From Saccharopolyspora sp. SCSIO 74807 (GTDB lineage: Bacteria > Actinomycetota > Actinomycetes > Mycobacteriales > Pseudonocardiaceae): a stretch of DNA of 64,000 nucleotides. A program made the translations under genes and the position numbers. Numbering within the stretch: the stretch's first letter is position 1; every line of letters begins with the position of its first letter. This document shows positions 1 through 64,000 of the stretch, in pieces. The stretch lies in contig NZ_CP146100.1 in the NCBI RefSeq assembly GCF_037023755.1, positions 5,425,501 through 5,489,500 of the forward strand. The letters are read 5' to 3'. The notes beneath the pieces are model-generated. The model saw only the letters and a list, made by a program, of their open reading frames with translations. It was not told the DNA's origin and did no database searches.

Positions 1-1362
1 ACCGTGCGGGTTGCCGGGGTCGGGCACCAGCACTGCCTTTTCCCGCGACTCGGAGCCGCCGGGCTCCTCGTACTCCGGCGCCCCGGCGAACAGCGCCGCG
101 AAGGCCTTCTCGTGAAAGGACTCGCCCGCGACCTCGATCGTGCTCCAGGGACGCCCCCACGGTTCGAGCGGCCGACCCGCCGGGTCTGGTGGTACGTGCT
201 CGTTCCCGGCAGCGGACTTCGGTCGGCGGACCGGTGCGGGTGGCGCGGTGATCGTTGGAGGCCCCGGTTCGGCCGCGTTCGTCGTTGCGGCCGTAGGTGC
301 CGGTAGAGCCGAAGAGACCGCAGCGTCCGCCAGCCGCGCGCTCGTCAGCAACGGCGTTCGCGGACGGGCGCGGAGAGTCCGCTGCCACCACGTCGCGGCC
401 TCGTGCCGCGACAGTTGCAAGGACCAGCCGAGTCCTCCGGATGAGGACAGCGTGACTTCGGAATAGCTCATCACCGGCAGGCGGCGGTTGTTCTTGAAGC
501 GGCGGTCCGGCCCGCCCTTCACGTTGGCGTACTGCCACGTTTCGCCGAGCCGCACTCCATCGCGAGGTATCGAGCCTTCTTCGACGAACCTGATCCGGCG
601 CACGGTCACATCGAGGTGGTTGTAGTCCACGTCGCTCCAGCGACCACCGGACTTCACCAGCAACCTGTCGGGCAGGAACAGCAGGCTGTGCCGCTTTGCC
701 TGCACCGTGGGGACTTCGACGTTCGCGTTCAGCGCGAGCGGCAACCTCGTCGGAAACGACAGGTCGTGCCGCGACACGAGATCACCGGCGCCGGCGTTCG
801 TCTTCCGGTCGTGCGTCCGGTTGAGGTGCGTGCTCGTCTGCACCCGCCATTTGCCATCGGTCCGGGCGAACGCGGGCCACCCGGTGACGAGGTCGTTGAA
901 CCACTTGGTCAGGTCCGAATCGACCTCGTAGTGCAGCACGACGCGGCGCCGCGCGAAGCCGACCAGAGCAACGACCAGCGCCGCCACCGCCGGGATGAAA
1001 AACAGCGGCACGGCGAAGGAAACGAACGCGCAGACGACGGTCGCCCAACCCCACCCGGTGATCCAGCGCTGCGCGCGGTTGAGCTGGGCTGCGAGTTCGT
1101 CGGCCCCGGTGGGCACAAGTTGCTCAGCGCCGGCACCGATCAGGTCGGTGGTCGTGGTGTCGCCGGGCAGGTGGACCGGGCCGCGGTCAACCGCGGGAGC
1201 TTTGCTGCTCGGCGTGCGCCTCGTCGTCGTACGGCGAGCACGTGGTCCTGAGCCGGAGTTCGCATGGACCGAGAATGGGCCGACGCCACTGCTGATCCCC
1301 AGCCCCCGCGTGCTCACTCGGACGCGAAAGAGTCGTGGCCCGATGCGGACTCCGAAACCCAT
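1..1362 (-). CDS. DUF4236 protein with C-terminal HIRAN-like domain (3' end outside window)
   Basis: The frame is open from an ATG at 1362 to the left edge, giving at least 454 residues. The first ~35 residues (MGFGVRIGPRLFRVRVSTRG onward) match the DUF4236 pattern. A hydrophobic segment at about residues 104-135 suggests one or two membrane helices. A Pro/Ala-rich linker follows, and from about residue 398 a HIRAN-like stretch begins (STIEVAGESFHEKAF, then AVLVPDPGNPHG). HIRAN domains bind DNA 3' ends in HLTF and occur in bacterial proteins of uncertain role. The function is unknown; a surface or stress role would be a guess. The protein continues past position 1, so later domains cannot be judged. 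Confidence 0.8.
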   Translation of the reverse strand, partial: MGFGVRIGPRLFRVRVSTRGLGISSGVGPFSVHANSGSGPRARRTTTRRTPSSKAPAVDRGPVHLPGDTTTTDLIGAGAEQLVPTGADELAAQLNRAQRWITGWGWATVVCAFVSFAVPLFFIPAVAALVVALVGFARRRVVLHYEVDSDLTKWFNDLVTGWPAFARTDGKWRVQTSTHLNRTHDRKTNAGAGDLVSRHDLSFPTRLPLALNANVEVPTVQAKRHSLLFLPDRLLVKSGGRWSDVDYNHLDVTVRRIRFVEEGSIPRDGVRLGETWQYANVKGGPDRRFKNNRRLPVMSYSEVTLSSSGGLGWSLQLSRHEAATWWQRTLRARPRTPLLTSARLADAAVSSALPAPTAATTNAAEPGPPTITAPPAPVRRPKSAAGNEHVPPDPAGRPLEPWGRPWSTIEVAGESFHEKAFAALFAGAPEYEEPGGSESREKAVLVPDPGNPHG

Positions 1363-1577
1363 AGGTCTCAGGATACTCGCGGAAAACGGCGCTGACGCTC
1401 GTTCTGACGTTGGACGTCGTTGCCGCGTCCGCTCCGGTGCGTGCGCGAGCGCTGCTCCAATGGGGTCACCACGCACCGCGACGTTCAACAATCCCGGCGG
1501 CAATGCGACCCAGCGCTGAACACGATTTTCCTATGCCGGGTGCGTAATTCGTCTTTGCCACTGGCTCTATTCCGCAA

Positions 1578-1994
1578 CTATTTCGAAAGCACGGATGCGT
1601 CGAAGCCGACGGCCTCCAACGCCGCCTTCGGGTCCGCGACGAGCTTCCGGGCGTCCAGATCCATCAGACCGAGAACGCATCCGATCTCGGCCGACACCGC
1701 ACCACTGTCCTTGGTGACCACCGAGTCGAGGTGGAACGACTTCCCCTCCCCGAAACTCACCTCGCAGGACACCTCGAACCGCTCATCGACCCGCAACTCC
1801 TGCCGGAAGTGCACCGTGGTGCTCAGCAGCACCGGGGCCAGGTTCTTCTCGATCAGCCCGTCCCAGTCGCAACCGGCCGCCCGGAACCCGGCTACTCGCG
1901 CCACCTCGCCGTACTGGTGGTACACGGCGTGGTTGACGTGACCGAGGGCGTCCAGCTCGTAGCTGCGGACCTGAAGGGGAACACGAATAGCCAC
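1578..1994 (-). CDS. Acyl-CoA thioesterase, hotdog 4HBT family
   Basis: 138 residues, the usual size of a single hotdog-fold thioesterase. The N-terminus carries the 4HBT signature (RSYELDALGHVNHAVYHQYG) with the Asp and HVN residues found around the active site of YbgC/4-hydroxybenzoyl-CoA thioesterases. It probably hydrolyses a short- or medium-chain or aromatic acyl-CoA in the cytoplasm. It starts at a GTG preceded by a weak GGGTGG. It lies alone between the DUF4236 gene and the GntR regulator, so its substrate cannot be inferred from context; the aromatic cluster beyond the regulator is a loose hint only. Confidence 0.85.
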   Translation of the reverse strand: MAIRVPLQVRSYELDALGHVNHAVYHQYGEVARVAGFRAAGCDWDGLIEKNLAPVLLSTTVHFRQELRVDERFEVSCEVSFGEGKSFHLDSVVTKDSGAVSAEIGCVLGLMDLDARKLVADPKAALEAVGFDASVLSK

Positions 1995-2104
1995 CGGCCC
2001 ACCCTAACTACCGAGCCCGGCGACCGACCGCATTCATGACCACGATCGCAAGCGACCTCGACGGCCGAACACGCCACGCGCAACGCGTTTTCGCGGTGGT
2101 CCGC

Positions 2105-2782
2105 TCAGAGCGCGGTGGTGCGCGTCCGGTGCACCTCGGGAAGGGCGTCGATGACGCTGCGCAGGTGCTCGCGCATCGCCTGCTCGGCTGCCGCCGGGTC
2201 GGTCGCGCAGATCGCCTCGATGATGGCCACGTGCTGGGGCAGCGACACGGAGGGGCGCCCCGGGTGCATGGCCAACCGGAACTGGTGGCGCACGTTCTGG
2301 CCGCGCAGCCTGCTGAGCACCTCGTGCGCGGTCTGCTGCCCGCTGACCCGCAGCACCAGCGAGTGCAGCCGCTTGTTCAGCTCGGAGTAGCCCCACACGT
2401 CCCCGCCGGAGACGGCGGTCCGCATCTGCTCGCCGATCTCGCGCAGCTCCGACCGGTCCTCGTCGGTGGCGCGTTCCGCGGCCCGCGCCGCGCACAGGCC
2501 CTCGACCGCCATGCGGACCTCGGTGATCTCGATGGCCTCCTCCAGCGAGACCGCGCGCACCCGGGCGCCGCGGTTCTGGATGCGCTCGACCAGCCCTTCG
2601 GTGGTCAGCTGCACCAGCGCGTTGCGCACCGCCGCTCGGCTGGCGTCGAACTGCTCGGAGAGTTCAGCCTCCACCAAGCGCTGGTTGGGCGCGAAGTCAC
2701 CCCTGGTGATGGCCTCGCGGATCACGTCGGCCACCGGCGGCTGTGCGGCCGGCTGCTCGGCGTCGCGCTTCGCTGTCGTCAC
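2105..2782 (-). CDS. GntR-family regulator, FadR/FCD subfamily
   Basis: 225 residues: an N-terminal winged helix (about residues 15-80, with LVEAELSEQFDASRAAVRNA as recognition region) and an all-helical FCD effector domain (about 90-215) whose His/Asp residues usually bind a metal and a carboxylate ligand. FCD regulators commonly repress sugar-acid, carboxylate and aromatic-acid operons. It sits just downstream of, and on the same strand as, the aromatic-acid cluster at 2.9-11.5 kb, so it is the likely regulator of that cluster. The GTG start at 2782 has an AT-rich upstream region with a direct repeat. Confidence 0.88.
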   Translation of the reverse strand: MTTAKRDAEQPAAQPPVADVIREAITRGDFAPNQRLVEAELSEQFDASRAAVRNALVQLTTEGLVERIQNRGARVRAVSLEEAIEITEVRMAVEGLCAARAAERATDEDRSELREIGEQMRTAVSGGDVWGYSELNKRLHSLVLRVSGQQTAHEVLSRLRGQNVRHQFRLAMHPGRPSVSLPQHVAIIEAICATDPAAAEQAMREHLRSVIDALPEVHRTRTTAL

Positions 2783-2804
2783 TGCCCTACCCCGTACCGA
2801 TTTT

Positions 2805-2833
2805 TGCTAACAATTTTGTCCATCAATGCTAAC
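2805..2833. promoter_or_regulatory. Direct repeat TGCTAAC upstream of the GntR gene
   Basis: TGCTAAC occurs at 2805-2811 and again at 2827-2833, 22 bp apart, in an AT-rich stretch just upstream of the GTG start at 2782. Two helical turns of spacing on one DNA face suit a dimeric regulator, so this may be an autoregulatory site. This is inference from position and spacing only. Confidence 0.35.
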
Positions 2834-2890
2834 GGGCGGGTGGACGACCGGTGCGCCCGTCCTCACCGGGCGGACCGCGAACAGCGGCGT

Positions 2891-3652
2891 TCAGGCGGTG
2901 GGCGCGTCACCGGTCAGTCGCCGCAGCCAAGTGATGGTCGCGTCGCAGACATCGGTGGCGGCGCCGAGCTCGTCGAGGTACGAGCGGCAGTCGCGCATCT
3001 CGTGCACCCGGCGAGCGGCGTGCCGGCTGCTCCCGTCGATGAGCCGGTCCACGAGTTCGGCGCTGCCCAGCTCGGCCGCGATCTGCTCGCGTGCCCACTG
3101 CGCGCATCCCGCGCGCTCGGCGGCCGAGACCGACTCGAGCACGGTGGCGGCCAGGCCCTTCATGAACACGCTCCGCAGCAGCTTCCGCCCGGCCGCGGCA
3201 CCGACTTCCGCGTCGAGCACCTCCACCGCGGCACCCGCGGGTCCGAACACCTCGGCCACCGTCCCCGCACCGGGGCCCGAGACCACCAGCGGCGTGCGGG
3301 CACCGGCGCGCGGGACCGGCGCCAGCACCGCCACATCGGCGACCGGGGTGCCGGGCAGTGCGGCCTCGACGGCGCGCTTGGTTGCCACGTCCGCGCTGTT
3401 GAAGTCGGCGAAGCACACGCCTGCGCCGGATTCGGCGACCTGACCGGCGGCGTCTTCGGCGAATCGGGCGCCGGTCAACGAGATCACCAGCCCGGCACCG
3501 GACGCGGCGCGCGCCGGGGACTCGGCGCGCTCGACGCCATCCGGGAACGGCACGTCCGCCGGGTCGAAGGCCACCACAGCATGTCCGGCCGCGAGCAGGT
3601 CGGCGGCGTAGCACCGTCCTGCCTCCCCCATCCCGAGAACCGCAACGCGCAC
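2891..3652 (-). CDS. NAD(P)-dependent dehydrogenase, 6PGDH/beta-hydroxyacid type with DUF1932 C-terminus
   Basis: 253 residues. The Rossmann motif is at the extreme N-terminus (VAVLGMGEAGRCYAADLLAAG), and the C-terminal helical half (KLLRSVFMKGLAATVLESVSA) resembles DUF1932. Relatives oxidise or reduce short hydroxy-acids. I chose the GTG at 3652 because GGGAGG lies five bases upstream; an in-frame ATG at 3670 lacks a ribosome site. It follows the AAHS-type transporter by 37 bp and ends the catabolic cluster. The usual CHMS dehydrogenase LigC belongs to another family (Gfo/Idh/MocA) and is absent here, so this protein is a candidate substitute. That role is inference. Confidence 0.78.
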   Translation of the reverse strand: MRVAVLGMGEAGRCYAADLLAAGHAVVAFDPADVPFPDGVERAESPARAASGAGLVISLTGARFAEDAAGQVAESGAGVCFADFNSADVATKRAVEAALPGTPVADVAVLAPVPRAGARTPLVVSGPGAGTVAEVFGPAGAAVEVLDAEVGAAAGRKLLRSVFMKGLAATVLESVSAAERAGCAQWAREQIAAELGSAELVDRLIDGSSRHAARRVHEMRDCRSYLDELGAATDVCDATITWLRRLTGDAPTA

Positions 3653-3689
3653 AACTACCTCCCGCGACATGTCGACATCCGAATCGGGT

Positions 3690-5015
3690 TCAAGCCCGGC
3701 ATCGAGTTCCAGCACGGCGCAACCTGATCGTGGCGGTCGCCAGCGCCATCGTCACCGCCGCGAACAGACCCGTCACCGCGAACGCGGCGAAGCCGTAGTC
3801 GGCGTGGCCCGCGGCGAGCAGCGTCCCACCGAGCCAAGGCCCGAAGACCGCGCCGAACCGGCCCACGCCTGCCACCCAGCCCAGGGCGGTGTCGCGGTCG
3901 CTCGCGTCGTGGTGGGCACCGACGGTCGCGTAGACCATGGTCTGCCCGCTGAACAGCAGCAGTCCGGCGAAGAACACCACGACGTAGAGCAGCGCGACCG
4001 GAAGGTGCGCACCCAGCAGATAGACGAAGACCGCGGTCAGCGCGAACCAGATGACGACGATCCGGCGCGACCCGACGGCGTCGGCGAGGCGGCCCGCCAC
4101 GAACATGCCGACGATGCCCCCGCCGTTGAGCGCGGTGGAGAACAGCAGGGAGTCGCCGGTCTCGTAGCCCAGATCGCCCATGATCTTCGGCAGCCACTGC
4201 CCGACCCCGTAGACCAGCATCAAGCCGGCGAACGAGGTGAGCCAGAACAGCGACGTCGTCGCCCACTGCCGGTCGCGGAAGAGCGCCTTCAGGCTCTCCA
4301 ACCGGTCCGGGCGCGCGGACGCGGGCGCCGCGGGCTCGAGGGCGTAGCTCGCCTCGACGGCCGCGGCGGCGTCCGGTCGGCCACGAGCCGCCAAGACGGC
4401 CGGGGATTCCGGCAGCAGCTTGATCGCCCCGGGCAGCAGGACCACCGCGGGTACCGCGCCTGCGATGAACACCCACCGCCACCCGGCTGTGTCGACCAGC
4501 GCCAGCGCGACGAGCGGAGCGATCGCACCGCCCGTCTGGTGCGCGGTCATGATGATGCCGGTGGCCAGGGCTCTGCGGCCGCCGGTGGTGAACTCCATGC
4601 CGTAGGCGATCGCGATCGGCAGCAGCGCACCGAGCCCGAAACCGCACAGCAGCCGGAAGAGTCCGAACACGCCCGCGCTCGTGGCCAGCCCGGACCCGAG
4701 GGTGGCCACGGTGAACACGATCACCGAGGCGAACACCGCCGGGCGGCGCCCCACCCAGCGGGTGACCGTGCCGGACAGGATCGTGCCGACGAGCATCCCG
4801 AACGTGGTGTAGCTGCCGATGTCGCCCGCGGTGGCGTCGGTGAGACCGAGATGGCCCTCGCCGATCATCTCGGGCAACGTCGCGCCGTAGACGAAGGTGT
4901 CGATGCCGTCGAGCAGGACCAAGGCCCAGCAAACGGCGACGACGATCATGCGCCGCCGGGCGGCGCTGGGTGGTGCGGACGCCGTTGAGTCCGACGGGGA
5001 CGGGTATCTGGTCAT
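3690..5015 (-). CDS. MFS transporter, aromatic acid:H+ symporter-like
   Basis: 441 residues with about 12 hydrophobic segments. The loop 2-3 motif GTVTRWVGRRPA and the acidic residue in the first helix (LLDGIDTFVYGATLP) are typical of the AAHS group, which includes PcaK and MhbT-like permeases for hydroxylated benzoates. It probably imports an aromatic acid by proton symport at the cytoplasmic membrane. It lies in the minus-strand cluster between the dioxygenase and the dehydrogenase. A ribosome site (GAGGT) precedes the ATG. The exact substrate is not readable; a protocatechuate- or gallate-type acid fits the neighbours. Confidence 0.83.
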   Translation of the reverse strand: MTRYPSPSDSTASAPPSAARRRMIVVAVCWALVLLDGIDTFVYGATLPEMIGEGHLGLTDATAGDIGSYTTFGMLVGTILSGTVTRWVGRRPAVFASVIVFTVATLGSGLATSAGVFGLFRLLCGFGLGALLPIAIAYGMEFTTGGRRALATGIIMTAHQTGGAIAPLVALALVDTAGWRWVFIAGAVPAVVLLPGAIKLLPESPAVLAARGRPDAAAAVEASYALEPAAPASARPDRLESLKALFRDRQWATTSLFWLTSFAGLMLVYGVGQWLPKIMGDLGYETGDSLLFSTALNGGGIVGMFVAGRLADAVGSRRIVVIWFALTAVFVYLLGAHLPVALLYVVVFFAGLLLFSGQTMVYATVGAHHDASDRDTALGWVAGVGRFGAVFGPWLGGTLLAAGHADYGFAAFAVTGLFAAVTMALATATIRLRRAGTRCRA

Positions 5016-5145
5016 GGTGGGTACCTCGGGCCCTGGGTTCTGTTTGAAAAGCGGCGGCAGCCGCTTGCGCCGCCCGAGGACTCAGCCGGACCACCGGCGG
5101 GTTCCACTACCCGACCCGCTGCGCAAACCATTTCCTGAACAGCTC

Positions 5146-6159
5146 CTAGTCGATCGGCGGCGTGCCGTGGGTGTGGAAGGACTCGATGGTCTGCAAGCCC
5201 CATGCCTGGCCCTTCTCGCGCTCCTTCGCGGTCCAGGTGATCAGCGGCCAGTCGGGGGCCAGCACCAGGCGGGTCAGCGGGTTGCACAGCTCGATGCGGT
5301 TGCCGCCCGGCTCGTAGACGTAGAGGAAGAACGTCTGCTGGATGGCGTGCTTGTGCGGTCCGGTCTCGATGAACACACCGGTGTCGACGGCCAGGTCGGC
5401 GGCGCGCAGGATGTCCTCGCGGGTGTCGGTGGCGAACGCGATGTGGTGCAGCCGCCCCGCGGAACCGGTCCGATCCTCGGTGTGCACGAGGTCGTAGGAC
5501 TTCTGGGTGAAGGTCTGCCAGCGGGCCGCGATCTTGCCGTCGTCCAGCCGGATCTGCTCGGTGGGTCGCGCGCCGAGCGCGTCGATGAGGAAGTCGCTGG
5601 CCTGCTCGACGTTCGCCGCGAGGTAGTTGACGTGGTCCAGGCGCCGGACGCCGACACCGCGGCCGGGTTTGGCCTGCGGCTGGTTCTTCAGCTCCGGGGC
5701 GAGTTCGGGCGGCGCTTCGTACCAGGACGTTTCGTGGTAGAGCGCGATTTCGTGGCCGTCCGGGTCCGTGGTGGTCCACAGTGGACCAATGCCGGGCTCG
5801 TCCCGGACCCATTCGCCGGAGGCGCCGGTGGCTTCCACGGCGGCCTTGCGGCGTTGCAGCGCCTCGGCGGAGGAGCAGCGCAACGCCGTGCGGCCGATGC
5901 CGGACCGCTCCCGGCGCGTGACGACCAGGCTGTGGTGCTCGTAGTCGTCCCAGGTCCGAAGGTAGGTGTGGGCACCGTCCTGGCCGGTGACCGTCAGACC
6001 GAGGAAGTCGGTGCAGAACGCGACCGTTTCCGCGGGGCATGGCGTGAAAAGCTGGGCGTGGCCGAGATGGGCGACGTCGCCGAGCGGAGGACGCGTGGGC
6101 GTGTCGGCGACCATCCGCTTGAGGGTGCTGAGGTTCTCCGGGACGGCGATGGCGGGCAT
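5146..6159 (-). CDS. VOC-family extradiol (catechol 2,3-dioxygenase-type) dioxygenase
   Basis: 337 residues forming two VOC half-domains, as in type I extradiol dioxygenases. The N-terminal half (about 28-150) begins VAHLGHAQLF. The C-terminal half (about 170-310) carries the expected Fe(II) ligands: His in RLDHVNYL, His in GRLHHIAFAT and Glu in GGNRIELCNP. It should cleave a catecholic ring next to the diol using O2. A strong GGAGG precedes the ATG. It lies between two MFS genes in a lower 4,5-cleavage cluster that lacks LigAB-type (class III) dioxygenase genes, so it is the best candidate for the ring-opening enzyme. Substrate and regiochemistry are unproven. Confidence 0.85.
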   Translation of the reverse strand: MPAIAVPENLSTLKRMVADTPTRPPLGDVAHLGHAQLFTPCPAETVAFCTDFLGLTVTGQDGAHTYLRTWDDYEHHSLVVTRRERSGIGRTALRCSSAEALQRRKAAVEATGASGEWVRDEPGIGPLWTTTDPDGHEIALYHETSWYEAPPELAPELKNQPQAKPGRGVGVRRLDHVNYLAANVEQASDFLIDALGARPTEQIRLDDGKIAARWQTFTQKSYDLVHTEDRTGSAGRLHHIAFATDTREDILRAADLAVDTGVFIETGPHKHAIQQTFFLYVYEPGGNRIELCNPLTRLVLAPDWPLITWTAKEREKGQAWGLQTIESFHTHGTPPID

Positions 6160-6174
6160 GAGGTCCTCCTCGGA

Positions 6175-7566
6175 TCAGCGATCGGTGGCGCGCTCGTGCT
6201 CCGGCGACGTGGCCTGCAGCCGGATCTTGCGGGTGGCCGGACCGAACAGCGCCAGCGCGAGCGCGCCGACGATCCAGGTACCTGCGATGAAGCCGAAGAC
6301 CGTCCGGTACCCGTATCCGCTGTAGAGCGCGGCGATGATCAACGGCCCGACCGCGTTAGACAGCCGCCCCAGGCCGTAGGAGATCGAGGTGCCCAGCGAG
6401 CGGCCTTCGGTGTCGTAGAGCTCGGGCGAGTAGGCGTAGGCCAGGGACGTGTAGCCGCGTTCGAACAGGTTGACCGTGAAGCCGAAGACGACGACCAGCA
6501 CCGGGACGAAGGTCAACCCGTACAACAGGCCGGAACCTGCGATGACCGTTCCGAACACGACCAGGCACCACTTGCGCTCGAACCGGTCGGTGACCTGCGC
6601 GGCCAGCAAGGACCCCAGCGGTGCGCCGACGGTGGTCAGCGCGACGAAGAAGACGGAGTCCTCCACGCTGACGCCTTCGGCGGCCAGCAGTGTCGGAGCC
6701 CACGAGGAGAAGCCGAAGAACCCGATCGTCTGGGTGATCCACAGCACCGAAAGCAGCGCGGTCCGCGAGAGGAACTTCCGGTCTCTGAGCACGGCCGATC
6801 CGGGCTTGGCGGCGCGAGCCTCGCCGACCGGCTCGACGGCCGCGGGCAGTTCTCCGTGCTCCGCCGCCGCCTTGGCCTCCAGTCCTCGCAGCACCGCCTC
6901 CGCGTCGTCGTGGCGGCCGCGGGATTCCAGCCACTGCGGGGATTCGACCAGGTTGCGCAGGAACAGCAGGAACAGCACACCCGCAGCGCCCCACAGGTAG
7001 ACCAGGCGCCAGGTGTGCTCGCCGAGCGGGACCACCGCCGAGGCGATGAGGTTCGTGACCGGGGTCCCGCAGATCCCGATCATGATCACGTACGCCTGGA
7101 ACTTCCCGCGCTGGGCCCGCGGGAAGAGTTCGTTGAGGTAGACGACCGCGACCACGGTCATCGCCGAGAGCCCGGCGCTGGTCAGGATCCGGAACAGGCC
7201 CATCGACGCGATGTCCCAGGCGAACACCGTCGCCAACGACCACACCGAGAACCACGTCGTAGTCAGCGTCAGGGCCCGCTTTCGACCGAGCCGGTCGGCG
7301 AGCCCACCGGCCACCACCGAGCCGAGGAACATGCCGACGAACGACAGCGACGTCACGTAGGCGATGTGCTCGACGTCGGCGCCCCATTGCTGGCGCACTT
7401 TGGGCGCGGTGATGGCGAAGGTGTTGATGTCGGCGAACTCGAAGAAGTAGGCGAAGGCCAGCGCGGCGATCGTGCGCTTGTGGAACCTCGAGATCGGTAA
7501 CCGGTCCAGCCGGTTGGCCGAGTTCGCGACCCGGTCGGGCCCGTCCCGATCAGCGGACTGCTGCAC
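6175..7566 (-). CDS. MFS transporter, second carrier of the aromatic cluster
   Basis: 463 residues with about 12 hydrophobic segments and the MFS loop motif GGLADRLGRKRAL. The second conserved motif (LNELFPRAQRGKFQAY) recalls the sugar-porter/metabolite:H+ symporter branch. It starts at a GTG with GAGGAG seven bases upstream. It lies 15 bp upstream of the dioxygenase gene and downstream of ligI, so it is most likely co-transcribed with the catabolic genes. Two carriers in one cluster may reflect two substrates, or import of substrate and export of an intermediate. The substrate is unknown. Confidence 0.8.
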   Translation of the reverse strand: MQQSADRDGPDRVANSANRLDRLPISRFHKRTIAALAFAYFFEFADINTFAITAPKVRQQWGADVEHIAYVTSLSFVGMFLGSVVAGGLADRLGRKRALTLTTTWFSVWSLATVFAWDIASMGLFRILTSAGLSAMTVVAVVYLNELFPRAQRGKFQAYVIMIGICGTPVTNLIASAVVPLGEHTWRLVYLWGAAGVLFLLFLRNLVESPQWLESRGRHDDAEAVLRGLEAKAAAEHGELPAAVEPVGEARAAKPGSAVLRDRKFLSRTALLSVLWITQTIGFFGFSSWAPTLLAAEGVSVEDSVFFVALTTVGAPLGSLLAAQVTDRFERKWCLVVFGTVIAGSGLLYGLTFVPVLVVVFGFTVNLFERGYTSLAYAYSPELYDTEGRSLGTSISYGLGRLSNAVGPLIIAALYSGYGYRTVFGFIAGTWIVGALALALFGPATRKIRLQATSPEHERATDR

Positions 7567-7621
7567 TGCGGTCTCCTCATGGCAAGAGTGGGCTTCGTCG
7601 CCCGGTGTTCGCTCCGGTGGT

Positions 7622-8542
7622 TCAGGCGGGCTCGTCCGGCCAGTACAGCCGCATCGGGTTGTCCACGAGCAGCGCCTGCCGCTGCTGGGCGGTGACCGCG
7701 ATCCGGGGGACGTGGTCCAGCAGCCGACCGTCGTCGGGCATGTGGTCGGTCAGGTTCGGGTGCGGCCAGTCGGTGCCCCACAGGACCCGGTCGGGGAACA
7801 CCTCGACGACGCGGCGCGCGAACGGGACGACGTCTGCGTAGGCGTGCTGCTCGCCGCCGAGGGCGGGCGGGCCGGTCTTGGACAGGCGTTCGGGGCAGGA
7901 AACCTTCACCCACGCGCCGCTGCGCGCCACGAAGTCGAGGAACTCGGCGAATTCCGGGCCGTCGCGGTCTTTCGCGACGTCGGGGCGTCCCATGTGGTCC
8001 ACCACCAGCGGGACCGGCAGGGACAGGAAGAACTCCGCCAGCCCGGGCAGGTCCGGGGCTTCGAAGTAGACGACCGCGTGCCAGCCCAGCGGGGCGATCT
8101 TCGCGGCGATGGTCTCCAGCGCCCGCGTCGGCACGGTCTCGACCAGCCGCTTGACGAAGTTGAAGCGAACACCGCGCACACCCGCCGAATGCAGCCGCTC
8201 GAGCTCTTCCCGCGGCACATCGGCGTCCACTGTGGCCACTCCGCGGGCGGAGCCGCCGGAGGCGCGCAGCGCGTCGAGCAGGGCGCTGTTGTCCTTGCCG
8301 TGGCAGGTCGCCTGCACGATGACGTTGCGCGCCAAGCCGAGGTGATCGCGCAGTCCGAACAGCTTCTCCTTGGTGCCGTCCACCGGCGTGTACTTGCGCT
8401 CCGGGGCGAACGGAAACCGCGCGGCAGGGCCGAAAACGTGGCAGTGCGCGTCGACGGCCCCGGCGGGCGGGACGAACGTGGGGCTGCTGGGGTCCGGGTG
8501 CCAGGGCAGCCATCCGGGAGTGACTTCGGGCGCGGTGCTCAT
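7622..8542 (-). CDS. ligI: 2-pyrone-4,6-dicarboxylate lactonase (amidohydrolase)
   Basis: 306 residues, close to LigI of the protocatechuate 4,5-cleavage pathway. Near the N-terminus it has the signature VDAHCHVFGPAARFPFAPER, then KYTPVDGTKEK. The TIM-barrel His and Asp residues are visible (VVDHMGRP, VLWGTDWPHPN). LigI hydrolyses 2-pyrone-4,6-dicarboxylate to 4-oxalomesaconate. A GGAGGAG precedes the ATG. Neighbours ligK, ligJ and the tautomerase carry out the following steps, which supports the call. A role in a related pyrone-dicarboxylate pathway is possible. Confidence 0.87.
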   Translation of the reverse strand: MSTAPEVTPGWLPWHPDPSSPTFVPPAGAVDAHCHVFGPAARFPFAPERKYTPVDGTKEKLFGLRDHLGLARNVIVQATCHGKDNSALLDALRASGGSARGVATVDADVPREELERLHSAGVRGVRFNFVKRLVETVPTRALETIAAKIAPLGWHAVVYFEAPDLPGLAEFFLSLPVPLVVDHMGRPDVAKDRDGPEFAEFLDFVARSGAWVKVSCPERLSKTGPPALGGEQHAYADVVPFARRVVEVFPDRVLWGTDWPHPNLTDHMPDDGRLLDHVPRIAVTAQQRQALLVDNPMRLYWPDEPA

Positions 8543-8605
8543 CGATCTCCTCCTGCCGCCCGGGCGGACGACATGCGTCGTTGCATTCGAGGCGACGATC
8601 GGTCG

Positions 8606-9289
8606 TCAGTCGCGGTAGGTCAGTCCCAGATCGGCCAGCTTGGGACGCATGCCGTAGAGGTCCAGGCCGAGCACGCCGTCCTGGAAGCGGGTGCGCTTGC
8701 CCGCCTCGCTGTCCTCGCGCCCGGCCGCGGCCTTGGCGACGTCGGCCGCCTCGGCCGCGGGCACCACGACGACGCCGTCGGTGTCGGCGACGATCACGTC
8801 GCCCGGGTTGACCAGCGCGTTGGCCACCACGACGGGCACGTTGACCGAGCCGAGAGTGGCCTTCACGGTGCCCTTCGCGTTGATGGCGCGGGAGAACACC
8901 GGGAAGTCCATCTCGCGCAGCTCGTCGGTGTCCCGGCAACCGCCGTCGATGACCAGCCCACCGGCACCGCGGGCACGCAGCGAGGTGGCCAGCAGCTCGC
9001 CGAAGAAACCGTCCTCGCACTCGGTGGTGCAGCCGGCCACGAGCACGTCACCGTCCTGGACCTGCTCGGCGGCGACGTGCAGCATCCAGTTGTCGCCCGG
9101 TTGCAACAGCACGGTGACGGCCGTGCCGCAGAGCTTCGCGCCCTGGTAGACGGGGCGGATGTACGGCCGCATCAAGCCGATTCGGCCCATGGCCTCGTGC
9201 ACCGTGGCCACGCCGAACCTCGACAGGGCCTCGACGGCCTCGCGATCGGCGCGCTCGATGGTGCGGTGAACGACTCCGAGTTCGTGCAC
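8606..9289 (-). CDS. ligK: 4-carboxy-4-hydroxy-2-oxoadipate aldolase / oxaloacetate decarboxylase
   Basis: 227 residues of the RraA-like class II pyruvate aldolase family. Visible features include [19 protein letters not shown], the [15 protein letters not shown] motif that includes the conserved Arg/Asp pair near the divalent metal site, and an N-terminal [10 protein letters not shown]. LigK (ProA/GalC) cleaves 4-carboxy-4-hydroxy-2-oxoadipate to pyruvate and oxaloacetate and can decarboxylate the oxaloacetate. It starts at GTG with AAGGAGG immediately upstream. It lies 24 bp after ligJ, so the last two pathway steps are adjacent. Confidence 0.9.
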
Positions 9290-9313
9290 GGTGCCTCCTT
9301 CGTGGTGAGTGGT

Positions 9314-10357
9314 TCAGCGGCCCTGTGTGGTCGACCGGCCCTGGGCGGTCAACCGCGCGTCCAGCCGCGGGTAGACGCGTCGCGCGTTGCGCTCTTCGAC
9401 CGCTTCGCGGGATTCCTCGGTGAGCCCGGCGTTTTCGACGTAGCGGCGGGTGTCGTCGAAGTGCTGCCCGGTGCGGGGGTCGATGCCACGAACGGCGCCG
9501 ACCATCTCCGAGGCGAACAGGACGGACTCGTGCGGGATCACGTCGAGCAGGAGATCGATGCCGGGTTGGTGGTACACGCAGGTGTCGAAGAAGACGTTGC
9601 CCAGCAAGGCTTCCTCGGGCTCCGGCTTGTCCAAGGCCTGTGCCAGACCGCGGAATCGACCCCAGTGGTAGGGAACCCCGCCTCCCCCGTGCGGGATCAC
9701 CAACCGCAGCCCGGGAAAATCGGTGAACAGGTCGCCCTGCAACAGCTGCATGAACGCGGTGGTGTCGGCGTTGAGGTAGTGCGCGCCGGTGGTGTGGAAG
9801 GCCGGATTGCAACTGGTGGACACGTGCACCATGGCCGGCACGTCCAACTCGGCGAGCTTGTCCCACACCGGGTACCAGTGCCGGTCGGTCAGCGGCGGCG
9901 AAGTCCAGTGCCCGCCGGAGGGATCGGGGTTGACGTTCACCGCGACCGCGCCCAGCTCCCGCACCGCACGTTCCAGCTCGGGCACGACGGTCGCCGGGTC
10001 CGACCCGGGCGACTGGGGAAGCATCGCGGCGAACGCGAAGCGCTCGGGGTAGAGCTCCGCGACGCGGTGGCACAGGTCGTTGCAGATCCGCGCCCATGCC
10101 GAGGAAGTCTCGAAGTCACCGATGTGGTGGGCCATGAACGAGGCGCGCGGCGAGAACACGGTCACGTCGATGCCGCGCTCGTCCATCTGACGCAGCTGAT
10201 GCGGCTCGACCGACTCGCGGATCTCGTCATCGCTGATGATCGGCCCTGCGGAATCGGGCCGCTGCGACGGGTCGGTCAGCCCGGCGACCTGGGCCTCGCG
10301 CCAGCGACCGAGCGGCGCAGGGGCGGTGGTGTAGTGACCGTGCACGTCGATGATCAA
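9314..10357 (-). CDS. ligJ: 4-oxalomesaconate hydratase (amidohydrolase superfamily)
   Basis: 347 residues. It begins IDVHGHYTTAPAPLGRWREA, the HxH metal motif and context of LigJ. Further matching stretches are ESVEPHQLRQMDERGIDVTV, FSPRASFMAHHIGD and VIPHGGGGVPYHWGRFRGL. LigJ hydrates the enol/keto form of 4-oxalomesaconate to 4-carboxy-4-hydroxy-2-oxoadipate. The start is a TTG overlapping the stop of the upstream tautomerase (TTGA), with GAAGGAG eight bases before it. That overlap indicates translational coupling of tautomerase and hydratase. Confidence 0.88.
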   Translation of the reverse strand: MIIDVHGHYTTAPAPLGRWREAQVAGLTDPSQRPDSAGPIISDDEIRESVEPHQLRQMDERGIDVTVFSPRASFMAHHIGDFETSSAWARICNDLCHRVAELYPERFAFAAMLPQSPGSDPATVVPELERAVRELGAVAVNVNPDPSGGHWTSPPLTDRHWYPVWDKLAELDVPAMVHVSTSCNPAFHTTGAHYLNADTTAFMQLLQGDLFTDFPGLRLVIPHGGGGVPYHWGRFRGLAQALDKPEPEEALLGNVFFDTCVYHQPGIDLLLDVIPHESVLFASEMVGAVRGIDPRTGQHFDDTRRYVENAGLTEESREAVEERNARRVYPRLDARLTAQGRSTTQGR

Positions 10358-11535
10358 GCGAACTGCTCCTTCGTGCGGGGTGTCCAGCGGGATGCCGGGA
10401 CGAGGACGTCGCCGGACATCAGCAGGCGCGCGGTGCGCAGCAGCGCCGAGCGCACGACGCGCGGCGGATCGGAGGAGTCGAGTCCGAGGGTCACGCTGAA
10501 CTCGCCCGAGGGATGTTCCACCGAGACGGTCGGTTCAGTGCCGACCAGACCGGTGGCGACGTCGTGGGCGACGCTTCCGTCGAGCACGCAGGCGGTCGCC
10601 GCGGTGACCGCCGCCAGCACGCCGATGGACTGGTGCGCCACCCGCGGGATGAGACTCCGGGTGGACAAGCTGCCGCCGTGCCGGGGCGGCGCCACCAGGG
10701 TCATCTTCGGGTAGTTCTTGTCCGTGACGTCGCCGAGGCCCATGACCTCGCCGCAGACCAGGCGCAGCGCCTCCACCTCGTCCTTGAGGTCGTCGTCGCC
10801 GTCGATCTCGGCGGGCGGCTCGTAGCCGGTGCGGCCCAGTCGCGCGGCCTCGACGATCACCAGCGGCTGACCGTTGTCGATCAGCGTCACGTCCACCGGC
10901 CCGAGCCCGGGGATTTCGACGGTGTCCCGCACGTTCCCGGTGGGCAGCAGCGCGCCTGCCACCGAGCCCGCGGTGTCGAGGAACCCGACCTCGATCGGCG
11001 CGGCACCCCCGGGAACACCGTCGATGCGGGCAGCACCGGCGTATTCGACGTACCGCTGCCCGTCCGGACCTGCGGGCGTGCGGACCGCGATCTCGGCGAC
11101 CATCCCGGTGTTGCGCGTCAGCACGCGCGCGGTGGTGCGGTCGCCGCTCGGGACGACCATGCCGGTCTCGATGGCGAACGGCAGCACCGCGGCGAGCATG
11201 TTCCCGCAGTTCGCCGTCACGTCGACGGTGCTGCCGCCGGGCTGCGCCTGCCCGAACGTCCACTCCACGTCGATCCCGGGCCGCGTGCCCGGACGCACGA
11301 TCCCGAGCTTGCTGGTCAGCGGGTGCGCTCCGCCGATTCCGTCGATCTGCCGCTGGTCGGGGGATCCGAGTGCGGCGAGCAGCACGGCGTCGCGGGTCGT
11401 GACGTCCGCGGGCAGCGCCCGCTCGTCGAAGAACGGTCCCCGCGAGGTGCCGCCACGCATGAACAGGCACGGGATCGCGGTCTGCGAACCGCGGCGGCGC
11501 GAGCGCGCGGCGGGGCCGTCGGCGTCGACGGGCAT
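10354..11535 (-). CDS. galD: 4-oxalomesaconate tautomerase, PrpF family
   Basis: 393 residues of the PrpF/AcnD-accessory isomerase family. The N-terminal signature TAIPCLFMRGGTSRGPFF is immediately recognisable, and a second conserved patch is CGNMLAAVLPFAIETG with its catalytic Cys. GalD/LigU proteins shift the double bond of 4-oxalomesaconate so that LigJ can hydrate it. I prefer the ATG at 11535 because GGAGGAG lies four bases upstream; an ATG at 11577 would add 14 residues with no homology. It is the first gene of the minus-strand cluster, facing the regulatory gap at 11536-11791. Confidence 0.88.
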   Translation of the reverse strand: MPVDADGPAARSRRRGSQTAIPCLFMRGGTSRGPFFDERALPADVTTRDAVLLAALGSPDQRQIDGIGGAHPLTSKLGIVRPGTRPGIDVEWTFGQAQPGGSTVDVTANCGNMLAAVLPFAIETGMVVPSGDRTTARVLTRNTGMVAEIAVRTPAGPDGQRYVEYAGAARIDGVPGGAAPIEVGFLDTAGSVAGALLPTGNVRDTVEIPGLGPVDVTLIDNGQPLVIVEAARLGRTGYEPPAEIDGDDDLKDEVEALRLVCGEVMGLGDVTDKNYPKMTLVAPPRHGGSLSTRSLIPRVAHQSIGVLAAVTAATACVLDGSVAHDVATGLVGTEPTVSVEHPSGEFSVTLGLDSSDPPRVVRSALLRTARLLMSGDVLVPASRWTPRTKEQFA

Positions 11536-11600
11536 GGCACTCCTCCATCGAGTCGTCGCGAGCGCGAGGTCCTTCATCGGCTCTCCGGCAAGCTAGACTA

Positions 11601-11621
11601 TGAACACGATTGTTCACAATC
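11601..11621. promoter_or_regulatory. Overlapping palindromes, candidate GntR/FCD operator
   Basis: In the gap between the divergent tautomerase and flavin reductase genes, 11601-11616 is TGAACA-N4-TGTTCA and 11608-11621 is GATTGT-N2-ACAATC, both with perfect 6-bp arms. The ATTGT-N2-ACAAT shape is close to operators reported for FCD-type GntR regulators. It is well placed to control the catabolic cluster and perhaps the flavin reductase. Confidence 0.55.
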
Positions 11622-11791
11622 TTTTCGCCAAAATTCCTCGCCATCTCGCGCATCGCGTGCGATCGGCTTGCGCCGGGACGAGCGGCGATCACGGCGGCAC
11701 TACGCTCGGACCTCGCCGCGGCACCGTGGACGCGGCCACTGCCGGCGGCCCGTGACCTGGCCGCCCGGCCGGCGACGCACAAGGAGCACCT

Positions 11792-12448
11792 GTGAAGTAC
11801 AGCCCCTCGACCGAGAAGAATCCGCTGCCTTACTCGCCGTTCAAGAGCTGCACCGTTCCCCGGCCCATCGGATGGCTCTCCAGCATCAGCACCGACGGCG
11901 CCGAGAACCTCGCGCCCTACAGCCAGTGGCAGAACCTGACCTTCGATCCCCCGATGGTCATGTTCTCGGCCAACCAGTACCCCGACGGACGCCGCAAGGA
12001 CACCGTCCGCAATGCCGAGCAGACGGGCTGGTTCGTCTGGAACATGGCCACCTGGGACCTGCGCGATGCCGTCAACATCAGCGCGATGGAGCTGGCCGAG
12101 CACGAGAGCGAGTTCGACCGGGCGGGAGTCACCCGCTCCGAGGCGGACCTGGCGCCCGGCCCGATGGTCGCCGAAAGCCCTTGCCACTTCGAATGCCGGT
12201 ACCTGTCCACGCAGCGGCTGCCCGGTGAGAGCAACGTCGGCACCGTCGACGTGGTCTTCGCCCGAGTCGAACGCATCCACGTCGATGACTCGGTCATCGG
12301 CGACGACGGCAAGCTGGACATCCGGACCATCCAGCCGATCGCCCGCATGGGCTACTTCGACTACACCGTCATCACCGAGACGTTCGAGATGCGCGTCCCC
12401 GGTTCCAGCGCGGAAGCGCAGTACGGTCTCCAAGGGCAGTCGGCCTGA
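11792..12448 (+). CDS. Flavin reductase-like FMN-binding split-barrel protein
   Basis: 218 residues with the split-barrel flavin reductase pattern: PRPIGWLSSISTDGAENLAP near the N-terminus for flavin binding, then PPMVMFSANQYPDGRRKDT and GWFVWNMATWDLRDAVNIS. Relatives either supply reduced flavin to monooxygenases or act as small flavoprotein oxidoreductases. It starts at GTG with AAGGAG upstream and is transcribed divergently from the lig-type cluster across a shared control region. Co-regulation is plausible, for example to serve an upper-pathway hydroxylase, but no flavin-dependent partner lies next to it. Confidence 0.85.
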   Translation: MKYSPSTEKNPLPYSPFKSCTVPRPIGWLSSISTDGAENLAPYSQWQNLTFDPPMVMFSANQYPDGRRKDTVRNAEQTGWFVWNMATWDLRDAVNISAMELAEHESEFDRAGVTRSEADLAPGPMVAESPCHFECRYLSTQRLPGESNVGTVDVVFARVERIHVDDSVIGDDGKLDIRTIQPIARMGYFDYTVITETFEMRVPGSSAEAQYGLQGQSA

Positions 12449-12733
12449 CTGCTCAGGCCCCCGCGCGCCGACGCTTCGCGCCTGGCCTGCTCCGGCCCCG
12501 CCGATGCCGGGCCTGAGTCAGCGTTCGCGCCACCTCGTCGTCAGTCCTTCCGGCCTCGCGACGACCGAGCACGTTGATGCGCCTTGGTGCACCATCGCCT
12601 CCGTGTCCGGCAGCAGGGAGGTCACCGTGCTCCAACCGCGAGTCGCAGAACGACGTGGCCGCTGACCGGGGTCGTGCGCCGGTGACGCGGCCACGTCGCC
12701 CCGCACGCTCGTACTCGCGGAAGTGAGCTCGTC

Positions 12734-13783
12734 GTGATGGGCGGCGGTGAGCAGCACGAGGAGCGATCGACCGTGGTCCGGCTCGGCCGGAGGGCGTGGG
12801 CATTGCTGGGCATAGTCGGCGTGCTCGTCATCGCCTGGCTGGTCGTCTCGCAGCTCGCGGTCGTGGTGGTGCCGGTGCTGCTGGCGCTGTTCGTCGCCGC
12901 CGCGCTGGCTCCGCTGGTGAACCTGCTCGGCCGGCTGCATGTGCCGCGGCCGCTGGCCGCGCTGATCGCGGTCGTGCTCGGGCTCGCGGTGATCGCGGCA
13001 GCCGTCTGGCTCGTGGTGCCCGCCTTCGTCGCGCAGCTCCCGCAGCTGTCCTCCGCGCTGGGGCAGGCGACCGAGCAGCTCGACCGGGTGCTCTCCCGCA
13101 CGCCCTTCTTCGGCCCGGGTGTGAACGTGCGGGCCATCGTCGGAAGCCTCACGACGCAATTCTTCGGCGGCGGCTCGATCCCGGCCGCGCTCGGCACCGT
13201 GGCCACGGTGTTGTCCTCGGTCGTGCTGCTGCTGGTGGTGGTGCTGTTCTACCTGGCCGAGGGGCGTTGGCTCGCGGCTGCGCTGGTCGGCTGGCTGCCC
13301 GCGGCGCGGCAGGACGAGGTTTGGCGGGTGCTGGCGCGGTTGTGGCAGGTCGTCGGCCGCTACTTCCGCGCGCTGCTCGTCGTCGCGCTGTTCGACGCGG
13401 TGTTCATCGGCGCCGGCCTGGCGCTGCTGGGCGTTCCGCTGGCGCTGCCGCTGGCCGTGCTGGTCTACCTGGGCGCTTTCCTGCCTTACCTCGGGGCCGT
13501 GCTCTCGGGAATGCTGGCGGTGCTGGTCGCGGCGGCCGAGCGCGGACTGCTCACCGCCGTGCTGGTGCTCGTGGTCGTGCTGGTCGTGCAGCAGATCGAA
13601 GGCAACGTGATCCAACCCGTGGTGATGGGCAAGATCGTTCGCGTGCCCGCGTTCGTGGTCCTGGTGGCCATCGCCATCGGGTCCGCGCTGCTGGGCGTGC
13701 TGGGCGCCTTCCTCGCGGTGCCGGTCGCGGCCTGCGTCGAGCACATCATGCGGCACCTCAGCGGACGCACTGCGGAGAGCTGA
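12734..13783 (+). CDS. AI-2E family (PerM-like) membrane transporter
   Basis: 349 residues with about eight hydrophobic segments. The layout is that of the AI-2E/PerM family: two N-terminal helices, a soluble insert (QLPQLSSALGQATEQLDRVL) and a helical C-terminal bundle with the conserved QQIEGNVIQPVVMGKIVRV. Members range from autoinducer-2 exporters to Na+/H+ antiporters, so the substrate is open. It stands alone on its strand, 285 bp after the flavin reductase, and converges on the next gene with an 7-bp gap. Confidence 0.85.
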   Translation: MMGGGEQHEERSTVVRLGRRAWALLGIVGVLVIAWLVVSQLAVVVVPVLLALFVAAALAPLVNLLGRLHVPRPLAALIAVVLGLAVIAAAVWLVVPAFVAQLPQLSSALGQATEQLDRVLSRTPFFGPGVNVRAIVGSLTTQFFGGGSIPAALGTVATVLSSVVLLLVVVLFYLAEGRWLAAALVGWLPAARQDEVWRVLARLWQVVGRYFRALLVVALFDAVFIGAGLALLGVPLALPLAVLVYLGAFLPYLGAVLSGMLAVLVAAAERGLLTAVLVLVVVLVVQQIEGNVIQPVVMGKIVRVPAFVVLVAIAIGSALLGVLGAFLAVPVAACVEHIMRHLSGRTAES

Positions 13784-13790
13784 GCCGCGC

Positions 13791-14273
13791 TCAGCCCTGC
13801 GTTCGCTCCGCTTCCGGGTCGCCGCGGAGCCTTTCCAGCCGAGCCGCGAGCATGAGCTCGAGCGCCTGGCTGAGTGCGAAGACCAGCGAGGCCAGGAACC
13901 CACCCACCGGCCACGCCACCCCGGCGGGCAGCACGAATGCGGCCAGCATCGCCGCCCCGAGCCCGAGACCGACCGAGACGATGTCCAATGCGGTCCCCAG
14001 CAGGACCACCGATCGAGGCGCCGCGCCGGCGTGGCGACGGAACCCGTGGGTGGTCAACGCCTGCAGAACGGCGAACGCCACGACCGCGCACAGCGCGAAT
14101 CCCGCGATGTCGAGCAGCGTCGGCGCTCGTGCCAGCTGGTTGAGCGCCCCGTACGACGAGGTGATCGTGATGGAGAAACCGAACGCCGCGCTGTTGTCGA
14201 TCACGGCGGTCTGCAGTCCCACGCGGGCGCTGCGCCTGGCGTGGGAGGCTTCGCTGTCCGGCCCCGGATCCAT
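13791..14273 (-). CDS. Small integral membrane protein, unknown function
   Basis: 160 residues with about four hydrophobic segments (for instance LLDIAGFALCAVVAFAVLQA and GLGLGAAMLAAFVLPAG) and a charged cytoplasmic-looking tail (LERLRGDPEAERTQG). No family motif is recognised. It is convergent with the AI-2E-type gene and divergent from the dialkylglycine decarboxylase gene. Codon use is normal for the window, so it is probably real. Confidence 0.65.
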   Translation of the reverse strand: MDPGPDSEASHARRSARVGLQTAVIDNSAAFGFSITITSSYGALNQLARAPTLLDIAGFALCAVVAFAVLQALTTHGFRRHAGAAPRSVVLLGTALDIVSVGLGLGAAMLAAFVLPAGVAWPVGGFLASLVFALSQALELMLAARLERLRGDPEAERTQG

Positions 14274-14275
14274 GA

Positions 14276-15682
<1,407 letters not shown>

Positions 15683-15693
15683 CGTTGCTCGCG

Positions 15694-16134
15694 TCACCGC
15701 TCCGCGGCCGTGACGCCCGAGTTCGCCCGCAGCCCGGTGAGCCGGCACAGCGCGGCGAAGCCGTCATCGGTCCCGGGCCAGTGCCTGCGCACCGCGGGCG
15801 CGCCCGCACGGCGCACGAGCGAGCGCAGCACCAGCGTGACGACGATGACGTCGTCGGCCCAGCCGAGCACCGGGATGAAGTCGGGCACGAGGTCGATCGG
15901 CAGCGCGAGGTAGCCCAGCACCAGCCCGACGCGCCAGCGAACACCACGCGGGGCGTCCCGGTCGGCCAGCAGCCGCCGCAGCAGCCGCAGCGAGTCGGGC
16001 AGCAACCGCGCCGCCTCCCGCGGCACGCCCCGGCTCGGGCTCGAGGTCGCGAGCGCGGCGATGAGCGCGACCCAGGCCAGCACCAGGCACCCGGCGGTGC
16101 CCGCTAGCAACTCGCCCCAGCTCAATGCGTTCAC
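15694..16134 (-). CDS. YkvA family (DUF1232) membrane protein
   Basis: 146 residues. An N-terminal hydrophobic helix (LLAGTAGCLVLAWVALIAAL) is followed by the DUF1232 core (LGYLALPIDLVPDFIPVLGW, then ADDVIVV). The function of this widespread family is unknown. I chose the GTG at 16134 because GGGAGAG lies a few bases upstream and upstream codons are low-complexity. It converges on dgdA with an 11-bp gap. Confidence 0.82.
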   Translation of the reverse strand: MNALSWGELLAGTAGCLVLAWVALIAALATSSPSRGVPREAARLLPDSLRLLRRLLADRDAPRGVRWRVGLVLGYLALPIDLVPDFIPVLGWADDVIVVTLVLRSLVRRAGAPAVRRHWPGTDDGFAALCRLTGLRANSGVTAAER

Positions 16135-16270
16135 GTCGGCTCTCCCGTCGGGGCTCGGGCGTGCGGGAGTGCTCCGCAGTGTAGGCAGCGCCGCGCGCGG
16201 CTCGGACGACTCGCCGGGACCGCGGAAGCCGGGCTGCGGCCGAACGCCGTCGGAGGGCCCGGGCGCCATC

Positions 16271-16318
16271 GAAGCGGGGCGCCACCGAAGCGGGGCGCCA
16301 CCGAAGCGGGGCGCCACC
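16271..16318. repeat. 16-bp tandem repeat, three copies
   Basis: The unit GAAGCGGGGCGCCACC occurs three times head to tail at 16271-16286, 16287-16302 and 16303-16318, with decayed partial copies on each side. It lies in the non-coding stretch upstream of the YkvA gene. No function is apparent. Confidence 0.85.
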
Positions 16319-16423
16319 GAAGGGCAGCGCGCCAGGCGCGAGCCTTCCCACGTCCAGGCTACCGGGCGGCAACTCGTGATCAATCGAGAGCCGGTTCAGC
16401 AATAAGGCACAGCAGTGATCCTG

Positions 16424-16470
16424 ATTACAACCTCGCTGCCCTGGGTTATTGTTGATGTGATGCGCAGCAC
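16424..16470 (+). promoter_or_regulatory. Promoter-like block of the alcohol dehydrogenase operon, shared with pqqA
   Basis: ATTACAA at 16424-16430 and TATTGT at 16447-16452 resemble a -35/-10 pair about 16-17 bp apart. They are followed by GATGTGATGCGCAGCAC, containing GTG-N8-CAC at 16457-16470. The same arrangement precedes pqqA at 20189-20236. The GTG-N8-CAC spacing equals that of actinobacterial Crp-type sites (TGTGA-N6-TCACA), so control by a Crp-like protein is possible. The 290-bp leader between this block and the first gene holds no convincing gene. Confidence 0.6.
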
Positions 16471-16650
16471 GCTCGAGAGGTGGCGAGTGACCTGTGCTGT
16501 CCGAGAACGGACGGTCGCGGCTCCTGCTCGGCGTAGACGAGCGGTGGCTGCCTGCCCACTTCGGTCCGGCCGGGTGCTGACGTTCCGGGAACCAACGCTC
16601 CGGTGTGGACACCAGGGATCACGGGCGAGCGAGTCCGCCGCGGCTTTCCG

Positions 16651-16688
16651 GAATCGGCGTGCTGGGTTCGGCGACGAGAGGCGGTTTT
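16651..16688 (+). repeat. Decayed copy of the pqqB start
   Basis: Positions 16651-16688 match 20492-20541, the ribosome site and first codons of pqqB, with four mismatches and a 12-bp deletion. In frame it would read VLGSATRGGF, like the pqqB start [10 protein letters not shown], then hit a stop. Together with the shared promoter block this suggests that the leader of the dehydrogenase operon derives from a duplicated pqqA-pqqB 5' region. Confidence 0.6.
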
Positions 16689-16760
16689 CGTGAGCAGCGA
16701 GATCAAGCGCACGCGTGATCACGGGTGTGGCGCACACGTGCACAGCAGGAGGTGGGACCG

Positions 16761-17225
16761 ATGACGGCCACTGCAGACGATCGGCAAGCCGAATTGACCG
16801 CAGCCGGCCTGTGCGGCCAGAACAAGGCGACGCTGGGGCGGATGCTCGGCACCGGGAACGTCGAGCACGCCGAGGAGGGGCCGGACGGCCGGATGCGCGC
16901 CACGGTCCGGATCCGGGAGGACGAACTGTGCTGGGACCCGGCGACGATCATCCTGCCGCACGGCGGTGACCTCGAGCTCACGGTCATCAACGACGACAAG
17001 AACACGCACTGCGCGGTGCTGCCCAGCAACGGCGACAACATGATCATTTGGTTGGTGAACCACTCCAAGGGCACGGCCGACCTCCGGCTGCAAGGGCCCG
17101 GTTACTACTGGTACAGCTCCACGACCGGCAACGACGAAGGCCGCGGCCTCACCGGCGCGATCGTCGTCAGCGGCGACGTCCCCAAGCACGCCCGGCTCGA
17201 CCGTCCCGCCCAGCCGCGCCCGTAG
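16761..17225 (+). CDS. Cupredoxin-like PQQ-associated protein (MSMEG_3727-like) without copper ligands
   Basis: 154 residues. The C-terminal two-thirds read like a cupredoxin beta-barrel (LELTVINDDKNTHCAVLP), with the first possible copper ligand His83. At the usual Cys-His-Met loop it has GYYWYSSTTGNDEGRGLTG (114-132), where Ser, Asn and Leu replace Cys, His and Met. A type 1 copper site is therefore unlikely. There is no signal peptide. An AGGAGG-type ribosome site precedes the ATG. It lies 13 bp before the PQQ dehydrogenase; such pairing is characteristic of an actinobacterial family annotated as PQQ-associated. A docking or electron-transfer accessory role is inferred. Confidence 0.8.
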   Translation: MTATADDRQAELTAAGLCGQNKATLGRMLGTGNVEHAEEGPDGRMRATVRIREDELCWDPATIILPHGGDLELTVINDDKNTHCAVLPSNGDNMIIWLVNHSKGTADLRLQGPGYYWYSSTTGNDEGRGLTGAIVVSGDVPKHARLDRPAQPRP

Positions 17226-17238
17226 ACAGGAGCACATC

Positions 17239-18921
17239 ATGACCGACTACGTCGATGCAGGTCAGGCCGTCCCGCTCGGGACGCTCAGCAACGTCAAGGG
17301 CAGCGCGCCCGCCACCGGGAACGTCGATTACGAGCGCGTGCGCAACGCCCGGTCGGAGCCGCAGAACTGGCTGACCTACTACGGCACCTACGACGGTCAG
17401 CGCTACAGCAGCCTGGATCAGATCAGCAAGGACAACGTCAAAAGCCTCTCTCCCGCGTGGGTGTTCCAGGCCGGTTCGACGGGGCTGCACTCCGGCGCGT
17501 CGACCTACTCCTTCGAAGCCGCCCCCATCGTCGTGGAGGGCATCATGTACGTGTCCGGCCCGGACGGGAAGGTCTGGGCGCTGGATGCGGAGACCGGCGA
17601 AGAGCTCTGGCGCTACAAGCACGCCTCCCCCTTCGACGTCTCGCTGTGCTGCGGGAACGTCAACCGCGGCGTGGCCGTGGGGCACGGCAAGGTCTACCTC
17701 GCCACGCTCAACGCCCACCTGGTGGCGCTGGACGCCCGGACCGGCGAGCCCGTCTGGGACGTGACCATCGGCGACGTGCGCGCCGGGGAGAGCCGCACCG
17801 TGGCGCCGCTGCTGGTCAAGGACATGGTTCTGGTCGGCAGCTCGGGCGGGGAGTTCGGCACCCGCGGGAACCTAGACGCGTTCGACGCGCACACCGGGGA
17901 GCGCCGCTGGCGCTGCTACACGATCCCCAAGCCCGGTGAGCCCGGATCCGAAACCTGGCCCGCCGACGGCGAGGCGTGGCAACGCGGCGGCGGCAACTGC
18001 TGGGTCACCCCCACCTACGATCCGGACCTGAACCTGATCTACCAGGGCACCGGCAACCCGGCACCGGACTTCGACGGCGCCGTGCGTCCGGGCGACAACC
18101 TCTACACCGACTGCGTCGTCGCCGTGGACGCCGACACCGGCGAGATCCGCTGGCATTACCAGTTCACCCCGCACGACCTGTGGGACTACGACTCCACGAT
18201 GGAGAACCTGCTGTTCGAGCACGAGGGGCGCAAGCTGCTCGCGCACGCGGACAAGAACGGCTACTTCTTCGTCCTGGACGCGGTCAACGGCGAGCTGGTC
18301 CGGGTGTTCCCGTTCGTCGACCGGATCACCTGGGGCGAGATCAGCCCCGAAGGCGAGGTCACCGCCAAGGTCTACCCGGACGCGGAAGGCGTGCCGGTGC
18401 ACTTCTGGCCGGGGCCGGCCGGAGGCAAGGAATGGACGCACATGGCCTACAGCCCGCAGACGGGGCTGATCTACGTGCCGGTGCAGGAAGTCGGGGCCAC
18501 CGCCACCCGCCGACGCCGCGAGTTCAAGGAAAGCATCCCGTACTGGGGCGCGGGAGTCGCCGTGGACCTCGACGACCACTACGGGTACGTGGCCGCCATC
18601 GACCCGCTCACCGGCGAGGAGAAGTGGCGCTGGCGCAACGAGTACCCGATGTGCGCCTCGGTGCTGACCACGGCGGGCGGGCTGGTGTTCACCGGACTGC
18701 CCACGGGTGAGTTCGTCGCCCTGGACGCCGTGACCGGCGAGAAGGTGTGGCAGTTCCAGTGCGGCAGCGGGCACCACAGCAGCCCGACCACCTACAGCGT
18801 CGACGGCCGCCAGTACATCGCGGTCCCGACCGGTTGGGGCGGCTGGATCGAGGGCTTCCTGCCCGGGCTGCTCGGGGGCTCGGCGGGCGACGCGCTGTTC
18901 TCCTTCGCACTGCCGGAGTAA
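17239..18921 (+). CDS. PQQ-dependent alcohol dehydrogenase, lanthanide-type (methanol/ethanol family)
   Basis: 560 residues of the eight-bladed propeller quinoprotein family. Key features are the vicinal Cys137-Cys138 disulfide pair over PQQ ([10 protein letters not shown]), metal ligands Glu205 (GGEFGTRG) and Asn273 (GTGNPAP), and catalytic Asp316 followed by Asp318 in HDLWDYDST. The D-Y-D pattern marks lanthanide-using enzymes (XoxF, PedH); calcium enzymes have a small residue at the last position. It oxidises a primary alcohol to the aldehyde using PQQ. Unlike the usual periplasmic enzymes it shows no signal peptide or Tat motif. A CAGGAG site supports the ATG. A strong hairpin follows the gene. 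Confidence 0.92.
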
Positions 18922-18929
18922 GACCGCAG

Positions 18930-18958
18930 CGGGGCGTCGGCTCGGAACCGACGCCCCG
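18930..18958 (+). terminator. GC-rich hairpin after the PQQ dehydrogenase
   Basis: An 11-bp perfect inverted repeat (18930-18940 with 18948-18958) encloses a 7-nt loop, starting nine bases after the dehydrogenase stop. There is no T-tract, as is common in high-GC actinomycetes. It may end the transcript or stabilise the dehydrogenase message relative to the downstream rubredoxin. Confidence 0.7.
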
Positions 18959-19054
18959 CGAGGTCCCGATCGACTCGAGAGGACGGGACACCGTGCAACT
19001 CCACGGCCGCGACGACGGCGGGGTCGCCCGGCTGCCCGGGGAACCGGCGAGCGC

Positions 19055-19270
19055 ATGAGCACCGATCGAACATTGGCGCAGCCGCAGACCAGGAGATGGA
19101 TCTGCGAGCTCTGCGGCTGGGTTTACGACCCCGAAGAAGGCGACCCAGACGGCGGCATCCCGCCCGGGACGCGCTTCGAGGAGATCCCCGACGACTGGAT
19201 GTGCCCGATCTGCGGGGCGACGAAGTCGGATTTCCGCGAGCTCGAGCCGGGCGAGCAGATCCCGATGTAG
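19055..19270 (+). CDS. Rubredoxin
   Basis: 71 residues with the two rubredoxin Cys pairs that bind a single iron: Cys17/Cys20 ([16 protein letters not shown]) and Cys50/Cys53 ([13 protein letters not shown]). The spacing and the aromatic core are those of a complete one-electron carrier. No alkane hydroxylase or rubrerythrin gene is adjacent. It lies between the PQQ dehydrogenase and a ferritin-like diiron protein, and is thus a candidate electron acceptor for the dehydrogenase or donor to the diiron protein. That wiring is inference. Confidence 0.93.
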
Positions 19271-19317
19271 TGCGACCCCCGATGCAATGAGGCCCCGATG
19301 CATGAGGACGCTGATCA

Positions 19318-20079
19318 ATGATCGCCGGGTACGACCACTTCGTCACCCTCGCCGATTCGCTGCAGTGGGACGAGTTCGCCCTCGACCTCGACGCCGACGT
19401 CCAGGCGTGGCCCCGATTGCGGGACGCGGAGCGCACCCAGCTGCTCGGACTGACGGCCGGCTTCTGCATCGGTGAGAACTCGGTCGCGGGCGAGCTCGGT
19501 TCGTTCCAGGTCGCCGCGGGCGACGAGTCGATGGCGGCGGCCTTCCGCGCGCAGGAGCGCGACGAGAAGCGGCACGCGCGGTTCTTCGACCGCGTCGCGG
19601 CCGAAGTGGCCGCCGTCCCGGGAGCCGACGTCCCGGCCCGGCTCGACGTGCTGCGCGAGCACGTCAGCCCCGAGATCGTGGAGCTGTTCGAGAAGCGGCT
19701 GCCCGCCATCGCCAAGCAGCTCGCCGACGACCACTCGGGGCTGGTTCCCGCGGTCGGGCTCTACCACATGATCCTCGAGGGCGTGGTCCTGCTGGCGGCC
19801 CAGCACGCCATGCTCGACGCGCTCGAGCACCTGTCGGTGCAGCTGCCGGGGCTGCACAAGGGCATGGAGCTGGTCCTGCGCGACGAGCGCTGGCACATCG
19901 GGTTCGGCTCGCGGGTAATCCAGAACGCCGAGATCCTCGACGACGAGATGGAGGAACTGCTGCGGGCGGGCGAGCAGGCGTCCTCCGCGTGGGGAGAGCT
20001 GATCTCGCCCGATGCCATCGAGAAGACCGCGCAACTGCACCGGCGCAGGCTCAAAGCCGTCAACATCAAGTTCTGGTGA
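19318..20079 (+). CDS. Ferritin-like diiron protein, ribonucleotide reductase R2-like
   Basis: 253 residues, mainly helical. Two ExxH motifs (Glu83/His86 in RDEKRHARFF and Glu190/His193 in LRDERWHIGFG) plus Glu in GENSVAGEL (53 or 59) and Glu154 (YHMILEGVV) supply the six ligands of a carboxylate-bridged diiron site. It is shorter than class I R2 and is unlikely to serve an NrdA, none being nearby. The context, just after a rubredoxin and just before pqqA, suggests an oxidase, oxygenase or peroxidase linked to PQQ metabolism. R2-like ligand-binding oxidases are an alternative family assignment. Confidence 0.8.
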   Translation: MIAGYDHFVTLADSLQWDEFALDLDADVQAWPRLRDAERTQLLGLTAGFCIGENSVAGELGSFQVAAGDESMAAAFRAQERDEKRHARFFDRVAAEVAAVPGADVPARLDVLREHVSPEIVELFEKRLPAIAKQLADDHSGLVPAVGLYHMILEGVVLLAAQHAMLDALEHLSVQLPGLHKGMELVLRDERWHIGFGSRVIQNAEILDDEMEELLRAGEQASSAWGELISPDAIEKTAQLHRRRLKAVNIKFW

Positions 20080-20188
20080 GCGGGTGCGCCCACGGCGAGC
20101 GTGCTCGCGTGCGCCGCACAACAGCTCCGAGCCACGCGGAGCACTCGATTCCCGGTCCGCAGCAGCGCGATCGACACGAGCGCTGCTC

Positions 20189-20236
20189 ATTACAAGCACG
20201 GTGCACCTCGGCTATGGTCGATGTGACACACAGCAC
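20189..20236 (+). promoter_or_regulatory. pqqA promoter-like block, shared with the dehydrogenase operon
   Basis: ATTACAA at 20189-20195 and TATGGT at 20213-20218 are separated by 17 bp, then GATGTGACACACAGCAC includes GTG-N8-CAC at 20223-20236. The last 24 bases match the block at 16447-16470 at 19 positions. It lies 42 bp upstream of the pqqA start, a normal leader length. Confidence 0.6.
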
Positions 20237-20278
20237 CTATGGCACAGCGCTGTCGTGCAGCTGAAAGGGGGTGCAGAC

Positions 20279-20374
20279 ATGGAGTCGGAAACCCCGCAAT
20301 GGGAGCCGCCCCGGTTCGAGGAAATCGGTTGCGCGGCCGAGGTGACGATGTACGTCGCCCAGGTCGAAGACTGA
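20279..20374 (+). CDS. pqqA: PQQ precursor peptide PqqA
   Basis: 31 residues, starting MESETPQWEPPRFEEIG. It carries the PqqA hallmark of Glu and Tyr separated by three residues (EVTMY, Glu21 and Tyr25), the two side chains that PqqE crosslinks and that become the PQQ skeleton. An AAGGGGG ribosome site lies upstream of the ATG. It is followed by pqqB after 125 bp. Its size and place just before pqqBCDE make the call secure despite its shortness. Confidence 0.93.
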   Translation: MESETPQWEPPRFEEIGCAAEVTMYVAQVED

Positions 20375-20499
20375 AACCGGCGAACGTTCTCGAGGCCACC
20401 ACGGACATCGGGCCGCCGGTGCCCGCGGTGGCCGCCTCGCCGCCGGAGCCGCGAGAGTCACCGCAACCTCACGATCAACTGTGGACACAAGGAGTCGGC

Positions 20500-21399
20500 G
20501 TGCTGGTGCGAGTGCTGGGTTCGGCGGCGGGAGGCGGTTTCCCGCAGTGGAACTGCGGATGCCCGGGTTGCCGGGCGGTGCGGGACGGTTCCCGGCCGTG
20601 CCTGCGACGCACCCAGTCATCGATCGCGATCAGCGCCGACCACGAGCAGTGGTTCCTGGTCAACGCATCGCCGGACGTGCGCGCCCAGCTCGAGGCGTCA
20701 CCGGCGCTGCTGCCCACCGCGGGCAGGGCGACACCGCTGCAAGGGGTGCTGCTCACCGACGCCGAGCTGGATCACGCGCTGGGCCTGTTGCTGCTGCGCG
20801 AAGCCGAATCGCTGGAACTGCACGCCACCGCCGCGGTCCACGAGACGCTGCGCACGGACAACTCCTTGCTGGCCACGTTGCAGGCCTACTGCCCGGTGAA
20901 GTGGCGGGAGGTCGTGCCCGGCGAGGACGTGGCGCTCGGCAACGGCCTGAGCTACCGGGCGTTCGACGTCCCCACCACCAAGCGGTCCCGCTTCGGCCCT
21001 GATCGCGGCCCCGGCAGAGTCGTGGGCTACCGCTTCACCGACGAACGCTCCGGACGTGCCGCGGTCTGCCTGCCCGGAGTTCAGGAGATCACCGGCCAGG
21101 TGCGCGAACAGCTGCGGGACTGCACCGGCCTGTTCATCGACGGGACGTGCTTCAGCGACGACGAAATGCCGCGGCTCGGCCTGGCGAGCAAGACCTCCCG
21201 CGAGATGGGGCACCTGCCGATGAGCGGTCCCGGCGGCAGCCTGGAGCAGCTCGCCGAGCTGCCCATCGAGCGCAAGATCTACGTGCACCTGAACAACACC
21301 AACCCGGTGCTGCTGGACGACTCGCCCGAACGGCGCGAGGTCGAGCGGCTCGGGTTCGAAATCGCCACCGACGGGACAGAGGTGCAGATCCGACCGTGA
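20500..21399 (+). CDS. pqqB: PQQ biosynthesis protein PqqB, metallo-beta-lactamase fold hydroxylase
   Basis: 299 residues. The start [20 protein letters not shown] is diagnostic for PqqB, as is [20 protein letters not shown]. PqqB is a non-haem iron enzyme of the metallo-beta-lactamase fold that hydroxylates the tyrosine-derived ring of the crosslinked intermediate. I chose the GTG at 20500, preceded by AAGGAG; longer frames upstream run through pqqA. Its stop overlaps the pqqC start (GTGA). Confidence 0.93.
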
Positions 21400-22103
21400 C
21401 GGCACTCGACGAATCGCGGACTACCGCAGGCACCGAGGAATTCGTGGCCGCGCTGCGCGCCCACGCGCAGCGGTACCACCACCAGCACCCCTTCCACGTG
21501 CGCATGAACGAGGGCAGGTTGAGCCGCGAGCAGATCCGCGGCTGGGTGGCGAACCGCTACTACTACCAGGAATGCATCCCGATCAAGGACGCGGCGATCC
21601 TGTCGAACTGTCCCGATCCGGCGGTGCGGCGCCGCTGGATCCGGCGAATCCTCGATCACGACGGGACCGCGGACGAGCCCGGCGGCATCGAAGCGTGGCT
21701 GCGGCTGGCCGAGGCGGTGGGCCTGAGCCGCGAAGAGGTCCGCGACGAGCGCCACGTCGTGCCCGGGGTGCGGTTCGCCGTCGACGCCTACGTGACCTTC
21801 GCCCGCACCCGGCCGTGGACCGAGGCGGTCGCTTCCTCGCTGACCGAGCTGTACGCACCGGACCTGATGAGCCGCAGGCTCGCCGCGTTCGAGCAGCACT
21901 ACACCTGGGTCGACCGCGAGGGCCTGGCCTACTTCCGCAACCGCCTGGAGCAGGCCCCGCGCGACTCCGAGCACGGCCTGCAGGTGACCACCGAGCGGTG
22001 CCGCTCGGCCGCGGAGCAAGAACGGGCGCTGGCGGCGCTGTCGTTCAAGTGCGACGTCCTCTGGAGCATGCTCGATGCCATCGACCAAGCCCACCCCGGC
22101 TGA
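21396..22103 (+). CDS. pqqC: Pyrroloquinoline-quinone synthase PqqC
   Basis: 235 residues, normal PqqC length. Recognisable stretches include [48 protein letters not shown] and the C-terminal [19 protein letters not shown]. PqqC is a cofactor-free oxidase that performs the final ring closure and eight-electron oxidation to PQQ. The GTG start at 21396 overlaps the pqqB stop, indicating coupled translation. Its 3' end overlaps pqqD by 29 bases. Confidence 0.94.
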
Positions 22104-22395
22104 GCCCGCCCGGCTGCCGGACTCGGCCCGGCCGCAGCTGACGACCGGGCTGCGATTGACCTTCGACGAGGTCCGCGCGCGGGACGTGCTGCTGGGCCCC
22201 GAATCGGTGCTGGTGCTCAACCCGACCGGCGCGGCCATCCTGCGGCTCTGCGACGGGCGGCGGGACATCGGCGAGCTGATCGCCGAACTGCAGGCGCGCT
22301 TCGCAGGCGTCGAGCCCGGCGAGGTGCGTGCCTTCCTCGACCAGCTCGCCGCCAAGCGGTGCGTGGAGGCCGCCCATGACCGACATGAAGCCTAG
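22075..22395 (+). CDS. pqqD: PqqA-binding chaperone PqqD
   Basis: 106 residues of the winged-helix-like PqqD family (RiPP recognition element). The core is [20 protein letters not shown], then [19 protein letters not shown]. PqqD binds the PqqA peptide and presents it to the radical SAM enzyme PqqE. It overlaps pqqC at its 5' end and pqqE at its 3' end, so the pqqBCDE genes are tightly coupled. Confidence 0.92.
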
Positions 22396-23476
22396 CCCGT
22401 TCGGCCTGCTGGCCGAGCTGACCTACGCCTGTCCGCTGCACTGCGCGTACTGCTCGAACCCGCTCAACCTGGCCGACTACCGCGATGAACTGTCCACTGC
22501 GGACTGGCAGCGCGTGCTGCGCGAGGCGCGCGATCTCGGCGTGCTGCAGTTGCACCTATCCGGCGGGGAACCGTTGCAGCGCCGCGACATCGTCGAGATC
22601 GTGCGCACCGGCAGCGAACTCGGGATGTACACGAACCTGATCACCAGTGCGCTCGGACTGTCCCGCAGGCGCGCCGAAGAGCTGCGCGCGGCCGGTCTCG
22701 ACCACGTGCAGATCAGCGTGCAGGCCGACGAACCCGCCACCTCCGACCGAATCGCAGGCACCCGCTCCTTCGCCCGCAAAGCCGATGCCGCACGAATGGT
22801 CAAGGAATTGGGATGGCCGCTGACGGTGAACGTGGTGCTGCACCGGCAGAACATCGACCGCATCGCCGAAATCCTGCGCCTGGCCGAGGAATTGGGCGCC
22901 GACCGGCTGGAACTCGCCAACACCCAGTACTACGGCTGGGCCTGGCGCAACCGGGACGCGCTGCTGCCCGGTCGCGGCCAGATCGAGCGGGCCGAACAGG
23001 TGGTGCGATCCGAGCGGGAACGCCTGCCGCACATGGAAATCATCCACGTGCTGCCCGACTACTACAGCCAGTACCCCAAGGCGTGCATGGGCGGATGGGC
23101 GCAACGCCAGCTCACCATCGCGCCCAACGGGGACGCCCTGCCCTGCCCGGCAGCGCAATCGTTGCCGCTGCCGCGGGAAAGCGTGCGCGAGCGCCCGTTG
23201 GCGCGGATCTGGCAGGAATCACCGCTGTTCGAGGCGTTCCGCGGCACGGACTGGATGCCCGAGCCGTGCCGGAGCTGTTCGCGCCGCGACGTCGACTTCG
23301 GCGGCTGCCGCTGCCAAGCGTTCCAACTCACCGGCGACGCCGCGCGCACCGACCCGGTCTGCCACCTCTCGCCGGACCGCGAACTCGTCGATCAGGCGGT
23401 ACGTGCGGCCAACGCGAGCGAGGAAACCGTCCGCGGCGAGCTCACCCCGCGGCCGCATCCGCGAGACCAGCGTTGA
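22376..23476 (+). CDS. pqqE: PqqA peptide cyclase PqqE, radical SAM enzyme
   Basis: 366 residues. The radical SAM cluster motif is at the N-terminus (CPLHCAYC, Cys19/23/26), in the sequence AELTYACPLHCAYCSNPLNL. The C-terminal SPASM-type region has further Cys residues (EPCRSCSRRDVDFGGCRCQA) for auxiliary iron-sulfur clusters. PqqE links Glu and Tyr of PqqA by a C-C bond. The ATG at 22376 lies within the end of pqqD. No pqqF/pqqG protease gene follows, so peptide trimming must rely on another protease. Confidence 0.94.
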   Translation: MTDMKPSPFGLLAELTYACPLHCAYCSNPLNLADYRDELSTADWQRVLREARDLGVLQLHLSGGEPLQRRDIVEIVRTGSELGMYTNLITSALGLSRRRAEELRAAGLDHVQISVQADEPATSDRIAGTRSFARKADAARMVKELGWPLTVNVVLHRQNIDRIAEILRLAEELGADRLELANTQYYGWAWRNRDALLPGRGQIERAEQVVRSERERLPHMEIIHVLPDYYSQYPKACMGGWAQRQLTIAPNGDALPCPAAQSLPLPRESVRERPLARIWQESPLFEAFRGTDWMPEPCRSCSRRDVDFGGCRCQAFQLTGDAARTDPVCHLSPDRELVDQAVRAANASEETVRGELTPRPHPRDQR

Positions 23477-23480
23477 CGGG

Positions 23481-24590
23481 CTAATCGCTGTCCAGGGGAA
23501 CCTCACCGAAGGCCATCAGGCTGATGACGAAGTAACCGATGTAGAGCGCGAGCAGAACGGCCCCGTGCCAGCGGCGCAACCGCCCGGTCGCCAGGAAGAT
23601 CGCCGAGAGGACCGTCATCACCAGCAGCACGGGAAGGTGCCAGGACAGCACGTTCGCGTTGACCGTGATGGCCCCGCCCACCAGCAGCACGATGCCGAGC
23701 TTGCCGGTCACCGAGAACACGATGCTGCCGATGACGTTGGCGACGCCGATCTCCGGCGCGCCCCTGCGTGCGGGCTCCACGGTGAGGAAGAGGTCCTCGA
23801 GGGAGAGCACCAGCGTCGCGATCGTGACGCCGAAGACGGTGCCGTCGATGCCGAACTCGTCGAGGATCCCGTCGGTGCCCTGTCCCGCGATGCTGGCTCC
23901 GACGACGAGACCGGCCAACGCCAGCACCGCGAGCGCGAGACCGGCCCACAGGGGCCGTTGACGGGCTTGCACGAAGCCCTGGTCGACGCGCAGGTCGTTC
24001 GGGAGGGCGAGTCCGCCGGAACCGGAGGGCCCTGCGTCGTCCGCCGCATCGTCGCTTTCGGCCGCTGCGGCGGTTGGCGTCGCCGCTGCACCGGTGCGGG
24101 TGCCGACCTTCTCGACCTGCTCGTAGAGCTCGGCGTTGCGGAACACCGGGCGTCGCGATGTGTATTCGCGATAGCCGATCCAGCACACGAACGCCACGAA
24201 CAGGACCAGCAGCACGATGCCCGTGACCGATGTCAGCGCCCCGGTCAAGGCCAGGGCCCACAGCACGACCGGCCCTGCCACGAAAAGCGCGAGGTAATCC
24301 TTGGGAACGTCGACGCGGCACGGAGCGATCAGCGCTGCCAACGCCAGCACGATCCCCGTCATCGCGATCGTCGTGCCGATCACCGTGCCCAGGGCCACGT
24401 GCTCCAGTTCGTCGACGTTGAGCACGATGCCGAATGCCAGATCGTCGAACTCGATCCCGGTGAACACGACCGCGATGAGGAACAGCGAGACCGCCCACCT
24501 GCTGGCCACGCCGACCAGGAACCCGATGAGCTTCTCGGCGCTGTAGACCAGCAGTGCGATGCCCAATGCGAACTCGACGACCGGGATCAC
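23481..24590 (-). CDS. Sodium/calcium exchanger-family cation antiporter
   Basis: 369 residues with about 10-11 hydrophobic segments in two related halves. Each half has an acidic alpha-repeat: FTGIEFDDLAFGIVLNVDEL in the first and VLSLEDLFLTVEPARRGAPE in the second. This is the layout of the CaCA superfamily. A long charged Ala/Asp-rich loop (about residues 165-205) joins the halves. It starts at GTG with GAGGAG seven bases upstream. It converges on pqqE with a 4-bp gap, so it is not part of the PQQ operon. Ion specificity is not readable; calcium would be of interest beside a PQQ enzyme but is not required by the lanthanide-type site. Confidence 0.85.
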   Translation of the reverse strand: MIPVVEFALGIALLVYSAEKLIGFLVGVASRWAVSLFLIAVVFTGIEFDDLAFGIVLNVDELEHVALGTVIGTTIAMTGIVLALAALIAPCRVDVPKDYLALFVAGPVVLWALALTGALTSVTGIVLLVLFVAFVCWIGYREYTSRRPVFRNAELYEQVEKVGTRTGAAATPTAAAAESDDAADDAGPSGSGGLALPNDLRVDQGFVQARQRPLWAGLALAVLALAGLVVGASIAGQGTDGILDEFGIDGTVFGVTIATLVLSLEDLFLTVEPARRGAPEIGVANVIGSIVFSVTGKLGIVLLVGGAITVNANVLSWHLPVLLVMTVLSAIFLATGRLRRWHGAVLLALYIGYFVISLMAFGEVPLDSD

Positions 24591-24861
24591 GGGAAACTCC
24601 TCGCCGAGCCGACGTCAGGGAGATCCGATCATGCTGCCCCGCTGCGCGCGGGTTTGCAACACCGTTTCCCCGGCCGGTCGCCGGTGCGCACTCCGGCCGA
24701 GCGGCCGAACGACACCCGGTGCGCCTGTGGCGAGATCACCGTCCGGACGGCGTGCGCGTCCGGACCCTCGAGCCCAGCACGACGCTTTACCGCACCAGCC
24801 ATCTCCCATAACCTGACGATCATGACCGCTTGCAGCTCCCGTCCGGAGCGGCGGTGAGGCC

Positions 24862-25383
24862 ATGAGCGTCGCGAACCTGCACGAACGGACCTTCACGGTC
24901 CAACCGCAGGCAGTGGGTGCGCTGCTCGACGCGCTCGCGGCCGAGGGAGATCCCACGTGGCCCGGCGACATCTGGCCCGCCCTGCGCCTGGACCGCCCGC
25001 TCGGCATCGGGGCGACGGGAGGACACGGACCGATCCGCTACCACGTGGTGGCCTACGTCCCCGGCCAGCGGGTGCGGTTCCGGTTCGACCGGCCGCACGG
25101 GTTCGACGGTTTCCACGAGTTCATCGTGCTGCCCGACCATGACGGCACGGTGCTCCAGCACAAGATCGCCATGCGAGTGCGTGGTCCTGCGCTCTTGACG
25201 TGGCCCCTGGTCTTCGGCCCGCTGCACGACGCTCTGCTGGAGGACCTGCTCGATCGTGCGGAGGAACGCCTCACCGACGGCGTCGCTCGACGCGCCCGGT
25301 GGAGCTGGTGGGTCCGAGTGCTGCGTCGCCTGTCGATGCCGCGGCGCAAGACCTCCCGGGCGCAGGCGGGCGAGTCCGCCTAG
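24862..25383 (+). CDS. SRPBCC-family protein
   Basis: 173 residues. A hydrophobic-pocket START/SRPBCC pattern is visible: the N-terminal ERTFTVQPQAVGALLDAL, then YVPGQRVRFRFDRPHGFDGF and GTVLQHKIAMRVRGPALLTW. Such proteins bind small hydrophobic ligands or act as polyketide cyclases, but no specific activity can be assigned. It stands alone between two minus-strand genes; the C-terminal tail is basic (LRRLSMPRRKTSRAQ). Confidence 0.72.
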   Translation: MSVANLHERTFTVQPQAVGALLDALAAEGDPTWPGDIWPALRLDRPLGIGATGGHGPIRYHVVAYVPGQRVRFRFDRPHGFDGFHEFIVLPDHDGTVLQHKIAMRVRGPALLTWPLVFGPLHDALLEDLLDRAEERLTDGVARRARWSWWVRVLRRLSMPRRKTSRAQAGESA

Positions 25384-25449
25384 TCGCGCGAGAGTCCTCA
25401 GTGGACCAATCGGCGAGCGATTCGGGGGAACCTCGGCCGCGCGGCGCGG

Positions 25450-26298
25450 CTAGCACTGCTCGTTCAGCCAGGCCGCGGTCGCCTCGGCAGCAGCTGTGCC
25501 GGGAAGCAGGGGTATGCCGTGCCCGCAGTCGAGCACGTTCAGGTGCGCGCCAACGTGGTCGGCGAGTTCGCGCAACGCCGACACGGGCACGAGCGGATCC
25601 CGCTCCCCCGCGACGATTCGCACCGGGCACCGCAACGGATCGACGTCGACCGGCAGCCGGAACCGGACCGCGTCGAGGACCGCGACCGGGGACTCGCCGA
25701 CCAGTGTTCGCGCCCACGCCCGCGCGGTGGTCCGGCCCGCGTCGTCGTCGAGATCCAGGTGGTCGAAGAACATGCTGGTGGCGGTGCTGACGTCCGGCGG
25801 CCGCCACAGGCGGTCCGGACGCGGCCGCACCGGGATCGGTTCGGCACCGAAGCCCCGCGGCACGACGGGAGCCACCAACACGAGCGCGGCCACGTTGCCG
25901 TGCCGGCACGCCCAGTCGAGGCAGGCGAATCCGCCCATGCTGTGTCCAATGAGGACCGCCGGGCGCCGCAACCGATCGAGCACCCTGGACAGTTCGCCGC
26001 CGGCGTCGGCAACACTGCGCAAGGAACGCCCGAGCGCATCGGCCACCGGCGCCGAACCGAACCGGCCGAACCAGTTCGGCGCGTACGTGCGCCATCCCGC
26101 CGCTGCCAGCACCGAGCTCCATTGCCGCCAGCACCAGGCGCCGTGGCATCCGCCGTGCAGCAGCACGACGGGCGGCCGATCATCCGCCGGCTCGGGGTCC
26201 GGGCCTGCGACCTCGACAACGACACCGTTCCACCGCACGCGCTCGGCGAACACGACACCACCCTCCGTTCCTCCGCCCCAGCCGGCGAGATCGAGCAC
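25450..26298 (-). CDS. Alpha/beta hydrolase
   Basis: 282 residues. The nucleophile elbow GHSMGGFACLDWA and the oxyanion motif VVLLHGGCHGAWCWRQW are clear; an acidic residue lies near GERDPLVPVSAL, and the catalytic His is in CGHGIPLLPG. The substrate is unknown; the HGGCHGAWCW segment recalls plant-type methylesterase and salicylate-esterase relatives. The first ~15 residues are Gly-rich and an in-frame GTG downstream, after an AGGAACGGAGGG stretch, may be the true start. It converges on the SRPBCC gene. Confidence 0.82.
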   Translation of the reverse strand: MLDLAGWGGGTEGGVVFAERVRWNGVVVEVAGPDPEPADDRPPVVLLHGGCHGAWCWRQWSSVLAAAGWRTYAPNWFGRFGSAPVADALGRSLRSVADAGGELSRVLDRLRRPAVLIGHSMGGFACLDWACRHGNVAALVLVAPVVPRGFGAEPIPVRPRPDRLWRPPDVSTATSMFFDHLDLDDDAGRTTARAWARTLVGESPVAVLDAVRFRLPVDVDPLRCPVRIVAGERDPLVPVSALRELADHVGAHLNVLDCGHGIPLLPGTAAAEATAAWLNEQC

Positions 26299-26310
26299 GG
26301 CGGTCCGACG

Positions 26311-26559
26311 TTAGCGGGCGAGGAAGGGAAGTTGCGGTGATCGCGCGCATTCCACTCCGATGATGTAGCGATGGAAGAGCTGCTTCCGCTCCGCGCCCGT
26401 CCGACTGCCGAGCTCCACGGGCAAGATTTCCCAAGAACCCGAGCGCTTTGACCAGTATTCGTCCACATTGGACATCTTGCTTCCTGCCGCCGGAAGCGAC
26501 GCCTTGGTCCGTCCGGACCACCACCCCCGCTGCAATTCGGCGAAGACCGCCCGAGCCAT
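26311..26559 (-). CDS. Small hypothetical protein
   Basis: 82 residues (MARAVFAELQRGWW at the start, GVECARSPQLPFLAR at the end). No family is recognised. The region is somewhat richer in A+T than its surroundings. It lies 12 bp downstream of the hydrolase start region, on the same strand and upstream of that gene, so it could be the first gene of a two-gene unit. It may equally be chance coding. Confidence 0.3.
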   Translation of the reverse strand: MARAVFAELQRGWWSGRTKASLPAAGSKMSNVDEYWSKRSGSWEILPVELGSRTGAERKQLFHRYIIGVECARSPQLPFLAR

Positions 26560-26573
26560 TCATTTCCGCCTCA

Positions 26574-26601
26574 ATTGACCGATCAAATCGAATATTGACC
26601 G
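26574..26601 (+). promoter_or_regulatory. Direct repeat ATTGACCG upstream of GntR/UTRA gene
   Basis: ATTGACCG occurs at 26574-26581 and 26594-26601, exactly 20 bp apart, 28 bp upstream of the GTG start of the GntR gene. The first copy overlaps a palindrome (TCAATTGA). An operator for autoregulation or for the oxidase operon is plausible. Confidence 0.4.
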
Positions 26602-26629
26602 GCATTTCCAGCCGGGCTACGTTCAGCTC

Positions 26630-27343
26630 GTGGCGATCCCGGCGTACTTGCGCATCCGCACCGAACTGGAGCAGCAGATCCAGTCCGGTGCGCTGGCGCC
26701 GGGTACGCGGCTGCCCACGGAGGCCGAACTCCAGCAGCGGTACTCGGTCGGCCGCGCCACCGCGCAGCGGGTGCTGACCGAGCTGTCCCGGGCCGGACTG
26801 GTGGAACGCCACCGGCGGCGCGGCACTTTCGTCGCCGACGGTGCACGGCAGGAGAACCTGCTGCGCATGGTGCATCCGGCGCTGCACGGCCCGGAGATTC
26901 CGGGACCGCACGCGGTGGATTCGGCCATGGTGATCCCCGCCGAGGACGCCGACGTCGCCCTTCCCGGCATCACCGGGGACGCGCCGGTGAACCAATTGCG
27001 GCGGCTGAAGTTCGACGTCGAGCACAACCCGATCGCAGTCGAGCTCGCCGCCGTCCCGTTCTCGCTGGCACCACGCCTGTTCGACGAGAACCTGGAACAC
27101 CTCACGGTGCACGACTACTTCGCCCGCAACCGGATTCCGGTGGCGAAGTCGCGCGTGTACGTCGACCCGATCCCGCTCGATGCGGCGACCGCGGCCCGCT
27201 TCGGCACCGAGCCGGGCCGGGCCGTGATCCGGTTGCGCCGGTTGACCTGGCTGACCGGCGGTGGGCTGGCCGAGGCCATGTGGCACATCATCCGGCCCGA
27301 CCTGGTCGAGTTCTTCGTCGAGCAATCCGTGCTGGCCACCTGA
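26630..27343 (+). CDS. GntR-family regulator, HutC/UTRA subfamily
   Basis: 237 residues. The N-terminal winged helix is complete (TRLPTEAELQQRYSVGRATA, then LVERHRRRGTFV), followed by a UTRA ligand domain (about 85-235) with the conserved ending AEAMWHIIRPDLVEF. UTRA regulators sense small metabolites such as amino acids, sugars or phosphonates. It starts at GTG at 26630 and precedes the SoxA-like oxidase, symporter and DadA-like oxidase genes on the same strand, so it is the obvious local regulator. Confidence 0.88.
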   Translation: MAIPAYLRIRTELEQQIQSGALAPGTRLPTEAELQQRYSVGRATAQRVLTELSRAGLVERHRRRGTFVADGARQENLLRMVHPALHGPEIPGPHAVDSAMVIPAEDADVALPGITGDAPVNQLRRLKFDVEHNPIAVELAAVPFSLAPRLFDENLEHLTVHDYFARNRIPVAKSRVYVDPIPLDAATAARFGTEPGRAVIRLRRLTWLTGGGLAEAMWHIIRPDLVEFFVEQSVLAT

Positions 27344-27449
27344 TACGACTTCGCGTCCGCCCGGGGATCTGCGCTTCCCGGCCGATTCCTGCTGCCGTTG
27401 CTCCCGCAGCACGGCTTTTCCGCTCGCACTCGAAGAATGGGAGCCACCA

Positions 27450-28583
27450 ATGACCCCACAACGCGTCGCGGTGGTCGGCACCGGCGTCATCGGCGCCATG
27501 ACGGCATGGCGCCTGGCCGGGCGCGGAGCCGACGTGATCGCCCTGGACGCCCTTTCCCCGGGGCACGACCGCGGAGCCTCGGCCGGCGAGTCCCGCATCT
27601 TCCGCACCCTCTACAAAGAGGGATCCGGTTACGTGCCGCTGCTGCAGCGATCCGGCGCGCTGTGGCGCGAGCTGGAACTGAGCACCGGCACCCGGCTGCT
27701 GACGATGTGCGGAGGCCTCACCATCGGTCCGCGCGAGCACGCCGATGTCCGCGCCGTGCGCCGCTGCGCCGAGGAGCACGACCTCGACCACGAGGTCCTG
27801 GACACCGCGGCGGCTCGGCAGCGCTTCGCGCAGCACCGGATCGACGACGACGAGATCATGGTGTTCGATCCGGCGGCGGGCGTGCTGCGGCCCGAACCCG
27901 CGGTGCAAGCAGCGCTGCACGCGGCCGGGCTCGCGGGCGCGTCGATCCTGCCCTACCACCGGGTCGACGAGGTCGCCGAAACCGCGCGGGGATGGCGAAT
28001 CACCAGCGGTGCCACGCACTTCGACGTAGACCACGTCGTGTTCGCCCCGGGCCCGTGGGCGCGGCAGCTGGACCCGCTGAGCACGCTTCCCATCGAGATC
28101 CGGTTGATCACCGCGTACTGGTTCGCGACCCGCGACACCGCCGCGCACCGGCCGGACCGGTTGCCGATCGCGATCCGCCGCCACCGGGAAGCCGGGTTCT
28201 CCTGCTTCCCGGTGCTGGACGGGGTCGGCATCAAGATCATCCCGCATCACCTCGGATGGCCGATCCTGCACGACCCGGCCGCGCTGCCCCGTTCGGCCGA
28301 GCCGGAGTACGCCCGCGCGGCTTCGGAAGCCGCCCGGCGGCTGCTGCCCGGGGTCGTGCCGCACCCGGTGCGGATCGGCACCTACGCCGAGGGCTTCACG
28401 CCGGACGAGCACGCCCTGCTGGGCCCGCTACCCGGGCACCGCAACGCCACCGTCATGACCGGCTTCTCCGGGCACGGCTTCAAGCTCGCCCCGGTCTTCG
28501 GCGAGCTCGGCGCCGAGCTGGCGCTCGGGGAACCCGCCAGCCACGACATCACCGCGCTGGACCCCGGCCGCCGCGCGGACTGA
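27450..28583 (+). CDS. FAD-dependent oxidase, monomeric sarcosine oxidase / N-methyltryptophan oxidase type
   Basis: 377 residues. The dinucleotide-binding motif VAVVGTGVIGAMTAWRLAGRG opens the protein; SAGESRIFRTLYKEGSGYVP matches the conserved FAD/substrate region of MSOX/MTOX; TGFSGHGFKLAPVFGELGAE is the C-terminal flavin motif. The Cys that covalently anchors FAD in MSOX lies near this region in relatives; here the aligned stretch FSGHGFK has no Cys. The ATG at 27450 has GGGAG upstream. It is followed by a sodium symporter and another amine oxidase, suggesting uptake and oxidation of an N-alkyl amino acid. Confidence 0.85.
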   Translation: MTPQRVAVVGTGVIGAMTAWRLAGRGADVIALDALSPGHDRGASAGESRIFRTLYKEGSGYVPLLQRSGALWRELELSTGTRLLTMCGGLTIGPREHADVRAVRRCAEEHDLDHEVLDTAAARQRFAQHRIDDDEIMVFDPAAGVLRPEPAVQAALHAAGLAGASILPYHRVDEVAETARGWRITSGATHFDVDHVVFAPGPWARQLDPLSTLPIEIRLITAYWFATRDTAAHRPDRLPIAIRRHREAGFSCFPVLDGVGIKIIPHHLGWPILHDPAALPRSAEPEYARAASEAARRLLPGVVPHPVRIGTYAEGFTPDEHALLGPLPGHRNATVMTGFSGHGFKLAPVFGELGAELALGEPASHDITALDPGRRAD

Positions 28584-28615
28584 GAACCGTCCACACAGGA
28601 CCCCTGGAGGCAACC

Positions 28616-30049
28616 GTGCCCACCGGTTCCACCGCCCAAATCGCCGGAGTCGTCCTCGCCAGCCTGCTGGTGATCGGTTTCGGAGTGGCCATGTCGGTCC
28701 ACTTCGGACGCAAGGCGAAGACCGCGCAGGACTGGCTGTCGGCCGGCGAGTCGCTGCCGCTGGTCGTAGTGATCATCACGCAGTTCGCGACCGCGACCGG
28801 CGGCGGGGTGCTCATCGCGCACGTCGGCATCGGCTACCGCTCAGGCTGGTCGGTCTTCGCCTACGAGGGCTGCGTGCTGGTCGGCTTCCTCGGGTTGATG
28901 CTGATCGCCAAATGGCTGCGGCAGCAGCGGTTCACCACCGTTCCGGACGTCGTGACCCGGCTGTTCGGCAGGCATCGGATGGTCACCGCCATCGCCGCGC
29001 TGGCCGCCCTGGTGGTGCCGTTCGGCTGGCTGGCGACCCAGTTCGTGGCCTTCGCCCAGCTTTTCGGCCGGCTGACCGGGATGCCGGACGCCGCGCTGAT
29101 CGTCGTGATCATGCTGGCATCGCTGCTGTTCGTGCTGCCGGGCGGAATGACGTCGGTGGCCTGGACGGACTTCGTGTTCGGCATCTTGATGATCGTTCTG
29201 TCGCTCGGCGTCGCGGCCTACGCGGTCGACCTGGCAGGCGGCTGGCGGCAGATCACCGAGACCGTGCCGCGGCAGCTGTGGGGCTGGGGCGGGTTCACCG
29301 CGGCCGGCGGGGAGCAGCTCTGGCTCTGGATCGCCGCGATCGTGCCGGGCACGCTGACCAACCAGCTCTACTACCAGCGCGTGTTCGCCACCAAGAAGGT
29401 CTCCGACGCCCGGCGCGGGCTCGCGCTGTCCGGGCTGACGATGCTCATCGGCGGCGTCTACGCCGGATGCATCGGGCTCGCGGTGCACTCGCTGAACCCG
29501 GGTCTGACCAACGAGGAGGACGCGGCCGGATGGCTGCTGACCCGGCTGCCGAGCTGGCTGGTGGTGGTCTTCGGCGCGTTCCTGGTCTCGACGATCGTCT
29601 CGACCACGGGCGCCGCCCTGCAATCCGTGGTCGCCAACCTGACCAGGGACGTCTACCACAACATCGTGGGCGGCGAGCACGACGAACGCCGGACCGTGCG
29701 GCTGTCGCGGACGATCACGGTCGCGGTATCCCTGTTGGCCGCGGTGCTGGCGATCGTGTTCCCCAAGGCGCTGACCTGGCTGGTGGCCACCTACGCCTAC
29801 TCGGCCGCGGCGCTGGCCGCGCCCATCTTCCTCGGCTACCTGCTGCACCGGCGACGCCGGCTGACACCGGCGACCGCGATCGCCAGCATGATCGCCGGGG
29901 TCGCGGGCTGCGCGGCCGCCCAGCTGGCGGACACGACCGTTCCGTACGCGGTGTACGGGATCGCCGCCTCGGCCGCGGTGCTGCTGGTATTGGCGATGCT
30001 CGCACCCGCCGACCGCGACCAGACCCCGCACGCGGGAGTGAGGAGCTGA
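28616..30049 (+). CDS. Sodium:solute symporter (SSS family)
   Basis: 477 residues with about 13 hydrophobic segments. Features include the N-terminal GRKAKTAQDWLSAGESLPL of SSS carriers, a transmembrane core with LPGGMTSVAWTDFVFG, and the sodium-site region FLVSTIVSTTGAALQSVVAN. It should import a zwitterionic or organic-acid substrate with Na+. I chose the GTG at 28616 with GGAGG five bases upstream. It lies between two FAD amine oxidase genes (gaps of 32 and 2 bp), so it probably supplies their substrate. Confidence 0.88.
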   Translation: MPTGSTAQIAGVVLASLLVIGFGVAMSVHFGRKAKTAQDWLSAGESLPLVVVIITQFATATGGGVLIAHVGIGYRSGWSVFAYEGCVLVGFLGLMLIAKWLRQQRFTTVPDVVTRLFGRHRMVTAIAALAALVVPFGWLATQFVAFAQLFGRLTGMPDAALIVVIMLASLLFVLPGGMTSVAWTDFVFGILMIVLSLGVAAYAVDLAGGWRQITETVPRQLWGWGGFTAAGGEQLWLWIAAIVPGTLTNQLYYQRVFATKKVSDARRGLALSGLTMLIGGVYAGCIGLAVHSLNPGLTNEEDAAGWLLTRLPSWLVVVFGAFLVSTIVSTTGAALQSVVANLTRDVYHNIVGGEHDERRTVRLSRTITVAVSLLAAVLAIVFPKALTWLVATYAYSAAALAAPIFLGYLLHRRRRLTPATAIASMIAGVAGCAAAQLADTTVPYAVYGIAASAAVLLVLAMLAPADRDQTPHAGVRS

Positions 30050-30051
30050 GC

Positions 30052-31212
30052 ATGCGGATCGCCGTCATCGGACTCGGAGTGCTGGGCGCCAGTGCCGCCC
30101 GTTCGCTGAGCCTCGCCGGCGCCGAGGTGACCGTGTTCGAACGGTCCGGCGCCCTCGCCGGAACCTCCGGAACCTCGTTCGCCTGGACCAACTCGCACAA
30201 CAAGAACCCGCGCGCTTACCACGATCTCAACGTCGCCGGGATGGCCGAGCACGAGGCGCTCGCGGCGGATCCGGGACCGCACCGGCGCTGGTTCGCGCGG
30301 ACCGGCAACCTGGAGTGGGCCGCCGACGAGGCCGGAACCGAGCGGCTCGCCGCTTCGGTCGCCGAGCTCGCGGCCCGCGACTACCCGGTCGGCTGGATCA
30401 CTCCCGGACGCGCCCGCGAACTGGTCCCGGACCTGCGGGTTCCCGCCGGGATCGAGGACATCGCCTACTACCCGACCGAAGGTCACGTCGTACCGGCACT
30501 CCTGCTGGCGCGGTTGTGGGGCCAGGCAAGGGATCTCGGGGCGCGGTTGCGCTGTCCTGCCGAGGTCCTCGGTCTGTCCGAAGTGGAGCGAGGAGTGCGG
30601 ATCGAGCTGGCCGACGGCACCGCCGAAGCCGACGCGGTGGTGCTCGCGGCGGGGCGGTGGACCGAGGAGCTGAGCGCCGCAGCGGGCTGCCGGATACCGA
30701 TGGCCGCACCGGACGCCGCGGGCTCGGCGACCGTCGGTCTGCTCGGCTACACCAGCCCCCTGCCGGTGCGGATGGACCGGGTGCTCACCACGCCGAAGCT
30801 CAACGTCCGCCCGGACGGCGGCGGCCGGCTGGTCGTCCAAGGCCTGGATCTCGACGCCGACGCGGATCCGGCCGCGCCCCCGGCGGTGAACGGCCGACAC
30901 GCGCAGGAGCTGCGCGGCAGGCTCACCGAACTGCTGGGGCAAGCCGCCGGGTTGGAATCCTTGCGGGTGGGCCAGCGAGCCATGCCCGCCGACGGGCTCA
31001 CCGTCGCCGGATTCCTCGGCGGCAGCGGACGGATCTACGCGATGGCCACCCACAGCGGCATCACGCTCGGGCCACTGCTCGGCAAGCTCGCGGCACAAGA
31101 GATCACCACCGGCGACCCCGCGGAGGCGCTGGCGCCGTTCCGGCCGGACCGCCTGATCGGCAGGTCCGGCCTACCGCCGCTGACACCGGCCCGCTTCGCC
31201 GGACAGCAGTGA
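30052..31212 (+). CDS. FAD-dependent D-amino-acid/glycine oxidase-like enzyme (DadA-type)
   Basis: 386 residues. It opens with MRIAVIGLGVLGASAARSLS, then GTSFAWTNSHNKNPRAYHDL, typical of DadA/glycine-oxidase relatives that oxidise secondary or primary amino acids. The C-terminal LRVGQRAMPADGLTVAGFLG and MATHSGITLGPLLGKLAA form the flavin cap. The start is two bases after the symporter stop, with a GAGGAG site within the symporter end, so the two are co-translated. It follows the SoxA-like oxidase, giving two different amine oxidases in one unit. Confidence 0.86.
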   Translation: MRIAVIGLGVLGASAARSLSLAGAEVTVFERSGALAGTSGTSFAWTNSHNKNPRAYHDLNVAGMAEHEALAADPGPHRRWFARTGNLEWAADEAGTERLAASVAELAARDYPVGWITPGRARELVPDLRVPAGIEDIAYYPTEGHVVPALLLARLWGQARDLGARLRCPAEVLGLSEVERGVRIELADGTAEADAVVLAAGRWTEELSAAAGCRIPMAAPDAAGSATVGLLGYTSPLPVRMDRVLTTPKLNVRPDGGGRLVVQGLDLDADADPAAPPAVNGRHAQELRGRLTELLGQAAGLESLRVGQRAMPADGLTVAGFLGGSGRIYAMATHSGITLGPLLGKLAAQEITTGDPAEALAPFRPDRLIGRSGLPPLTPARFAGQQ

Positions 31213-31275
31213 GCCCCGGTGAAACGTTCGGCGGTGAAGGCGAGCAGGGCGGTCACGCGGTCCGCTCCGGGTGCG

Positions 31276-31340
31276 GAACGCCTCGGAACCGCACCGCGCG
31301 GCCGACCTGCTCATGTCTTCGCGGAGGCTCCGAGGCGTTC
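31276..31340. terminator. 12-bp inverted repeat between convergent genes
   Basis: GAACGCCTCGGA at 31276-31287 and its exact complement at 31329-31340 flank a 41-nt loop. The repeat lies between the convergent DadA-like and cupin genes and may act as a bidirectional terminator. The long loop makes it weaker than the other hairpins listed. Confidence 0.5.
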
Positions 31341-31348
31341 TCCCAGCG

Positions 31349-31729
31349 CTAGCGCGCGGCGTCGTACTCCTCGTCGGTGACGTGCCTGCCCCAGGTGACG
31401 GGATTGCCGGACTCGTCGTTCTGCTGCATGGCGACGTGCACCATGAACCGGTTCGGGGCAGCGCCGTGCCAGTGGTTCTCCCCCGGCTCGAAGAACACGC
31501 GGTCGCCGGGATGCACCGTCTCGACCGGGCCGCCTTCGCGCTGGCACAGTCCCACGCCCTCGGTGACGAAGATCGTCTGGCCGTGCGGGTGGGTATGCCA
31601 CGCGGTGCGCGCTCCCGGGGTGAAATGCACGTTGGCGGCGCCGAACGCGGAGCCGGCGGCCGGTGCGGCGACGGCGTCGATGTAGACATCGCCGGTGAAC
31701 CAGTCCGCGGGCCCCTGCTGGGTGTCCAT
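31349..31729 (-). CDS. Cupin-domain protein
   Basis: 126 residues forming one cupin barrel. Metal ligands appear as His in AWHTHPHGQTIFVTEG (motif 1) and His in GENHWHG (motif 2). Small cupins of this kind (relatives of hydroxynitrile lyase-like and quercetinase-like proteins) are often isomerases, lyases or decarboxylases. I chose the ATG at 31729 (MDTQQG); an in-frame GTG at 31753 is possible and neither has a clear ribosome site. It lies downstream of the GntR/FCD gene on the same strand, 324 bp away; that gap shows no gene or obvious signal. Confidence 0.8.
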   Translation of the reverse strand: MDTQQGPADWFTGDVYIDAVAAPAAGSAFGAANVHFTPGARTAWHTHPHGQTIFVTEGVGLCQREGGPVETVHPGDRVFFEPGENHWHGAAPNRFMVHVAMQQNDESGNPVTWGRHVTDEEYDAAR

Positions 31730-32053
31730 GCTGCTGCTTCGGGTGATCTGCACGAGGTGCTCGCTTTCGTTGTCTGCTGGTGCTCGCAGGGCATACCGGT
31801 TCCGGCCGGACGGGCTACGTGCTCTGGGCGCCGTCGACGACCAGTGCGTGACCCGAGCGGCCGCCGACCCGGGAACCGCTCGTACCGAGCCACGCCCGTC
31901 CGCCGGTTCCACGATGTCCGCTTTCCACCCAACCCCGCACGAGGCGAGCGTGGGAGGAACCGTTCAACGGGGTACTGCCAGCACCCCGCTGACCAGAACC
32001 TGACCGCGCCGACCCGCCAGGTTCCTTCGCCGCCGACCGTGCGCGCGCACGTC

Positions 32054-32716
32054 CTAGTCCGCGCGGGTTCCTGCGGAGTCGGGTCTCGCGATCAAGGTTT
32101 CGATCATGTGCGTGCGGGCCTTCTCGATTCCCGCGAGAACGACCGCGCGGATCTCGTCGGCGGAGTCGGTGCGGATGATGTCCACGAGCCGCTGGTGGTT
32201 GGTGGCGGTGTACGGGTGGCCGAGCGCGCCCTGCAGGTTCAGGAAGCGCTCGATCTCTTCGTGCAGCGCGTTGATGGTCTGCGTCATCAGGGGAATGCGC
32301 CCCAGTTCCGCGATGCGCACGTGGAACAGCCGGTTCGCTTCGTGCCGCGCGGCCGGTTCGTCCGCTGCGCGGACGGTCGAGTCGCTGAGCTCTTCGAGCG
32401 CGTCCAGCTCGGCTGCGGTCGATCGCTGGGACGCGAGCACGGCCGCCTCGGGCTCCAGGAGCGTGCGCATGTGGTAGGTGTCCTGCAGCTCGCCGATGTC
32501 GACGGACTTCACGAAGGTGCCGCGCCGGGGCACCACGACCACGAGCCCTTCGCGGCGCAGTGCGTTCATCGCCTCGCGGATCGGGGTGCGGCTCATCCCG
32601 TACTGCTCGGCGAGCGGGCCGTCCATGATGACCTCGCCGGGCCGGAGCCTGCACCGCAGGATGTCCCGTTTCAGCGACGCGTACGCGCGTTCGGACATCG
32701 AGGCTTGCCGACTCAC
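32054..32716 (-). CDS. GntR-family regulator, FCD subfamily
   Basis: 220 residues: a winged helix (EVIMDGPLAEQYGMSRTPIR, then REGLVVVVPRRGTFV) and an FCD domain with the His residues of its metal site (for example HEANRLFHVRIAELG). It is divergent from the AbgT-family transporter with a 176-bp shared gap containing a palindrome, and so probably represses the transporter/opine-type dehydrogenase pair. The start is a GTG with AGGAG eight bases upstream. Confidence 0.88.
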   Translation of the reverse strand: MSRQASMSERAYASLKRDILRCRLRPGEVIMDGPLAEQYGMSRTPIREAMNALRREGLVVVVPRRGTFVKSVDIGELQDTYHMRTLLEPEAAVLASQRSTAAELDALEELSDSTVRAADEPAARHEANRLFHVRIAELGRIPLMTQTINALHEEIERFLNLQGALGHPYTATNHQRLVDIIRTDSADEIRAVVLAGIEKARTHMIETLIARPDSAGTRAD

Positions 32717-32790
32717 ACCTACCGCTCCTACTGACTCCCCGCCCGATCAAGTCGGGTTGACGCACCTCGCGAGCCGACTCTAGCATCCGC

Positions 32791-32804
32791 CGTGAAATAT
32801 CACG
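32791..32804. promoter_or_regulatory. Palindrome between GntR and AbgT genes
   Basis: CGTGAAATATCACG has 5-bp perfect arms around a 4-bp AT core. It lies in the divergent control region, 75 bp upstream of the GntR start and 88 bp upstream of the AbgT start. It is a candidate operator for the FCD regulator. Confidence 0.4.
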
Positions 32805-32892
32805 GTGTACATCACAGGGATCCACAACGCGGTGGTGCTCCCCCGGCCGGCGCTGTGGCGGTGGTTGCCCTGGCCGATCAGGGCTTGGAGAG

Positions 32893-34470
32893 ATGATGCG
32901 AGTACCCGGCGATGTGCGATCCGGCGTCTGCACCAACCGCCTGTTCCGGGCGCTGAGCGCGCTCGAACGCGCGGGCAACAAGCTCCCGCACCCGTTCTGG
33001 CTGTTCGTCATCCTGTCCCTGGTGCTGGGTGCGGCGAGCGCAGCACTGTCCATGATGGACGTTCGGGTCACGCTGCCGTCGACCGGCGAGACCGCCGCGG
33101 TGCGCAACCTCTTCTCCGTGCACGGCGCGAAATTCGCCATCGAGTCGGCGTTGACCAACTACGCGGAGTTCCCGCCGCTGGCGACCATCGTCGTGGTGCT
33201 GCTCGGGGTGAGCGTCGCCGAACGCAGCGGGCTGCTCACCGCGCTGCTGCAAGGCACCGTGCGCCGATTACCGGTGGGATGGCTGACCTTCGCGATCGCG
33301 CTGTGCTCGATGATCGCCCACGTGATGAGCGACTCGGCCTACCTGATCATGATCCCGCTGGGTGCGCTCGCCTTCCGGACCGCCGGACGCAGCCCGGTGC
33401 TCGGGCTGATGGTCGCGTACGCCGCTACCGCGGTCGGCTTCAACTCCAGCCCGCTGGTCACCCCGCAGGACGCGATCCGATCCACGTTGTCGATGGCGGC
33501 GGCGCGGATCGTCGACCCGGGCTACACGATCACCCCGCTGGCGACCTACTACTTCACCGCGGTGTCCTCGATCGTGCTCTCGGCCGCGATCGCGCTGCTC
33601 GTCGACCGGGTGCTCGCGCATCGGCCCGAGTTCGGCGCCGACACCCTTGAGCAGGATTTCCGCACCGCGGAGGGCTTGTTCAACAAGTCCACCGGCGCCG
33701 CACCCGAAGGCGAGACGGCGGCGACGCAGCTGCGCGCGCTGCGCACGACCGGTGCCGTGTTCCTGGTCTGCGCCGCGGGCATCGCCGCGATGCTGCTTCC
33801 CGGTTCCCCGTTCCGCGGCGAGGGCGGAAGCATCGTCGAATCGCCGGTCGTCGAGAACGTCGCGGTGTTCATCTCGGTGGTCTTCGGCCTGCTGGGGATC
33901 GTCTACGGCCGCATCACCCGCACCATCCCGTCCTTGGGCGAGGTTCCGGCCGCGATGGCCGAGGGCGTGCGGTCCCTGGTGCCGGTGCTCGTGCTCTTCT
34001 TCGCCGTCGCGCAGTTCCTCGCGTATTTCGAATGGACCAACATCGGGTCGGTGATCAGCGTCAACGGCGCCGAGTTGCTGCGGTCGCTGCAGGTCCCGCA
34101 CCTCGCGCTGCTGCTGATCATCGTGCTGAGCATCAGCTGCCTGAACATCTTGATCACCAGCGGCTCGGCGATGTGGTCGATCCTGGCGCCGGTCGTGATC
34201 CCGATGACGATGTACCTGGGCATGCGGCCGGAGGCCGCCATGGCCGCCTTCATGATCGGCGACTCGGTGACGAACTGCGTCACGCCGCTCAACGGCTACT
34301 TCGTGCTCGCGCTCGGATTCGTCCAGCAATTCCGCAAAGGCGCGGGTGTCGGCACCCTGCTGTCGTTCACGACACCCATCGCCGTCGTCGTGCTCGTGGT
34401 GTGGGGCGGGTTCTTCGCGCTCTGGTACGGAGCGGGAATTCCGCTCGGTCCCGGAGTCGGCATCCGCTAG
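32893..34470 (+). CDS. AbgT-family transporter
   Basis: 525 residues with about 12-13 hydrophobic segments. AbgT features are present: ERAGNKLPHPFWLFVILSLV near the N-terminus, the hairpin region AHVMSDSAYLIMIPLGALAF, and NILITSGSAMWSILAPVVIP near the C-terminus. Characterised members import p-aminobenzoyl-glutamate or export sulfonamides. GGAGAG precedes the ATG. It lies 62 bp before an opine-dehydrogenase-family gene, so the cargo may instead be an N-substituted amino acid. That suggestion is inference. Confidence 0.88.
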   Translation: MMRVPGDVRSGVCTNRLFRALSALERAGNKLPHPFWLFVILSLVLGAASAALSMMDVRVTLPSTGETAAVRNLFSVHGAKFAIESALTNYAEFPPLATIVVVLLGVSVAERSGLLTALLQGTVRRLPVGWLTFAIALCSMIAHVMSDSAYLIMIPLGALAFRTAGRSPVLGLMVAYAATAVGFNSSPLVTPQDAIRSTLSMAAARIVDPGYTITPLATYYFTAVSSIVLSAAIALLVDRVLAHRPEFGADTLEQDFRTAEGLFNKSTGAAPEGETAATQLRALRTTGAVFLVCAAGIAAMLLPGSPFRGEGGSIVESPVVENVAVFISVVFGLLGIVYGRITRTIPSLGEVPAAMAEGVRSLVPVLVLFFAVAQFLAYFEWTNIGSVISVNGAELLRSLQVPHLALLLIIVLSISCLNILITSGSAMWSILAPVVIPMTMYLGMRPEAAMAAFMIGDSVTNCVTPLNGYFVLALGFVQQFRKGAGVGTLLSFTTPIAVVVLVVWGGFFALWYGAGIPLGPGVGIR

Positions 34471-34532
34471 CTCGTCCGCAGGTGCACGGACCCGGGCGGG
34501 ACGCGCTCGGGAAGCTCTCTCGAAAGGAACCA

Positions 34533-35651
34533 GTGTTGGGAACGATCGCAATCGTCGGGGCGGGCAACGTCGGCCAGGCGATCGCCGGGCACATGGCGGT
34601 GCTGGAGCACGACGTCCGGCTGTTCTCGCCGTGGGAGGCGGATTTCGACGCCGTCCGCGCCGCCGGCGGGATCGAGCTGACCGGCGAGCTCACCGGGCAC
34701 GGGCTGCCCGGTCTGCTGACCACGAACCTCGCAGCAGCCGTGCGCGGCGCGGACGTCGTGGTGGTGGCGGTACCCGCCTTCGCGCAGGCGAGCCTCTCGG
34801 AACAGCTCGCCGAGCTGCTGGAGCCCGGCCAGGTCGTCCTGTTCCAGCCCAGCACCCTCGGCAGCAGCCTCGAGCTGACCCGGCACTTCGCCCGCAGCGA
34901 GCGGAAACCGTGCCTGATCGCCGAGACCGCGACCAGCCTCTACACGTGCCGGCTGCGCGGTCCGGCGCAGGTGTACGTCGGCGCCATCAAGCAGTCGGTG
35001 CACCTCGCGAGCATCCCCGGCGGATCGGTCGACGCGGCACGCGAGCGTCTCCGGCCCTACTTCGGTGACCGGTACGTCGGGGACGGCGACACGTTGTCGG
35101 TGGGACTGGCCAACTGCAACGCGATCTACCACGTCCCGCCGGCGGTGCTGAACATCAAGACGGTGGAGGACGCCGCGGGACTCGCCCAGCACACCCTCGT
35201 CACTCCGCGGGTCGCCGAGGTCATCCACGAGCTGGACCTGGAACGGCTCGCGCTGGCGCGAGAGCTCGGCGTGACCGCGGGCAGCTTCTGGGACTTCCTC
35301 GAGACTTCCTACGGGGTGACCGAGGGCAGCTACGTGGAGCGCATCGAGCAGGGCTACGGACGGCAGGCCTTCCCCGAGCCGGACTCCCTCACGCACCGGT
35401 ACTTCACCGAGGACATCCCGTTCGGACTGGTCATCTGGAATTCGCTGGCGCAGCAGATCGGCTTGTCGCTGCCGCTGACCGACTCGTTCGTCCGGCTCGG
35501 CAGCGTGCTGTGCGGTCGCGACTGGGTGGCCGAGGGGCGGACCGCGGATCTGCTGGGACTGCAAGGTGCCGATGTCGAGCGGATCAGGGCCGCGTTCCGC
35601 AACGGCGACCAGCAGGCCCTCAGACGGTCAAGTTCGGCAGGTGCGGAGTGA
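34533..35651 (+). CDS. NAD/NADP octopine/nopaline dehydrogenase family protein
   Basis: 372 residues. An N-terminal Rossmann domain (IAIVGAGNVGQAIAGHMAVL) is followed by the helical opine-dehydrogenase domain with NAIYHVPPAVLNIKTVED, which includes the His of the family's His-Asp pair. Opine dehydrogenases reductively join an amino acid to a keto acid, or run in reverse to release them. The start is a GTG at 34533 with AAGGAA upstream. The last 32 bases overlap the convergent proteasome-like gene. Its coupling to the AbgT transporter suggests catabolism of an imported conjugate. Confidence 0.84.
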   Translation: MLGTIAIVGAGNVGQAIAGHMAVLEHDVRLFSPWEADFDAVRAAGGIELTGELTGHGLPGLLTTNLAAAVRGADVVVVAVPAFAQASLSEQLAELLEPGQVVLFQPSTLGSSLELTRHFARSERKPCLIAETATSLYTCRLRGPAQVYVGAIKQSVHLASIPGGSVDAARERLRPYFGDRYVGDGDTLSVGLANCNAIYHVPPAVLNIKTVEDAAGLAQHTLVTPRVAEVIHELDLERLALARELGVTAGSFWDFLETSYGVTEGSYVERIEQGYGRQAFPEPDSLTHRYFTEDIPFGLVIWNSLAQQIGLSLPLTDSFVRLGSVLCGRDWVAEGRTADLLGLQGADVERIRAAFRNGDQQALRRSSSAGAE

Positions 35652-36402
35652 TCTCGTCGGCCGGAACCTCTTCGTAGCCGTCTGCGGTGATCAGCGCGAG
35701 GGTGGGGTAGATGGCTCGGACGGAGTCCGGGCCTCCGGTTGCGCTGTCGTCGTCGGCCGCGTCGAACAAGGCTTGCAGCGCCACCCGGACGACGCTCGCC
35801 CGGTCCATCTCCGGATCGTGCAGCTTCTTCAGCGCTCCCCTGGCGAAGAACCAGCCCGAACCGGCGCCGCCGTAGTACTTCTCCTCCGCCGGTGCGCCGG
35901 TGATGTCGAAGGTGTAGATCCGGGCCTGCTGCCGTATCCGGTCCCAGCCGGCGAACAACGGGGTGGCCACCAGGTTCAGCTCGAGCTGCGGCAGGTTCGC
36001 GCGGACCATGGCCGATACCCGGTTGACCTTGGCCGGGAAGCTGAGTTCGGCGTGTTCGATCTTCTCGAAGTGCTCCAGCTCCACCTGGAACAGCTGCACC
36101 ATCTCCTTGCCCACTCCGACGGTGCCCGCGAAGGCGAGGCAGGACGCGTGATCGGCGGGTTCGAGCTTGCGGAGATCGCGCTGCGCGATGAGGTTGCCCA
36201 TGGTGGCCCGGCGGTCACCGGCGACCAGCACACCGTCCCGGTAGCGCACCGCGAAGATGGTCGTGCCGTGCACCTGCTCGGCGCCGGGGGCCGCTTGCGG
36301 CAGCGCGTACGGCGCGCAGCCGCGCAGCAGTTCGGCGAACGAGGAGCTGCGATGTCCCCACACGGCTTCCACCGATCCCGGCACGGGCGACTGGGACGTC
36401 AA
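35620..36402 (-). CDS. Proteasome beta subunit homologue, isolated from prcA
   Basis: About 260 residues. A propeptide with SSSFAELLRG and PYALP ends at His-Gly, and the mature chain begins TTIFAVRYRDGVLVAGDRRA. This matches PrcB, with catalytic Thr1, the Asp in GDRRAT and the Lys-type position near RDLRKLEPAD. ALFDAADDDSATGGPDSVRA is also PrcB-like. I prefer the TTG at 36402, which has AAGGAG seven bases upstream; ATGs at 36420 and 36438 lack a site. No prcA, pup, dop or arc gene lies in the window, so this is probably a second, stand-alone beta-type subunit. Confidence 0.85.
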   Translation of the reverse strand: MTSQSPVPGSVEAVWGHRSSSFAELLRGCAPYALPQAAPGAEQVHGTTIFAVRYRDGVLVAGDRRATMGNLIAQRDLRKLEPADHASCLAFAGTVGVGKEMVQLFQVELEHFEKIEHAELSFPAKVNRVSAMVRANLPQLELNLVATPLFAGWDRIRQQARIYTFDITGAPAEEKYYGGAGSGWFFARGALKKLHDPEMDRASVVRVALQALFDAADDDSATGGPDSVRAIYPTLALITADGYEEVPADEITPHLPNLTV

Positions 36403-36496
36403 GTCATCGCTCCTTCCCATCGAACACGGCAAGATCACCGGTCGTAGCGTTCCAGATGCCGCACGCTCGCGCTAGCAGTCGTGGTCGTCGCGGGCC

Positions 36497-37123
36497 TCAC
36501 CTGCGGATGAGCCCGCGCGCTTGCGCGGCGGCCAGGGCCGCGGTGCGGGATTCGACGCCGAGCTTGTCGTAGATGTGCACCAGGTGCGTCTTCACGGTGG
36601 CTTGGCTCAGGTACAGGCGGCGGCTGATCTCCGCGTTCGACAAGCCGTCCGCGAGCAGCTGGAGCACATCGAGTTCGCGGCGCGACAGCGACGTGCCGGG
36701 TCGCCGCATGCGGTGCACGAGCCGGTCGGCGACCGTCGGCGCGAGTGCCGAGCGGCCCGCCGCGGCGGCGCGCACGGCCGCGGTCAGCTCCTCCGGCGGG
36801 GCGTCCTTGAGCAGGTACCCGGTGGCGCCGGCTTCGATGGCGGCGAGGATGTCGGCGTCGGTGTCGTAGGTGGTCAGCACGAGCACCCGCGGCGGCTCCG
36901 GGCGGGCCGTGATCGCGGCGGTGGCGTCGCTGCCGTGCATTCCGGCGCCGAACCGCAGGTCCATCAGCACCACGTCGACCGTTCCGGCGAGTCCGATCGC
37001 GCGTTCGGCGTCGTCGGCCTCGGCGGTGACCTCGAAGTCGGGCTCGGTGTCCAGGACCGCGCGCAGGCCCGCCCGCACGACGGGGTGGTCGTCGGCCAGC
37101 AGCAGCCGGATCGGCTCGGTCAC
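36497..37123 (-). CDS. NarL/LuxR-type response regulator
   Basis: 208 residues. The receiver domain has the acidic pair (LLLADDHPVVRAGL), the phosphoacceptor Asp55 (VDVVLMDLRFG) and the Lys in GYLLKDAPPEE; the LuxR helix-turn-helix is at about 146-205 (LSNAEISRRLYLSQATVKTH). It overlaps the stop of the histidine kinase gene (GTGA), so the pair is coupled. It differs from the canonical ChrA only in context, and the adjacent divergent HrtBA-like exporter makes haem sensing a good hypothesis. Confidence 0.92.
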   Translation of the reverse strand: MTEPIRLLLADDHPVVRAGLRAVLDTEPDFEVTAEADDAERAIGLAGTVDVVLMDLRFGAGMHGSDATAAITARPEPPRVLVLTTYDTDADILAAIEAGATGYLLKDAPPEELTAAVRAAAAGRSALAPTVADRLVHRMRRPGTSLSRRELDVLQLLADGLSNAEISRRLYLSQATVKTHLVHIYDKLGVESRTAALAAAQARGLIRR

Positions 37124-38319
37124 CGCGGCACCTCCTTGCGGCCGTGCAGCGGGAAAGCCGCGGCCAGTGCGGTCCCGCGACCCGGCTCGGATTCGACCGC
37201 CAGGGTGCCGCCGAGGTCCGCGGTGCGCGCACGCATCCCGGCCAGGCCGAAACCGGACTCAGCGGAAGCCGACTCGGCGGCCGCGGCCGCCGGGTCGAAA
37301 CCGGTCCCGTCGTCGAGGACGTCGAGGGTGATCGAGTCGTCCATGTACGTGAGCGTGACCGCGACGTGCGTCGCTCGCGCGTGCGCGACGGTGTTGGCCA
37401 CCGCGGATTGCGCGATGCGCAGCAGAGCGGCCTCGATCGGGGTGGCGACGGTGATCGGCGTGCCGCTGAGGTGGAACTCCACGGGCAGTCCCGCGCGCTC
37501 GGTGGTGTTCGCGCACAGCCGCCGCAACGCCGCGGGCAGCGGCTCGTCGTCGAGGGCCGGCGGGGTCAGGTCGTGCACGAAGCGGCGCGCTTCGGCGAGG
37601 TTGTCCTGCGCGGTCCGCCTGGCGCGGGTGACGTGCTCCGCGGCGGCGCCCTCCGGCAGCGAGCGTTCCGCGGCGCGCAGCAGCAGCTGGATGCTGGACA
37701 GGCCTTGGGCGAGGGTGTCGTGGATCTCGCGGGCCAGCCTCCCGCGCTCTTCGAGCACACCCGCGGTTCGTTCGGCTTCGGCGAGGTCGTTGCGCGCGGT
37801 TTCCAGCTCGTCGAGCAGCCGCCGCCGATGCTCGCTCTCGCGGTACAGCGCCTGGTAGGCCAGCACGGTGGCGACCGAGACGGCGGCACCGATGATCGGG
37901 CCGATCGCGGCCGCGGGGCTGAACCGGCCCGCGTGCCAGGCGAACCCGCCGATCGCGAGCAGGGTGCTCGCCGCGACCGCGCTCACCCCCGCGCGCAGCG
38001 GCAGCAGGTGCAGTTGCAGCAAGAACAGCGGGAACGCCAGCCACACGCCGTCCGGTGTCAGCGCGAGCAGCACCAGCCAGGCGATGGCCAGCACCCCCAG
38101 CCACCCGGCGGCGGCGCGCGGTGAGCGGCGGATGCGCGGCAGCGCCGGGCCCGCCGCGTAGACCGCGCCCATCGCCACCGCCGCGAGGCTGATCGCCGTG
38201 GCGTAGGGCGCACCGCCCAGCGCGCCGCGCAGCGCGGCCAGCACGAGCAGGGCGGCCATCAGCAGGTGCAGGCACACCCGCAGGATCCGCAGCGGCCGGG
38301 TCAACGTTTCTGGATGCAC
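37120..38319 (-). CDS. Sensor histidine kinase, HisKA_3 type
   Basis: 399 residues. About five to six hydrophobic segments occupy residues 10-160, with little extracytoplasmic loop, as in sensors of membrane-associated ligands. The dimerisation motif with phosphoacceptor His200 is EIHDTLAQGLSSIQLLLRAA. The C-terminal ATPase has LDVLDDGTGFDP and GFGLAGMRARTADLGGTL. The start is GTG with a G-rich site. It is divergent from the ABC permease across a 171-bp region containing a perfect inverted repeat. The layout matches corynebacterial ChrS next to HrtBA. Confidence 0.9.
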   Translation of the reverse strand: MHPETLTRPLRILRVCLHLLMAALLVLAALRGALGGAPYATAISLAAVAMGAVYAAGPALPRIRRSPRAAAGWLGVLAIAWLVLLALTPDGVWLAFPLFLLQLHLLPLRAGVSAVAASTLLAIGGFAWHAGRFSPAAAIGPIIGAAVSVATVLAYQALYRESEHRRRLLDELETARNDLAEAERTAGVLEERGRLAREIHDTLAQGLSSIQLLLRAAERSLPEGAAAEHVTRARRTAQDNLAEARRFVHDLTPPALDDEPLPAALRRLCANTTERAGLPVEFHLSGTPITVATPIEAALLRIAQSAVANTVAHARATHVAVTLTYMDDSITLDVLDDGTGFDPAAAAAESASAESGFGLAGMRARTADLGGTLAVESEPGRGTALAAAFPLHGRKEVPR

Positions 38320-38354
38320 AACACCCCCACCGTAGGCGCCGCGCGACCGGCGGC

Positions 38355-38372
38355 ATCAACCGAAAGGTTGAT
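38355..38372. promoter_or_regulatory. Inverted repeat ATCAACC-N4-GGTTGAT, candidate response-regulator site
   Basis: Perfect 7-bp arms (38355-38361 and 38366-38372) around GAAA lie between the divergent kinase and ABC permease genes, 36 bp upstream of the kinase GTG and 118 bp upstream of the permease ATG. LuxR-type response regulators bind short inverted repeats, so this is a candidate site for autoregulation and exporter induction. It could also form a small hairpin. Confidence 0.5.
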
Positions 38373-38490
38373 TTCCGGCCGCACCTTCTGAACTGCGCGA
38401 ACGATGCCCGCGTGCGATTGCCCGGCCCGCCCGGCTTGGAAGCGTGGTCGAGGCAATCGCACTACTCATCAGCGTCGTCCCGGAAGGTGG

Positions 38491-39570
38491 ATGAAGATCG
38501 TGTTCGTGGCGTGGAGGGACCTGCGTTTCGCCAAGGGGCGATTCGCCCTCATGGGCACCGTCGTGGTGCTGATGACCTTGCTGGTCGGGATGCTGTCCGG
38601 GCTCACCGCGGGCCTGGGCAGGGAAAGCACCTCCGCCATCGCGGAGCTGCCCGCCGACCACATCGCTTTCTCGGCGCCCGCGCAGGGCGACGACCCGTCG
38701 TTCACCGAGTCAGCCGTCGCTGCACGGGACTGGCAGGAGTGGGCGGCGGTTCCCGGGGTGGATCGCGCCGATCCGGTGGGCATCACCACCGGCAAGGCCA
38801 ACGCGGGTGACCGCGCTGCCGCGGCCTCGGTGTTCGGCGTGCAGCCCGGGGCTCCGGTGGCGCCGCAGGAGATCGCGCCGGGATCGGCGGTGCTGTCCGC
38901 GGGCGCGGCCGAGGATCTCGACGCGCGTCCCGGCGACGAAGTGACTCTCAACGGCCAGCGGCTGCGAGTCGGCGGTGTCGCCGGAGACGCATCGTTCAGC
39001 CACACGCCGGTGATCTGGACCGGCCTCGCCGATTGGCAGCGCCTCGCGCCCGGCGGTTCCGACGAGCACGCCACCGTCGTCGCGCTGAGCACCAGCGGGC
39101 AGGTTCCGCTGGCGGCGACCGACGCCCGGCTGGGCACCCACACCCTGTCGCGTTCGGATTCGCTGGCGGCGATCGGGTCCTACTCCTCGGAGAACGCTTC
39201 GCTGCAGACGATGCAGGCGTTCCTGTTCGTGATCGCCGCGTTGGTGGTGGGAGCGTTCTTCACCGTCTGGACCATCCAGCGCAGCCGCGACGTCGCGGTG
39301 CTCAAGGCGCTCGGCGCGACCACCGGCTATCTGCTGCGCGACGCGCTGGGCCAGGCCTTGATCCTGCTGGTCGGCGGCACGGCGCTGGGCACCGCGATCG
39401 CCGCCGGTCTCGGAGCGCTGGCCGCGGGAACCGTGCCGTTCGTGCTCGACGCGGGAACCGTGCTGCTGCCCGCCGTGGTGATGATCGTGCTCGGCGCGCT
39501 CGGCGCCGCCCTCTCGCTGCGCCGCATCACCGCGGTCGACCCGCTCATCGCGCTCGGCGCTTCCCGCTGA
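38491..39570 (+). CDS. ABC transporter permease, FtsX/HrtB-like
   Basis: 359 residues. One N-terminal helix (RFALMGTVVVLMTLLVGMLS), a large extracytoplasmic domain (about 45-245) and three C-terminal helices with the FtsX core (TVWTIQRSRDVAVLKALGAT). This single-FtsX layout is that of HrtB/DevC permeases, which export haem or lipophilic compounds. GGAAGGTGG precedes the ATG. The ATPase gene follows 36 bp later, and the two-component genes are divergent; together they resemble the ChrSA-HrtBA haem detoxification arrangement. Confidence 0.85.
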   Translation: MKIVFVAWRDLRFAKGRFALMGTVVVLMTLLVGMLSGLTAGLGRESTSAIAELPADHIAFSAPAQGDDPSFTESAVAARDWQEWAAVPGVDRADPVGITTGKANAGDRAAAASVFGVQPGAPVAPQEIAPGSAVLSAGAAEDLDARPGDEVTLNGQRLRVGGVAGDASFSHTPVIWTGLADWQRLAPGGSDEHATVVALSTSGQVPLAATDARLGTHTLSRSDSLAAIGSYSSENASLQTMQAFLFVIAALVVGAFFTVWTIQRSRDVAVLKALGATTGYLLRDALGQALILLVGGTALGTAIAAGLGALAAGTVPFVLDAGTVLLPAVVMIVLGALGAALSLRRITAVDPLIALGASR

Positions 39571-39606
39571 CCCGCGCATCCCGACCTCCGAGGAGATCTC
39601 AGACCC

Positions 39607-40308
39607 ATGAGCCTGCACCTTTCCGGCATCACCCTGACCTACCCCGACGGCGACGGGTACATCACCGCGCTGGACCGGGTTTCCCTCGACGTGCCCAGCG
39701 GCACCGTCACCGCCGTGGCCGGGCCGTCCGGTTCCGGCAAGTCGAGCCTGCTGGCCGTCGCCGCCACCCTGATCACGCCGGACTCCGGCTCGGTCGTCAT
39801 CGACGGCACCGCCGCCACCGGTCTCGGCGCGGCCGGGCGCGCGGCGCTGCGGCGCGGCCGCATCGGGATGATCTTCCAGCAGCCGAACCTGCTGGACTCG
39901 CTGACCGCCGCCGAGCAGATCGAGGTGATGGCGCACCTCGACGGCCGCTCCCCGCGCGCCGCGCGGGGGCACGCCCGCGAACTGCTCGACGCGGTCGGGC
40001 TGGCCGACCACGCGCACCGCCGTCCGCACCAGCTCTCCGGCGGGCAGCGCCAGCGGGTCAACATCGCCCGAGCCCTGGCCAACGACCCGGCGGTGCTGCT
40101 GGTCGACGAGCCCACCAGCGCGCTCGATCACGAGCGCGGAGCGGCCGTGATCGAGCTGCTGCTCGAGCTGACCCACCGCACGGGAGCCGCGACCGTGCTC
40201 GTCACCCACGACCGGGCGTGCCTGGGCGAGGTCGACGACCTCGTGGAGGTGGTCGACGGGCGCGTGTTCGCCCCGGAAACGGCCGCGACGGCCCTGCACA
40301 CTCGCTGA
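39607..40308 (+). CDS. ABC transporter ATP-binding protein, HrtA/LolD-like
   Basis: 233 residues with all ABC motifs: Walker A GPSGSGKSSLLA, Q-loop MIFQQPNLLDSL, signature LSGGQRQRVNIARALANDP, Walker B VLLVDEPTSALD and the switch His in LVTHDRACL. It belongs to the MacB/LolD/HrtA group that pairs with FtsX-type permeases. It would power the permease just upstream. It is followed closely by the DUF2871 gene, which may be in the same transcript. Confidence 0.92.
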   Translation: MSLHLSGITLTYPDGDGYITALDRVSLDVPSGTVTAVAGPSGSGKSSLLAVAATLITPDSGSVVIDGTAATGLGAAGRAALRRGRIGMIFQQPNLLDSLTAAEQIEVMAHLDGRSPRAARGHARELLDAVGLADHAHRRPHQLSGGQRQRVNIARALANDPAVLLVDEPTSALDHERGAAVIELLLELTHRTGAATVLVTHDRACLGEVDDLVEVVDGRVFAPETAATALHTR

Positions 40309-40324
40309 ACATCCGGGAAACGAG

Positions 40325-40756
40325 ATGAAGAAATCCTACTACGCCGCACTCACCTACATGATCCTCGGTCTGGTGGCCGGGGTGTACTACCGCGAAATCG
40401 CCAAGGCGCACGGATTCACCGGGGAAACTCAGCTCAGTGTGGTGCACACGCACCTGCTCGCGCTGGGAATGCTGTTCTTCCTCATCGTGCTGGTACTGGA
40501 ACGGACGTTCCGACTCAGCGCGAACCGGTGGTTCGCCCCGTTCTTCTGGTTCTACAACGCGGGGCTGGTCGTCACGACCGGTGTTCTGGTCTACCACGGC
40601 ACGTCGACCGTTCTCGGCGGGACGACCGGTGCGGCCGTGTCCGGAATCGCCGGGCTCGGGCACATCCTGCTGACCGCGGGCCTGGTGTTCCTGTTCATCA
40701 ACTTGCACGGCCGCGCGATCGGCGGACGGGCCGAGTCCGCGTCGACGCCCGGGTGA
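40325..40756 (+). CDS. DUF2871 membrane protein
   Basis: 143 residues with four hydrophobic segments and conserved His residues inside or near the helices (SVVHTHLLALGMLFFLIVLV, GLGHILLTAGLVFL, LVYHGTS). This matches DUF2871. Membrane-facing His residues could bind haem or a metal, but that is conjecture. It starts 16 bp after the ATPase gene and precedes the haem monooxygenase gene, which ties it to the same presumed haem-stress unit. Confidence 0.8.
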   Translation: MKKSYYAALTYMILGLVAGVYYREIAKAHGFTGETQLSVVHTHLLALGMLFFLIVLVLERTFRLSANRWFAPFFWFYNAGLVVTTGVLVYHGTSTVLGGTTGAAVSGIAGLGHILLTAGLVFLFINLHGRAIGGRAESASTPG

Positions 40757-40836
40757 CCCGGCCACGCGAATTCCCAATCGGCGACTCAGCACGATCAGAC
40801 CGGCATATTTCCCCACTCCCGCAAAGGAGAATGACG

Positions 40837-41139
40837 ATGTTCTACGCCACCAACCGGCTGCACGTGCCGCCGGACAAAGCGCAGGATTTCGAGGAGCAGT
40901 TCACCGGCAACATGCGCAAATACCTGCCCGGAGTTCCGGGCCTGCGGCGCAGCACCCTGCTGCGCCCAGCCGCCGCCGGCGAGCCATACCTCTCGATCAA
41001 CGAATTCGACACCGAAGCGCATTTCCGCGCCTGGGTCGATTCCGATTCGTTCAAGCAGGCGCACGCGCGCAACAGCGGCATGGTCCGGAACATCACCTCG
41101 AACCAGGTGGAGACCTTCGAGTCCGTCGAGGTGCTCTGA
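40837..41139 (+). CDS. IsdG/ABM-type haem-degrading monooxygenase
   Basis: 100 residues of the ABM dimeric ferredoxin-like fold. The IsdG/IsdI catalytic triad is present at the same numbers as in IsdI: Asn6 (YATNRLHV), Trp66 (HFRAWVDSDSF) and His76 (KQAHARN), His being the haem ligand. It probably opens the haem ring and releases iron in the cytoplasm. I chose the second ATG at 40837, six bases after AAAGGAGA; an ATG at 40831 is too close to that site. It is followed by a strong hairpin that ends the unit. Confidence 0.88.
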   Translation: MFYATNRLHVPPDKAQDFEEQFTGNMRKYLPGVPGLRRSTLLRPAAAGEPYLSINEFDTEAHFRAWVDSDSFKQAHARNSGMVRNITSNQVETFESVEVL

Positions 41140-41146
41140 GTCCGCG

Positions 41147-41176
41147 GGGCCGCCCCGATCCGAAACGGGGCGGCCC
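41147..41176 (+). terminator. GC-rich hairpin after the haem monooxygenase
   Basis: An 11-bp perfect inverted repeat (41147-41157 with 41166-41176) around an 8-nt loop starts seven bases after the stop codon. It is the likely end of the hrtBA-DUF2871-monooxygenase transcript. Confidence 0.75.
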
Positions 41177-41356
41177 GCCGCTGAGGCACGGCATCATTGC
41201 GCACCGGCGCTGCGCACCCGAACCCGACGACCACTCGTTCAGTCGCTGGTCACCGACGTCCACCGACTGCAATTCTGCGGAAGACCCGACAACGAACCAC
41301 CCGCGGAACCGCACGGGCGATCGGGGCCCGGCGTCGGCGTTGGGGGTGCTTGCCGC

Positions 41357-42439
41357 GTGCCGAGACCTGCCACCAGGCCGGTGCTCGCGATCAAGAGCAA
41401 GTCGGGCGAGCTGGAGGCCGTGTCCAACGAACCCGCCACGCACGTCCAGGTCATGATCGAACTCCTGCCGGGCGTGCTGCCGGAGGCCCCGATCGGCAAG
41501 CAGGTCCTGAACGTCGCCGTGGACGCGGTCGCGGAGGGCAACCCGGTATGGCTCGACACCACCTGGCTGCCCGCCGGTAATGCCGCCGCGAGCACGCCCG
41601 CCCCGGTGCTCACCGATTTCGACGGCGTTCTCGACGAGATCATCCAAGAGATGATTCCGGGCCACGACGAGCCGATCCTGCTCCCGGTCGTCGCGGCCGA
41701 TGCCGACGACCGGCGACTCCGCGCGATGCGCGAGTTCCTCCAGCACAAACCCCGTCCCGTGGTGGTGCGCGCGCGACGCGCAGCACCGGCCGATGTCGAG
41801 CCGTGGGCGCGGATCGAGCGAATCGCCACCGCGCTGCGAATCGGGGTGGAGGACCTGCACCTGGTCTTCGACGAGGGCTACCTGCCATCCGTCCCGGACC
41901 ACCGCGTCGAGGCCCTGGGCAAGAACATCACCGGATTGAACGCTCGCCACGGCTGCGCGTCGATCACGGTGCTGGGCGGCTCGATCCCGAAGGAGCGAAC
42001 CGGCTTCGACACGCGCACCCGCGAACGAACCGAGATCCGGCTTTGGAAGAGCGCACGGGCCGACTGCGACGGCTCCCTGCGCTACGGCGACTACGGCGTC
42101 GTCCACCCCGTCCCGAGGTCGAAGAAGAAGGGCTCGGGCGCCCCGAACCCCTACCTGCACTACACCGTCCCCGGAGGCGTGCTCTCGTTCGCACGCCACG
42201 TCCCGGACCGCAACGGCCGCGCCTTGCCGACCGGCGCTGCCGAGCGGTTCTTCCGGGATGTCGCCGAAGAACTCGTGCGGCGGCCGGAATTCGCCGGGCC
42301 GAGCTTCTCCTGGGGTGACGAGAAGCTGTACTCCTGCCGGGAGGACCCGGCCATTCCGATCGGCCGTGCGGACAAGTGGATCGCGCTGGCCACCTCGCAT
42401 CACCTGGCGCACCTGTCCAGGGACATGGACGCGAGCTGA
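41357..42439 (+). CDS. Beta family protein (phage T4 beta-protein-like)
   Basis: 360 residues. The N-terminus (PVLAIKSKSGELEAVSNEPA) fits the pattern of beta-family proteins, which begin with a strand followed by K-x-GEL-x-A. The middle carries a TIM-barrel-like alternation (EPWARIERIATALRIGVEDL), and the C-terminal part has YGDYGVVHPVPRSKKKG. The family is named after a phage T4 protein and is often found in bacterial accessory regions; its biochemical function is not established. It starts at GTG and stands alone between the haem unit and the P450 gene. Confidence 0.65.
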   Translation: MPRPATRPVLAIKSKSGELEAVSNEPATHVQVMIELLPGVLPEAPIGKQVLNVAVDAVAEGNPVWLDTTWLPAGNAAASTPAPVLTDFDGVLDEIIQEMIPGHDEPILLPVVAADADDRRLRAMREFLQHKPRPVVVRARRAAPADVEPWARIERIATALRIGVEDLHLVFDEGYLPSVPDHRVEALGKNITGLNARHGCASITVLGGSIPKERTGFDTRTRERTEIRLWKSARADCDGSLRYGDYGVVHPVPRSKKKGSGAPNPYLHYTVPGGVLSFARHVPDRNGRALPTGAAERFFRDVAEELVRRPEFAGPSFSWGDEKLYSCREDPAIPIGRADKWIALATSHHLAHLSRDMDAS

Positions 42440-42645
42440 ACCGCGTCCGCTGCGCGGAGCTATCGCTGCGCACCGCTGACATGCAATGCCGAAATGCAGC
42501 GCGGTATACAGCCGTGCTCCGGCTGCCCCGGTAGGTCGCGGGGCTGCGCAGCGGCGCGATGAACACCCGCACTGAACCGGCCGAGATCACCGACACCGGG
42601 CCGTTGGTCGTGCTCGCCGCGAGGGGCTTGGAAAGCCGCGAGCTC

Positions 42646-45006
42646 TCACAGTTCGAGGGTCAGCTTCGCGCCGCGGGCCCGTGAGCAGCACGTCATCATC
42701 TTGTCGTTGCGGCGGCGTTCGGTCCGGGTGAGCACGTGGTCGCGGTGATCGACCTCGCCGTCGCGCACCGGCAGCTCGCAAGTGCCGCACAAGCCCTGCT
42801 CGCAATCGCTGGGTACGTCGACATCGGCCTCGCGCAGCGCGGCGAGCACCGAGCGGTCGGCGGCCACTCGGACGGTGCGGCCGGATTCCGCGAGTTCGAC
42901 GTCGAAGGCGTGCTCGTGGGCGGGATCGAGCGCACCCCGATCGGCCTCGAATCGCTCCACGCGCAAAGCGTTCTGCGGCCAACGGGCGGTCGCCGTTTCG
43001 AGCGCGGCGAGCAGCCGTTGCGGGCCGCAAGCGTAGATCTGGGTGTCCTCGCGCGGATCGGCGAGCAGTTCGTCGACGTTCAACCGCCCGCCCTGGTCCG
43101 AGCAGTGCACGGTGAGCCGATTCCCGTGATCGCGGATGAGCCGGGCCAGCAGCACCATGGCACCGGCTGATCTGCCGCAGTAGTGGATTTCGTAGTCGCT
43201 GCCCGCGCGCAGCGCCGCATCGGCCATCGCGATGATCGGCGTGATGCCGATGCCTCCCGCGATGAACACGTAGTGCCCGGCATCCGGTTCGAGCTTGAAG
43301 TTGTTGCGGGGGCCGCGCAGGTTCAGCTGGTCGCCGACGCGGAGCCGGTCGTGGACGTACTCCGATCCTCCGCGGCCGCCGGGTTCGCGGAAAACCGCGA
43401 TCTGGTACCGCGTGCGGTCCGCGGGATCGCCGCACAACGAGTACTGCCGGGACATCCCGTTCAGCTCGATGTCCACATGCGCGCCGGGTGACCACGAAGG
43501 CAGCGGTTCCGCCCTGGTGTCGACGAGCGTGATCCGCGCGATGCCCGCGGCGGCTTGCTCGATCGATTCCACCTTGACGGGCCGCGTGATGGTGCGCCGG
43601 GGCGGTTCGCCGATCGTCACCGGCCGCGAATTGCGGGCCGTTCCGGGATTCGCGCGCTCGGGGTTGTCTCGCGGATCCCACCGCACCCGGACGTGCTCCG
43701 GACCGCGGAAGGAGGTGTTGGGCAGGTAGTGGAACCGCTGATCGGGAACGAGTTCCAGGTGCGGCAGCCGGGTGGTGATCTCCTCCAGGAAGATCTGCAG
43801 TTCCATCCGGGCGAGGTTCTTGCCCATGCACTGGTGGCTGCCGTAGCCGAAGGTGAGGTGATCTCGCGCGTTCTCCCGCCGGATGTCCACCTCGTCGGGG
43901 TCGTGGAAGTGCCGCTCGTCGTGGTTGGCCGAGGAGTTGACGATCAGCAGCTTGGCGCCTTCGGGAACGGTCACGTCGCCGATCCGGGTCCGCGCGGTCG
44001 TGATGCGGCGCCAGGCGGCGACCGAACCGGAATGGCGCAGGCATTCCTCCACGGTGTTCGGGATGAGCGCGGGGTCGGCGCAGATCTCCCGCCACGCGCC
44101 GCGGTTTTCCAGCAGCAGCCGGAACGCGTTCGCCGCGGCGTGCGCGGTGGTCTCGTGCGCGGCGACGATCCCGGCCATCATGATCGAGTGCAGGTAGGAG
44201 TCGGTGATGACCTCGGGCAGCCGCCGCTGCATCCGGATGGCGTAGGGCATCCATCCCGGTCCGGACGGGTCCTTGCGCAGCTTCTCCAGCACCTCGCCCG
44301 CGTACTGCCAGAACTTGCCGACCGTGTCGGCCACCGCGACCTGCTGCTCGGGAGTGGGCCGTCCCCAGGTGTTGACGGTGTGCGCCACGGAGTACTCGCG
44401 GAGCTTGTCCATGTCCTCCTCGGGCACGCCGAGAAAGTGCAACGCGACCGTCAGCGGAACCTCGTAGAGCAGTTCGTCGACCAGGTCCGCCTCGCCGGTG
44501 TCGATGAAGCGGTCGACGCGCTCGCGGACCAGGCGGCGCACCACGGGCTCTTGCTGAGCCAGCGCGGCTGCGGTGAACGGCTCCATCAACGCCCGGCGAC
44601 GCGGCATGTGCGCCGGTTCGTCCTCGTTCACCAGCGTGCGGGCCATGGCGTAGTCGTGGCGGCGCAGCACCTCGGTGGCTTCCGCGGAGACCGGCGTGAT
44701 CTTCTCCAGCGCGATCGACGGGGAGAACCGGATGTTGTCCTGGAAGATCGCCTTGACGTCCGCGTAGCGGGTGACCACCCAATAGCCCAGAACAGGGCTG
44801 TAGAACACCGGCTCTTCGGCGCGCGACCAGCGCAGCGATCCCGGCGGGTCCTGCTGGTAGTCCTCGCCGAACGGGTCGAACGAGCGCGCCTGCGCGGAGC
44901 AGCCGTCGTCCGGCGGCACCGGTGGTGGCTGTGCGAACGGGCACTGGGTGGCGGTCCGGCTGTCCGTTCCGCCGTTTTCGCTGGGGCTGGATTCATCGAT
45001 CTGCAT
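42646..45006 (-). CDS. Self-sufficient cytochrome P450 fused to FMN/2Fe-2S reductase (class VII, RhF-like)
   Basis: 786 residues. The P450 domain (about 1-410) has the I-helix GIVAAHETTAHA, the ExxR-type region and the haem loop LTFGYGSHQCMGKNLARMEL. A phthalate-dioxygenase-reductase-like module follows: a flavin domain with RQYSLCGDPADRTRYQIAVF, an NADH domain with VFIAGGIGITPIIAMA, and a C-terminal plant-type ferredoxin with CEQGLCGTCELPV and a final Cys near TCCSRARG. One chain thus carries electrons from NAD(P)H to haem. I prefer the ATG at 45006 to the one at 45066. Substrates of this class are often aromatic or herbicide-like; none can be named here. Confidence 0.93.
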   Translation of the reverse strand: MQIDESSPSENGGTDSRTATQCPFAQPPPVPPDDGCSAQARSFDPFGEDYQQDPPGSLRWSRAEEPVFYSPVLGYWVVTRYADVKAIFQDNIRFSPSIALEKITPVSAEATEVLRRHDYAMARTLVNEDEPAHMPRRRALMEPFTAAALAQQEPVVRRLVRERVDRFIDTGEADLVDELLYEVPLTVALHFLGVPEEDMDKLREYSVAHTVNTWGRPTPEQQVAVADTVGKFWQYAGEVLEKLRKDPSGPGWMPYAIRMQRRLPEVITDSYLHSIMMAGIVAAHETTAHAAANAFRLLLENRGAWREICADPALIPNTVEECLRHSGSVAAWRRITTARTRIGDVTVPEGAKLLIVNSSANHDERHFHDPDEVDIRRENARDHLTFGYGSHQCMGKNLARMELQIFLEEITTRLPHLELVPDQRFHYLPNTSFRGPEHVRVRWDPRDNPERANPGTARNSRPVTIGEPPRRTITRPVKVESIEQAAAGIARITLVDTRAEPLPSWSPGAHVDIELNGMSRQYSLCGDPADRTRYQIAVFREPGGRGGSEYVHDRLRVGDQLNLRGPRNNFKLEPDAGHYVFIAGGIGITPIIAMADAALRAGSDYEIHYCGRSAGAMVLLARLIRDHGNRLTVHCSDQGGRLNVDELLADPREDTQIYACGPQRLLAALETATARWPQNALRVERFEADRGALDPAHEHAFDVELAESGRTVRVAADRSVLAALREADVDVPSDCEQGLCGTCELPVRDGEVDHRDHVLTRTERRRNDKMMTCCSRARGAKLTLEL

Positions 45007-45042
45007 GTCTTCAACACCTATCCAGCGGGTGTGCGCACGGCA

Positions 45043-45050
45043 ACAATTGT
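45043..45050. promoter_or_regulatory. ACAATTGT palindrome between P450 and hydrolase genes
   Basis: The 71-bp gap between the divergent P450-fusion and hydrolase starts contains the 8-bp palindrome ACAATTGT. In such a compact divergent promoter it may be part of a -10 element or an operator. Nothing more can be said. Confidence 0.25.
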
Positions 45051-45077
45051 ATGGACCGGGACGCACATGGAGGTGCC

Positions 45078-45842
45078 GTGGACGAAATGTCTCAGGATTC
45101 CGGCAACGACGGGCGCGCCGTCATCGGACTGCACGGGTGGTTCGGGTCGGCGACCGCGTGGCAGCCGCTGGCGGCCCACTTGGAGAACTCGCAGTTCGGT
45201 TACCACTTCATGGACTTCCGCGGGTACGGCTCACGGGCCGGTTCATCCGGCCGCTTCACCATCGCGGAAGCGGCCGCGGACGTGCTGGAGTTCGCCGACG
45301 AGCTCGGGCTGGAACGCTTCTGCCTGCTCGGCCACTCCATGGGTGGCAGCGTGATGCAGCGGGTCTACGCCGACGCGCCGGAGCGGGTCCGCGCCATGTT
45401 CGGCATCTCGCCGGTTCCGGCGAGCGGCATACCGTTCGACGACGCCACGTGGGAACTGTTCCGTTCGGCCGCGGACAGCGCGGAGGTGCGGCGCCAGATC
45501 ATCGACTTCACCACCGGCGGCAGGCTCGAACCGCGGCAGCTGGACGCCATGGTCGAGCACTCGGTGCGCAACAGCGAAGTCCCGGCGGTGTCCGCTTATC
45601 TGGAAGCTTGGGCCAGCACCGACTTCCACTCCGAGATCAACGGCGCCCGGGTGCCCGTAAAGGTGCTCATCGGCCGCAACGATCCTGCCGTGCACGCCGA
45701 GCTGATCCGGTCCACGTTCGGGCAGTGGTACCCGCACTTCGACCTGATCGAGTTCGCGGACGCGGGCCACTACGCCGCCGAGGAGGTTCCCGAGCGGACC
45801 GCGGAAGTCATCGAGGAATTCCTGCGGGACGCGGCCGGGTGA
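45078..45842 (+). CDS. Alpha/beta hydrolase, divergent from the P450 fusion
   Basis: 254 residues. Oxyanion motif VIGLHGWFGSATAWQPL, nucleophile elbow LLGHSMGGSVMQRVYA, acid near VLIGRNDPAVHAEL and catalytic His in FADAGHYAAEE. It is a soluble esterase/C-C hydrolase type without a signal peptide. I chose the GTG at 45078 because GGAGG lies close upstream; ATG 45051 is an alternative. The 71-bp divergent promoter shared with the P450 fusion suggests that the two act on the same compound, for example hydroxylation followed by ester or lactone hydrolysis. Confidence 0.83.
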   Translation: MDEMSQDSGNDGRAVIGLHGWFGSATAWQPLAAHLENSQFGYHFMDFRGYGSRAGSSGRFTIAEAAADVLEFADELGLERFCLLGHSMGGSVMQRVYADAPERVRAMFGISPVPASGIPFDDATWELFRSAADSAEVRRQIIDFTTGGRLEPRQLDAMVEHSVRNSEVPAVSAYLEAWASTDFHSEINGARVPVKVLIGRNDPAVHAELIRSTFGQWYPHFDLIEFADAGHYAAEEVPERTAEVIEEFLRDAAG

Positions 45843-45902
45843 AGCCGCACCGGCAAGCTCGGTGCGGCACCGCCTGGCGGAAACCGTTCATGCGCAACGA
45901 AT

Positions 45903-46787
45903 TCACTCCGGCACCGGCACGATCGCGCGGGCGGCTGCGGGCACGCATTCGCAGGTGACCGGCAGCGGCGCGAACGGTTCACCGTCGGCGTGACCGACGA
46001 TGTCCGTAGTGGACAGTCGCACGCGGACGGCGCGATAAGTCGTCACCTGCGGGTGCTCGACGTGTTCTCCGGTGTAGATCGCAGGCAGCAGGCGCACGAG
46101 CTCGATGAGCCGCCGATGCTCGATGACGGTGACGTCGAGCAAGCCGTCGGTTTGGTCCGCGTGCGGGCAGATCCGCATCCCGCCGCCGTAGGTCGCACCG
46201 TTGCCGACCGCCACCAGCATCGCGGGCACCGCCATCCGCCGGTCGTCCAGTTCGAGCACGTAGTCGCGGGGGCGCAGCGCGATGAGTTCGATCAGCACCG
46301 CGAGGTTGTAGCGCAGCTTGCCGCGCGGCCACCGCAGCCGGTTGGTGCGTTCGGTGACCTTGGCGTCGAAACCGCCCGCGAGAACAGTGCCGAACCAGCG
46401 GTCCCCGGCTCGTCCCAGATCGATCGGGCGCACCGCGCCGGTCGCCACCACCCGGGCGGCGGCGACGGGGTCGTGCCGCGGAATTCCCAGCATCCGCGCG
46501 TGGTCGTTGCCGGTTCCCGCCGGGATCACTCCGAACGGCGTGGAAGTTCCCGCCACCGCCTGCAATGCGATGTTGACGAGTCCGTCACCGCCGCACGCCA
46601 CGAGTGCGCCGGTGCCCGCGGCGACGGCCCGGTGCGCCAGCGCCGCGGACTCGGCCGCGTCCTTGCCCATCAGCGTGGTCACCGCAATCCCGCGGGCACG
46701 CAGGTACCGCAGTGCCCGCAGTGCTGCGGCCGCACCGCGGGATCGCCCGGAGTTCGGATTGACCAGCAGGCTGACGTCGCTGATCAC
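45903..46787 (-). CDS. Diacylglycerol kinase family lipid kinase
   Basis: 294 residues. The catalytic-domain motifs are clear: NPNSGRSRGAAAALRAL, the nucleotide-binding ACGGDGLVNIALQA and GVIPAGTGNDHARMLGIPR. The C-terminal beta-sandwich contains AVGNGATYGGGMRICP and TVIEHRRLIEL. It would phosphorylate diacylglycerol or a related lipid at the membrane. The GTG start overlaps the stop of the upstream FAD-oxidase remnant (GTGA), so its translation was once coupled to that gene, which is now deleted apart from its 3' end. Confidence 0.9.
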   Translation of the reverse strand: MISDVSLLVNPNSGRSRGAAAALRALRYLRARGIAVTTLMGKDAAESAALAHRAVAAGTGALVACGGDGLVNIALQAVAGTSTPFGVIPAGTGNDHARMLGIPRHDPVAAARVVATGAVRPIDLGRAGDRWFGTVLAGGFDAKVTERTNRLRWPRGKLRYNLAVLIELIALRPRDYVLELDDRRMAVPAMLVAVGNGATYGGGMRICPHADQTDGLLDVTVIEHRRLIELVRLLPAIYTGEHVEHPQVTTYRAVRVRLSTTDIVGHADGEPFAPLPVTCECVPAAARAIVPVPE

Positions 46788-46934
46788 GGGATCAGCTTGC
46801 CGGGGTTGAGCACACCGGATGGGTCCACAGTGGACTTCACGGCGCGCAGCACTTCCAGGCCGAGTTCGCCGACCTCGTCGGCCATCCATTCCCGGTGGTC
46901 CAGCCCCACCGCGTGGTGGTGGGTGATGGTGGCC
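46784..46934 (-). pseudogene. 3' remnant of an FAD-linked oxidase (alkyl-DHAP synthase type)
   Basis: The last ~50 codons read ATITHHHAVGLDHREWMADE and end AVKSTVDPSGVLNPGKLIP, the hallmark C-terminus of AgpS-like FAD-binding oxidases, which are normally about 500 residues. Upstream of the THHH motif homology stops abruptly and the DNA becomes glpD on the other strand. A deletion removed at least 90 percent of the gene. The stop still overlaps the start of the diacylglycerol kinase gene, as in an intact operon. Confidence 0.85.
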
Positions 46935-48167
46935 GACGAGGCGCTCACCGCGCCGCACCTGGTGCGTGCGCTGCCGCAGCTCGTACCGCTGATTCCCGGT
47001 GTCGCGGCGAAGCAGGCGGCGCTCACCGGGCTCGGGTTCCTGGCGGGCGATCTGCTCCGCCGCGGCTCCGGCACGTCGAGCGCGACCCTGCCCGCGCCGC
47101 GGCGCGCCTCCGGAGCCGAGGTGCGGCGGATGGTGCCCACCGTCCGGCCCGACCGGCTGCGGGGCGGGCTGCTGTCCTGGGATGGGCAGCTCTGCGACGA
47201 CGCCCGGCTGGTCGTCGGGCTCGCGCGCACCGCAGCGGCCTACGGTGCGCGGGTGCTCACCCGCTGCGCAGCCGAGCAGGTCACCGGTGACGGTGCGGTG
47301 CTGCGCGATCAGCGCACCGGCGAGACGACGCAGCTCAAGGCGCGCGCGGTGATCAACGCGGCCGGCGTGTGGACCGGCGAGGTCACGCCCGAGCTGCGAT
47401 TGCGCCCGAGCAGGGGTACCCACCTCGTGGTGCCCGACTCGGCGTTCGGCGGCCTGGACGCGGGGCTGACGGTGCCGGTGCCCGGGACCACGAACCGCTT
47501 CGTGTTCGCCCTGCCCGCCGGTTCCGGCAGGGTCTACGTCGGGCTCACCGACGAGGAGCAGAACGGTCCGATCCCGGACGTTCCCAGCTCCTCCCCGCAC
47601 GAGGTCGAGTTCCTGCTCGACACGATCAACTCCGCGCTGGCCCGGCCGATCCGCGAAACCGACGTGCTGGGCACCTACTCCGGGCTGCGTCCGCTGCTGG
47701 ACAGCGGCGGCGAGGGCGAGAGCTCGGACCTCTCCCGCGACCACGCGGTGCTGACCGGGTCGAACGGGACGATCAGCGTGGTGGGCGGCAAGCTGACGAC
47801 CTACCGGAAGATGGCGCAGGACGCCGTCGACGCGGCGCAGCTGCCCGCTCGGCCGTGCCGCACCCGGAACCTGCCGCTCATCGGCGCGGCGACGCCCGCA
47901 GGTCTGTCCAGAGTGGACCCTTCGCCGCGGTTGATCGCCCGCTACGGCACGGAAGCGGCTGCGGTCGTCGCGGAGGCGGAAGGTGACGCGCGGTTGCTCG
48001 AACCCGTCGACGGGCTCGACGTCACGCCCGCCGAACTGCGCTACGCCGTGCGGCACGAAGGCGCGCTCGACGCCGCGGACCTCCTCGACCGGCGGACCCG
48101 GATCGGGCTGGTCGAGGCGGACCGGGCGCGAGCGGTGCCTGCGGCGGAGGAAGCGCTCGCCGAGTAG
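46926..48167 (+). pseudogene. glpD: 5'-truncated glycerol-3-phosphate dehydrogenase
   Basis: The open frame encodes 413 residues aligned with GlpD from about residue 90 to the end: PHLVRALPQLVPLIPGVAAK, INAAGVWTGEV, SRGTHLVVPDSAFGG, the GTYSGLRPLLDSGGEGE segment and GGKLTTYRKMAQDAVDAA. The first ~90 residues, with the FAD-binding GxGxxG motif, are missing, so it should be inactive. The ATG at 46926 that opens the frame belongs to antisense DNA of the oxidase remnant. The rest of the frame has no stop or frameshift, suggesting that the deletion is recent. Confidence 0.85.
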
Positions 48168-48176
48168 CGGCAGTGC

Positions 48177-48221
48177 GCGGTGCCGGTTGCTCAGGAACTC
48201 GCCGCAAGCTAGCGGCACCGC
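48177..48221. terminator. Inverted repeat between glpD remnant and mobA
   Basis: GCGGTGCCG at 48177-48185 pairs with CGGCACCGC at 48213-48221 over a 27-nt loop. A second, tighter hairpin, TCCGGG-AAAA-CCCGGA, follows at 48222-48237. Lying between convergent genes, they may terminate transcription in both directions. Confidence 0.55.
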
Positions 48222-48260
48222 TCCGGGAAAACCCGGAAAACCGCGCCGCACGAGCGGAAA

Positions 48261-50168
48261 TCAGGTGCTGCGTCCGGCCTCGACCAGTGATCCGCGGAGG
48301 AACTCGACCAGTTCTTGGTGCGCGTCGAGCGGCAGCACGTTCGCGACGTACTGGTCCGGCCGGACGAGCACGACGGCCCCGCGTTCCCGGTCCACGCCGC
48401 GCAGCTCGAAGATGTCGGCAGCCGGATCGGGGCAGAAGACCTTCTCGTAGTCGACGAGCCCGAACGGCCCCTTCCGCGGCAGCAGGACCGGCGGCAGGTC
48501 CGCCACGGTGACATCGCGATGCCCCTGTTGGAGCACCGCCCGGACGTCGATCACCGAGTCGGGCTCGGCGCCGGGCGGGGTGAACCGGGCGATCGGCGAG
48601 TTCTCCGCGGCCAGAAACCCGGTCAGGGCGCGGAATCGGGAGCCGGACCCGCCCGGGTGCGCGCGATCCGCGAACACGTAGGCGCGCCAGGCGCCGTCCG
48701 CGCGGGCCGCGTGGCCGAGGTGCATCGGCTTCGCGTCCGCCAGCCGCACGACCGGCGCGGAATGCAACCGCGTCCCGATCCGGAAGCCGTCGGCCAAGTC
48801 CTGATGAGCGGGTAGCGCGGTGAGCACGGACGACTCGTAGCGCACCGCGACCCCGGCGGTGAACCGGCCCTGCTCGCGGAAGTAGCGCTGGAACCGCGCC
48901 GGATCGGCGTCCTGCCCGTCCGGCCGGGCGCTGAACAGCGCGGCGAACTCGCGGTCGAAATCGATGAGTTCCTGCGCGACCTGTTGGCGCTCCTCGGAGT
49001 AGGTGCGCAACACCTCGGGGCGCGAGGTCCCGCGCAGCACGGTCGCGAGTTTCCACCCGAGGTTCCAGGCGTCGGCCATCGAGACGTTCATGCCCTGCCC
49101 GGCCTTCGCGCTGTGCGTGTGGCAGGCGTCGCCCGCGATGAAAACCCGGGGCAGCCTGTCGTCGTCCGCCTCGTCGGGGACGTCGTCGAAGCGGTCGCAG
49201 AGGCGCTGTCCGACCTCGTAGACCGCCCACCAACCCACGTGCTGCACGTCGAGGGTGTACGGGTGCAGGATCCGATTCGCCACCGCGGCGAGCTTTTCCG
49301 GCGTCACACTGCGATTTCGCAGCATCTCGGCGTCGCGGTCGTTGTCCAGCTCGATGTAGAGCCGCACGAGGTGGCCGCCCTCGCGCGGGATGACCAGGAT
49401 GCCGCCCTCCCGCGAGTTGATCACGGATTTCAGCCGGATGTCCGGGAAATCGGTGACGGCGAGAACGTCCAGCACGCCCCAAACCTGGTTCGTCGCATCG
49501 CCTTCGAGGCTGCGGCCGATGGCCTGCCTGGTGGCGCTGCGCGAACCGTCGCAACCGACGACGTAGCGGGCGTTGATCGTCGAGGTCTCGCCGGTCGGTT
49601 CGGCGCCTTCGACGTGCTGCAGCGTAACCGTAACCGGGTGCTCGGCGGAGTTGTCGACCTGCACGTCGCCGGCGTGCAGGCCGTGGAACGGCTCGGCGCG
49701 GGTGGCGCTGCGGCGCATGTGCTCGCGCAGGTAGGTCAGCATCCGCGCCTGGTTGACGATCATGTGCGGCATCTCGGAGAGGTCGTCCTCGACGTCTTCG
49801 ACCCGCCCGGTGCGCGTGATCGATGCGCCGTCGGCCGGATCGGGCCGCCAGAAGGTCACCTCGTTGACCTGGTAGCCCTCGTGGATGAGCCGGTCGGCCA
49901 ACCCGAACGCCTCGAAGATCTCCACCGTGCGGCACGCGACGCCGTCGGCCTGGCCGACCTCGAGCGGCCCGTCCCGCCGGTCGACGAGCACGGTGTGGAT
50001 CTCGGGGAACTCGGCGAGCTGGGCCGCCAGCAGCAGCCCGGCCGGGCCGGCACCGATGATCACGACGTCGGCCGTGTCCGGCAGGCCCGCCGGACGTTCG
50101 GACAGCGCCGGGTGGGGTTCCGCGACGAACGGATCCCCGGGCTTGTAGCCGTTGAGGTAGAACTGCAC
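48261..50168 (-). CDS. mobA: 3-hydroxybenzoate 4-monooxygenase-like flavoprotein (MobA type)
   Basis: 635 residues, about the size of MobA. Close matches include the start VQFYLNGYKPGDPFVAEP, FAD motif VIIGAGPAGLLLAAQLAEFP, QADGVACRTVEIFEAFGLAD, VWGVLDVLAVTDFPDIRLKS and GDACHTHSAKAGQGMNVSMA, then a C-terminal thioredoxin-like domain ending VLVRPDQYVANVLPLDAHQE. MobA hydroxylates 3-hydroxybenzoate to protocatechuate with NADPH and O2. The GTG at 50168 has GGAGGAG eight bases upstream. A LysR gene lies upstream on the same strand. A different phenolic substrate cannot be excluded. Confidence 0.88.
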   Translation of the reverse strand: MQFYLNGYKPGDPFVAEPHPALSERPAGLPDTADVVIIGAGPAGLLLAAQLAEFPEIHTVLVDRRDGPLEVGQADGVACRTVEIFEAFGLADRLIHEGYQVNEVTFWRPDPADGASITRTGRVEDVEDDLSEMPHMIVNQARMLTYLREHMRRSATRAEPFHGLHAGDVQVDNSAEHPVTVTLQHVEGAEPTGETSTINARYVVGCDGSRSATRQAIGRSLEGDATNQVWGVLDVLAVTDFPDIRLKSVINSREGGILVIPREGGHLVRLYIELDNDRDAEMLRNRSVTPEKLAAVANRILHPYTLDVQHVGWWAVYEVGQRLCDRFDDVPDEADDDRLPRVFIAGDACHTHSAKAGQGMNVSMADAWNLGWKLATVLRGTSRPEVLRTYSEERQQVAQELIDFDREFAALFSARPDGQDADPARFQRYFREQGRFTAGVAVRYESSVLTALPAHQDLADGFRIGTRLHSAPVVRLADAKPMHLGHAARADGAWRAYVFADRAHPGGSGSRFRALTGFLAAENSPIARFTPPGAEPDSVIDVRAVLQQGHRDVTVADLPPVLLPRKGPFGLVDYEKVFCPDPAADIFELRGVDRERGAVVLVRPDQYVANVLPLDAHQELVEFLRGSLVEAGRST

Positions 50169-50306
50169 TGAACTGGCTCCTCCGCGCATCGGACTCCCCG
50201 CCGTCCAAGGTGGACGGCGCCGGGCCCGCGGGCTGACAACCTCCATCGTGCGTCCGCTACGCCCTGCCGGAACAGGTTGTTCTGCCATGGAGAACCCTTC
50301 GGCGCA

Positions 50307-51215
50307 TCACGGACGCCGCCCGGGAACCTCCTCGGCGACCTCGTGCAGCGCGGCCGCCAGCGCTCCCACTCCCGGCGGGACGGCGCCTTCCCGCGTGGCG
50401 AACGCGATGGTGCGGGTCAGCGCCGGGGTGACCGGAACGAGGCGCACACCGGGATAGCCCTCCACCGCGGGCCGCGGTACCAGCGTGACGGCGAGCCCGC
50501 CCGCGACCAGCGTCATCTGCGTCTGGAAGTCGTCCACGACGAACCTGACCTCCGGTTCGATGCCGCAGCGCCGCATGGCTTGGTTCTGCGCGTCGTGGTG
50601 GTCGGTGCCGGGTCTGCACGCCGTCCACAGCTCGTCGTGCAGCTGATCGAGGGCGACTGTCTCGCAATCGGCCAAGGGGTGCTGCGCGCTCACGGCCAAG
50701 TGCACGTCGTGCACCACGAGCGGCTCCATCCGGACGCGCGGCGGCACCCGCACTTGCAGCGTGGACCAGTTCTCCACGAGCACGACGTCGAGCTCGCGGC
50801 TGCGCAGCAGCGGGACCATGTCGACCGCCTCGCCGCTGCGCGCGCTCGGCGCCAGTTCCGGGTGCCGCTCGGCGACCAGCCGCAACGCCGGGCCGAGCAG
50901 CAGGCCGAACGTGCTGTTGATGGCTCCGATCCGCAACGGACCCACCACGCGGCCGTGCAACGTGGCCAGCGAGTGCTCGGTCTCGCTGACGGTGCGCGCG
51001 ACGCGCTGCGCCGCCTCCGCCGCGAGGTGACCGGCCGTGGTCAGCCGCACGCCGCGGCCGTCCGGTTCGAGCAGCACGGATCGGGTCTCGCGCTCCAGCT
51101 TGCGGATCTGCTGCGTGACGGCGGGACCGGTGACGTGCAGGGTCGCCGCGGCCGCTCCGATCGAGCCGTGCTCGGCGATCGCGGCCAGGACGCGGAGCCG
51201 CTCCCAGTTCAACAT
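50307..51215 (-). CDS. LysR-family regulator
   Basis: 302 residues: N-terminal helix-turn-helix (MLNWERLRVLAAIAEHGSIG, then AAATLHVTGPAVTQQIRKLE) and a periplasmic-binding-like effector domain (about 90-300). I chose the ATG at 51215, the usual LysR start; an upstream ATG at 51245 adds only ten residues. It is divergent from the EamA-family transporter (73-bp gap) and lies upstream of mobA on the same strand, so it may control either. Confidence 0.9.
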   Translation of the reverse strand: MLNWERLRVLAAIAEHGSIGAAAATLHVTGPAVTQQIRKLERETRSVLLEPDGRGVRLTTAGHLAAEAAQRVARTVSETEHSLATLHGRVVGPLRIGAINSTFGLLLGPALRLVAERHPELAPSARSGEAVDMVPLLRSRELDVVLVENWSTLQVRVPPRVRMEPLVVHDVHLAVSAQHPLADCETVALDQLHDELWTACRPGTDHHDAQNQAMRRCGIEPEVRFVVDDFQTQMTLVAGGLAVTLVPRPAVEGYPGVRLVPVTPALTRTIAFATREGAVPPGVGALAAALHEVAEEVPGRRP

Positions 51216-51288
51216 GTAACCCAACCTAATCGAATACCGGCACAAAGACTAAGTTGTGCTGCGCTGACTGCGTCGTCAGGGTGGAAGC

Positions 51289-52269
51289 GTGACTGTGCAC
51301 GAGGGGAAGACGTCTGCCGCAAGCCCGAACCGCGTTCCCGCGTTGTGGGTCGCGCTCGGAGCCGCGTCGCTGTCGGTGTCGGCGGTGCTGATCACGCTCG
51401 CCGACGTCTCGGCGCCGACCGCCGCGTTCTACCGGTGCGCGCTCGCGCTGATCCCGCTCGCTCCGTTCGTGCTCCGCGATGTCCTGCGGCACGGGCTCCC
51501 GGAGCTGCCCGTCGTGGGCATGGCGCTGCTGGGCGGGTCTTTCCTCGGGATCGACTACCTGATGTGGAACGTGAGCATCGCCGATGTCGGCGCGGGAATC
51601 GCCACCGTGCTGGTCAACATGCAGGTGGTGCTGTTCCCCCTGGTCATGTGGGCGGTCGCCGGGGTGCGGCCGGCACGGCGGTTCGTCGCGGCGATCCCGA
51701 TCCTGCTGGTGGGGGTGGCGCTGGCGGGCGGCGTCGTCGGGCCTGGGCCTGCGGGTGGCAACGCGGTGCGCGGCACGCTGCTGTCGCTGGCGGCCGCGCT
51801 CGCCTACTCCGGTTACCTCTACTTCGGCCAGCGCTGCGGGGTGCGGGCACCTCGGCACTTCGCGACTCCCGTCTTCCTGGCGACGGCAGCGGCGGCGGTG
51901 ATGTCCGGTGTCGTCGGCACCGCCACCTCCGGGATCGCGTTCGACCTCGGCCCGGAGTCGTGGTTGTGCCTCGCGCTGGTCGCCCTGTTCGGCCAGGCGA
52001 TCGGCTGGCTGCTCGTCGGCTACGGCCTGCCGCGGCTCGATCCGGCGCTGTCGTCGACCCTGCTGCTGTTGCAGCCGATCGGCGCGGCGCTGCTCGGAGC
52101 CGTCGTGCTGGACGAGGTTCCGACCGCGACGCAGCTCGCGGGATGCGCGGCGGTCCTGGTCACGGTGTGGGTCACCGCGCTCGGCGGATCGCGCGCCGCG
52201 GGCAGGCGGCGGGCGCGGAAACCGGAAGCCGCGCGCGAGGACGCGGTTCAGGAGTCCTCCTGCGGCTAG
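51289..52269 (+). CDS. EamA/DMT-family transporter
   Basis: 326 residues with ten hydrophobic segments in two EamA halves (VSAVLITLADVSAPTAAFYR and later LLLQPIGAALLGAVVLDEVP). DMT proteins of this type export amino acids or metabolites. It starts at GTG and is divergent from the LysR regulator, the common arrangement for LysR-controlled exporters. The C-terminal tail is basic. Confidence 0.87.
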   Translation: MTVHEGKTSAASPNRVPALWVALGAASLSVSAVLITLADVSAPTAAFYRCALALIPLAPFVLRDVLRHGLPELPVVGMALLGGSFLGIDYLMWNVSIADVGAGIATVLVNMQVVLFPLVMWAVAGVRPARRFVAAIPILLVGVALAGGVVGPGPAGGNAVRGTLLSLAAALAYSGYLYFGQRCGVRAPRHFATPVFLATAAAAVMSGVVGTATSGIAFDLGPESWLCLALVALFGQAIGWLLVGYGLPRLDPALSSTLLLLQPIGAALLGAVVLDEVPTATQLAGCAAVLVTVWVTALGGSRAAGRRRARKPEAAREDAVQESSCG

Positions 52270-52393
52270 GGCCTGCAGGACGAAGGTCGGCAGCGCATCT
52301 CGCTCGGCCGGACGGATTTCCGCGCCACCGCGCCTGTTCCGCCGACCGCGCCCCGCTGGGAAGGTCGACGGCTGGAGAGATCACGAACACGTC

Positions 52394-53053
52394 CTAGTCG
52401 CGCCTGCAACGCAGATAGTGCTGCATCTCCGGCTCGGCCCCGGTGCTCGTGTCGGTGGGCTGGTAGGCGACCACGTGGTCTTCGAGGATGGTGAGCCCCG
52501 CTGGCTCGAGCATCCGGCTCAGCTCCTGCCGCGGGTAGCCCGAGACGCGGATTTCGCTGCCGAGGAACGAAACCTGCTGGTAGTCCTGATCCATCTCGAC
52601 CATGGACAGCGCCAGCAGCCCGCCGGGGACGAGCAGGCGGCCCAAGGTGGCCAGCATTTCGGCGATCTCCGCGCGCGAGAGCATCAGCAGCGAGAAGAAG
52701 GCGGTCGCCGCGTCGAACCGGCCCAGCCCGTCCGCGCCGTCCGGTCGCAGCGTCAGCATGTCCCGCCGATGCAGGTCGGCTTCGGGAACGTTGCCGCGGG
52801 CCAGCCGCAACATCTCCGCGGAGATGTCCACTCCCGTGACGTCGAAGCCGGCGTCCACGAGCTGAGCCGCCGTGGGAAGCCCGGTACCGCAGCCGAGGTC
52901 CAGCACCCGCGCCCGCTGCGGTAATGCGCCCGCCAGCCACTCCCCTGCGGCCAGCTGCGCCTCCCGCTGCCCGAAGGCCGCGTCGTAGGCATCGCCGATG
53001 GTGTCGAACGCCGCCGCTTGCTCGCGGCGGCTGCTCTCCGCGAAGTCCCGCAC
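52394..53053 (-). CDS. Class I SAM-dependent methyltransferase
   Basis: 219 residues. Motif I RVLDLGCGTGLPTAAQLVDA, the acidic residue in VTGVDISAEMLRLAR, and FDAATAFFSLLMLSRAEIAE as motif II/post-I region are clear. The start is a GTG with GAGGGGG upstream. Substrate unknown. It lies 80 bp downstream of a PP-loop protein gene and a NUDIX gene on the same strand, which may form one unit. Confidence 0.85.
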   Translation of the reverse strand: MRDFAESSRREQAAAFDTIGDAYDAAFGQREAQLAAGEWLAGALPQRARVLDLGCGTGLPTAAQLVDAGFDVTGVDISAEMLRLARGNVPEADLHRRDMLTLRPDGADGLGRFDAATAFFSLLMLSRAEIAEMLATLGRLLVPGGLLALSMVEMDQDYQQVSFLGSEIRVSGYPRQELSRMLEPAGLTILEDHVVAYQPTDTSTGAEPEMQHYLRCRRD

Positions 53054-53133
53054 GGATTTCCCCCTCTGGATCGGTTTTTCCTGCCGGTGACCGTCCGTTG
53101 CGGACAGCCGGAAGCTCGATCAGCTCGCGAGCC

Positions 53134-53829
53134 TCAGCAACCGTGCAGGGCGGCGGCAGGCAGGTGCCGTCCGGCGAGGAACTCGACGATCTCCCGCGCC
53201 AGCGGTTCCTTCTCCTTGAGGTAGGCCAGCACGACGTCGTCGGAGGGAGAGCTGAAGCTGTCGCCGAACATGGCGTTCTCCTCCAATGATTTCGTGGTCA
53301 GGCCCAGCTGCATCAGCCGGTATTTGACCAGGTCCTCCGAGCTGGCGTACTCGTAGATCGGACTGTAGCCGGTCATCCCGTAGGAAGCGGTGAAGTTCTC
53401 GAAGAAGACCCGCGCCACGTCCCGCTGCTCGGCGAGATCCTGCTGGTAGCGGGCGATCCCGTCGTTCATCACCGTGATGTCGTTGCGCCTGCAGTAATCC
53501 ACGGCGTGCACGTACATCGCGAGCTTGTCGCCGAGCAGGATCAGGTTCTTGCGATGGGTGAGGATGTCGTCTTCGAGGTTGGCCAGCGCGATGCTGCGCA
53601 GGCTTCCGCTGATGTCCTCGACGGCGACCTCGCGCACGAGGTCACCGAAGCGCCCGCGCAGCTCGTCGACGCGGAGTTGGAACAACGCGGTCCCCGGGTG
53701 CCCGCTGGTGACGTTGAACAGGTGCACGGGGATGCCCTGCAACATGAGCGATGCGGCGACCAAGGTGCTGTCCCGGCCGCCGCTGAACAGGACGAGCTGG
53801 GCGGCGAGCGGATCAGGGCTGGTGCTCAT
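53134..53829 (-). CDS. PP-loop ATPase (adenine nucleotide alpha-hydrolase-like / QueC-like)
   Basis: 231 residues. The ATP-binding PP-loop is [20 protein letters not shown] (residues 13-32), typical of enzymes that adenylate a substrate, such as QueC, TilS and ThiI. The rest ([20 protein letters not shown], then [20 protein letters not shown]) lacks the zinc-binding Cys cluster of true QueC. Function unknown. The ATG at 53829 has GGAGG upstream. It lies between a methyltransferase and a NUDIX hydrolase gene. Confidence 0.8.
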
Positions 53830-53890
53830 TCGTGCCTCCTCGGCGGTGATTGGTTCGAGCCTGCCGGCTCGGCGACGTCCGCAGGTGGGG

Positions 53891-54361
53891 TCAGTGGAGG
53901 TCACCCAGGTACACGGCGTCCGCGGCGCGCATCGGCACGTGTTCGCGCAGGTGGTCGGCGAGACCGCTGGGATAGAGCGAATCGGGGTCGAGATCGGCCA
54001 CCGGGAGCCACGCCAGGGATCGCTGGTCGGTGTCCGGTCGTTCGGGCGCGGGAGCAGCGGCCCGGGCGTCCTGCCGCGCGACCAGGAAGATGGCGTGCAG
54101 CTGCTGATCAGGGCGCTTGTTGCGGAGGTGGGGGTGGCGCTCGGGCAGGAACTCCCAAACGTGCCACAACGGACCCACGACGATCGGCAGCCCGGTCTCC
54201 TCGCGGAACTCCCGCCGTGCGGCCTCGTCCAGTCGTTCGCCCCGCCGCTGCTTGCCGCCCGGGAGCACGTACCAGGTCCCGAACTCGCGGTTGCGGTTCT
54301 CTATCAATAGGCAGTTTCCGGATTCCACCAGCAGACCGCGTGCGCAAACAGTCATCGCCAT
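53891..54361 (-). CDS. NUDIX hydrolase
   Basis: 156 residues. The NUDIX box is intact ([20 protein letters not shown] followed by ETG, about residues 35-57), with the catalytic Glu pair binding Mg2+. It should hydrolyse a nucleoside-diphosphate-linked compound. The start is uncertain: ATG 54361 and ATG 54355 fit the beta-strand start of the fold, and neither has a clear ribosome site. The 5' region is unusually AT-rich for this window. The stop lies 61 bp before the PP-loop gene start. Confidence 0.83.
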
Positions 54362-54601
54362 TCGATGGACCAAACCGTCGCACCCCTCCGCGTCAGGTCT
54401 TCCGCAATACCGGAAGTGTCCATCGCTGAACATCGCACCGGGAGAGGTCGGCGGCGCAATTCACCCGCACGGACGTACACGCGCTTGCGGACCGGCGAAG
54501 TATTCTGCACCGGAAATTCATTCCAGCGGCCGGATATAGCGGCAAAAGCGCTGCTTACCGCGCCCGGCGCCGACCACCTGCACTCGCGGCTCGATACGAA
54601 C

Positions 54602-55180
54602 ATGTTGGATGGCATGTCATATTCTCGGGATTCACTGACCGTTTGCAAATCTGCGCCCCACCATCTGCGCGGCCTGGTCGAACTGCGTCAGGACGGCGCA
54701 CACCGCCTGCAGCGGCGCGGATTCGACGACTGGCCCCACTGGGACGTCGCATCGGCGACCGAAGCCGACCACGAGGCCGGAAGTCTTTACGTGGTAGTCG
54801 CCGGAACGGAGGTGGCGGCCGGCATCCGCGTCAGCGGCGAGGGGCACCCGGATCTCTGGTTCGACCACGAGCGCCGCGAGAAGTCCGTCTACGCCGACCG
54901 GTTCGTCGTCAAACGCCGTTACGGCGCAACAGGTCTGGGCCGGTTGCTGCTGGATTGGATGGCGGACCGCGGCGCGCGCGAAGGGCTGGCGTGGATCCGC
55001 GGCGACACCTGGGGCGACCACCGGGCGCTCCAGCGGTACTACCTGAGCCTGGGATTCCAGCACGTCCGGACCGCGCTGCTGCCGGGCACCGGCGAGGTGT
55101 GGCTGGCTCAGCTGCCTACCGGTGCGAGCCAGGTCCAGCTGCACGATGCCCACAGCGGTCCGCTGCTGCCCGCCCGCTGA
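54602..55180 (+). CDS. GNAT-family N-acetyltransferase
   Basis: 192 residues. The acetyl-CoA-binding motif A is visible as DRFVVKRRYGATGLGRLLLD, followed by WMADRGAREGLAWIRGDTWG and the motif B-like LQRYYLSLGFQHVRT. The acceptor is unknown. The start region has low GC and no good ribosome site; ATG 54614 is an alternative. It is divergent from the NUDIX/PP-loop/methyltransferase genes. Confidence 0.8.
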   Translation: MLDGMSYSRDSLTVCKSAPHHLRGLVELRQDGAHRLQRRGFDDWPHWDVASATEADHEAGSLYVVVAGTEVAAGIRVSGEGHPDLWFDHERREKSVYADRFVVKRRYGATGLGRLLLDWMADRGAREGLAWIRGDTWGDHRALQRYYLSLGFQHVRTALLPGTGEVWLAQLPTGASQVQLHDAHSGPLLPAR

Positions 55181-55234
55181 TCGCCGCGGACGGAGAAGCA
55201 TCACGTGCGTTGTGCGAACAAGTCGATACGCCGA

Positions 55235-55813
55235 TTACGTTCTTCTGTCGACAGTGGACCGAGTCGGCACAGGTTCCACTGTGGACTTGTGGCGCGCCAT
55301 GCCGGGTCGGCCGCGCTGTTCGCTCGCTCCCGAACCGATTCCCGCTGCCCAACCGATTTTCAGTCCCGGAACCGACGCTGCACCACGGGACCGCTGCGGT
55401 GGTACCGCCACGGCATGGGGCCCGATCCGGATCTCGGTGGCCACACCGGCATCGTCGGCCAGCACGGCGCTGAAGGCGACCGCGTAGGCATCGGCGACCA
55501 GCAAGGAGCGCGCCTTCTCCGCAGCGTCCCCGGCAGGCGCCAGGTCGGCCGCCGCAACCGTGATCGGCACCAGCACGCCGGTGCGGGACTCGGTGATCGC
55601 AGCCCGCCCGGTGCTGTGCAGCCATGCCGCCACCGGCGAAGCGAGCGGCTCGACGTGCACTGCGATGCCGCCGCTGCGGCCGATGTGCCGGGCCGACGAC
55701 CGCAGGGCCAGCTGACGGGCCGCTGACTGCCCAGCGGCGTGCGCGTCCGCGATGAGCGCCTGCCATTCGTCGCACGGTTGGAACATGTCCGGTTCGTAGT
55801 CGTTCGTACTCAT
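55235..55813 (-). CDS. Hypothetical protein
   Basis: 192 residues, starting MSTNDYEPDMFQPCDEWQAL. The first ~140 residues look like a compact alpha/beta domain (AVHVEPLASPVAAWLHSTGR, GVLVPITVAAADLAP). The C-terminal ~50 residues are Gly/Arg-rich and of low complexity, so the frame may have been extended by loss of a stop. No family is recognised. Confidence 0.55.
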   Translation of the reverse strand: MSTNDYEPDMFQPCDEWQALIADAHAAGQSAARQLALRSSARHIGRSGGIAVHVEPLASPVAAWLHSTGRAAITESRTGVLVPITVAAADLAPAGDAAEKARSLLVADAYAVAFSAVLADDAGVATEIRIGPHAVAVPPQRSRGAASVPGLKIGWAAGIGSGASEQRGRPGMARHKSTVEPVPTRSTVDRRT

Positions 55814-55825
55814 TACCGCCACCAA

Positions 55826-56219
55826 GGCTGGTCGAGATGCCGCGCGGCCGGTCCGGCCGCGCGAATCATGCGCATCGATCGGGCGCAGGCTCCCTGCTCG
55901 ACCTCCGCTCGGCGCCCCCGGGATGCCCTGGGCCCGCGCTCCGGCAAACCCGGCTGAGGAGTCGCCACGTCCGGTCGCGCGGCGCGCACCGTGTGACGTC
56001 CTGGCAGTTCACCGCACCGGGCTCGCCCTGTACGGTGGTCGTGGTTGAGCCGACAGCCCTGAATCGAAGCATTACCGAACGTGACAGCCAGATGGAGTGT
56101 TCGCGTCGGTTCCTTGCCCGGGGTTGTTGTCCCGCGGCTGCGCGGAAGCAGGCGGGACAGGGATGTCGTGCGGGACCTGTTGATCCTTCGCCGGCTGCCT
56201 CGCCATCGAGGAGGTAGTC
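55826..56219. other. Gap without a recognised gene
   Basis: The 394 bases between the hypothetical gene and the STAS gene contain a low-complexity open frame on the plus strand but nothing with convincing coding character. A moderately AT-rich stretch near 56050-56100 may hold the STAS promoter. Confidence 0.5.
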
Positions 56220-56675
56220 ATGACCGCTTTCGCTCCCGGTGCGCCGGATGCACCGCAGCGCGGGTCCACCGAACCGGCCACATCGGCCGACACGAGTGCA
56301 GGGAACGGCCTGGCGTTGCGGGTGGGGTGCCCGAGCAGCACCTCGATCGCGATCGGCATCGCCGGTGAGCTGGACACCACCACTGCCCCGCGCCTGCACG
56401 AAATTCTTGCGCCGCGGCTGTCCTCGGGGGCCGAGACCGTCGTCCTCGATCTTTCCGAATTGCGATTCCTGGGCGTGGCCGGGCTGGAGCTGCTGGCCCA
56501 CGCGTGCCGGGTCGCCGACGGCCGCTCGATGACGGTATGCATCGTGGACGGTCCGGTGTGCGTGGAACGAGCTCTTCGGGCCGCCGGATGGCACCGGGTG
56601 GTGCCGACCTTCGGCAGCGTGCAAGCGGCCGTGGCCGAGATGACCGGCCGCGAAAGCGCGCAACCGCTGCCCTGA
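56220..56675 (+). CDS. STAS-domain protein (anti-sigma factor antagonist-like)
   Basis: 151 residues. A flexible ~35-residue N-terminus precedes a STAS domain (IAIGIAGELDTTTAPRLHEI, VVLDLSELRFLGVAGLELLA). In regulated antagonists such as SpoIIAA and RsbV a phosphorylatable Ser sits at the start of the helix after the FLD motif; here it is FLGVAGL with no Ser or Thr. Control by an RsbW-type kinase is therefore unlikely. No partner anti-sigma gene lies nearby. Confidence 0.85.
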   Translation: MTAFAPGAPDAPQRGSTEPATSADTSAGNGLALRVGCPSSTSIAIGIAGELDTTTAPRLHEILAPRLSSGAETVVLDLSELRFLGVAGLELLAHACRVADGRSMTVCIVDGPVCVERALRAAGWHRVVPTFGSVQAAVAEMTGRESAQPLP

Positions 56676-56774
56676 GCGCACCGCAGGATGGAAGTCGGAC
56701 GTCGCCTACTGCTGCTCGTCTTCCGGACGGTCGGCGGGCGGTTCCGTATCCAAACAGGACAGTGAGCGGCACAA

Positions 56775-56811
56775 CGGCGACCGACCCACACCTCGCGTGG
56801 ATCGGTCGCCG
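56775..56811. terminator. Hairpin between STAS and GH64 genes
   Basis: Ten-base perfect arms (56775-56784 and 56802-56811) around a 17-nt loop lie between two convergent genes. A bidirectional terminator is likely. Confidence 0.65.
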
Positions 56812-56827
56812 TGCGTCGGAACCGGCC

Positions 56828-58018
56828 TCAGCGCATGGCGCCGAGGGTTAGCGTGAACACCTCGGGATCACCCGCGTTGACCTTGCCGCTGTGGTCCTCG
56901 CCGGCGTTCGAGCTCACGTCGTCGTAGGCGAACGCGTAGCCCTTGCCGTCGGGCAGGTTCTCGTGCACCACGCGCGCGTAGTGGTTGGTGATGTCGTTCT
57001 TGTAGAAGGTCGCCGGGTCCTCCTCGTGCGGCTGGTTCGGGTTGATCAGCAGCGTGGTGCGGTTGAACGCCGCCGCCAGCCGCGGCACGATCGCCAGCCG
57101 TTCCTGCGAGTCGCTGTCCGGGTTGTTCGCGAACGGGCCGCTGTTGCAGCCCCAGATGTCCACTGAGGACGGCTTGGCGAACCGCTCGGCGCCGAACACC
57201 AGCTCCTCGCCCTCGACCTTGCCTTCCAGGATGCCGATGTCCTCGCGCTGGGTGTCGATGAACAGCGACTCACCCGCGTACTTGGAGTACGCCTCGTCGA
57301 CGTAGGGCTCCAGGTACCCCTCGAAGTCGGCCGCGCGGTGGTTCGGGTTGAGCACCCGCACGACCCTGCCGTCGGCCTCCTGCACCAGTTTCGGCCAGTT
57401 CTCGCCCTGGTCGCGCAGGCCCTGGGCGACCTTGTCCAGCGCCCCGGTGGGCATGCCCGGAACTTCCTGGTCGCCGCTGGGCGCCTTGAGGTGCAGCCCG
57501 ATCGGTGCGGCGACGAAGTCGACGTAGCTGATGTTGGCGTAGAGCTGCTCGCCGTTGAGGGTGAACTCCGCGAACGTCCAGTCCTTGCCGAAGTTCGGGT
57601 CTTCATTGGAGACGAAGTTCGGGTGCACCACCGAGGTCGCACCGTCGGCGCCCTTCACGACCTGGAATTCCAGCGTGTCGTTGAGGGCGAAGTAGACCCG
57701 CGCACCGTACATCCGCGGGACGGTGACCTCGACGGTGCCGTCCACCGGGATGCCCGCTTCCGGGCCCACCGGCTCTGGCTCGGTGCCGCCGGCCTCCGGG
57801 AACAACGGGGTGCCGTCCTGCTTGATGAACACGGCCTTGTTCTCGGCCTCGGAGAAACCGGCGATGTACGCGGTCGCCGGACCGCCGGAGTCGTTCTTCA
57901 GCACGAACTTCAGGCTCTCCGGCGCCGCCGAAGCGAACGGCGCGCTGATCGCCTGCGCCCAGAACGGGGAGCTCAGGGCGGCAGCGGAGTAGCCGAGAAA
58001 CCGCCGGCGAGAAACCAT
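56828..58018 (-). CDS. Secreted glycoside hydrolase family 64 beta-1,3-glucanase
   Basis: 396 residues. The N-terminus has a twin-arginine motif (SRRRFLGYSAAALSSPFWAQ) and an Ala-x-Ala-type cleavage region near residue 32, so it is a Tat export substrate. The mature part resembles GH64/thaumatin-like laminaripentaose-producing glucanases: PRMYGARVYFALNDTLEF, SYVDFVAAPIGLHLKAPSG, VDIWGCNSGPFANNPDS and PRLAAAFNRTTLLINPNQPH. It would cut long beta-1,3-glucans such as fungal wall laminarin. GGAGGT lies upstream of the ATG. The frame is also open far upstream. Confidence 0.88.
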   Translation of the reverse strand: MVSRRRFLGYSAAALSSPFWAQAISAPFASAAPESLKFVLKNDSGGPATAYIAGFSEAENKAVFIKQDGTPLFPEAGGTEPEPVGPEAGIPVDGTVEVTVPRMYGARVYFALNDTLEFQVVKGADGATSVVHPNFVSNEDPNFGKDWTFAEFTLNGEQLYANISYVDFVAAPIGLHLKAPSGDQEVPGMPTGALDKVAQGLRDQGENWPKLVQEADGRVVRVLNPNHRAADFEGYLEPYVDEAYSKYAGESLFIDTQREDIGILEGKVEGEELVFGAERFAKPSSVDIWGCNSGPFANNPDSDSQERLAIVPRLAAAFNRTTLLINPNQPHEEDPATFYKNDITNHYARVVHENLPDGKGYAFAYDDVSSNAGEDHSGKVNAGDPEVFTLTLGAMR

Positions 58019-58584
58019 GGTGGGGGACCTCCAGGGGGACAACAGGACCGCCTCGGAAGGCGGCCATCCTCTCGTTATCGATTCCGAGAGTCTGCTCGGT
58101 CCAGACCTTTCCTTGATACCCCCAAAAGGAGCACAATTCACCACATTTAAACAGCATTCAACGCTACCGCTCGGTGATGCCGGAAAAAGCAAGCGACAGG
58201 CGACATTCAGCCACAAAACTGGGAAAGGCGCGCGAGGCGGACGCCGCTCAGCTCCGTCGTCGCAGGTCGGTTCGCGTCCGGAACGGGTCAGCACCCACCG
58301 CGGACGGGTTTTCGGCGGGAGCCGGGGGCCGCCCGCCTCCCCCGCCCCGCCCGGCGTCACGGGACGCGATGAGCCCCGCACCTCGCAGATCAGCCGCTCG
58401 GTCAGGCCGCCCGCGAACTCGTGCGGACTGTCCTCGTTGAACGCGCTCGATCCGCACACCTGGCAAACCAACGTCGTCAACTCTTCGCCCGCACCGGATT
58501 CCGGCTGCGGTTCGTGCTCGCCGTCGAGCACACCACTGACCTCCGGCACCACCACACCCGGCACGGGGCGGCGCACCCGCACGG
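58019..58584. other. Gap upstream of GH64 with an open frame of uncertain status
   Basis: The minus strand stays open in the GH64 phase from a GTG at 58588 (overlapping the DUF3159 stop as GTGA) down to the GH64 start. The first ~75 codons look coding, with LVCQVCGSSAFNEDSPHEFA and LTERLICEV, a possible zinc knuckle. Further on, 58020-58240 is AT-richer and promoter-like. No stop separates the two, so I do not call a gene. Confidence 0.4.
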
Positions 58585-59241
58585 TCACCGCTGCGCGACG
58601 AGGCGCTTGGTGGTGCGCCGGAACGACCAGACGACGACCAGTGCGGCCAGCACCGTCAGCGGCGTGCCCATCACGACCTTCGCCACGGCCAGCCAGGTCG
58701 TGGAATCGGCCAGGTACAGCCATTCCTTCACGACGAACCGGGCGCCGAACACCAGCGCCGCGGCGGCGGTGGCGATGTCGTGCGTGCGCAGCACGCCCTT
58801 GTCGCTGCGCCACTCGTGCTCACCGCCGTGCATCGCGTTCCAGATCACGCCGGTCAGCGGCCGGCGCGCCAGCACCGAACCGAAGGTGACGAGGAAACCC
58901 GCCAGCGCCGCCCAGATCCCGATGACGAAGAAGTCCTTCGCCGAGCCGGTCGCCGCGACGACTCCGACGGCGACCGCCAGGCCCAGCAACCCGCCGACCG
59001 CGGACGACCAGCGTTCCCCGCGCAGCAGCCGGAATCCGGTCAGCGCTACGCCGGCCGCGATCGAGATCCCGATCGTCACCGGCAGCGGCAGGAACGCGTT
59101 GGCCGCCACGAACACGATGACCGGCAGCGTCGAGTAGACGAATCCCATCGGGCCGCCCATCTGCTCGAGCAGCGTCTGCGGTGTGCTGGCCTGCGCCCGC
59201 TCGGTGCGGTGCGATTCGCGGGTTTCCTGCTGGTCGATCAT
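58585..59241 (-). CDS. DUF3159 membrane protein
   Basis: 218 residues with about five hydrophobic segments. The opening LLEQMGGPMGFVYSTLPVIV and the later LTGVIWNAMHGGEHEWRSDK are characteristic of DUF3159, an actinobacterial membrane family of unknown function. I chose the ATG at 59241 (MIDQQE), preceded by GAGGGGG; an ATG at 59304 is less likely. The stop overlaps a GTG on the same strand. Confidence 0.85.
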   Translation of the reverse strand: MIDQQETRESHRTERAQASTPQTLLEQMGGPMGFVYSTLPVIVFVAANAFLPLPVTIGISIAAGVALTGFRLLRGERWSSAVGGLLGLAVAVGVVAATGSAKDFFVIGIWAALAGFLVTFGSVLARRPLTGVIWNAMHGGEHEWRSDKGVLRTHDIATAAAALVFGARFVVKEWLYLADSTTWLAVAKVVMGTPLTVLAALVVVWSFRRTTKRLVAQR

Positions 59242-59436
59242 GATCTTGCCCCCTCGGGCCGTTGGTGTGGTGGATCCAGGAGAAGCCGTGCCGCAACGGC
59301 ACACTCAAGCCCGAGCGCCGGTGAAGCGGGCCACATGTGTTAGCCGAGCCCGCCTCCGGCTGCGACGCGACCGGCCTCGACGACCGAGCTCGGCTCGACG
59401 TCGGGCGAACCTCGCGACGAGGCATGATCAGCCGTC

Positions 59437-59882
59437 GTGGAAGCGGACCTGCGCGAGCCGCACCGGCTGCTCGCACACCCCGAGGTCGTCCGCCACATCG
59501 ACTTCGACCGCCCCTGCGCATTGCTGCAGAGCGGCACGATGCACCACCTCGCCGACGACGAGAACCCCGGCGAGATCATGCGGGCCTATCGGGACGCGTT
59601 GCCATCCGGCTCCTACGTCGCCATGTGGCACTTCTGGGACACGGCGGAGGATCGCCGGAGGACAGCGCTTTCGCCAAGGAGATGCAGCAGCGGTTGACCG
59701 GCAGCACCACGGGCACCGGCCGGTTCCGCAACCGCGCCGAGATCGCGGCCTTCCTGGACGGGCTCGAGCTGGTCGATCCCGGGCTGGTGATGCTGCACGA
59801 GTGGTGGCCGGAAGGCCCGCGGACCGCCCCGCTGACCCAGATGGACAAGGTGTTCCTCAGCGGCGTCGCCCGCAAGCCCTGA
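59437..59882 (+). pseudogene. Truncated and frameshifted S-adenosyl methyltransferase (DUF574 family)
   Basis: The first part, EADLREPHRLLAHPEVVRHI, then IDFDRPCALLQ, matches the middle of the DUF574 (Methyltransf_19) family. After SYVAMWHFWDTAED the frame shifts near 59650, and homology resumes with SPEDSAFAKEMQQRLTGSTT and ends LTQMDKVFLSGVARKP. The N-terminal half with the SAM site is missing. An intact family member lies 1.4 kb away at 61282-62097. Confidence 0.8.
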
Positions 59883-59916
59883 GCCGCCGGGCGCGCTCCC
59901 CGCCTACCGGCAGCGC

Positions 59917-61227
59917 TCATGCCGACGTCGATGCAGTGATCCGCTCGAGCCCCGCCGCCGCGCGCAGCAGCACGTGTTCCCGCCAAGGCGCGGCGGCCAG
60001 CTGCAAGCCCACCGGCATCCCGGATTCCGGGTGCCTGCCGCAGGGCACCGTGATCGACGGACCGCCGTACATCGACCAGACGTAGGTGTACCGCGCGATT
60101 TCGCGGGTCGATGCCGCGAGATCCACCGAATCCCGGGCGGGCACATCGGTCGGCAGTGTCGGCGTCAAGATGACGTCCTGCGAAGCGAACACCTCGTCCA
60201 CGCGCTGCCGGAACCGCTGCCGCCACCGCCGCGCCTTTTCGGACCGCCCGGCGGAAATGCCCGCACCGAGGCGCAACCGCCGGAGCACGTCGGGATCGAT
60301 CGTCCCGGGCGCATCGCGCAGCCGGTCGCGGTGCAGTGCGGCGGCCTCGGGATACAGGATCTCCAGCATCCGGTCCTGCGCGTGCTCGGCGTCCGGCACT
60401 TCCTGCGACCGCACCCGCGCTCCGTGCTCGCGCAACGAGGCGACCGCCGCGGCCAGCACCTCCCGCACTCCGGAATCCAGCCCGTCAGCGAAGAAACCCG
60501 TCGCCACACCTACCCGCAGATCGGCGAGGCCGTCGTCGAGCGCCGTTTCGACCGGGGTGCGGCTGCCTTCGACCGAAGTGCCGTCGCCGTCCAGGTGGTC
60601 GAGCGCGGCGAGCATCGCCGCGGCGGTGCGCACGTCCGGGGCGATCGGCGTGACCGTGTCGAACGACGGGCTCACCGGCAGCACGCCGCGATTCGACATC
60701 CGTCCCAGCGTGGGCCGCAGACCCACCACCTCGTTCACCGCGGCGGGCACGCGGCCGGAACCGCCGGTGTCGGTCCCGAGCGCCGCGTCCGCGATGCCCG
60801 CCGCGACCGCGACGGACGATCCGCTGCTGGAGCCGCCCGAGATGCGGCGGTCGTCGAGCGCGTTTCGGCAGTCACCGAAGGCGTCGTTGCGGCCGGTGAC
60901 GCCCATGGCGAACTCGGTCATGTTGTTCTTGCCGACGATCACCGCGCCCGCTTCGCGCAGCAATCGGACCACCGTGGCGTCGCAGGAGGCGGTCCGGCCG
61001 TGGTGCGGTGAGCCCGCCGTGCTCGGCACTCCGGCGACGTCGATGTTGTCCTTCAAGGCCACGGCCGTGCCGTGCAGCGGTCCGCGCGCGTGCGCCGGGG
61101 TGGCGTCCAGTTCTTCCGCGCGCTGCCGGGCCTGCTCGTCCAACAGCGTGATGTAGGCGCGCAGCCGGGGATCGCGCTGTCGGGCCCGCGTCAGCAACTC
61201 GTCGATCCGTTCGCGGACCGGGCTCAT
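59917..61227 (-). CDS. Amidase signature-family enzyme
   Basis: 436 residues. The Ser-cisSer-Lys triad is visible: Lys in AVALKDNIDVAGVPSTAGS, cis-Ser in the GGSSSGSSVAVAAG signature, and nucleophile Ser in GTDTGGSGRVPAA. The enzyme hydrolyses an amide of unknown type. It resembles stand-alone amidases rather than GatA (no gatB/gatC nearby). AAAGGAGG precedes the ATG. Confidence 0.9.
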   Translation of the reverse strand: MSPVRERIDELLTRARQRDPRLRAYITLLDEQARQRAEELDATPAHARGPLHGTAVALKDNIDVAGVPSTAGSPHHGRTASCDATVVRLLREAGAVIVGKNNMTEFAMGVTGRNDAFGDCRNALDDRRISGGSSSGSSVAVAAGIADAALGTDTGGSGRVPAAVNEVVGLRPTLGRMSNRGVLPVSPSFDTVTPIAPDVRTAAAMLAALDHLDGDGTSVEGSRTPVETALDDGLADLRVGVATGFFADGLDSGVREVLAAAVASLREHGARVRSQEVPDAEHAQDRMLEILYPEAAALHRDRLRDAPGTIDPDVLRRLRLGAGISAGRSEKARRWRQRFRQRVDEVFASQDVILTPTLPTDVPARDSVDLAASTREIARYTYVWSMYGGPSITVPCGRHPESGMPVGLQLAAAPWREHVLLRAAAGLERITASTSA

Positions 61228-61281
61228 GCGCGCCTCCTTTCGGCCGGTCGCCCGGGACGACCCGGGCGCAGCAGCGGCGGA

Positions 61282-62097
61282 TCAGCGCACGGCACCGACA
61301 CCGGTCCAGCAGTGCGACCGCTCGGGATGCTCGACAGGGCTGTCCGGACGCCACTGCGAAGCCCACACGATGCCCGGCTCGACGAGATCGAGATCGAGCG
61401 CGGAGAACAGGCCGGCTAGTTCGTCATGACCGCGGAAAGTCGCCGGCGTGGTGGTGCGCGCCAGCATCTCGGTGATCCGGGCCGCCCGCTCCTCCTGCCC
61501 GTCGGCGGTGACGTGGCTGACGGCCACGACGCTGCCCGGAGCGAGGTCGCGCGTGTAGCGCCCGACCAGCGACGCGAGGTCGTGCTCGTGGCCGACGTAG
61601 TGCAGCACCGCCACCATCAGCAACGCCACGGGCCGGGAGAAGTCGAGCCGCTGCACCGCCGGTGCGGACAGGATCGCGTCGGGATCGCGGACATCGGCGT
61701 CGACCAGGGCGACGCGGTCCTGCAGGCCCCACGCGGACAGCAGTTGCCGGGTGTGGGCGACCGCGATGGGCTCGTTGTCCACGTACACCACCTGAGCGGC
61801 CGGGTTCCCGCGGTGCGCGATCTCGTGCACGTTGCCGACCGTGGGAATCCCCGAGCCCAGGTCGAGGAACTGGTCGATGCCGCGTTCCAGCGCGAACCGC
61901 ACGGCCCGGTGCAGGAACCCGCGGTTGTCCCGCGCCACGTACGGGCCCGAACCCACGACCTCGTGGATCCGCTCGGCCTCGGCCCGGTCGACGGCGAAGT
62001 TGTGGTTGCCGCCGAGGTCGTAGTCGTAGATCCGCGCCGCGTTCGGCACGTCCGGCTGCGGTTCGCTGGTTCCGCTGTATGCGTCGAATGAATCCAC
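61282..62097 (-). CDS. S-adenosyl methyltransferase, DUF574 (Methyltransf_19) family
   Basis: 271 residues, the family's usual length. Characteristic stretches are PNAARIYDYDLGGNHNFAVD, GIDQFLDLGSGIPTVGNVHE (SAM site), VVYVDNEPIAVAHTRQLL and a GSVVAVSHVTADGQEE segment. The family is abundant in actinomycetes; substrates are unknown. The start is GTG at 62097. It is divergent from the FucP-like symporter gene. Confidence 0.88.
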   Translation of the reverse strand: MDSFDAYSGTSEPQPDVPNAARIYDYDLGGNHNFAVDRAEAERIHEVVGSGPYVARDNRGFLHRAVRFALERGIDQFLDLGSGIPTVGNVHEIAHRGNPAAQVVYVDNEPIAVAHTRQLLSAWGLQDRVALVDADVRDPDAILSAPAVQRLDFSRPVALLMVAVLHYVGHEHDLASLVGRYTRDLAPGSVVAVSHVTADGQEERAARITEMLARTTTPATFRGHDELAGLFSALDLDLVEPGIVWASQWRPDSPVEHPERSHCWTGVGAVR

Positions 62098-62337
62098 AGC
62101 CGGATGATCGTCGATCGGCGCGCGAACTCGCCACCCCCGCCGGGCTTCCGGCTCGCGGGAACACCGAGCAATCCGGCTCGCGAGGGCAACCCAGCCATCC
62201 GGTTCGCGAGGAACACCGCGAGTCCGAGCACGCAGCGATACCCGCGATCACTGCCCGTCGCCCGCGGAAATCCAGCATTTTGGTCTCTACCTGTTCGTGG
62301 CATGATGCGGCCCGCTGCGCGAGGAGGACCCACGTTC

Positions 62338-63675
62338 ATGCTGATCAAAAGCAGTGCACGCGAGCTCGACGGCTCGCTCGACGACGGCTATCTGGACCGC
62401 ACCCCGTACTTCCAGTTCATCCTGCTGTCGTTGCTGTTCCCGATGTGGGGCGCGGCCGCCGGGCTCAACGACGTCCTCATCGCGCAGTTCAAGTCGGTGT
62501 TCACGCTCAGCGACGCCGCGGCGGCGTTCGTGCAGAGCGCGTTCTACGGCGGGTACTTCCTGATCGCGATCCCCGCATCGCGGTTCATCAAGCACACCTC
62601 GTACAAAGCCGCGGTGATGGCCGGGCTGGCGCTCTACATCGTGGGCTGCTGGCTGTTCTTCCCCGCCTCGCAGATGGCCACCTACAGCATGTTCCTGGTG
62701 GCCATCTTCGCCATCGCGGTGGGACTGAGCTTCCTGGAGACCTCGGCCAACACCTACAGCTCGATGCTCGGTCCGCGCCGGACCTCGACGCTGCGGCTCA
62801 ACATCAGCCAGACCTTCACGCCGCTGGGCAACCTGGCGGGCATCATCCTGGGCAAGTACCTCGTCTTCGACGACACCGCCTCGCTCGAGCAGCAGATCCG
62901 GTCCGTGCAGGGCGCCGAACGCCAAGAGCTCGTAGACCGGCTCCTGGGCCAGACCCTGTTGCCGTACAAGTACATCCTCGCCGTGCTCGTGGTGCTGCTC
63001 GTGCTGTTCGCGATCACCCAGTACCCGCGGTGCCGCCCCAGCGCGGAGGCCGCGTCGAAGAAGGCGCAAGCCTCGATCGGCGAGACGCTGAAGTACCTCT
63101 CGACCAATGCGATGTTCCTGAAGGGCATCGCCGCGCAGTTCTTGTACGTCGGCCTGCAGACCGCGGTGTGGTCGTTCACGATCCGGCTGGCGCTGGAGAC
63201 GATGCCGGGGCTCAACGAGCACGGCGCCACCGACTACATGATCTTCGGCTTCATCGCGTTCTTCATCGGCAAGTTCCCGGCGAACTTCCTCATGAGCCGG
63301 TTTTCCGCCTCGCACGTGCTGATCGCGTACGGAGCGATCGGCGCCGTCGTGCTGACCGCCGTCTCGTTCGGCCCGGTGGGTTGGGCGGTTTGGGGCGTGG
63401 TGCTCACGAACCTGCTCATGGGCCCCTGCTGGCCCACGATCTTCGGACGCACCCTGGACACCATCGAGGACAAGCGCTACCAGGAGACCGGCGGGGCCGT
63501 CCTCGTCATGGCCATCGTCGGCGGCGCGATCATTCCGGCCGTGCAAGGCGCGGTCTCGGACGTGAGCGGGTCGCTGCAGTTCTCGTTCCTGGTAGGCGCG
63601 GTGTGCTTCGCGGCCATCATGCTGTTCTTCATCGACCAGGCCAGGCACCGGAGCCCAGCCGTCGAACCCGGTTGA
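62338..63675 (+). CDS. L-fucose:H+ symporter-like MFS permease (FucP type)
   Basis: 445 residues with 12 hydrophobic segments. It follows FucP: FILLSLLFPMWGAAAGLNDV, the helix 4 SAFYGGYFLIAIPASRFI, FLETSANTYSSMLGPRRTST and a C-terminal half with LTNLLMGPCWPTIFGRTLD. It would import fucose or a related sugar with a proton. The ATG at 62338 has GAGGAGG upstream. A gene entering from the right edge on the opposite strand is convergent with it; no fucose catabolic gene is visible. Confidence 0.82.
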   Translation: MLIKSSARELDGSLDDGYLDRTPYFQFILLSLLFPMWGAAAGLNDVLIAQFKSVFTLSDAAAAFVQSAFYGGYFLIAIPASRFIKHTSYKAAVMAGLALYIVGCWLFFPASQMATYSMFLVAIFAIAVGLSFLETSANTYSSMLGPRRTSTLRLNISQTFTPLGNLAGIILGKYLVFDDTASLEQQIRSVQGAERQELVDRLLGQTLLPYKYILAVLVVLLVLFAITQYPRCRPSAEAASKKAQASIGETLKYLSTNAMFLKGIAAQFLYVGLQTAVWSFTIRLALETMPGLNEHGATDYMIFGFIAFFIGKFPANFLMSRFSASHVLIAYGAIGAVVLTAVSFGPVGWAVWGVVLTNLLMGPCWPTIFGRTLDTIEDKRYQETGGAVLVMAIVGGAIIPAVQGAVSDVSGSLQFSFLVGAVCFAAIMLFFIDQARHRSPAVEPG

Positions 63676-63911
63676 TCCGCTCCGGACCACCCGCGAGTGG
63701 CGGATGCGCGCGAAGGCGCCCAGCGGGTGCGCGCGACCAGCCGGGGAACCACCTGCTTCGTGCCGGGACGGCAGGCCTGCAGCAACGTCGCGCTCCGAGG
63801 GAAGATGCTGCGGGCGCATCCCGTTGAGCAGCGGCATCCCCGTCGATGGACAACGGGGCGACTCGTCGAGCCGTCGTCCCGGGCCCGGCACATGTCGTCC
63901 GACCGCGCGGA

Positions 63912-64000
63912 TCAGCCGGAGTCGGCTTGCCGCTTGCTGCCGAGCCCGATCAGGGCGCGCCGCAAAACGTCGGCCTGGGCGGGATTGTAGAGGTCGTCGA
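63912..64000 (-). CDS. C-terminal end of a gene entering from the right edge
   Basis: The last 29 codons of a minus-strand gene end DDLYNPAQADVLRRALIGLG, then SKRQADSG and a stop. Too little is present to assign a family. It converges on the FucP-like gene with a 236-bp gap that shows no other gene. Confidence 0.6.
   Translation of the reverse strand, partial: DDLYNPAQADVLRRALIGLGSKRQADSG

Follow-up and report, generated by a model that had tools for sequence, protein, structure and literature searches.

Organization of the locus

The window, i.e., the whole stretch of 64,000 nucleotides analysed, comes from Saccharopolyspora sp. SCSIO 74807. The initial annotation had placed the start of the module at position 16424; its first gene, in fact, begins at 16761. 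This gene (16761–17225, forward strand) codes for a PQQ-associated partner protein of the MSMEG_3727 family with a cupredoxin fold (TIGR04339/PF23509, 261.6 bits, cut-off 75). It is followed on the same strand by the genes for a PQQ alcohol dehydrogenase (17239–18921; TIGR03075, 628.4 bits, cut-off 480.05), a rubredoxin (19055–19270; PF00301, 86.4, cut-off 23; NF045768, 91.4, cut-off 90) and a short, ferritin-like, R2lox-like dinuclear-metal protein (19318–20079; PF00268, 36.0 bits, cut-off 33.6). The pqq genes lie downstream, again on the forward strand and all above cut-off: pqqA, for the precursor peptide (20279–20374; TIGR02107, 32.4 bits), pqqB, whose start codon is uncertain (20500–21399; TIGR02108, 384.5 bits), pqqC (21396–22103; TIGR02111, 342.2 bits), pqqD (22075–22395; TIGR03859, 68.3 bits) and pqqE (22376–23476; TIGR02109, 518.8 bits). 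The profile searches agree with the earlier placement of a rubredoxin and a diiron-type gene between the dehydrogenase and pqqABCDE. A further neighbour, absent from that annotation, is a CaCA-type cation exchanger gene on the reverse strand, convergent with pqqE (23481–24590; PF01699, 103.2 bits, cut-off 24.9).

The gap between dehydrogenase and rubredoxin contains, just 3' of the dehydrogenase stop codon, a forward-strand hairpin with a perfect stem of 12 bp and a loop of 7 nt (18929–18959); the RNA fold of 18918–18965 has an energy of −34.6 kcal/mol. It is possibly a terminator or a processing element ahead of the rubredoxin gene and, since it separates the two genes, we counted it against the explanation favoured below. 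As previously stated for this locus, no cytochrome c gene is found nearby, the CxxCH pattern being absent from both strands between 12001 and 28000.

A lanthanide-type dehydrogenase, probably in the cytoplasm

The host is described as a soil actinomycete, and it carries an alcohol-oxidising enzyme of the rare-earth-metal type. The WDYDS motif of the dehydrogenase aligns with WDFDG of 6zcv and 6zcw, which we take to be of the PedH kind; in the Ca enzymes 1flg and 1kb0, the second Asp is replaced by Ser or Thr. Residues C137, C138, E205, N273, D316 and D318 are invariant in all 76 related dehydrogenases aligned; hence both the D-Y-D lanthanide signature (D316/D318) and the CC pair (residues 137–138) reported for this protein are family features. 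By the second Asp of its D-x-D motif, the enzyme is lanthanide-type in sequence.

The absence of a signal peptide was upheld as well. Reading by eye, in frame, back to the stops at 17056 (dehydrogenase) and 16716 (partner), we found no hydrophobic segment, nor any upstream true start with a signal peptide. Moreover, 76 of the 77 dehydrogenase genes in the fetched loci match a short start pattern (M/V, 1–5 residues, YV[DEQ]A), the sole exception, L165, reading MTIEYTDAG. A cytoplasmic location in this genome and in its relatives is well supported by these predicted starts, and it fits the link of sister systems with formaldehyde fixation through the RuMP pathway (see below). To our knowledge, all the PQQ alcohol dehydrogenases studied so far are exported and act outside the cytoplasmic membrane, and the CC ring of the known enzymes is formed outside the cytoplasm; the latter point was counted against a cytoplasmic explanation.

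Compared with PedH/PedE and XoxF-type enzymes (TIGR03075), the system has in common the family, the PQQ- and metal-site residues, the lanthanide-type second Asp and the CC pair; it differs in lacking both a signal peptide and a nearby CxxCH pattern, and in having a cupredoxin-fold partner without copper ligand and an associated exchanger.

The partner had been annotated as cupredoxin-like. The fold stands, since its predicted model (pLDDT 73.5) matches cupredoxin domains in structure comparison, but the blue-copper Cys is lost: no Cys is invariant or conserved in the C-terminal loop, and the window protein has none beyond residue 84. The single column with Cys in at least 10 of the 30 partner rows adjoins His83 (Cys in 24/30). 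The partner family, TIGR04339, is shared with the MSMEG_3726/3727 pair of Mycobacterium smegmatis, where, according to the consulted parts of the published accounts, one PQQ dehydrogenase adjoins the pqq genes (PMC3023750, PMC6529628); location, metal, exchanger, KatG and rubredoxin are not treated in those parts.

The cation exchanger

The exchanger contains two PF01699 stretches, corresponding to two alpha repeats, as do NCX_Mj and other CaCA exchangers. Its alpha motifs are acidic (GIEFDD and SLED): in comparison with NCX_Mj, the Pro-Glu of the second motif is replaced by Glu-Asp and, by our reading, the first one has Asp-Asp. Among the 297 family genomes, this CaCA subfamily or an unrelated MntP-type exchanger was retrieved from 89 of 90 genomes with the partner gene and from none of the 207 lacking it; unlike other CaCA exchangers, the subfamily was met in this sample only alongside the dehydrogenase system. 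The exchanger is of CaCA type here and of MntP or GDT1 type in relatives, and its type switched at least eight times on the dehydrogenase tree, both with and without the diiron gene. A transporter was not seen in 20 of 81 loci within the stretch examined, which counts against the favoured explanation.

Since most roles known for the CaCA, MntP and GDT1 families consist in exporting Ca2+ or Mn2+, metal supply is not the sole reading. The exchanger might instead export Ca2+ or Mn2+ to keep the wrong metal away from the enzyme or from its neighbours, with no lanthanide transport for the enzyme. The family names (sodium/calcium exchanger, divalent cation/proton antiporter, manganese efflux pump) and the export roles attributed to these families suit this possibility; however, the need for Ca2+ or Mn2+ export is general, while the subfamilies were seen in the family sample only with the dehydrogenase system, and we regard it as rather unlikely.

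Linkage to the RuMP pathway and possible substrate

The gene for 3-hexulose-6-phosphate synthase (HPS; TIGR03128, above cut-off) was found in 10 of the 29 KatG-type loci, Rpe in 13 and RpiB in 11 of them, and none of the three in 20 control loci. The second system of the same genome embeds, within about 25 kb, Fba, dehydrogenase, partner, KatG, CaCA, Pfk, GlpX and pqqA together with HPS, Rpe, Tkt, RpiB and pqqEDCB. No HPS lies within the window, and not one of the 36 loci combining the diiron gene with partner or dehydrogenase was seen to have RuMP genes in its vicinity. Locus L032, where the diiron gene is accompanied by pqqA and CaCA and a dehydrogenase is absent, lies inside a RuMP cluster. 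A glutathione-independent formaldehyde dehydrogenase is near eight Actinomycetospora loci with the rubredoxin/diiron pair.

Judging from the KatG-type sister systems, one clade of which lies among genes for formaldehyde fixation, it is plausible that cytoplasmic methanol dehydrogenases belong to the family; the window enzyme, too, is likely to act on methanol or a comparable small alcohol. Some RuMP-cycle methylotrophs oxidise methanol in the cytoplasm with the NAD enzymes of Bacillus or the nicotinoprotein of Amycolatopsis. The likeness to them consists in the dehydrogenase genes of one sister clade lying with HPS and other RuMP enzymes, whereas the dehydrogenase here is a PQQ enzyme of lanthanide type.

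The rubredoxin and R2lox-like pair

The rubredoxin is the only PF00301 match found in the genome. As for its neighbour, the nearest NCBIfam models are those of R2lox, all below cut-off (the best 70.5 vs. 194), and its AF2 model has a pLDDT of 92.7. It shares with R2lox the fold, the six metal ligands and the Val-Tyr pair, the ligands and the pair being complete in all 30 sequences of the pair type; it differs in its length (253 residues vs. 316–330 in R2lox chains), its own side of the tree, its usual rubredoxin neighbour and the loss of the tunnel Ala. We know of no R2lox that acts as a peroxidase. A possible parallel is offered by the rubredoxin–rubrerythrin peroxidase pairs, where a rubredoxin also stands beside a ferritin-like diiron protein, although the diiron sequence here is R2lox-like. 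At the position of GkR2loxI residue 171, pair-type proteins have Leu (25 of 30) or Phe (5 of 30), while 31 of 31 R2lox-like relatives have Ala; in the alignment, the fatty-acid tunnel residue is closed. The consulted part of one study describes this Ala as conserved in R2lox and the A171F variant of GkR2loxI as excluding the fatty acid with O2 activation persisting (PMC6399176).

The pair belongs mainly to one dehydrogenase clade. The initial annotation had staked its reading on the conservation of the pair with the dehydrogenase; this holds within that clade, all 31 genomes with the diiron gene (of 297) harboring the partner gene and the rubredoxin preceding the diiron gene by at most 600 nt in 35 of 37 testable loci, but not family-wide, the diiron gene being missing from 60 of 91 partner-gene genomes. 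The rubredoxin is not beside the diiron gene in L032 and L044, nor beside the Solirubrobacterales diiron genes, and diiron genes without it count against the favoured explanation. Of 81 loci, 45 lack the diiron gene, and 29 of these have KatG, which occurs in none of the 36 others; in the second system of the same genome KatG replaces the pair. For 12 of 76 dehydrogenases neither KatG nor the diiron gene is in view. On the dehydrogenase tree KatG changed three times, the diiron gene twice and the RuMP linkage once or twice; these associations thus rest on few independent events.

Possible scenarios

According to the explanation that we favour, with a probability of about 0.53 for the whole, a non-exported quinoprotein alcohol dehydrogenase system of actinomycetes, adjoined by PQQ genes, would work in the cytoplasm. 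Its family would include methanol dehydrogenases releasing formaldehyde inside the cell, and the exchanger would control the cytoplasmic metal that the enzyme needs, either lanthanide or Ca2+. Some or all of the electrons would reach O2, giving peroxide or superoxide. Against these, many systems may deploy a KatG encoded next to the partner, and the clade of the window rubredoxin together with the short R2lox-like protein, which would reduce O2 or H2O2. The electrons of rubredoxin might come from NAD(P)H via a reductase or from the dehydrogenase itself. The exchange with KatG and the closed tunnel favour the O2 or peroxide role of the R2lox-like protein and hence a rubredoxin-fed reduction beside a cytoplasmic quinoprotein.

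Alternatively, rubredoxin could feed an R2lox-like hydroxylase making the alcohol for the dehydrogenase, for which AlkB, AlkG and AlkJ offer a precedent of hydroxylase, rubredoxin and alcohol oxidation. The R2lox-like sequence and fold and the formaldehyde dehydrogenase of the Actinomycetospora loci speak for it; nevertheless, the replacement of the tunnel Ala by Leu or Phe, which might still admit a small substrate, and the KatG of the sister systems, which cannot be a hydroxylase, make it unlikely. The physiological function of R2lox, termed unknown in the consulted part of a 2018 paper (PMC6060897), was later proposed to be alkane hydroxylation; in support of the hydroxylase alternative, GkR2loxI is reported, in the part consulted, as an alkane monooxygenase with its gene beside alcohol and aldehyde dehydrogenases (PMC10867098).

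The initial annotation had proposed a path from alcohol through PQQ and rubredoxin to the diiron protein. The O2 or peroxide end of it is retained, and a wire is possible within the clade; it is not the general path, given the 60 of 91 genomes without the diiron gene and the KatG at the second dehydrogenase of this genome. In its strict form, rubredoxin would take electrons straight from the reduced dehydrogenase and hand them on to the diiron protein, which would act as the terminal oxidase or peroxidase; the tight clade-specific linkage, the single rubredoxin match in the genome and the missing CxxCH pattern speak for this. The enzyme family, however, functions without the diiron protein, and rubredoxin potentials are usually lower than those of PQQ enzymes, so that reduction by PQQH2 would be uphill; we consider this form improbable. 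Equally improbable is a role of the pair in PQQ synthesis or maturation rather than with the dehydrogenase: pqqA is directly 5' of rubredoxin in 17 loci, pqqB follows the pair in 14 of these (four directly, the others after a second pqqA) and L056 and L058 have the diiron gene next to pqq genes and no visible dehydrogenase, but sister loci have complete pqqABCDE operons without the pair and the partner gene lies elsewhere in four of five outlying genomes checked, including those of L056 and L058.

Implications

Beyond the favoured explanation, we tentatively envisage a cytoplasmic lanthanide methanol economy of Gram-positive bacteria: PQQ would be made and used inside the cell, lanthanide imported or kept level by an exchanger from two unrelated, interchangeable families, and formaldehyde directed into the RuMP cycle. 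O2 would take up the electrons with no cytochrome c involved, and either KatG or an R2lox-like reductase supplied by rubredoxin would dispose of the peroxide. A cytoplasmic lanthanide-type dehydrogenase, in turn, would imply lanthanide transport across the Gram-positive membrane, none of which was evident among the matches listed (literature titles and abstract openings); the two interchangeable transporter subfamilies, which accompany the system almost without fail, are direct candidates. If true, there would be a new route to formaldehyde beside the RuMP cycle, and the R2lox kind would gain its first redox partner; the locus also points to a redox partner and a role that could be tested for the R2lox-like protein.

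Gene Content of the Locus

The genes named in the initial annotation, namely those encoding the partner, the PQQ alcohol dehydrogenase, the rubredoxin, the diiron-type protein and pqqABCDE (16761–23476, forward strand), were all borne out by curated families. A further gene, absent from that account, encodes a CaCA-type cation exchanger (23481–24590, reverse strand) and is convergent with pqqE. The region preceding the partner gene contains, at 16261–16322, a run of some four nearly perfect tandem repeats of 16 bp. The host genome (6.69 Mb, one contig) harbors one rubredoxin match and one full-strength diiron gene; two weak R2lox-like relatives lie elsewhere on the same contig (G000:C1:50277 and 1207570). 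The diiron protein is 100% identical on a contig of Saccharopolyspora sp. HNM0986.

Metal Site and Location of the Dehydrogenase and Its Partner

The second Asp of the D-x-D motif is the mark of lanthanide enzymes. The WDYDS stretch of the dehydrogenase aligns with WDFDG of its nearest solved structures (6zcv and 6zcw, quinoprotein ethanol dehydrogenase), with the second Asp present; this position is occupied by Ser or Thr in 1flg and 1kb0. Moreover, Cys137, Cys138, Glu205, Asn273, Asp316 and Asp318 are invariant in all 76 dehydrogenases compared. The alignment and this invariance both agree with the lanthanide-type D-Y-D signature and the CC pair read at first sight from the sequence.

The partner belongs to the TIGR04339 family, named after MSMEG_3727; according to the accessible part of PMC3023750, the adjacent number, MSMEG_3726, is the single PQQ alcohol dehydrogenase of M. 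smegmatis and lies in the same cassette as the PQQ genes. The partner model (pLDDT 73.5) resembles cupredoxin domains in structure comparison. The 30-row alignment of the family has no invariant Cys, and the single column with Cys in at least 10 rows adjoins His83 (24/30); with the Cys lost, the role of type 1 copper electron carrier was set aside as unlikely for this protein. Lone partner genes, with no dehydrogenase within the 18-kb stretches, were observed in four fetched loci (L159, L160, L161 and L163); the genomes concerned also contain the diiron gene as well as a further partner gene.

No signal peptide can be gained by extending the dehydrogenase or the partner at the N-terminus, since in-frame stops are found upstream (at 17056 and 16716, respectively) and no hydrophobic segment is seen between these stops and the two starts. 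The short start M/V..YV[DEQ]A is shared by 76 of the 77 dehydrogenase genes of the fetched loci, the remaining one being a variant, and, together with the stops, it rules out a hidden upstream start. The maximum 12-residue mean hydropathy over the first 50 residues, with the beginning of the match taken as residue 1, is 1.4 for the 76 dehydrogenases and 1.6 for 81 partners, compared to 2.7 for the first helix of the exchanger. Furthermore, the region 12001–28000 contains no CxxCH pattern, and a nearby c-type cytochrome was set aside on this basis. Both the lack of a signal peptide and the lack of a cytochrome c gene claimed initially are thus sustained. A cytoplasmic location of the dehydrogenase and its partner appears to be the best reading of these sequences.

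Transporters Accompanying the System

Three transporter families, CaCA (PF01699), MntP (PF02659) and GDT1 (PF01169), are found near the system. At least one transporter occurs in 61 of the 81 loci longer than 5 kb with a partner or dehydrogenase match, four of which have the partner gene only and several of which are cut by contig ends; the other 20 have none within the stretch examined. The family-genome stretches were picked by hand from the search matches, and one locus with a partner below the cut-off (L198) was excluded from the locus counts. Most of the transporter genes (48 out of 68) lie less than 1 kb from a core gene, and none of the three families was represented in 20 control stretches (arbitrary, 19 kb, one per genome, from 20 family genomes with the system).

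The same association emerged at the level of whole genomes. Among 297 genomes of the Pseudonocardiaceae, the partner was retrieved from 91 (90 over the cut-off), the CaCA subfamily from 62 and the MntP subfamily from 33, and all 62 and all 33 of the latter are partner genomes. One or the other transporter is present in 89 of the 90 partner genomes and in none of the 207 others (Fisher 3e-76, the kinship of the genomes being ignored); the sole true partner genome lacking both, G679, is 59% complete. In these family runs, the genome search scored the best 6 to 12 first-pass candidates per genome, so that absences are less sure than presences. The two types coexist in 6 of the 90 partner genomes, where about 23 would be expected. 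The transporter type switches at least eight times on the dehydrogenase tree; hence, CaCA and MntP, two unrelated proteins, seem to have been repeatedly swapped for each other. Outside the 81 loci, 16 further ones (8 of the 9 over-cut-off matches outside the family and 8 family loci without the diiron gene) harbor a clear transporter match in 11 cases (a twelfth has 29% identity), KatG in 7 and the diiron gene in none. In another family of the phylum sample, a clear MntP gene lies beside pqq genes in five of eight loci.

Supplying Mn to the diiron protein is disfavored as the purpose of these transporters, because they accompany loci without the diiron gene (30/45) as well as those with it (31/36). 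The alpha motifs of the exchanger are more acidic than usual: Glu-Asp stands where NCX_Mj has Pro-Glu in its second alpha motif, and the first motif is GIEFDD (its equivalence to the NCX_Mj motif being our own reading). Such acid-rich motifs might suit a highly charged ion. The lanthanide uptake into the cytoplasm described in the available portion of PMC7391723 relies on a Gram-negative TonB-ABC system. Among the matches listed in the literature search (titles and abstract starts, with few subscription journals covered), we found no paper that treats an actinomycete PQQ dehydrogenase as cytoplasmic or as lacking a signal peptide, nor one linking these transporters to such a dehydrogenase.

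Rubredoxin, the Diiron Protein and KatG

The diiron gene was detected in 31 of the 297 family genomes, and a rubredoxin gene lies within 600 nt upstream of it in 35 of the 37 loci with room for it, the exceptions being L032 and L044 (loci longer than 5 kb, diiron protein of at least 55% identity; L047 is cut off). The conservation of this pair with the dehydrogenase, by which the initial interpretation was to be judged, holds in one direction: all 31 diiron genomes possess the partner, but 60 of the 91 partner genomes lack the diiron gene (both the 60 and the 91 include G543, which is below the partner cut-off). In the phylum search (396 genomes), the full-strength diiron protein was found in the host genome only, and 38 other genomes score at most 158 bits. 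The blocks are not always in the same order: the pair may precede the partner, follow pqqE, or sit between pqqA and pqqB. A single clade (SH-aLRT 100) unites 33 of the 35 dehydrogenases whose locus also contains a diiron gene, including that of L044, which lacks rubredoxin; the other two, from Solirubrobacterales, also lack rubredoxin and fall outside it. In Actinomycetospora there are two pqqA-like genes per locus (e.g., L018, L020 and L024), one preceding rubredoxin and the other pqqB.

The first 33 structure matches of the diiron protein model (pLDDT 92.7) are all R2lox. The six metal ligands and the Val-Tyr pair, whose counterpart V72-Y162 forms the ether cross-link of GkR2loxI in the part of PMC6060897 available, are kept in 30 out of 30 diiron proteins; however, the fatty-acid tunnel residue is Leu or Phe in all 30, versus Ala in 31 out of 31 R2lox-like relatives. 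The 30 proteins stand on one side of a branch with a support of 100, to which a long-branch warning is attached. On these sequences, the protein is R2lox-like and lacks one defining R2lox feature. As far as the accessible text of PMC6399176 describes it, the change of the tunnel Ala to Phe in GkR2loxI excludes the fatty acid and still allows the cross-link to form; the Leu or Phe found here disfavors a large substrate.

A catalase-peroxidase gene (KatG) is present in 29 of the 45 loci that lack the diiron gene and in none of the 36 that have it, always on the strand of the partner and within 1 kb of it in 25 of the 29 cases; it was found in none of the 20 control stretches. The mutual exclusion of KatG and the diiron gene is suggestive and not strong, since it corresponds to three (KatG) and two (diiron gene) changes on the dehydrogenase tree. 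Six loci with neither gene (L070, L071, L170, L177, L186 and L190), inspected by eye, had nothing in common upstream that could represent a third module. LytTR-type regulators, candidate regulators of the system, occur near KatG or the dehydrogenase in many loci (L166:3932–5383, L162:6266–7600 and others). A small Cys-rich protein (L185:10203–10481, 93 residues as read, no Pfam match) is encoded near the dehydrogenase in eight diiron-less loci.

Possible Mechanism and Substrate

Taken as a whole, we infer a cytoplasmic quinoprotein from which at least some of the electrons would end up on O2; peroxide or O2 would be dealt with by KatG or by a rubredoxin-fed R2lox-like protein, and the exchanger would set the metal level. 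Two other roles have support: the diiron protein might be a hydroxylase, for which GkR2loxI offers a precedent (PMC10867098, in its accessible part), or the pair might serve PQQ maturation, in line with the gene order in Actinomycetospora. The direct wire from the dehydrogenase through rubredoxin to the diiron protein suggested at first is possible within the pair-carrying clade only; the genomes having the partner and not the diiron gene speak against it as a general path.

As regards the substrate, genes of the RuMP cycle are found around KatG-type loci (out of 29, Rpe in 13, RpiB and GlpX in 11 each, 3-hexulose-6-phosphate synthase in 10, Fba in 8, Tkt in 5 and Pfk in 4) and are absent from the 20 control stretches. 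Representatives of all of these except GlpX are above curated cut-offs, and the linkage represents one or two events on the dehydrogenase tree. A glutathione-independent formaldehyde dehydrogenase gene lies near eight Actinomycetospora loci with the pair (one representative matches TIGR02819 with 745.6 vs. 637, and the rest are 85–96% identical to it); these loci count as few events, because they have much synteny in common. In Actinomycetospora callitridis, a second diiron gene (L032) is part of a RuMP cluster that also contains pqqA and CaCA, with no rubredoxin or dehydrogenase in view. The window itself contains no RuMP or formaldehyde dehydrogenase genes (tblastn, eight queries).

The host genome carries a second system (L064 and L260; G000:C1, about 6135700–6159700), comprising Fba, dehydrogenase, partner, KatG, CaCA, Pfk, GlpX, pqqA, 3-hexulose-6-phosphate synthase, Rpe, Tkt, RpiB and a second pqqEDCB, which looks like a methylotrophy island. 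The RuMP genes around the KatG-type loci make methanol the likely substrate of the sister clade to which those loci belong, and a fair guess for the system in the window.
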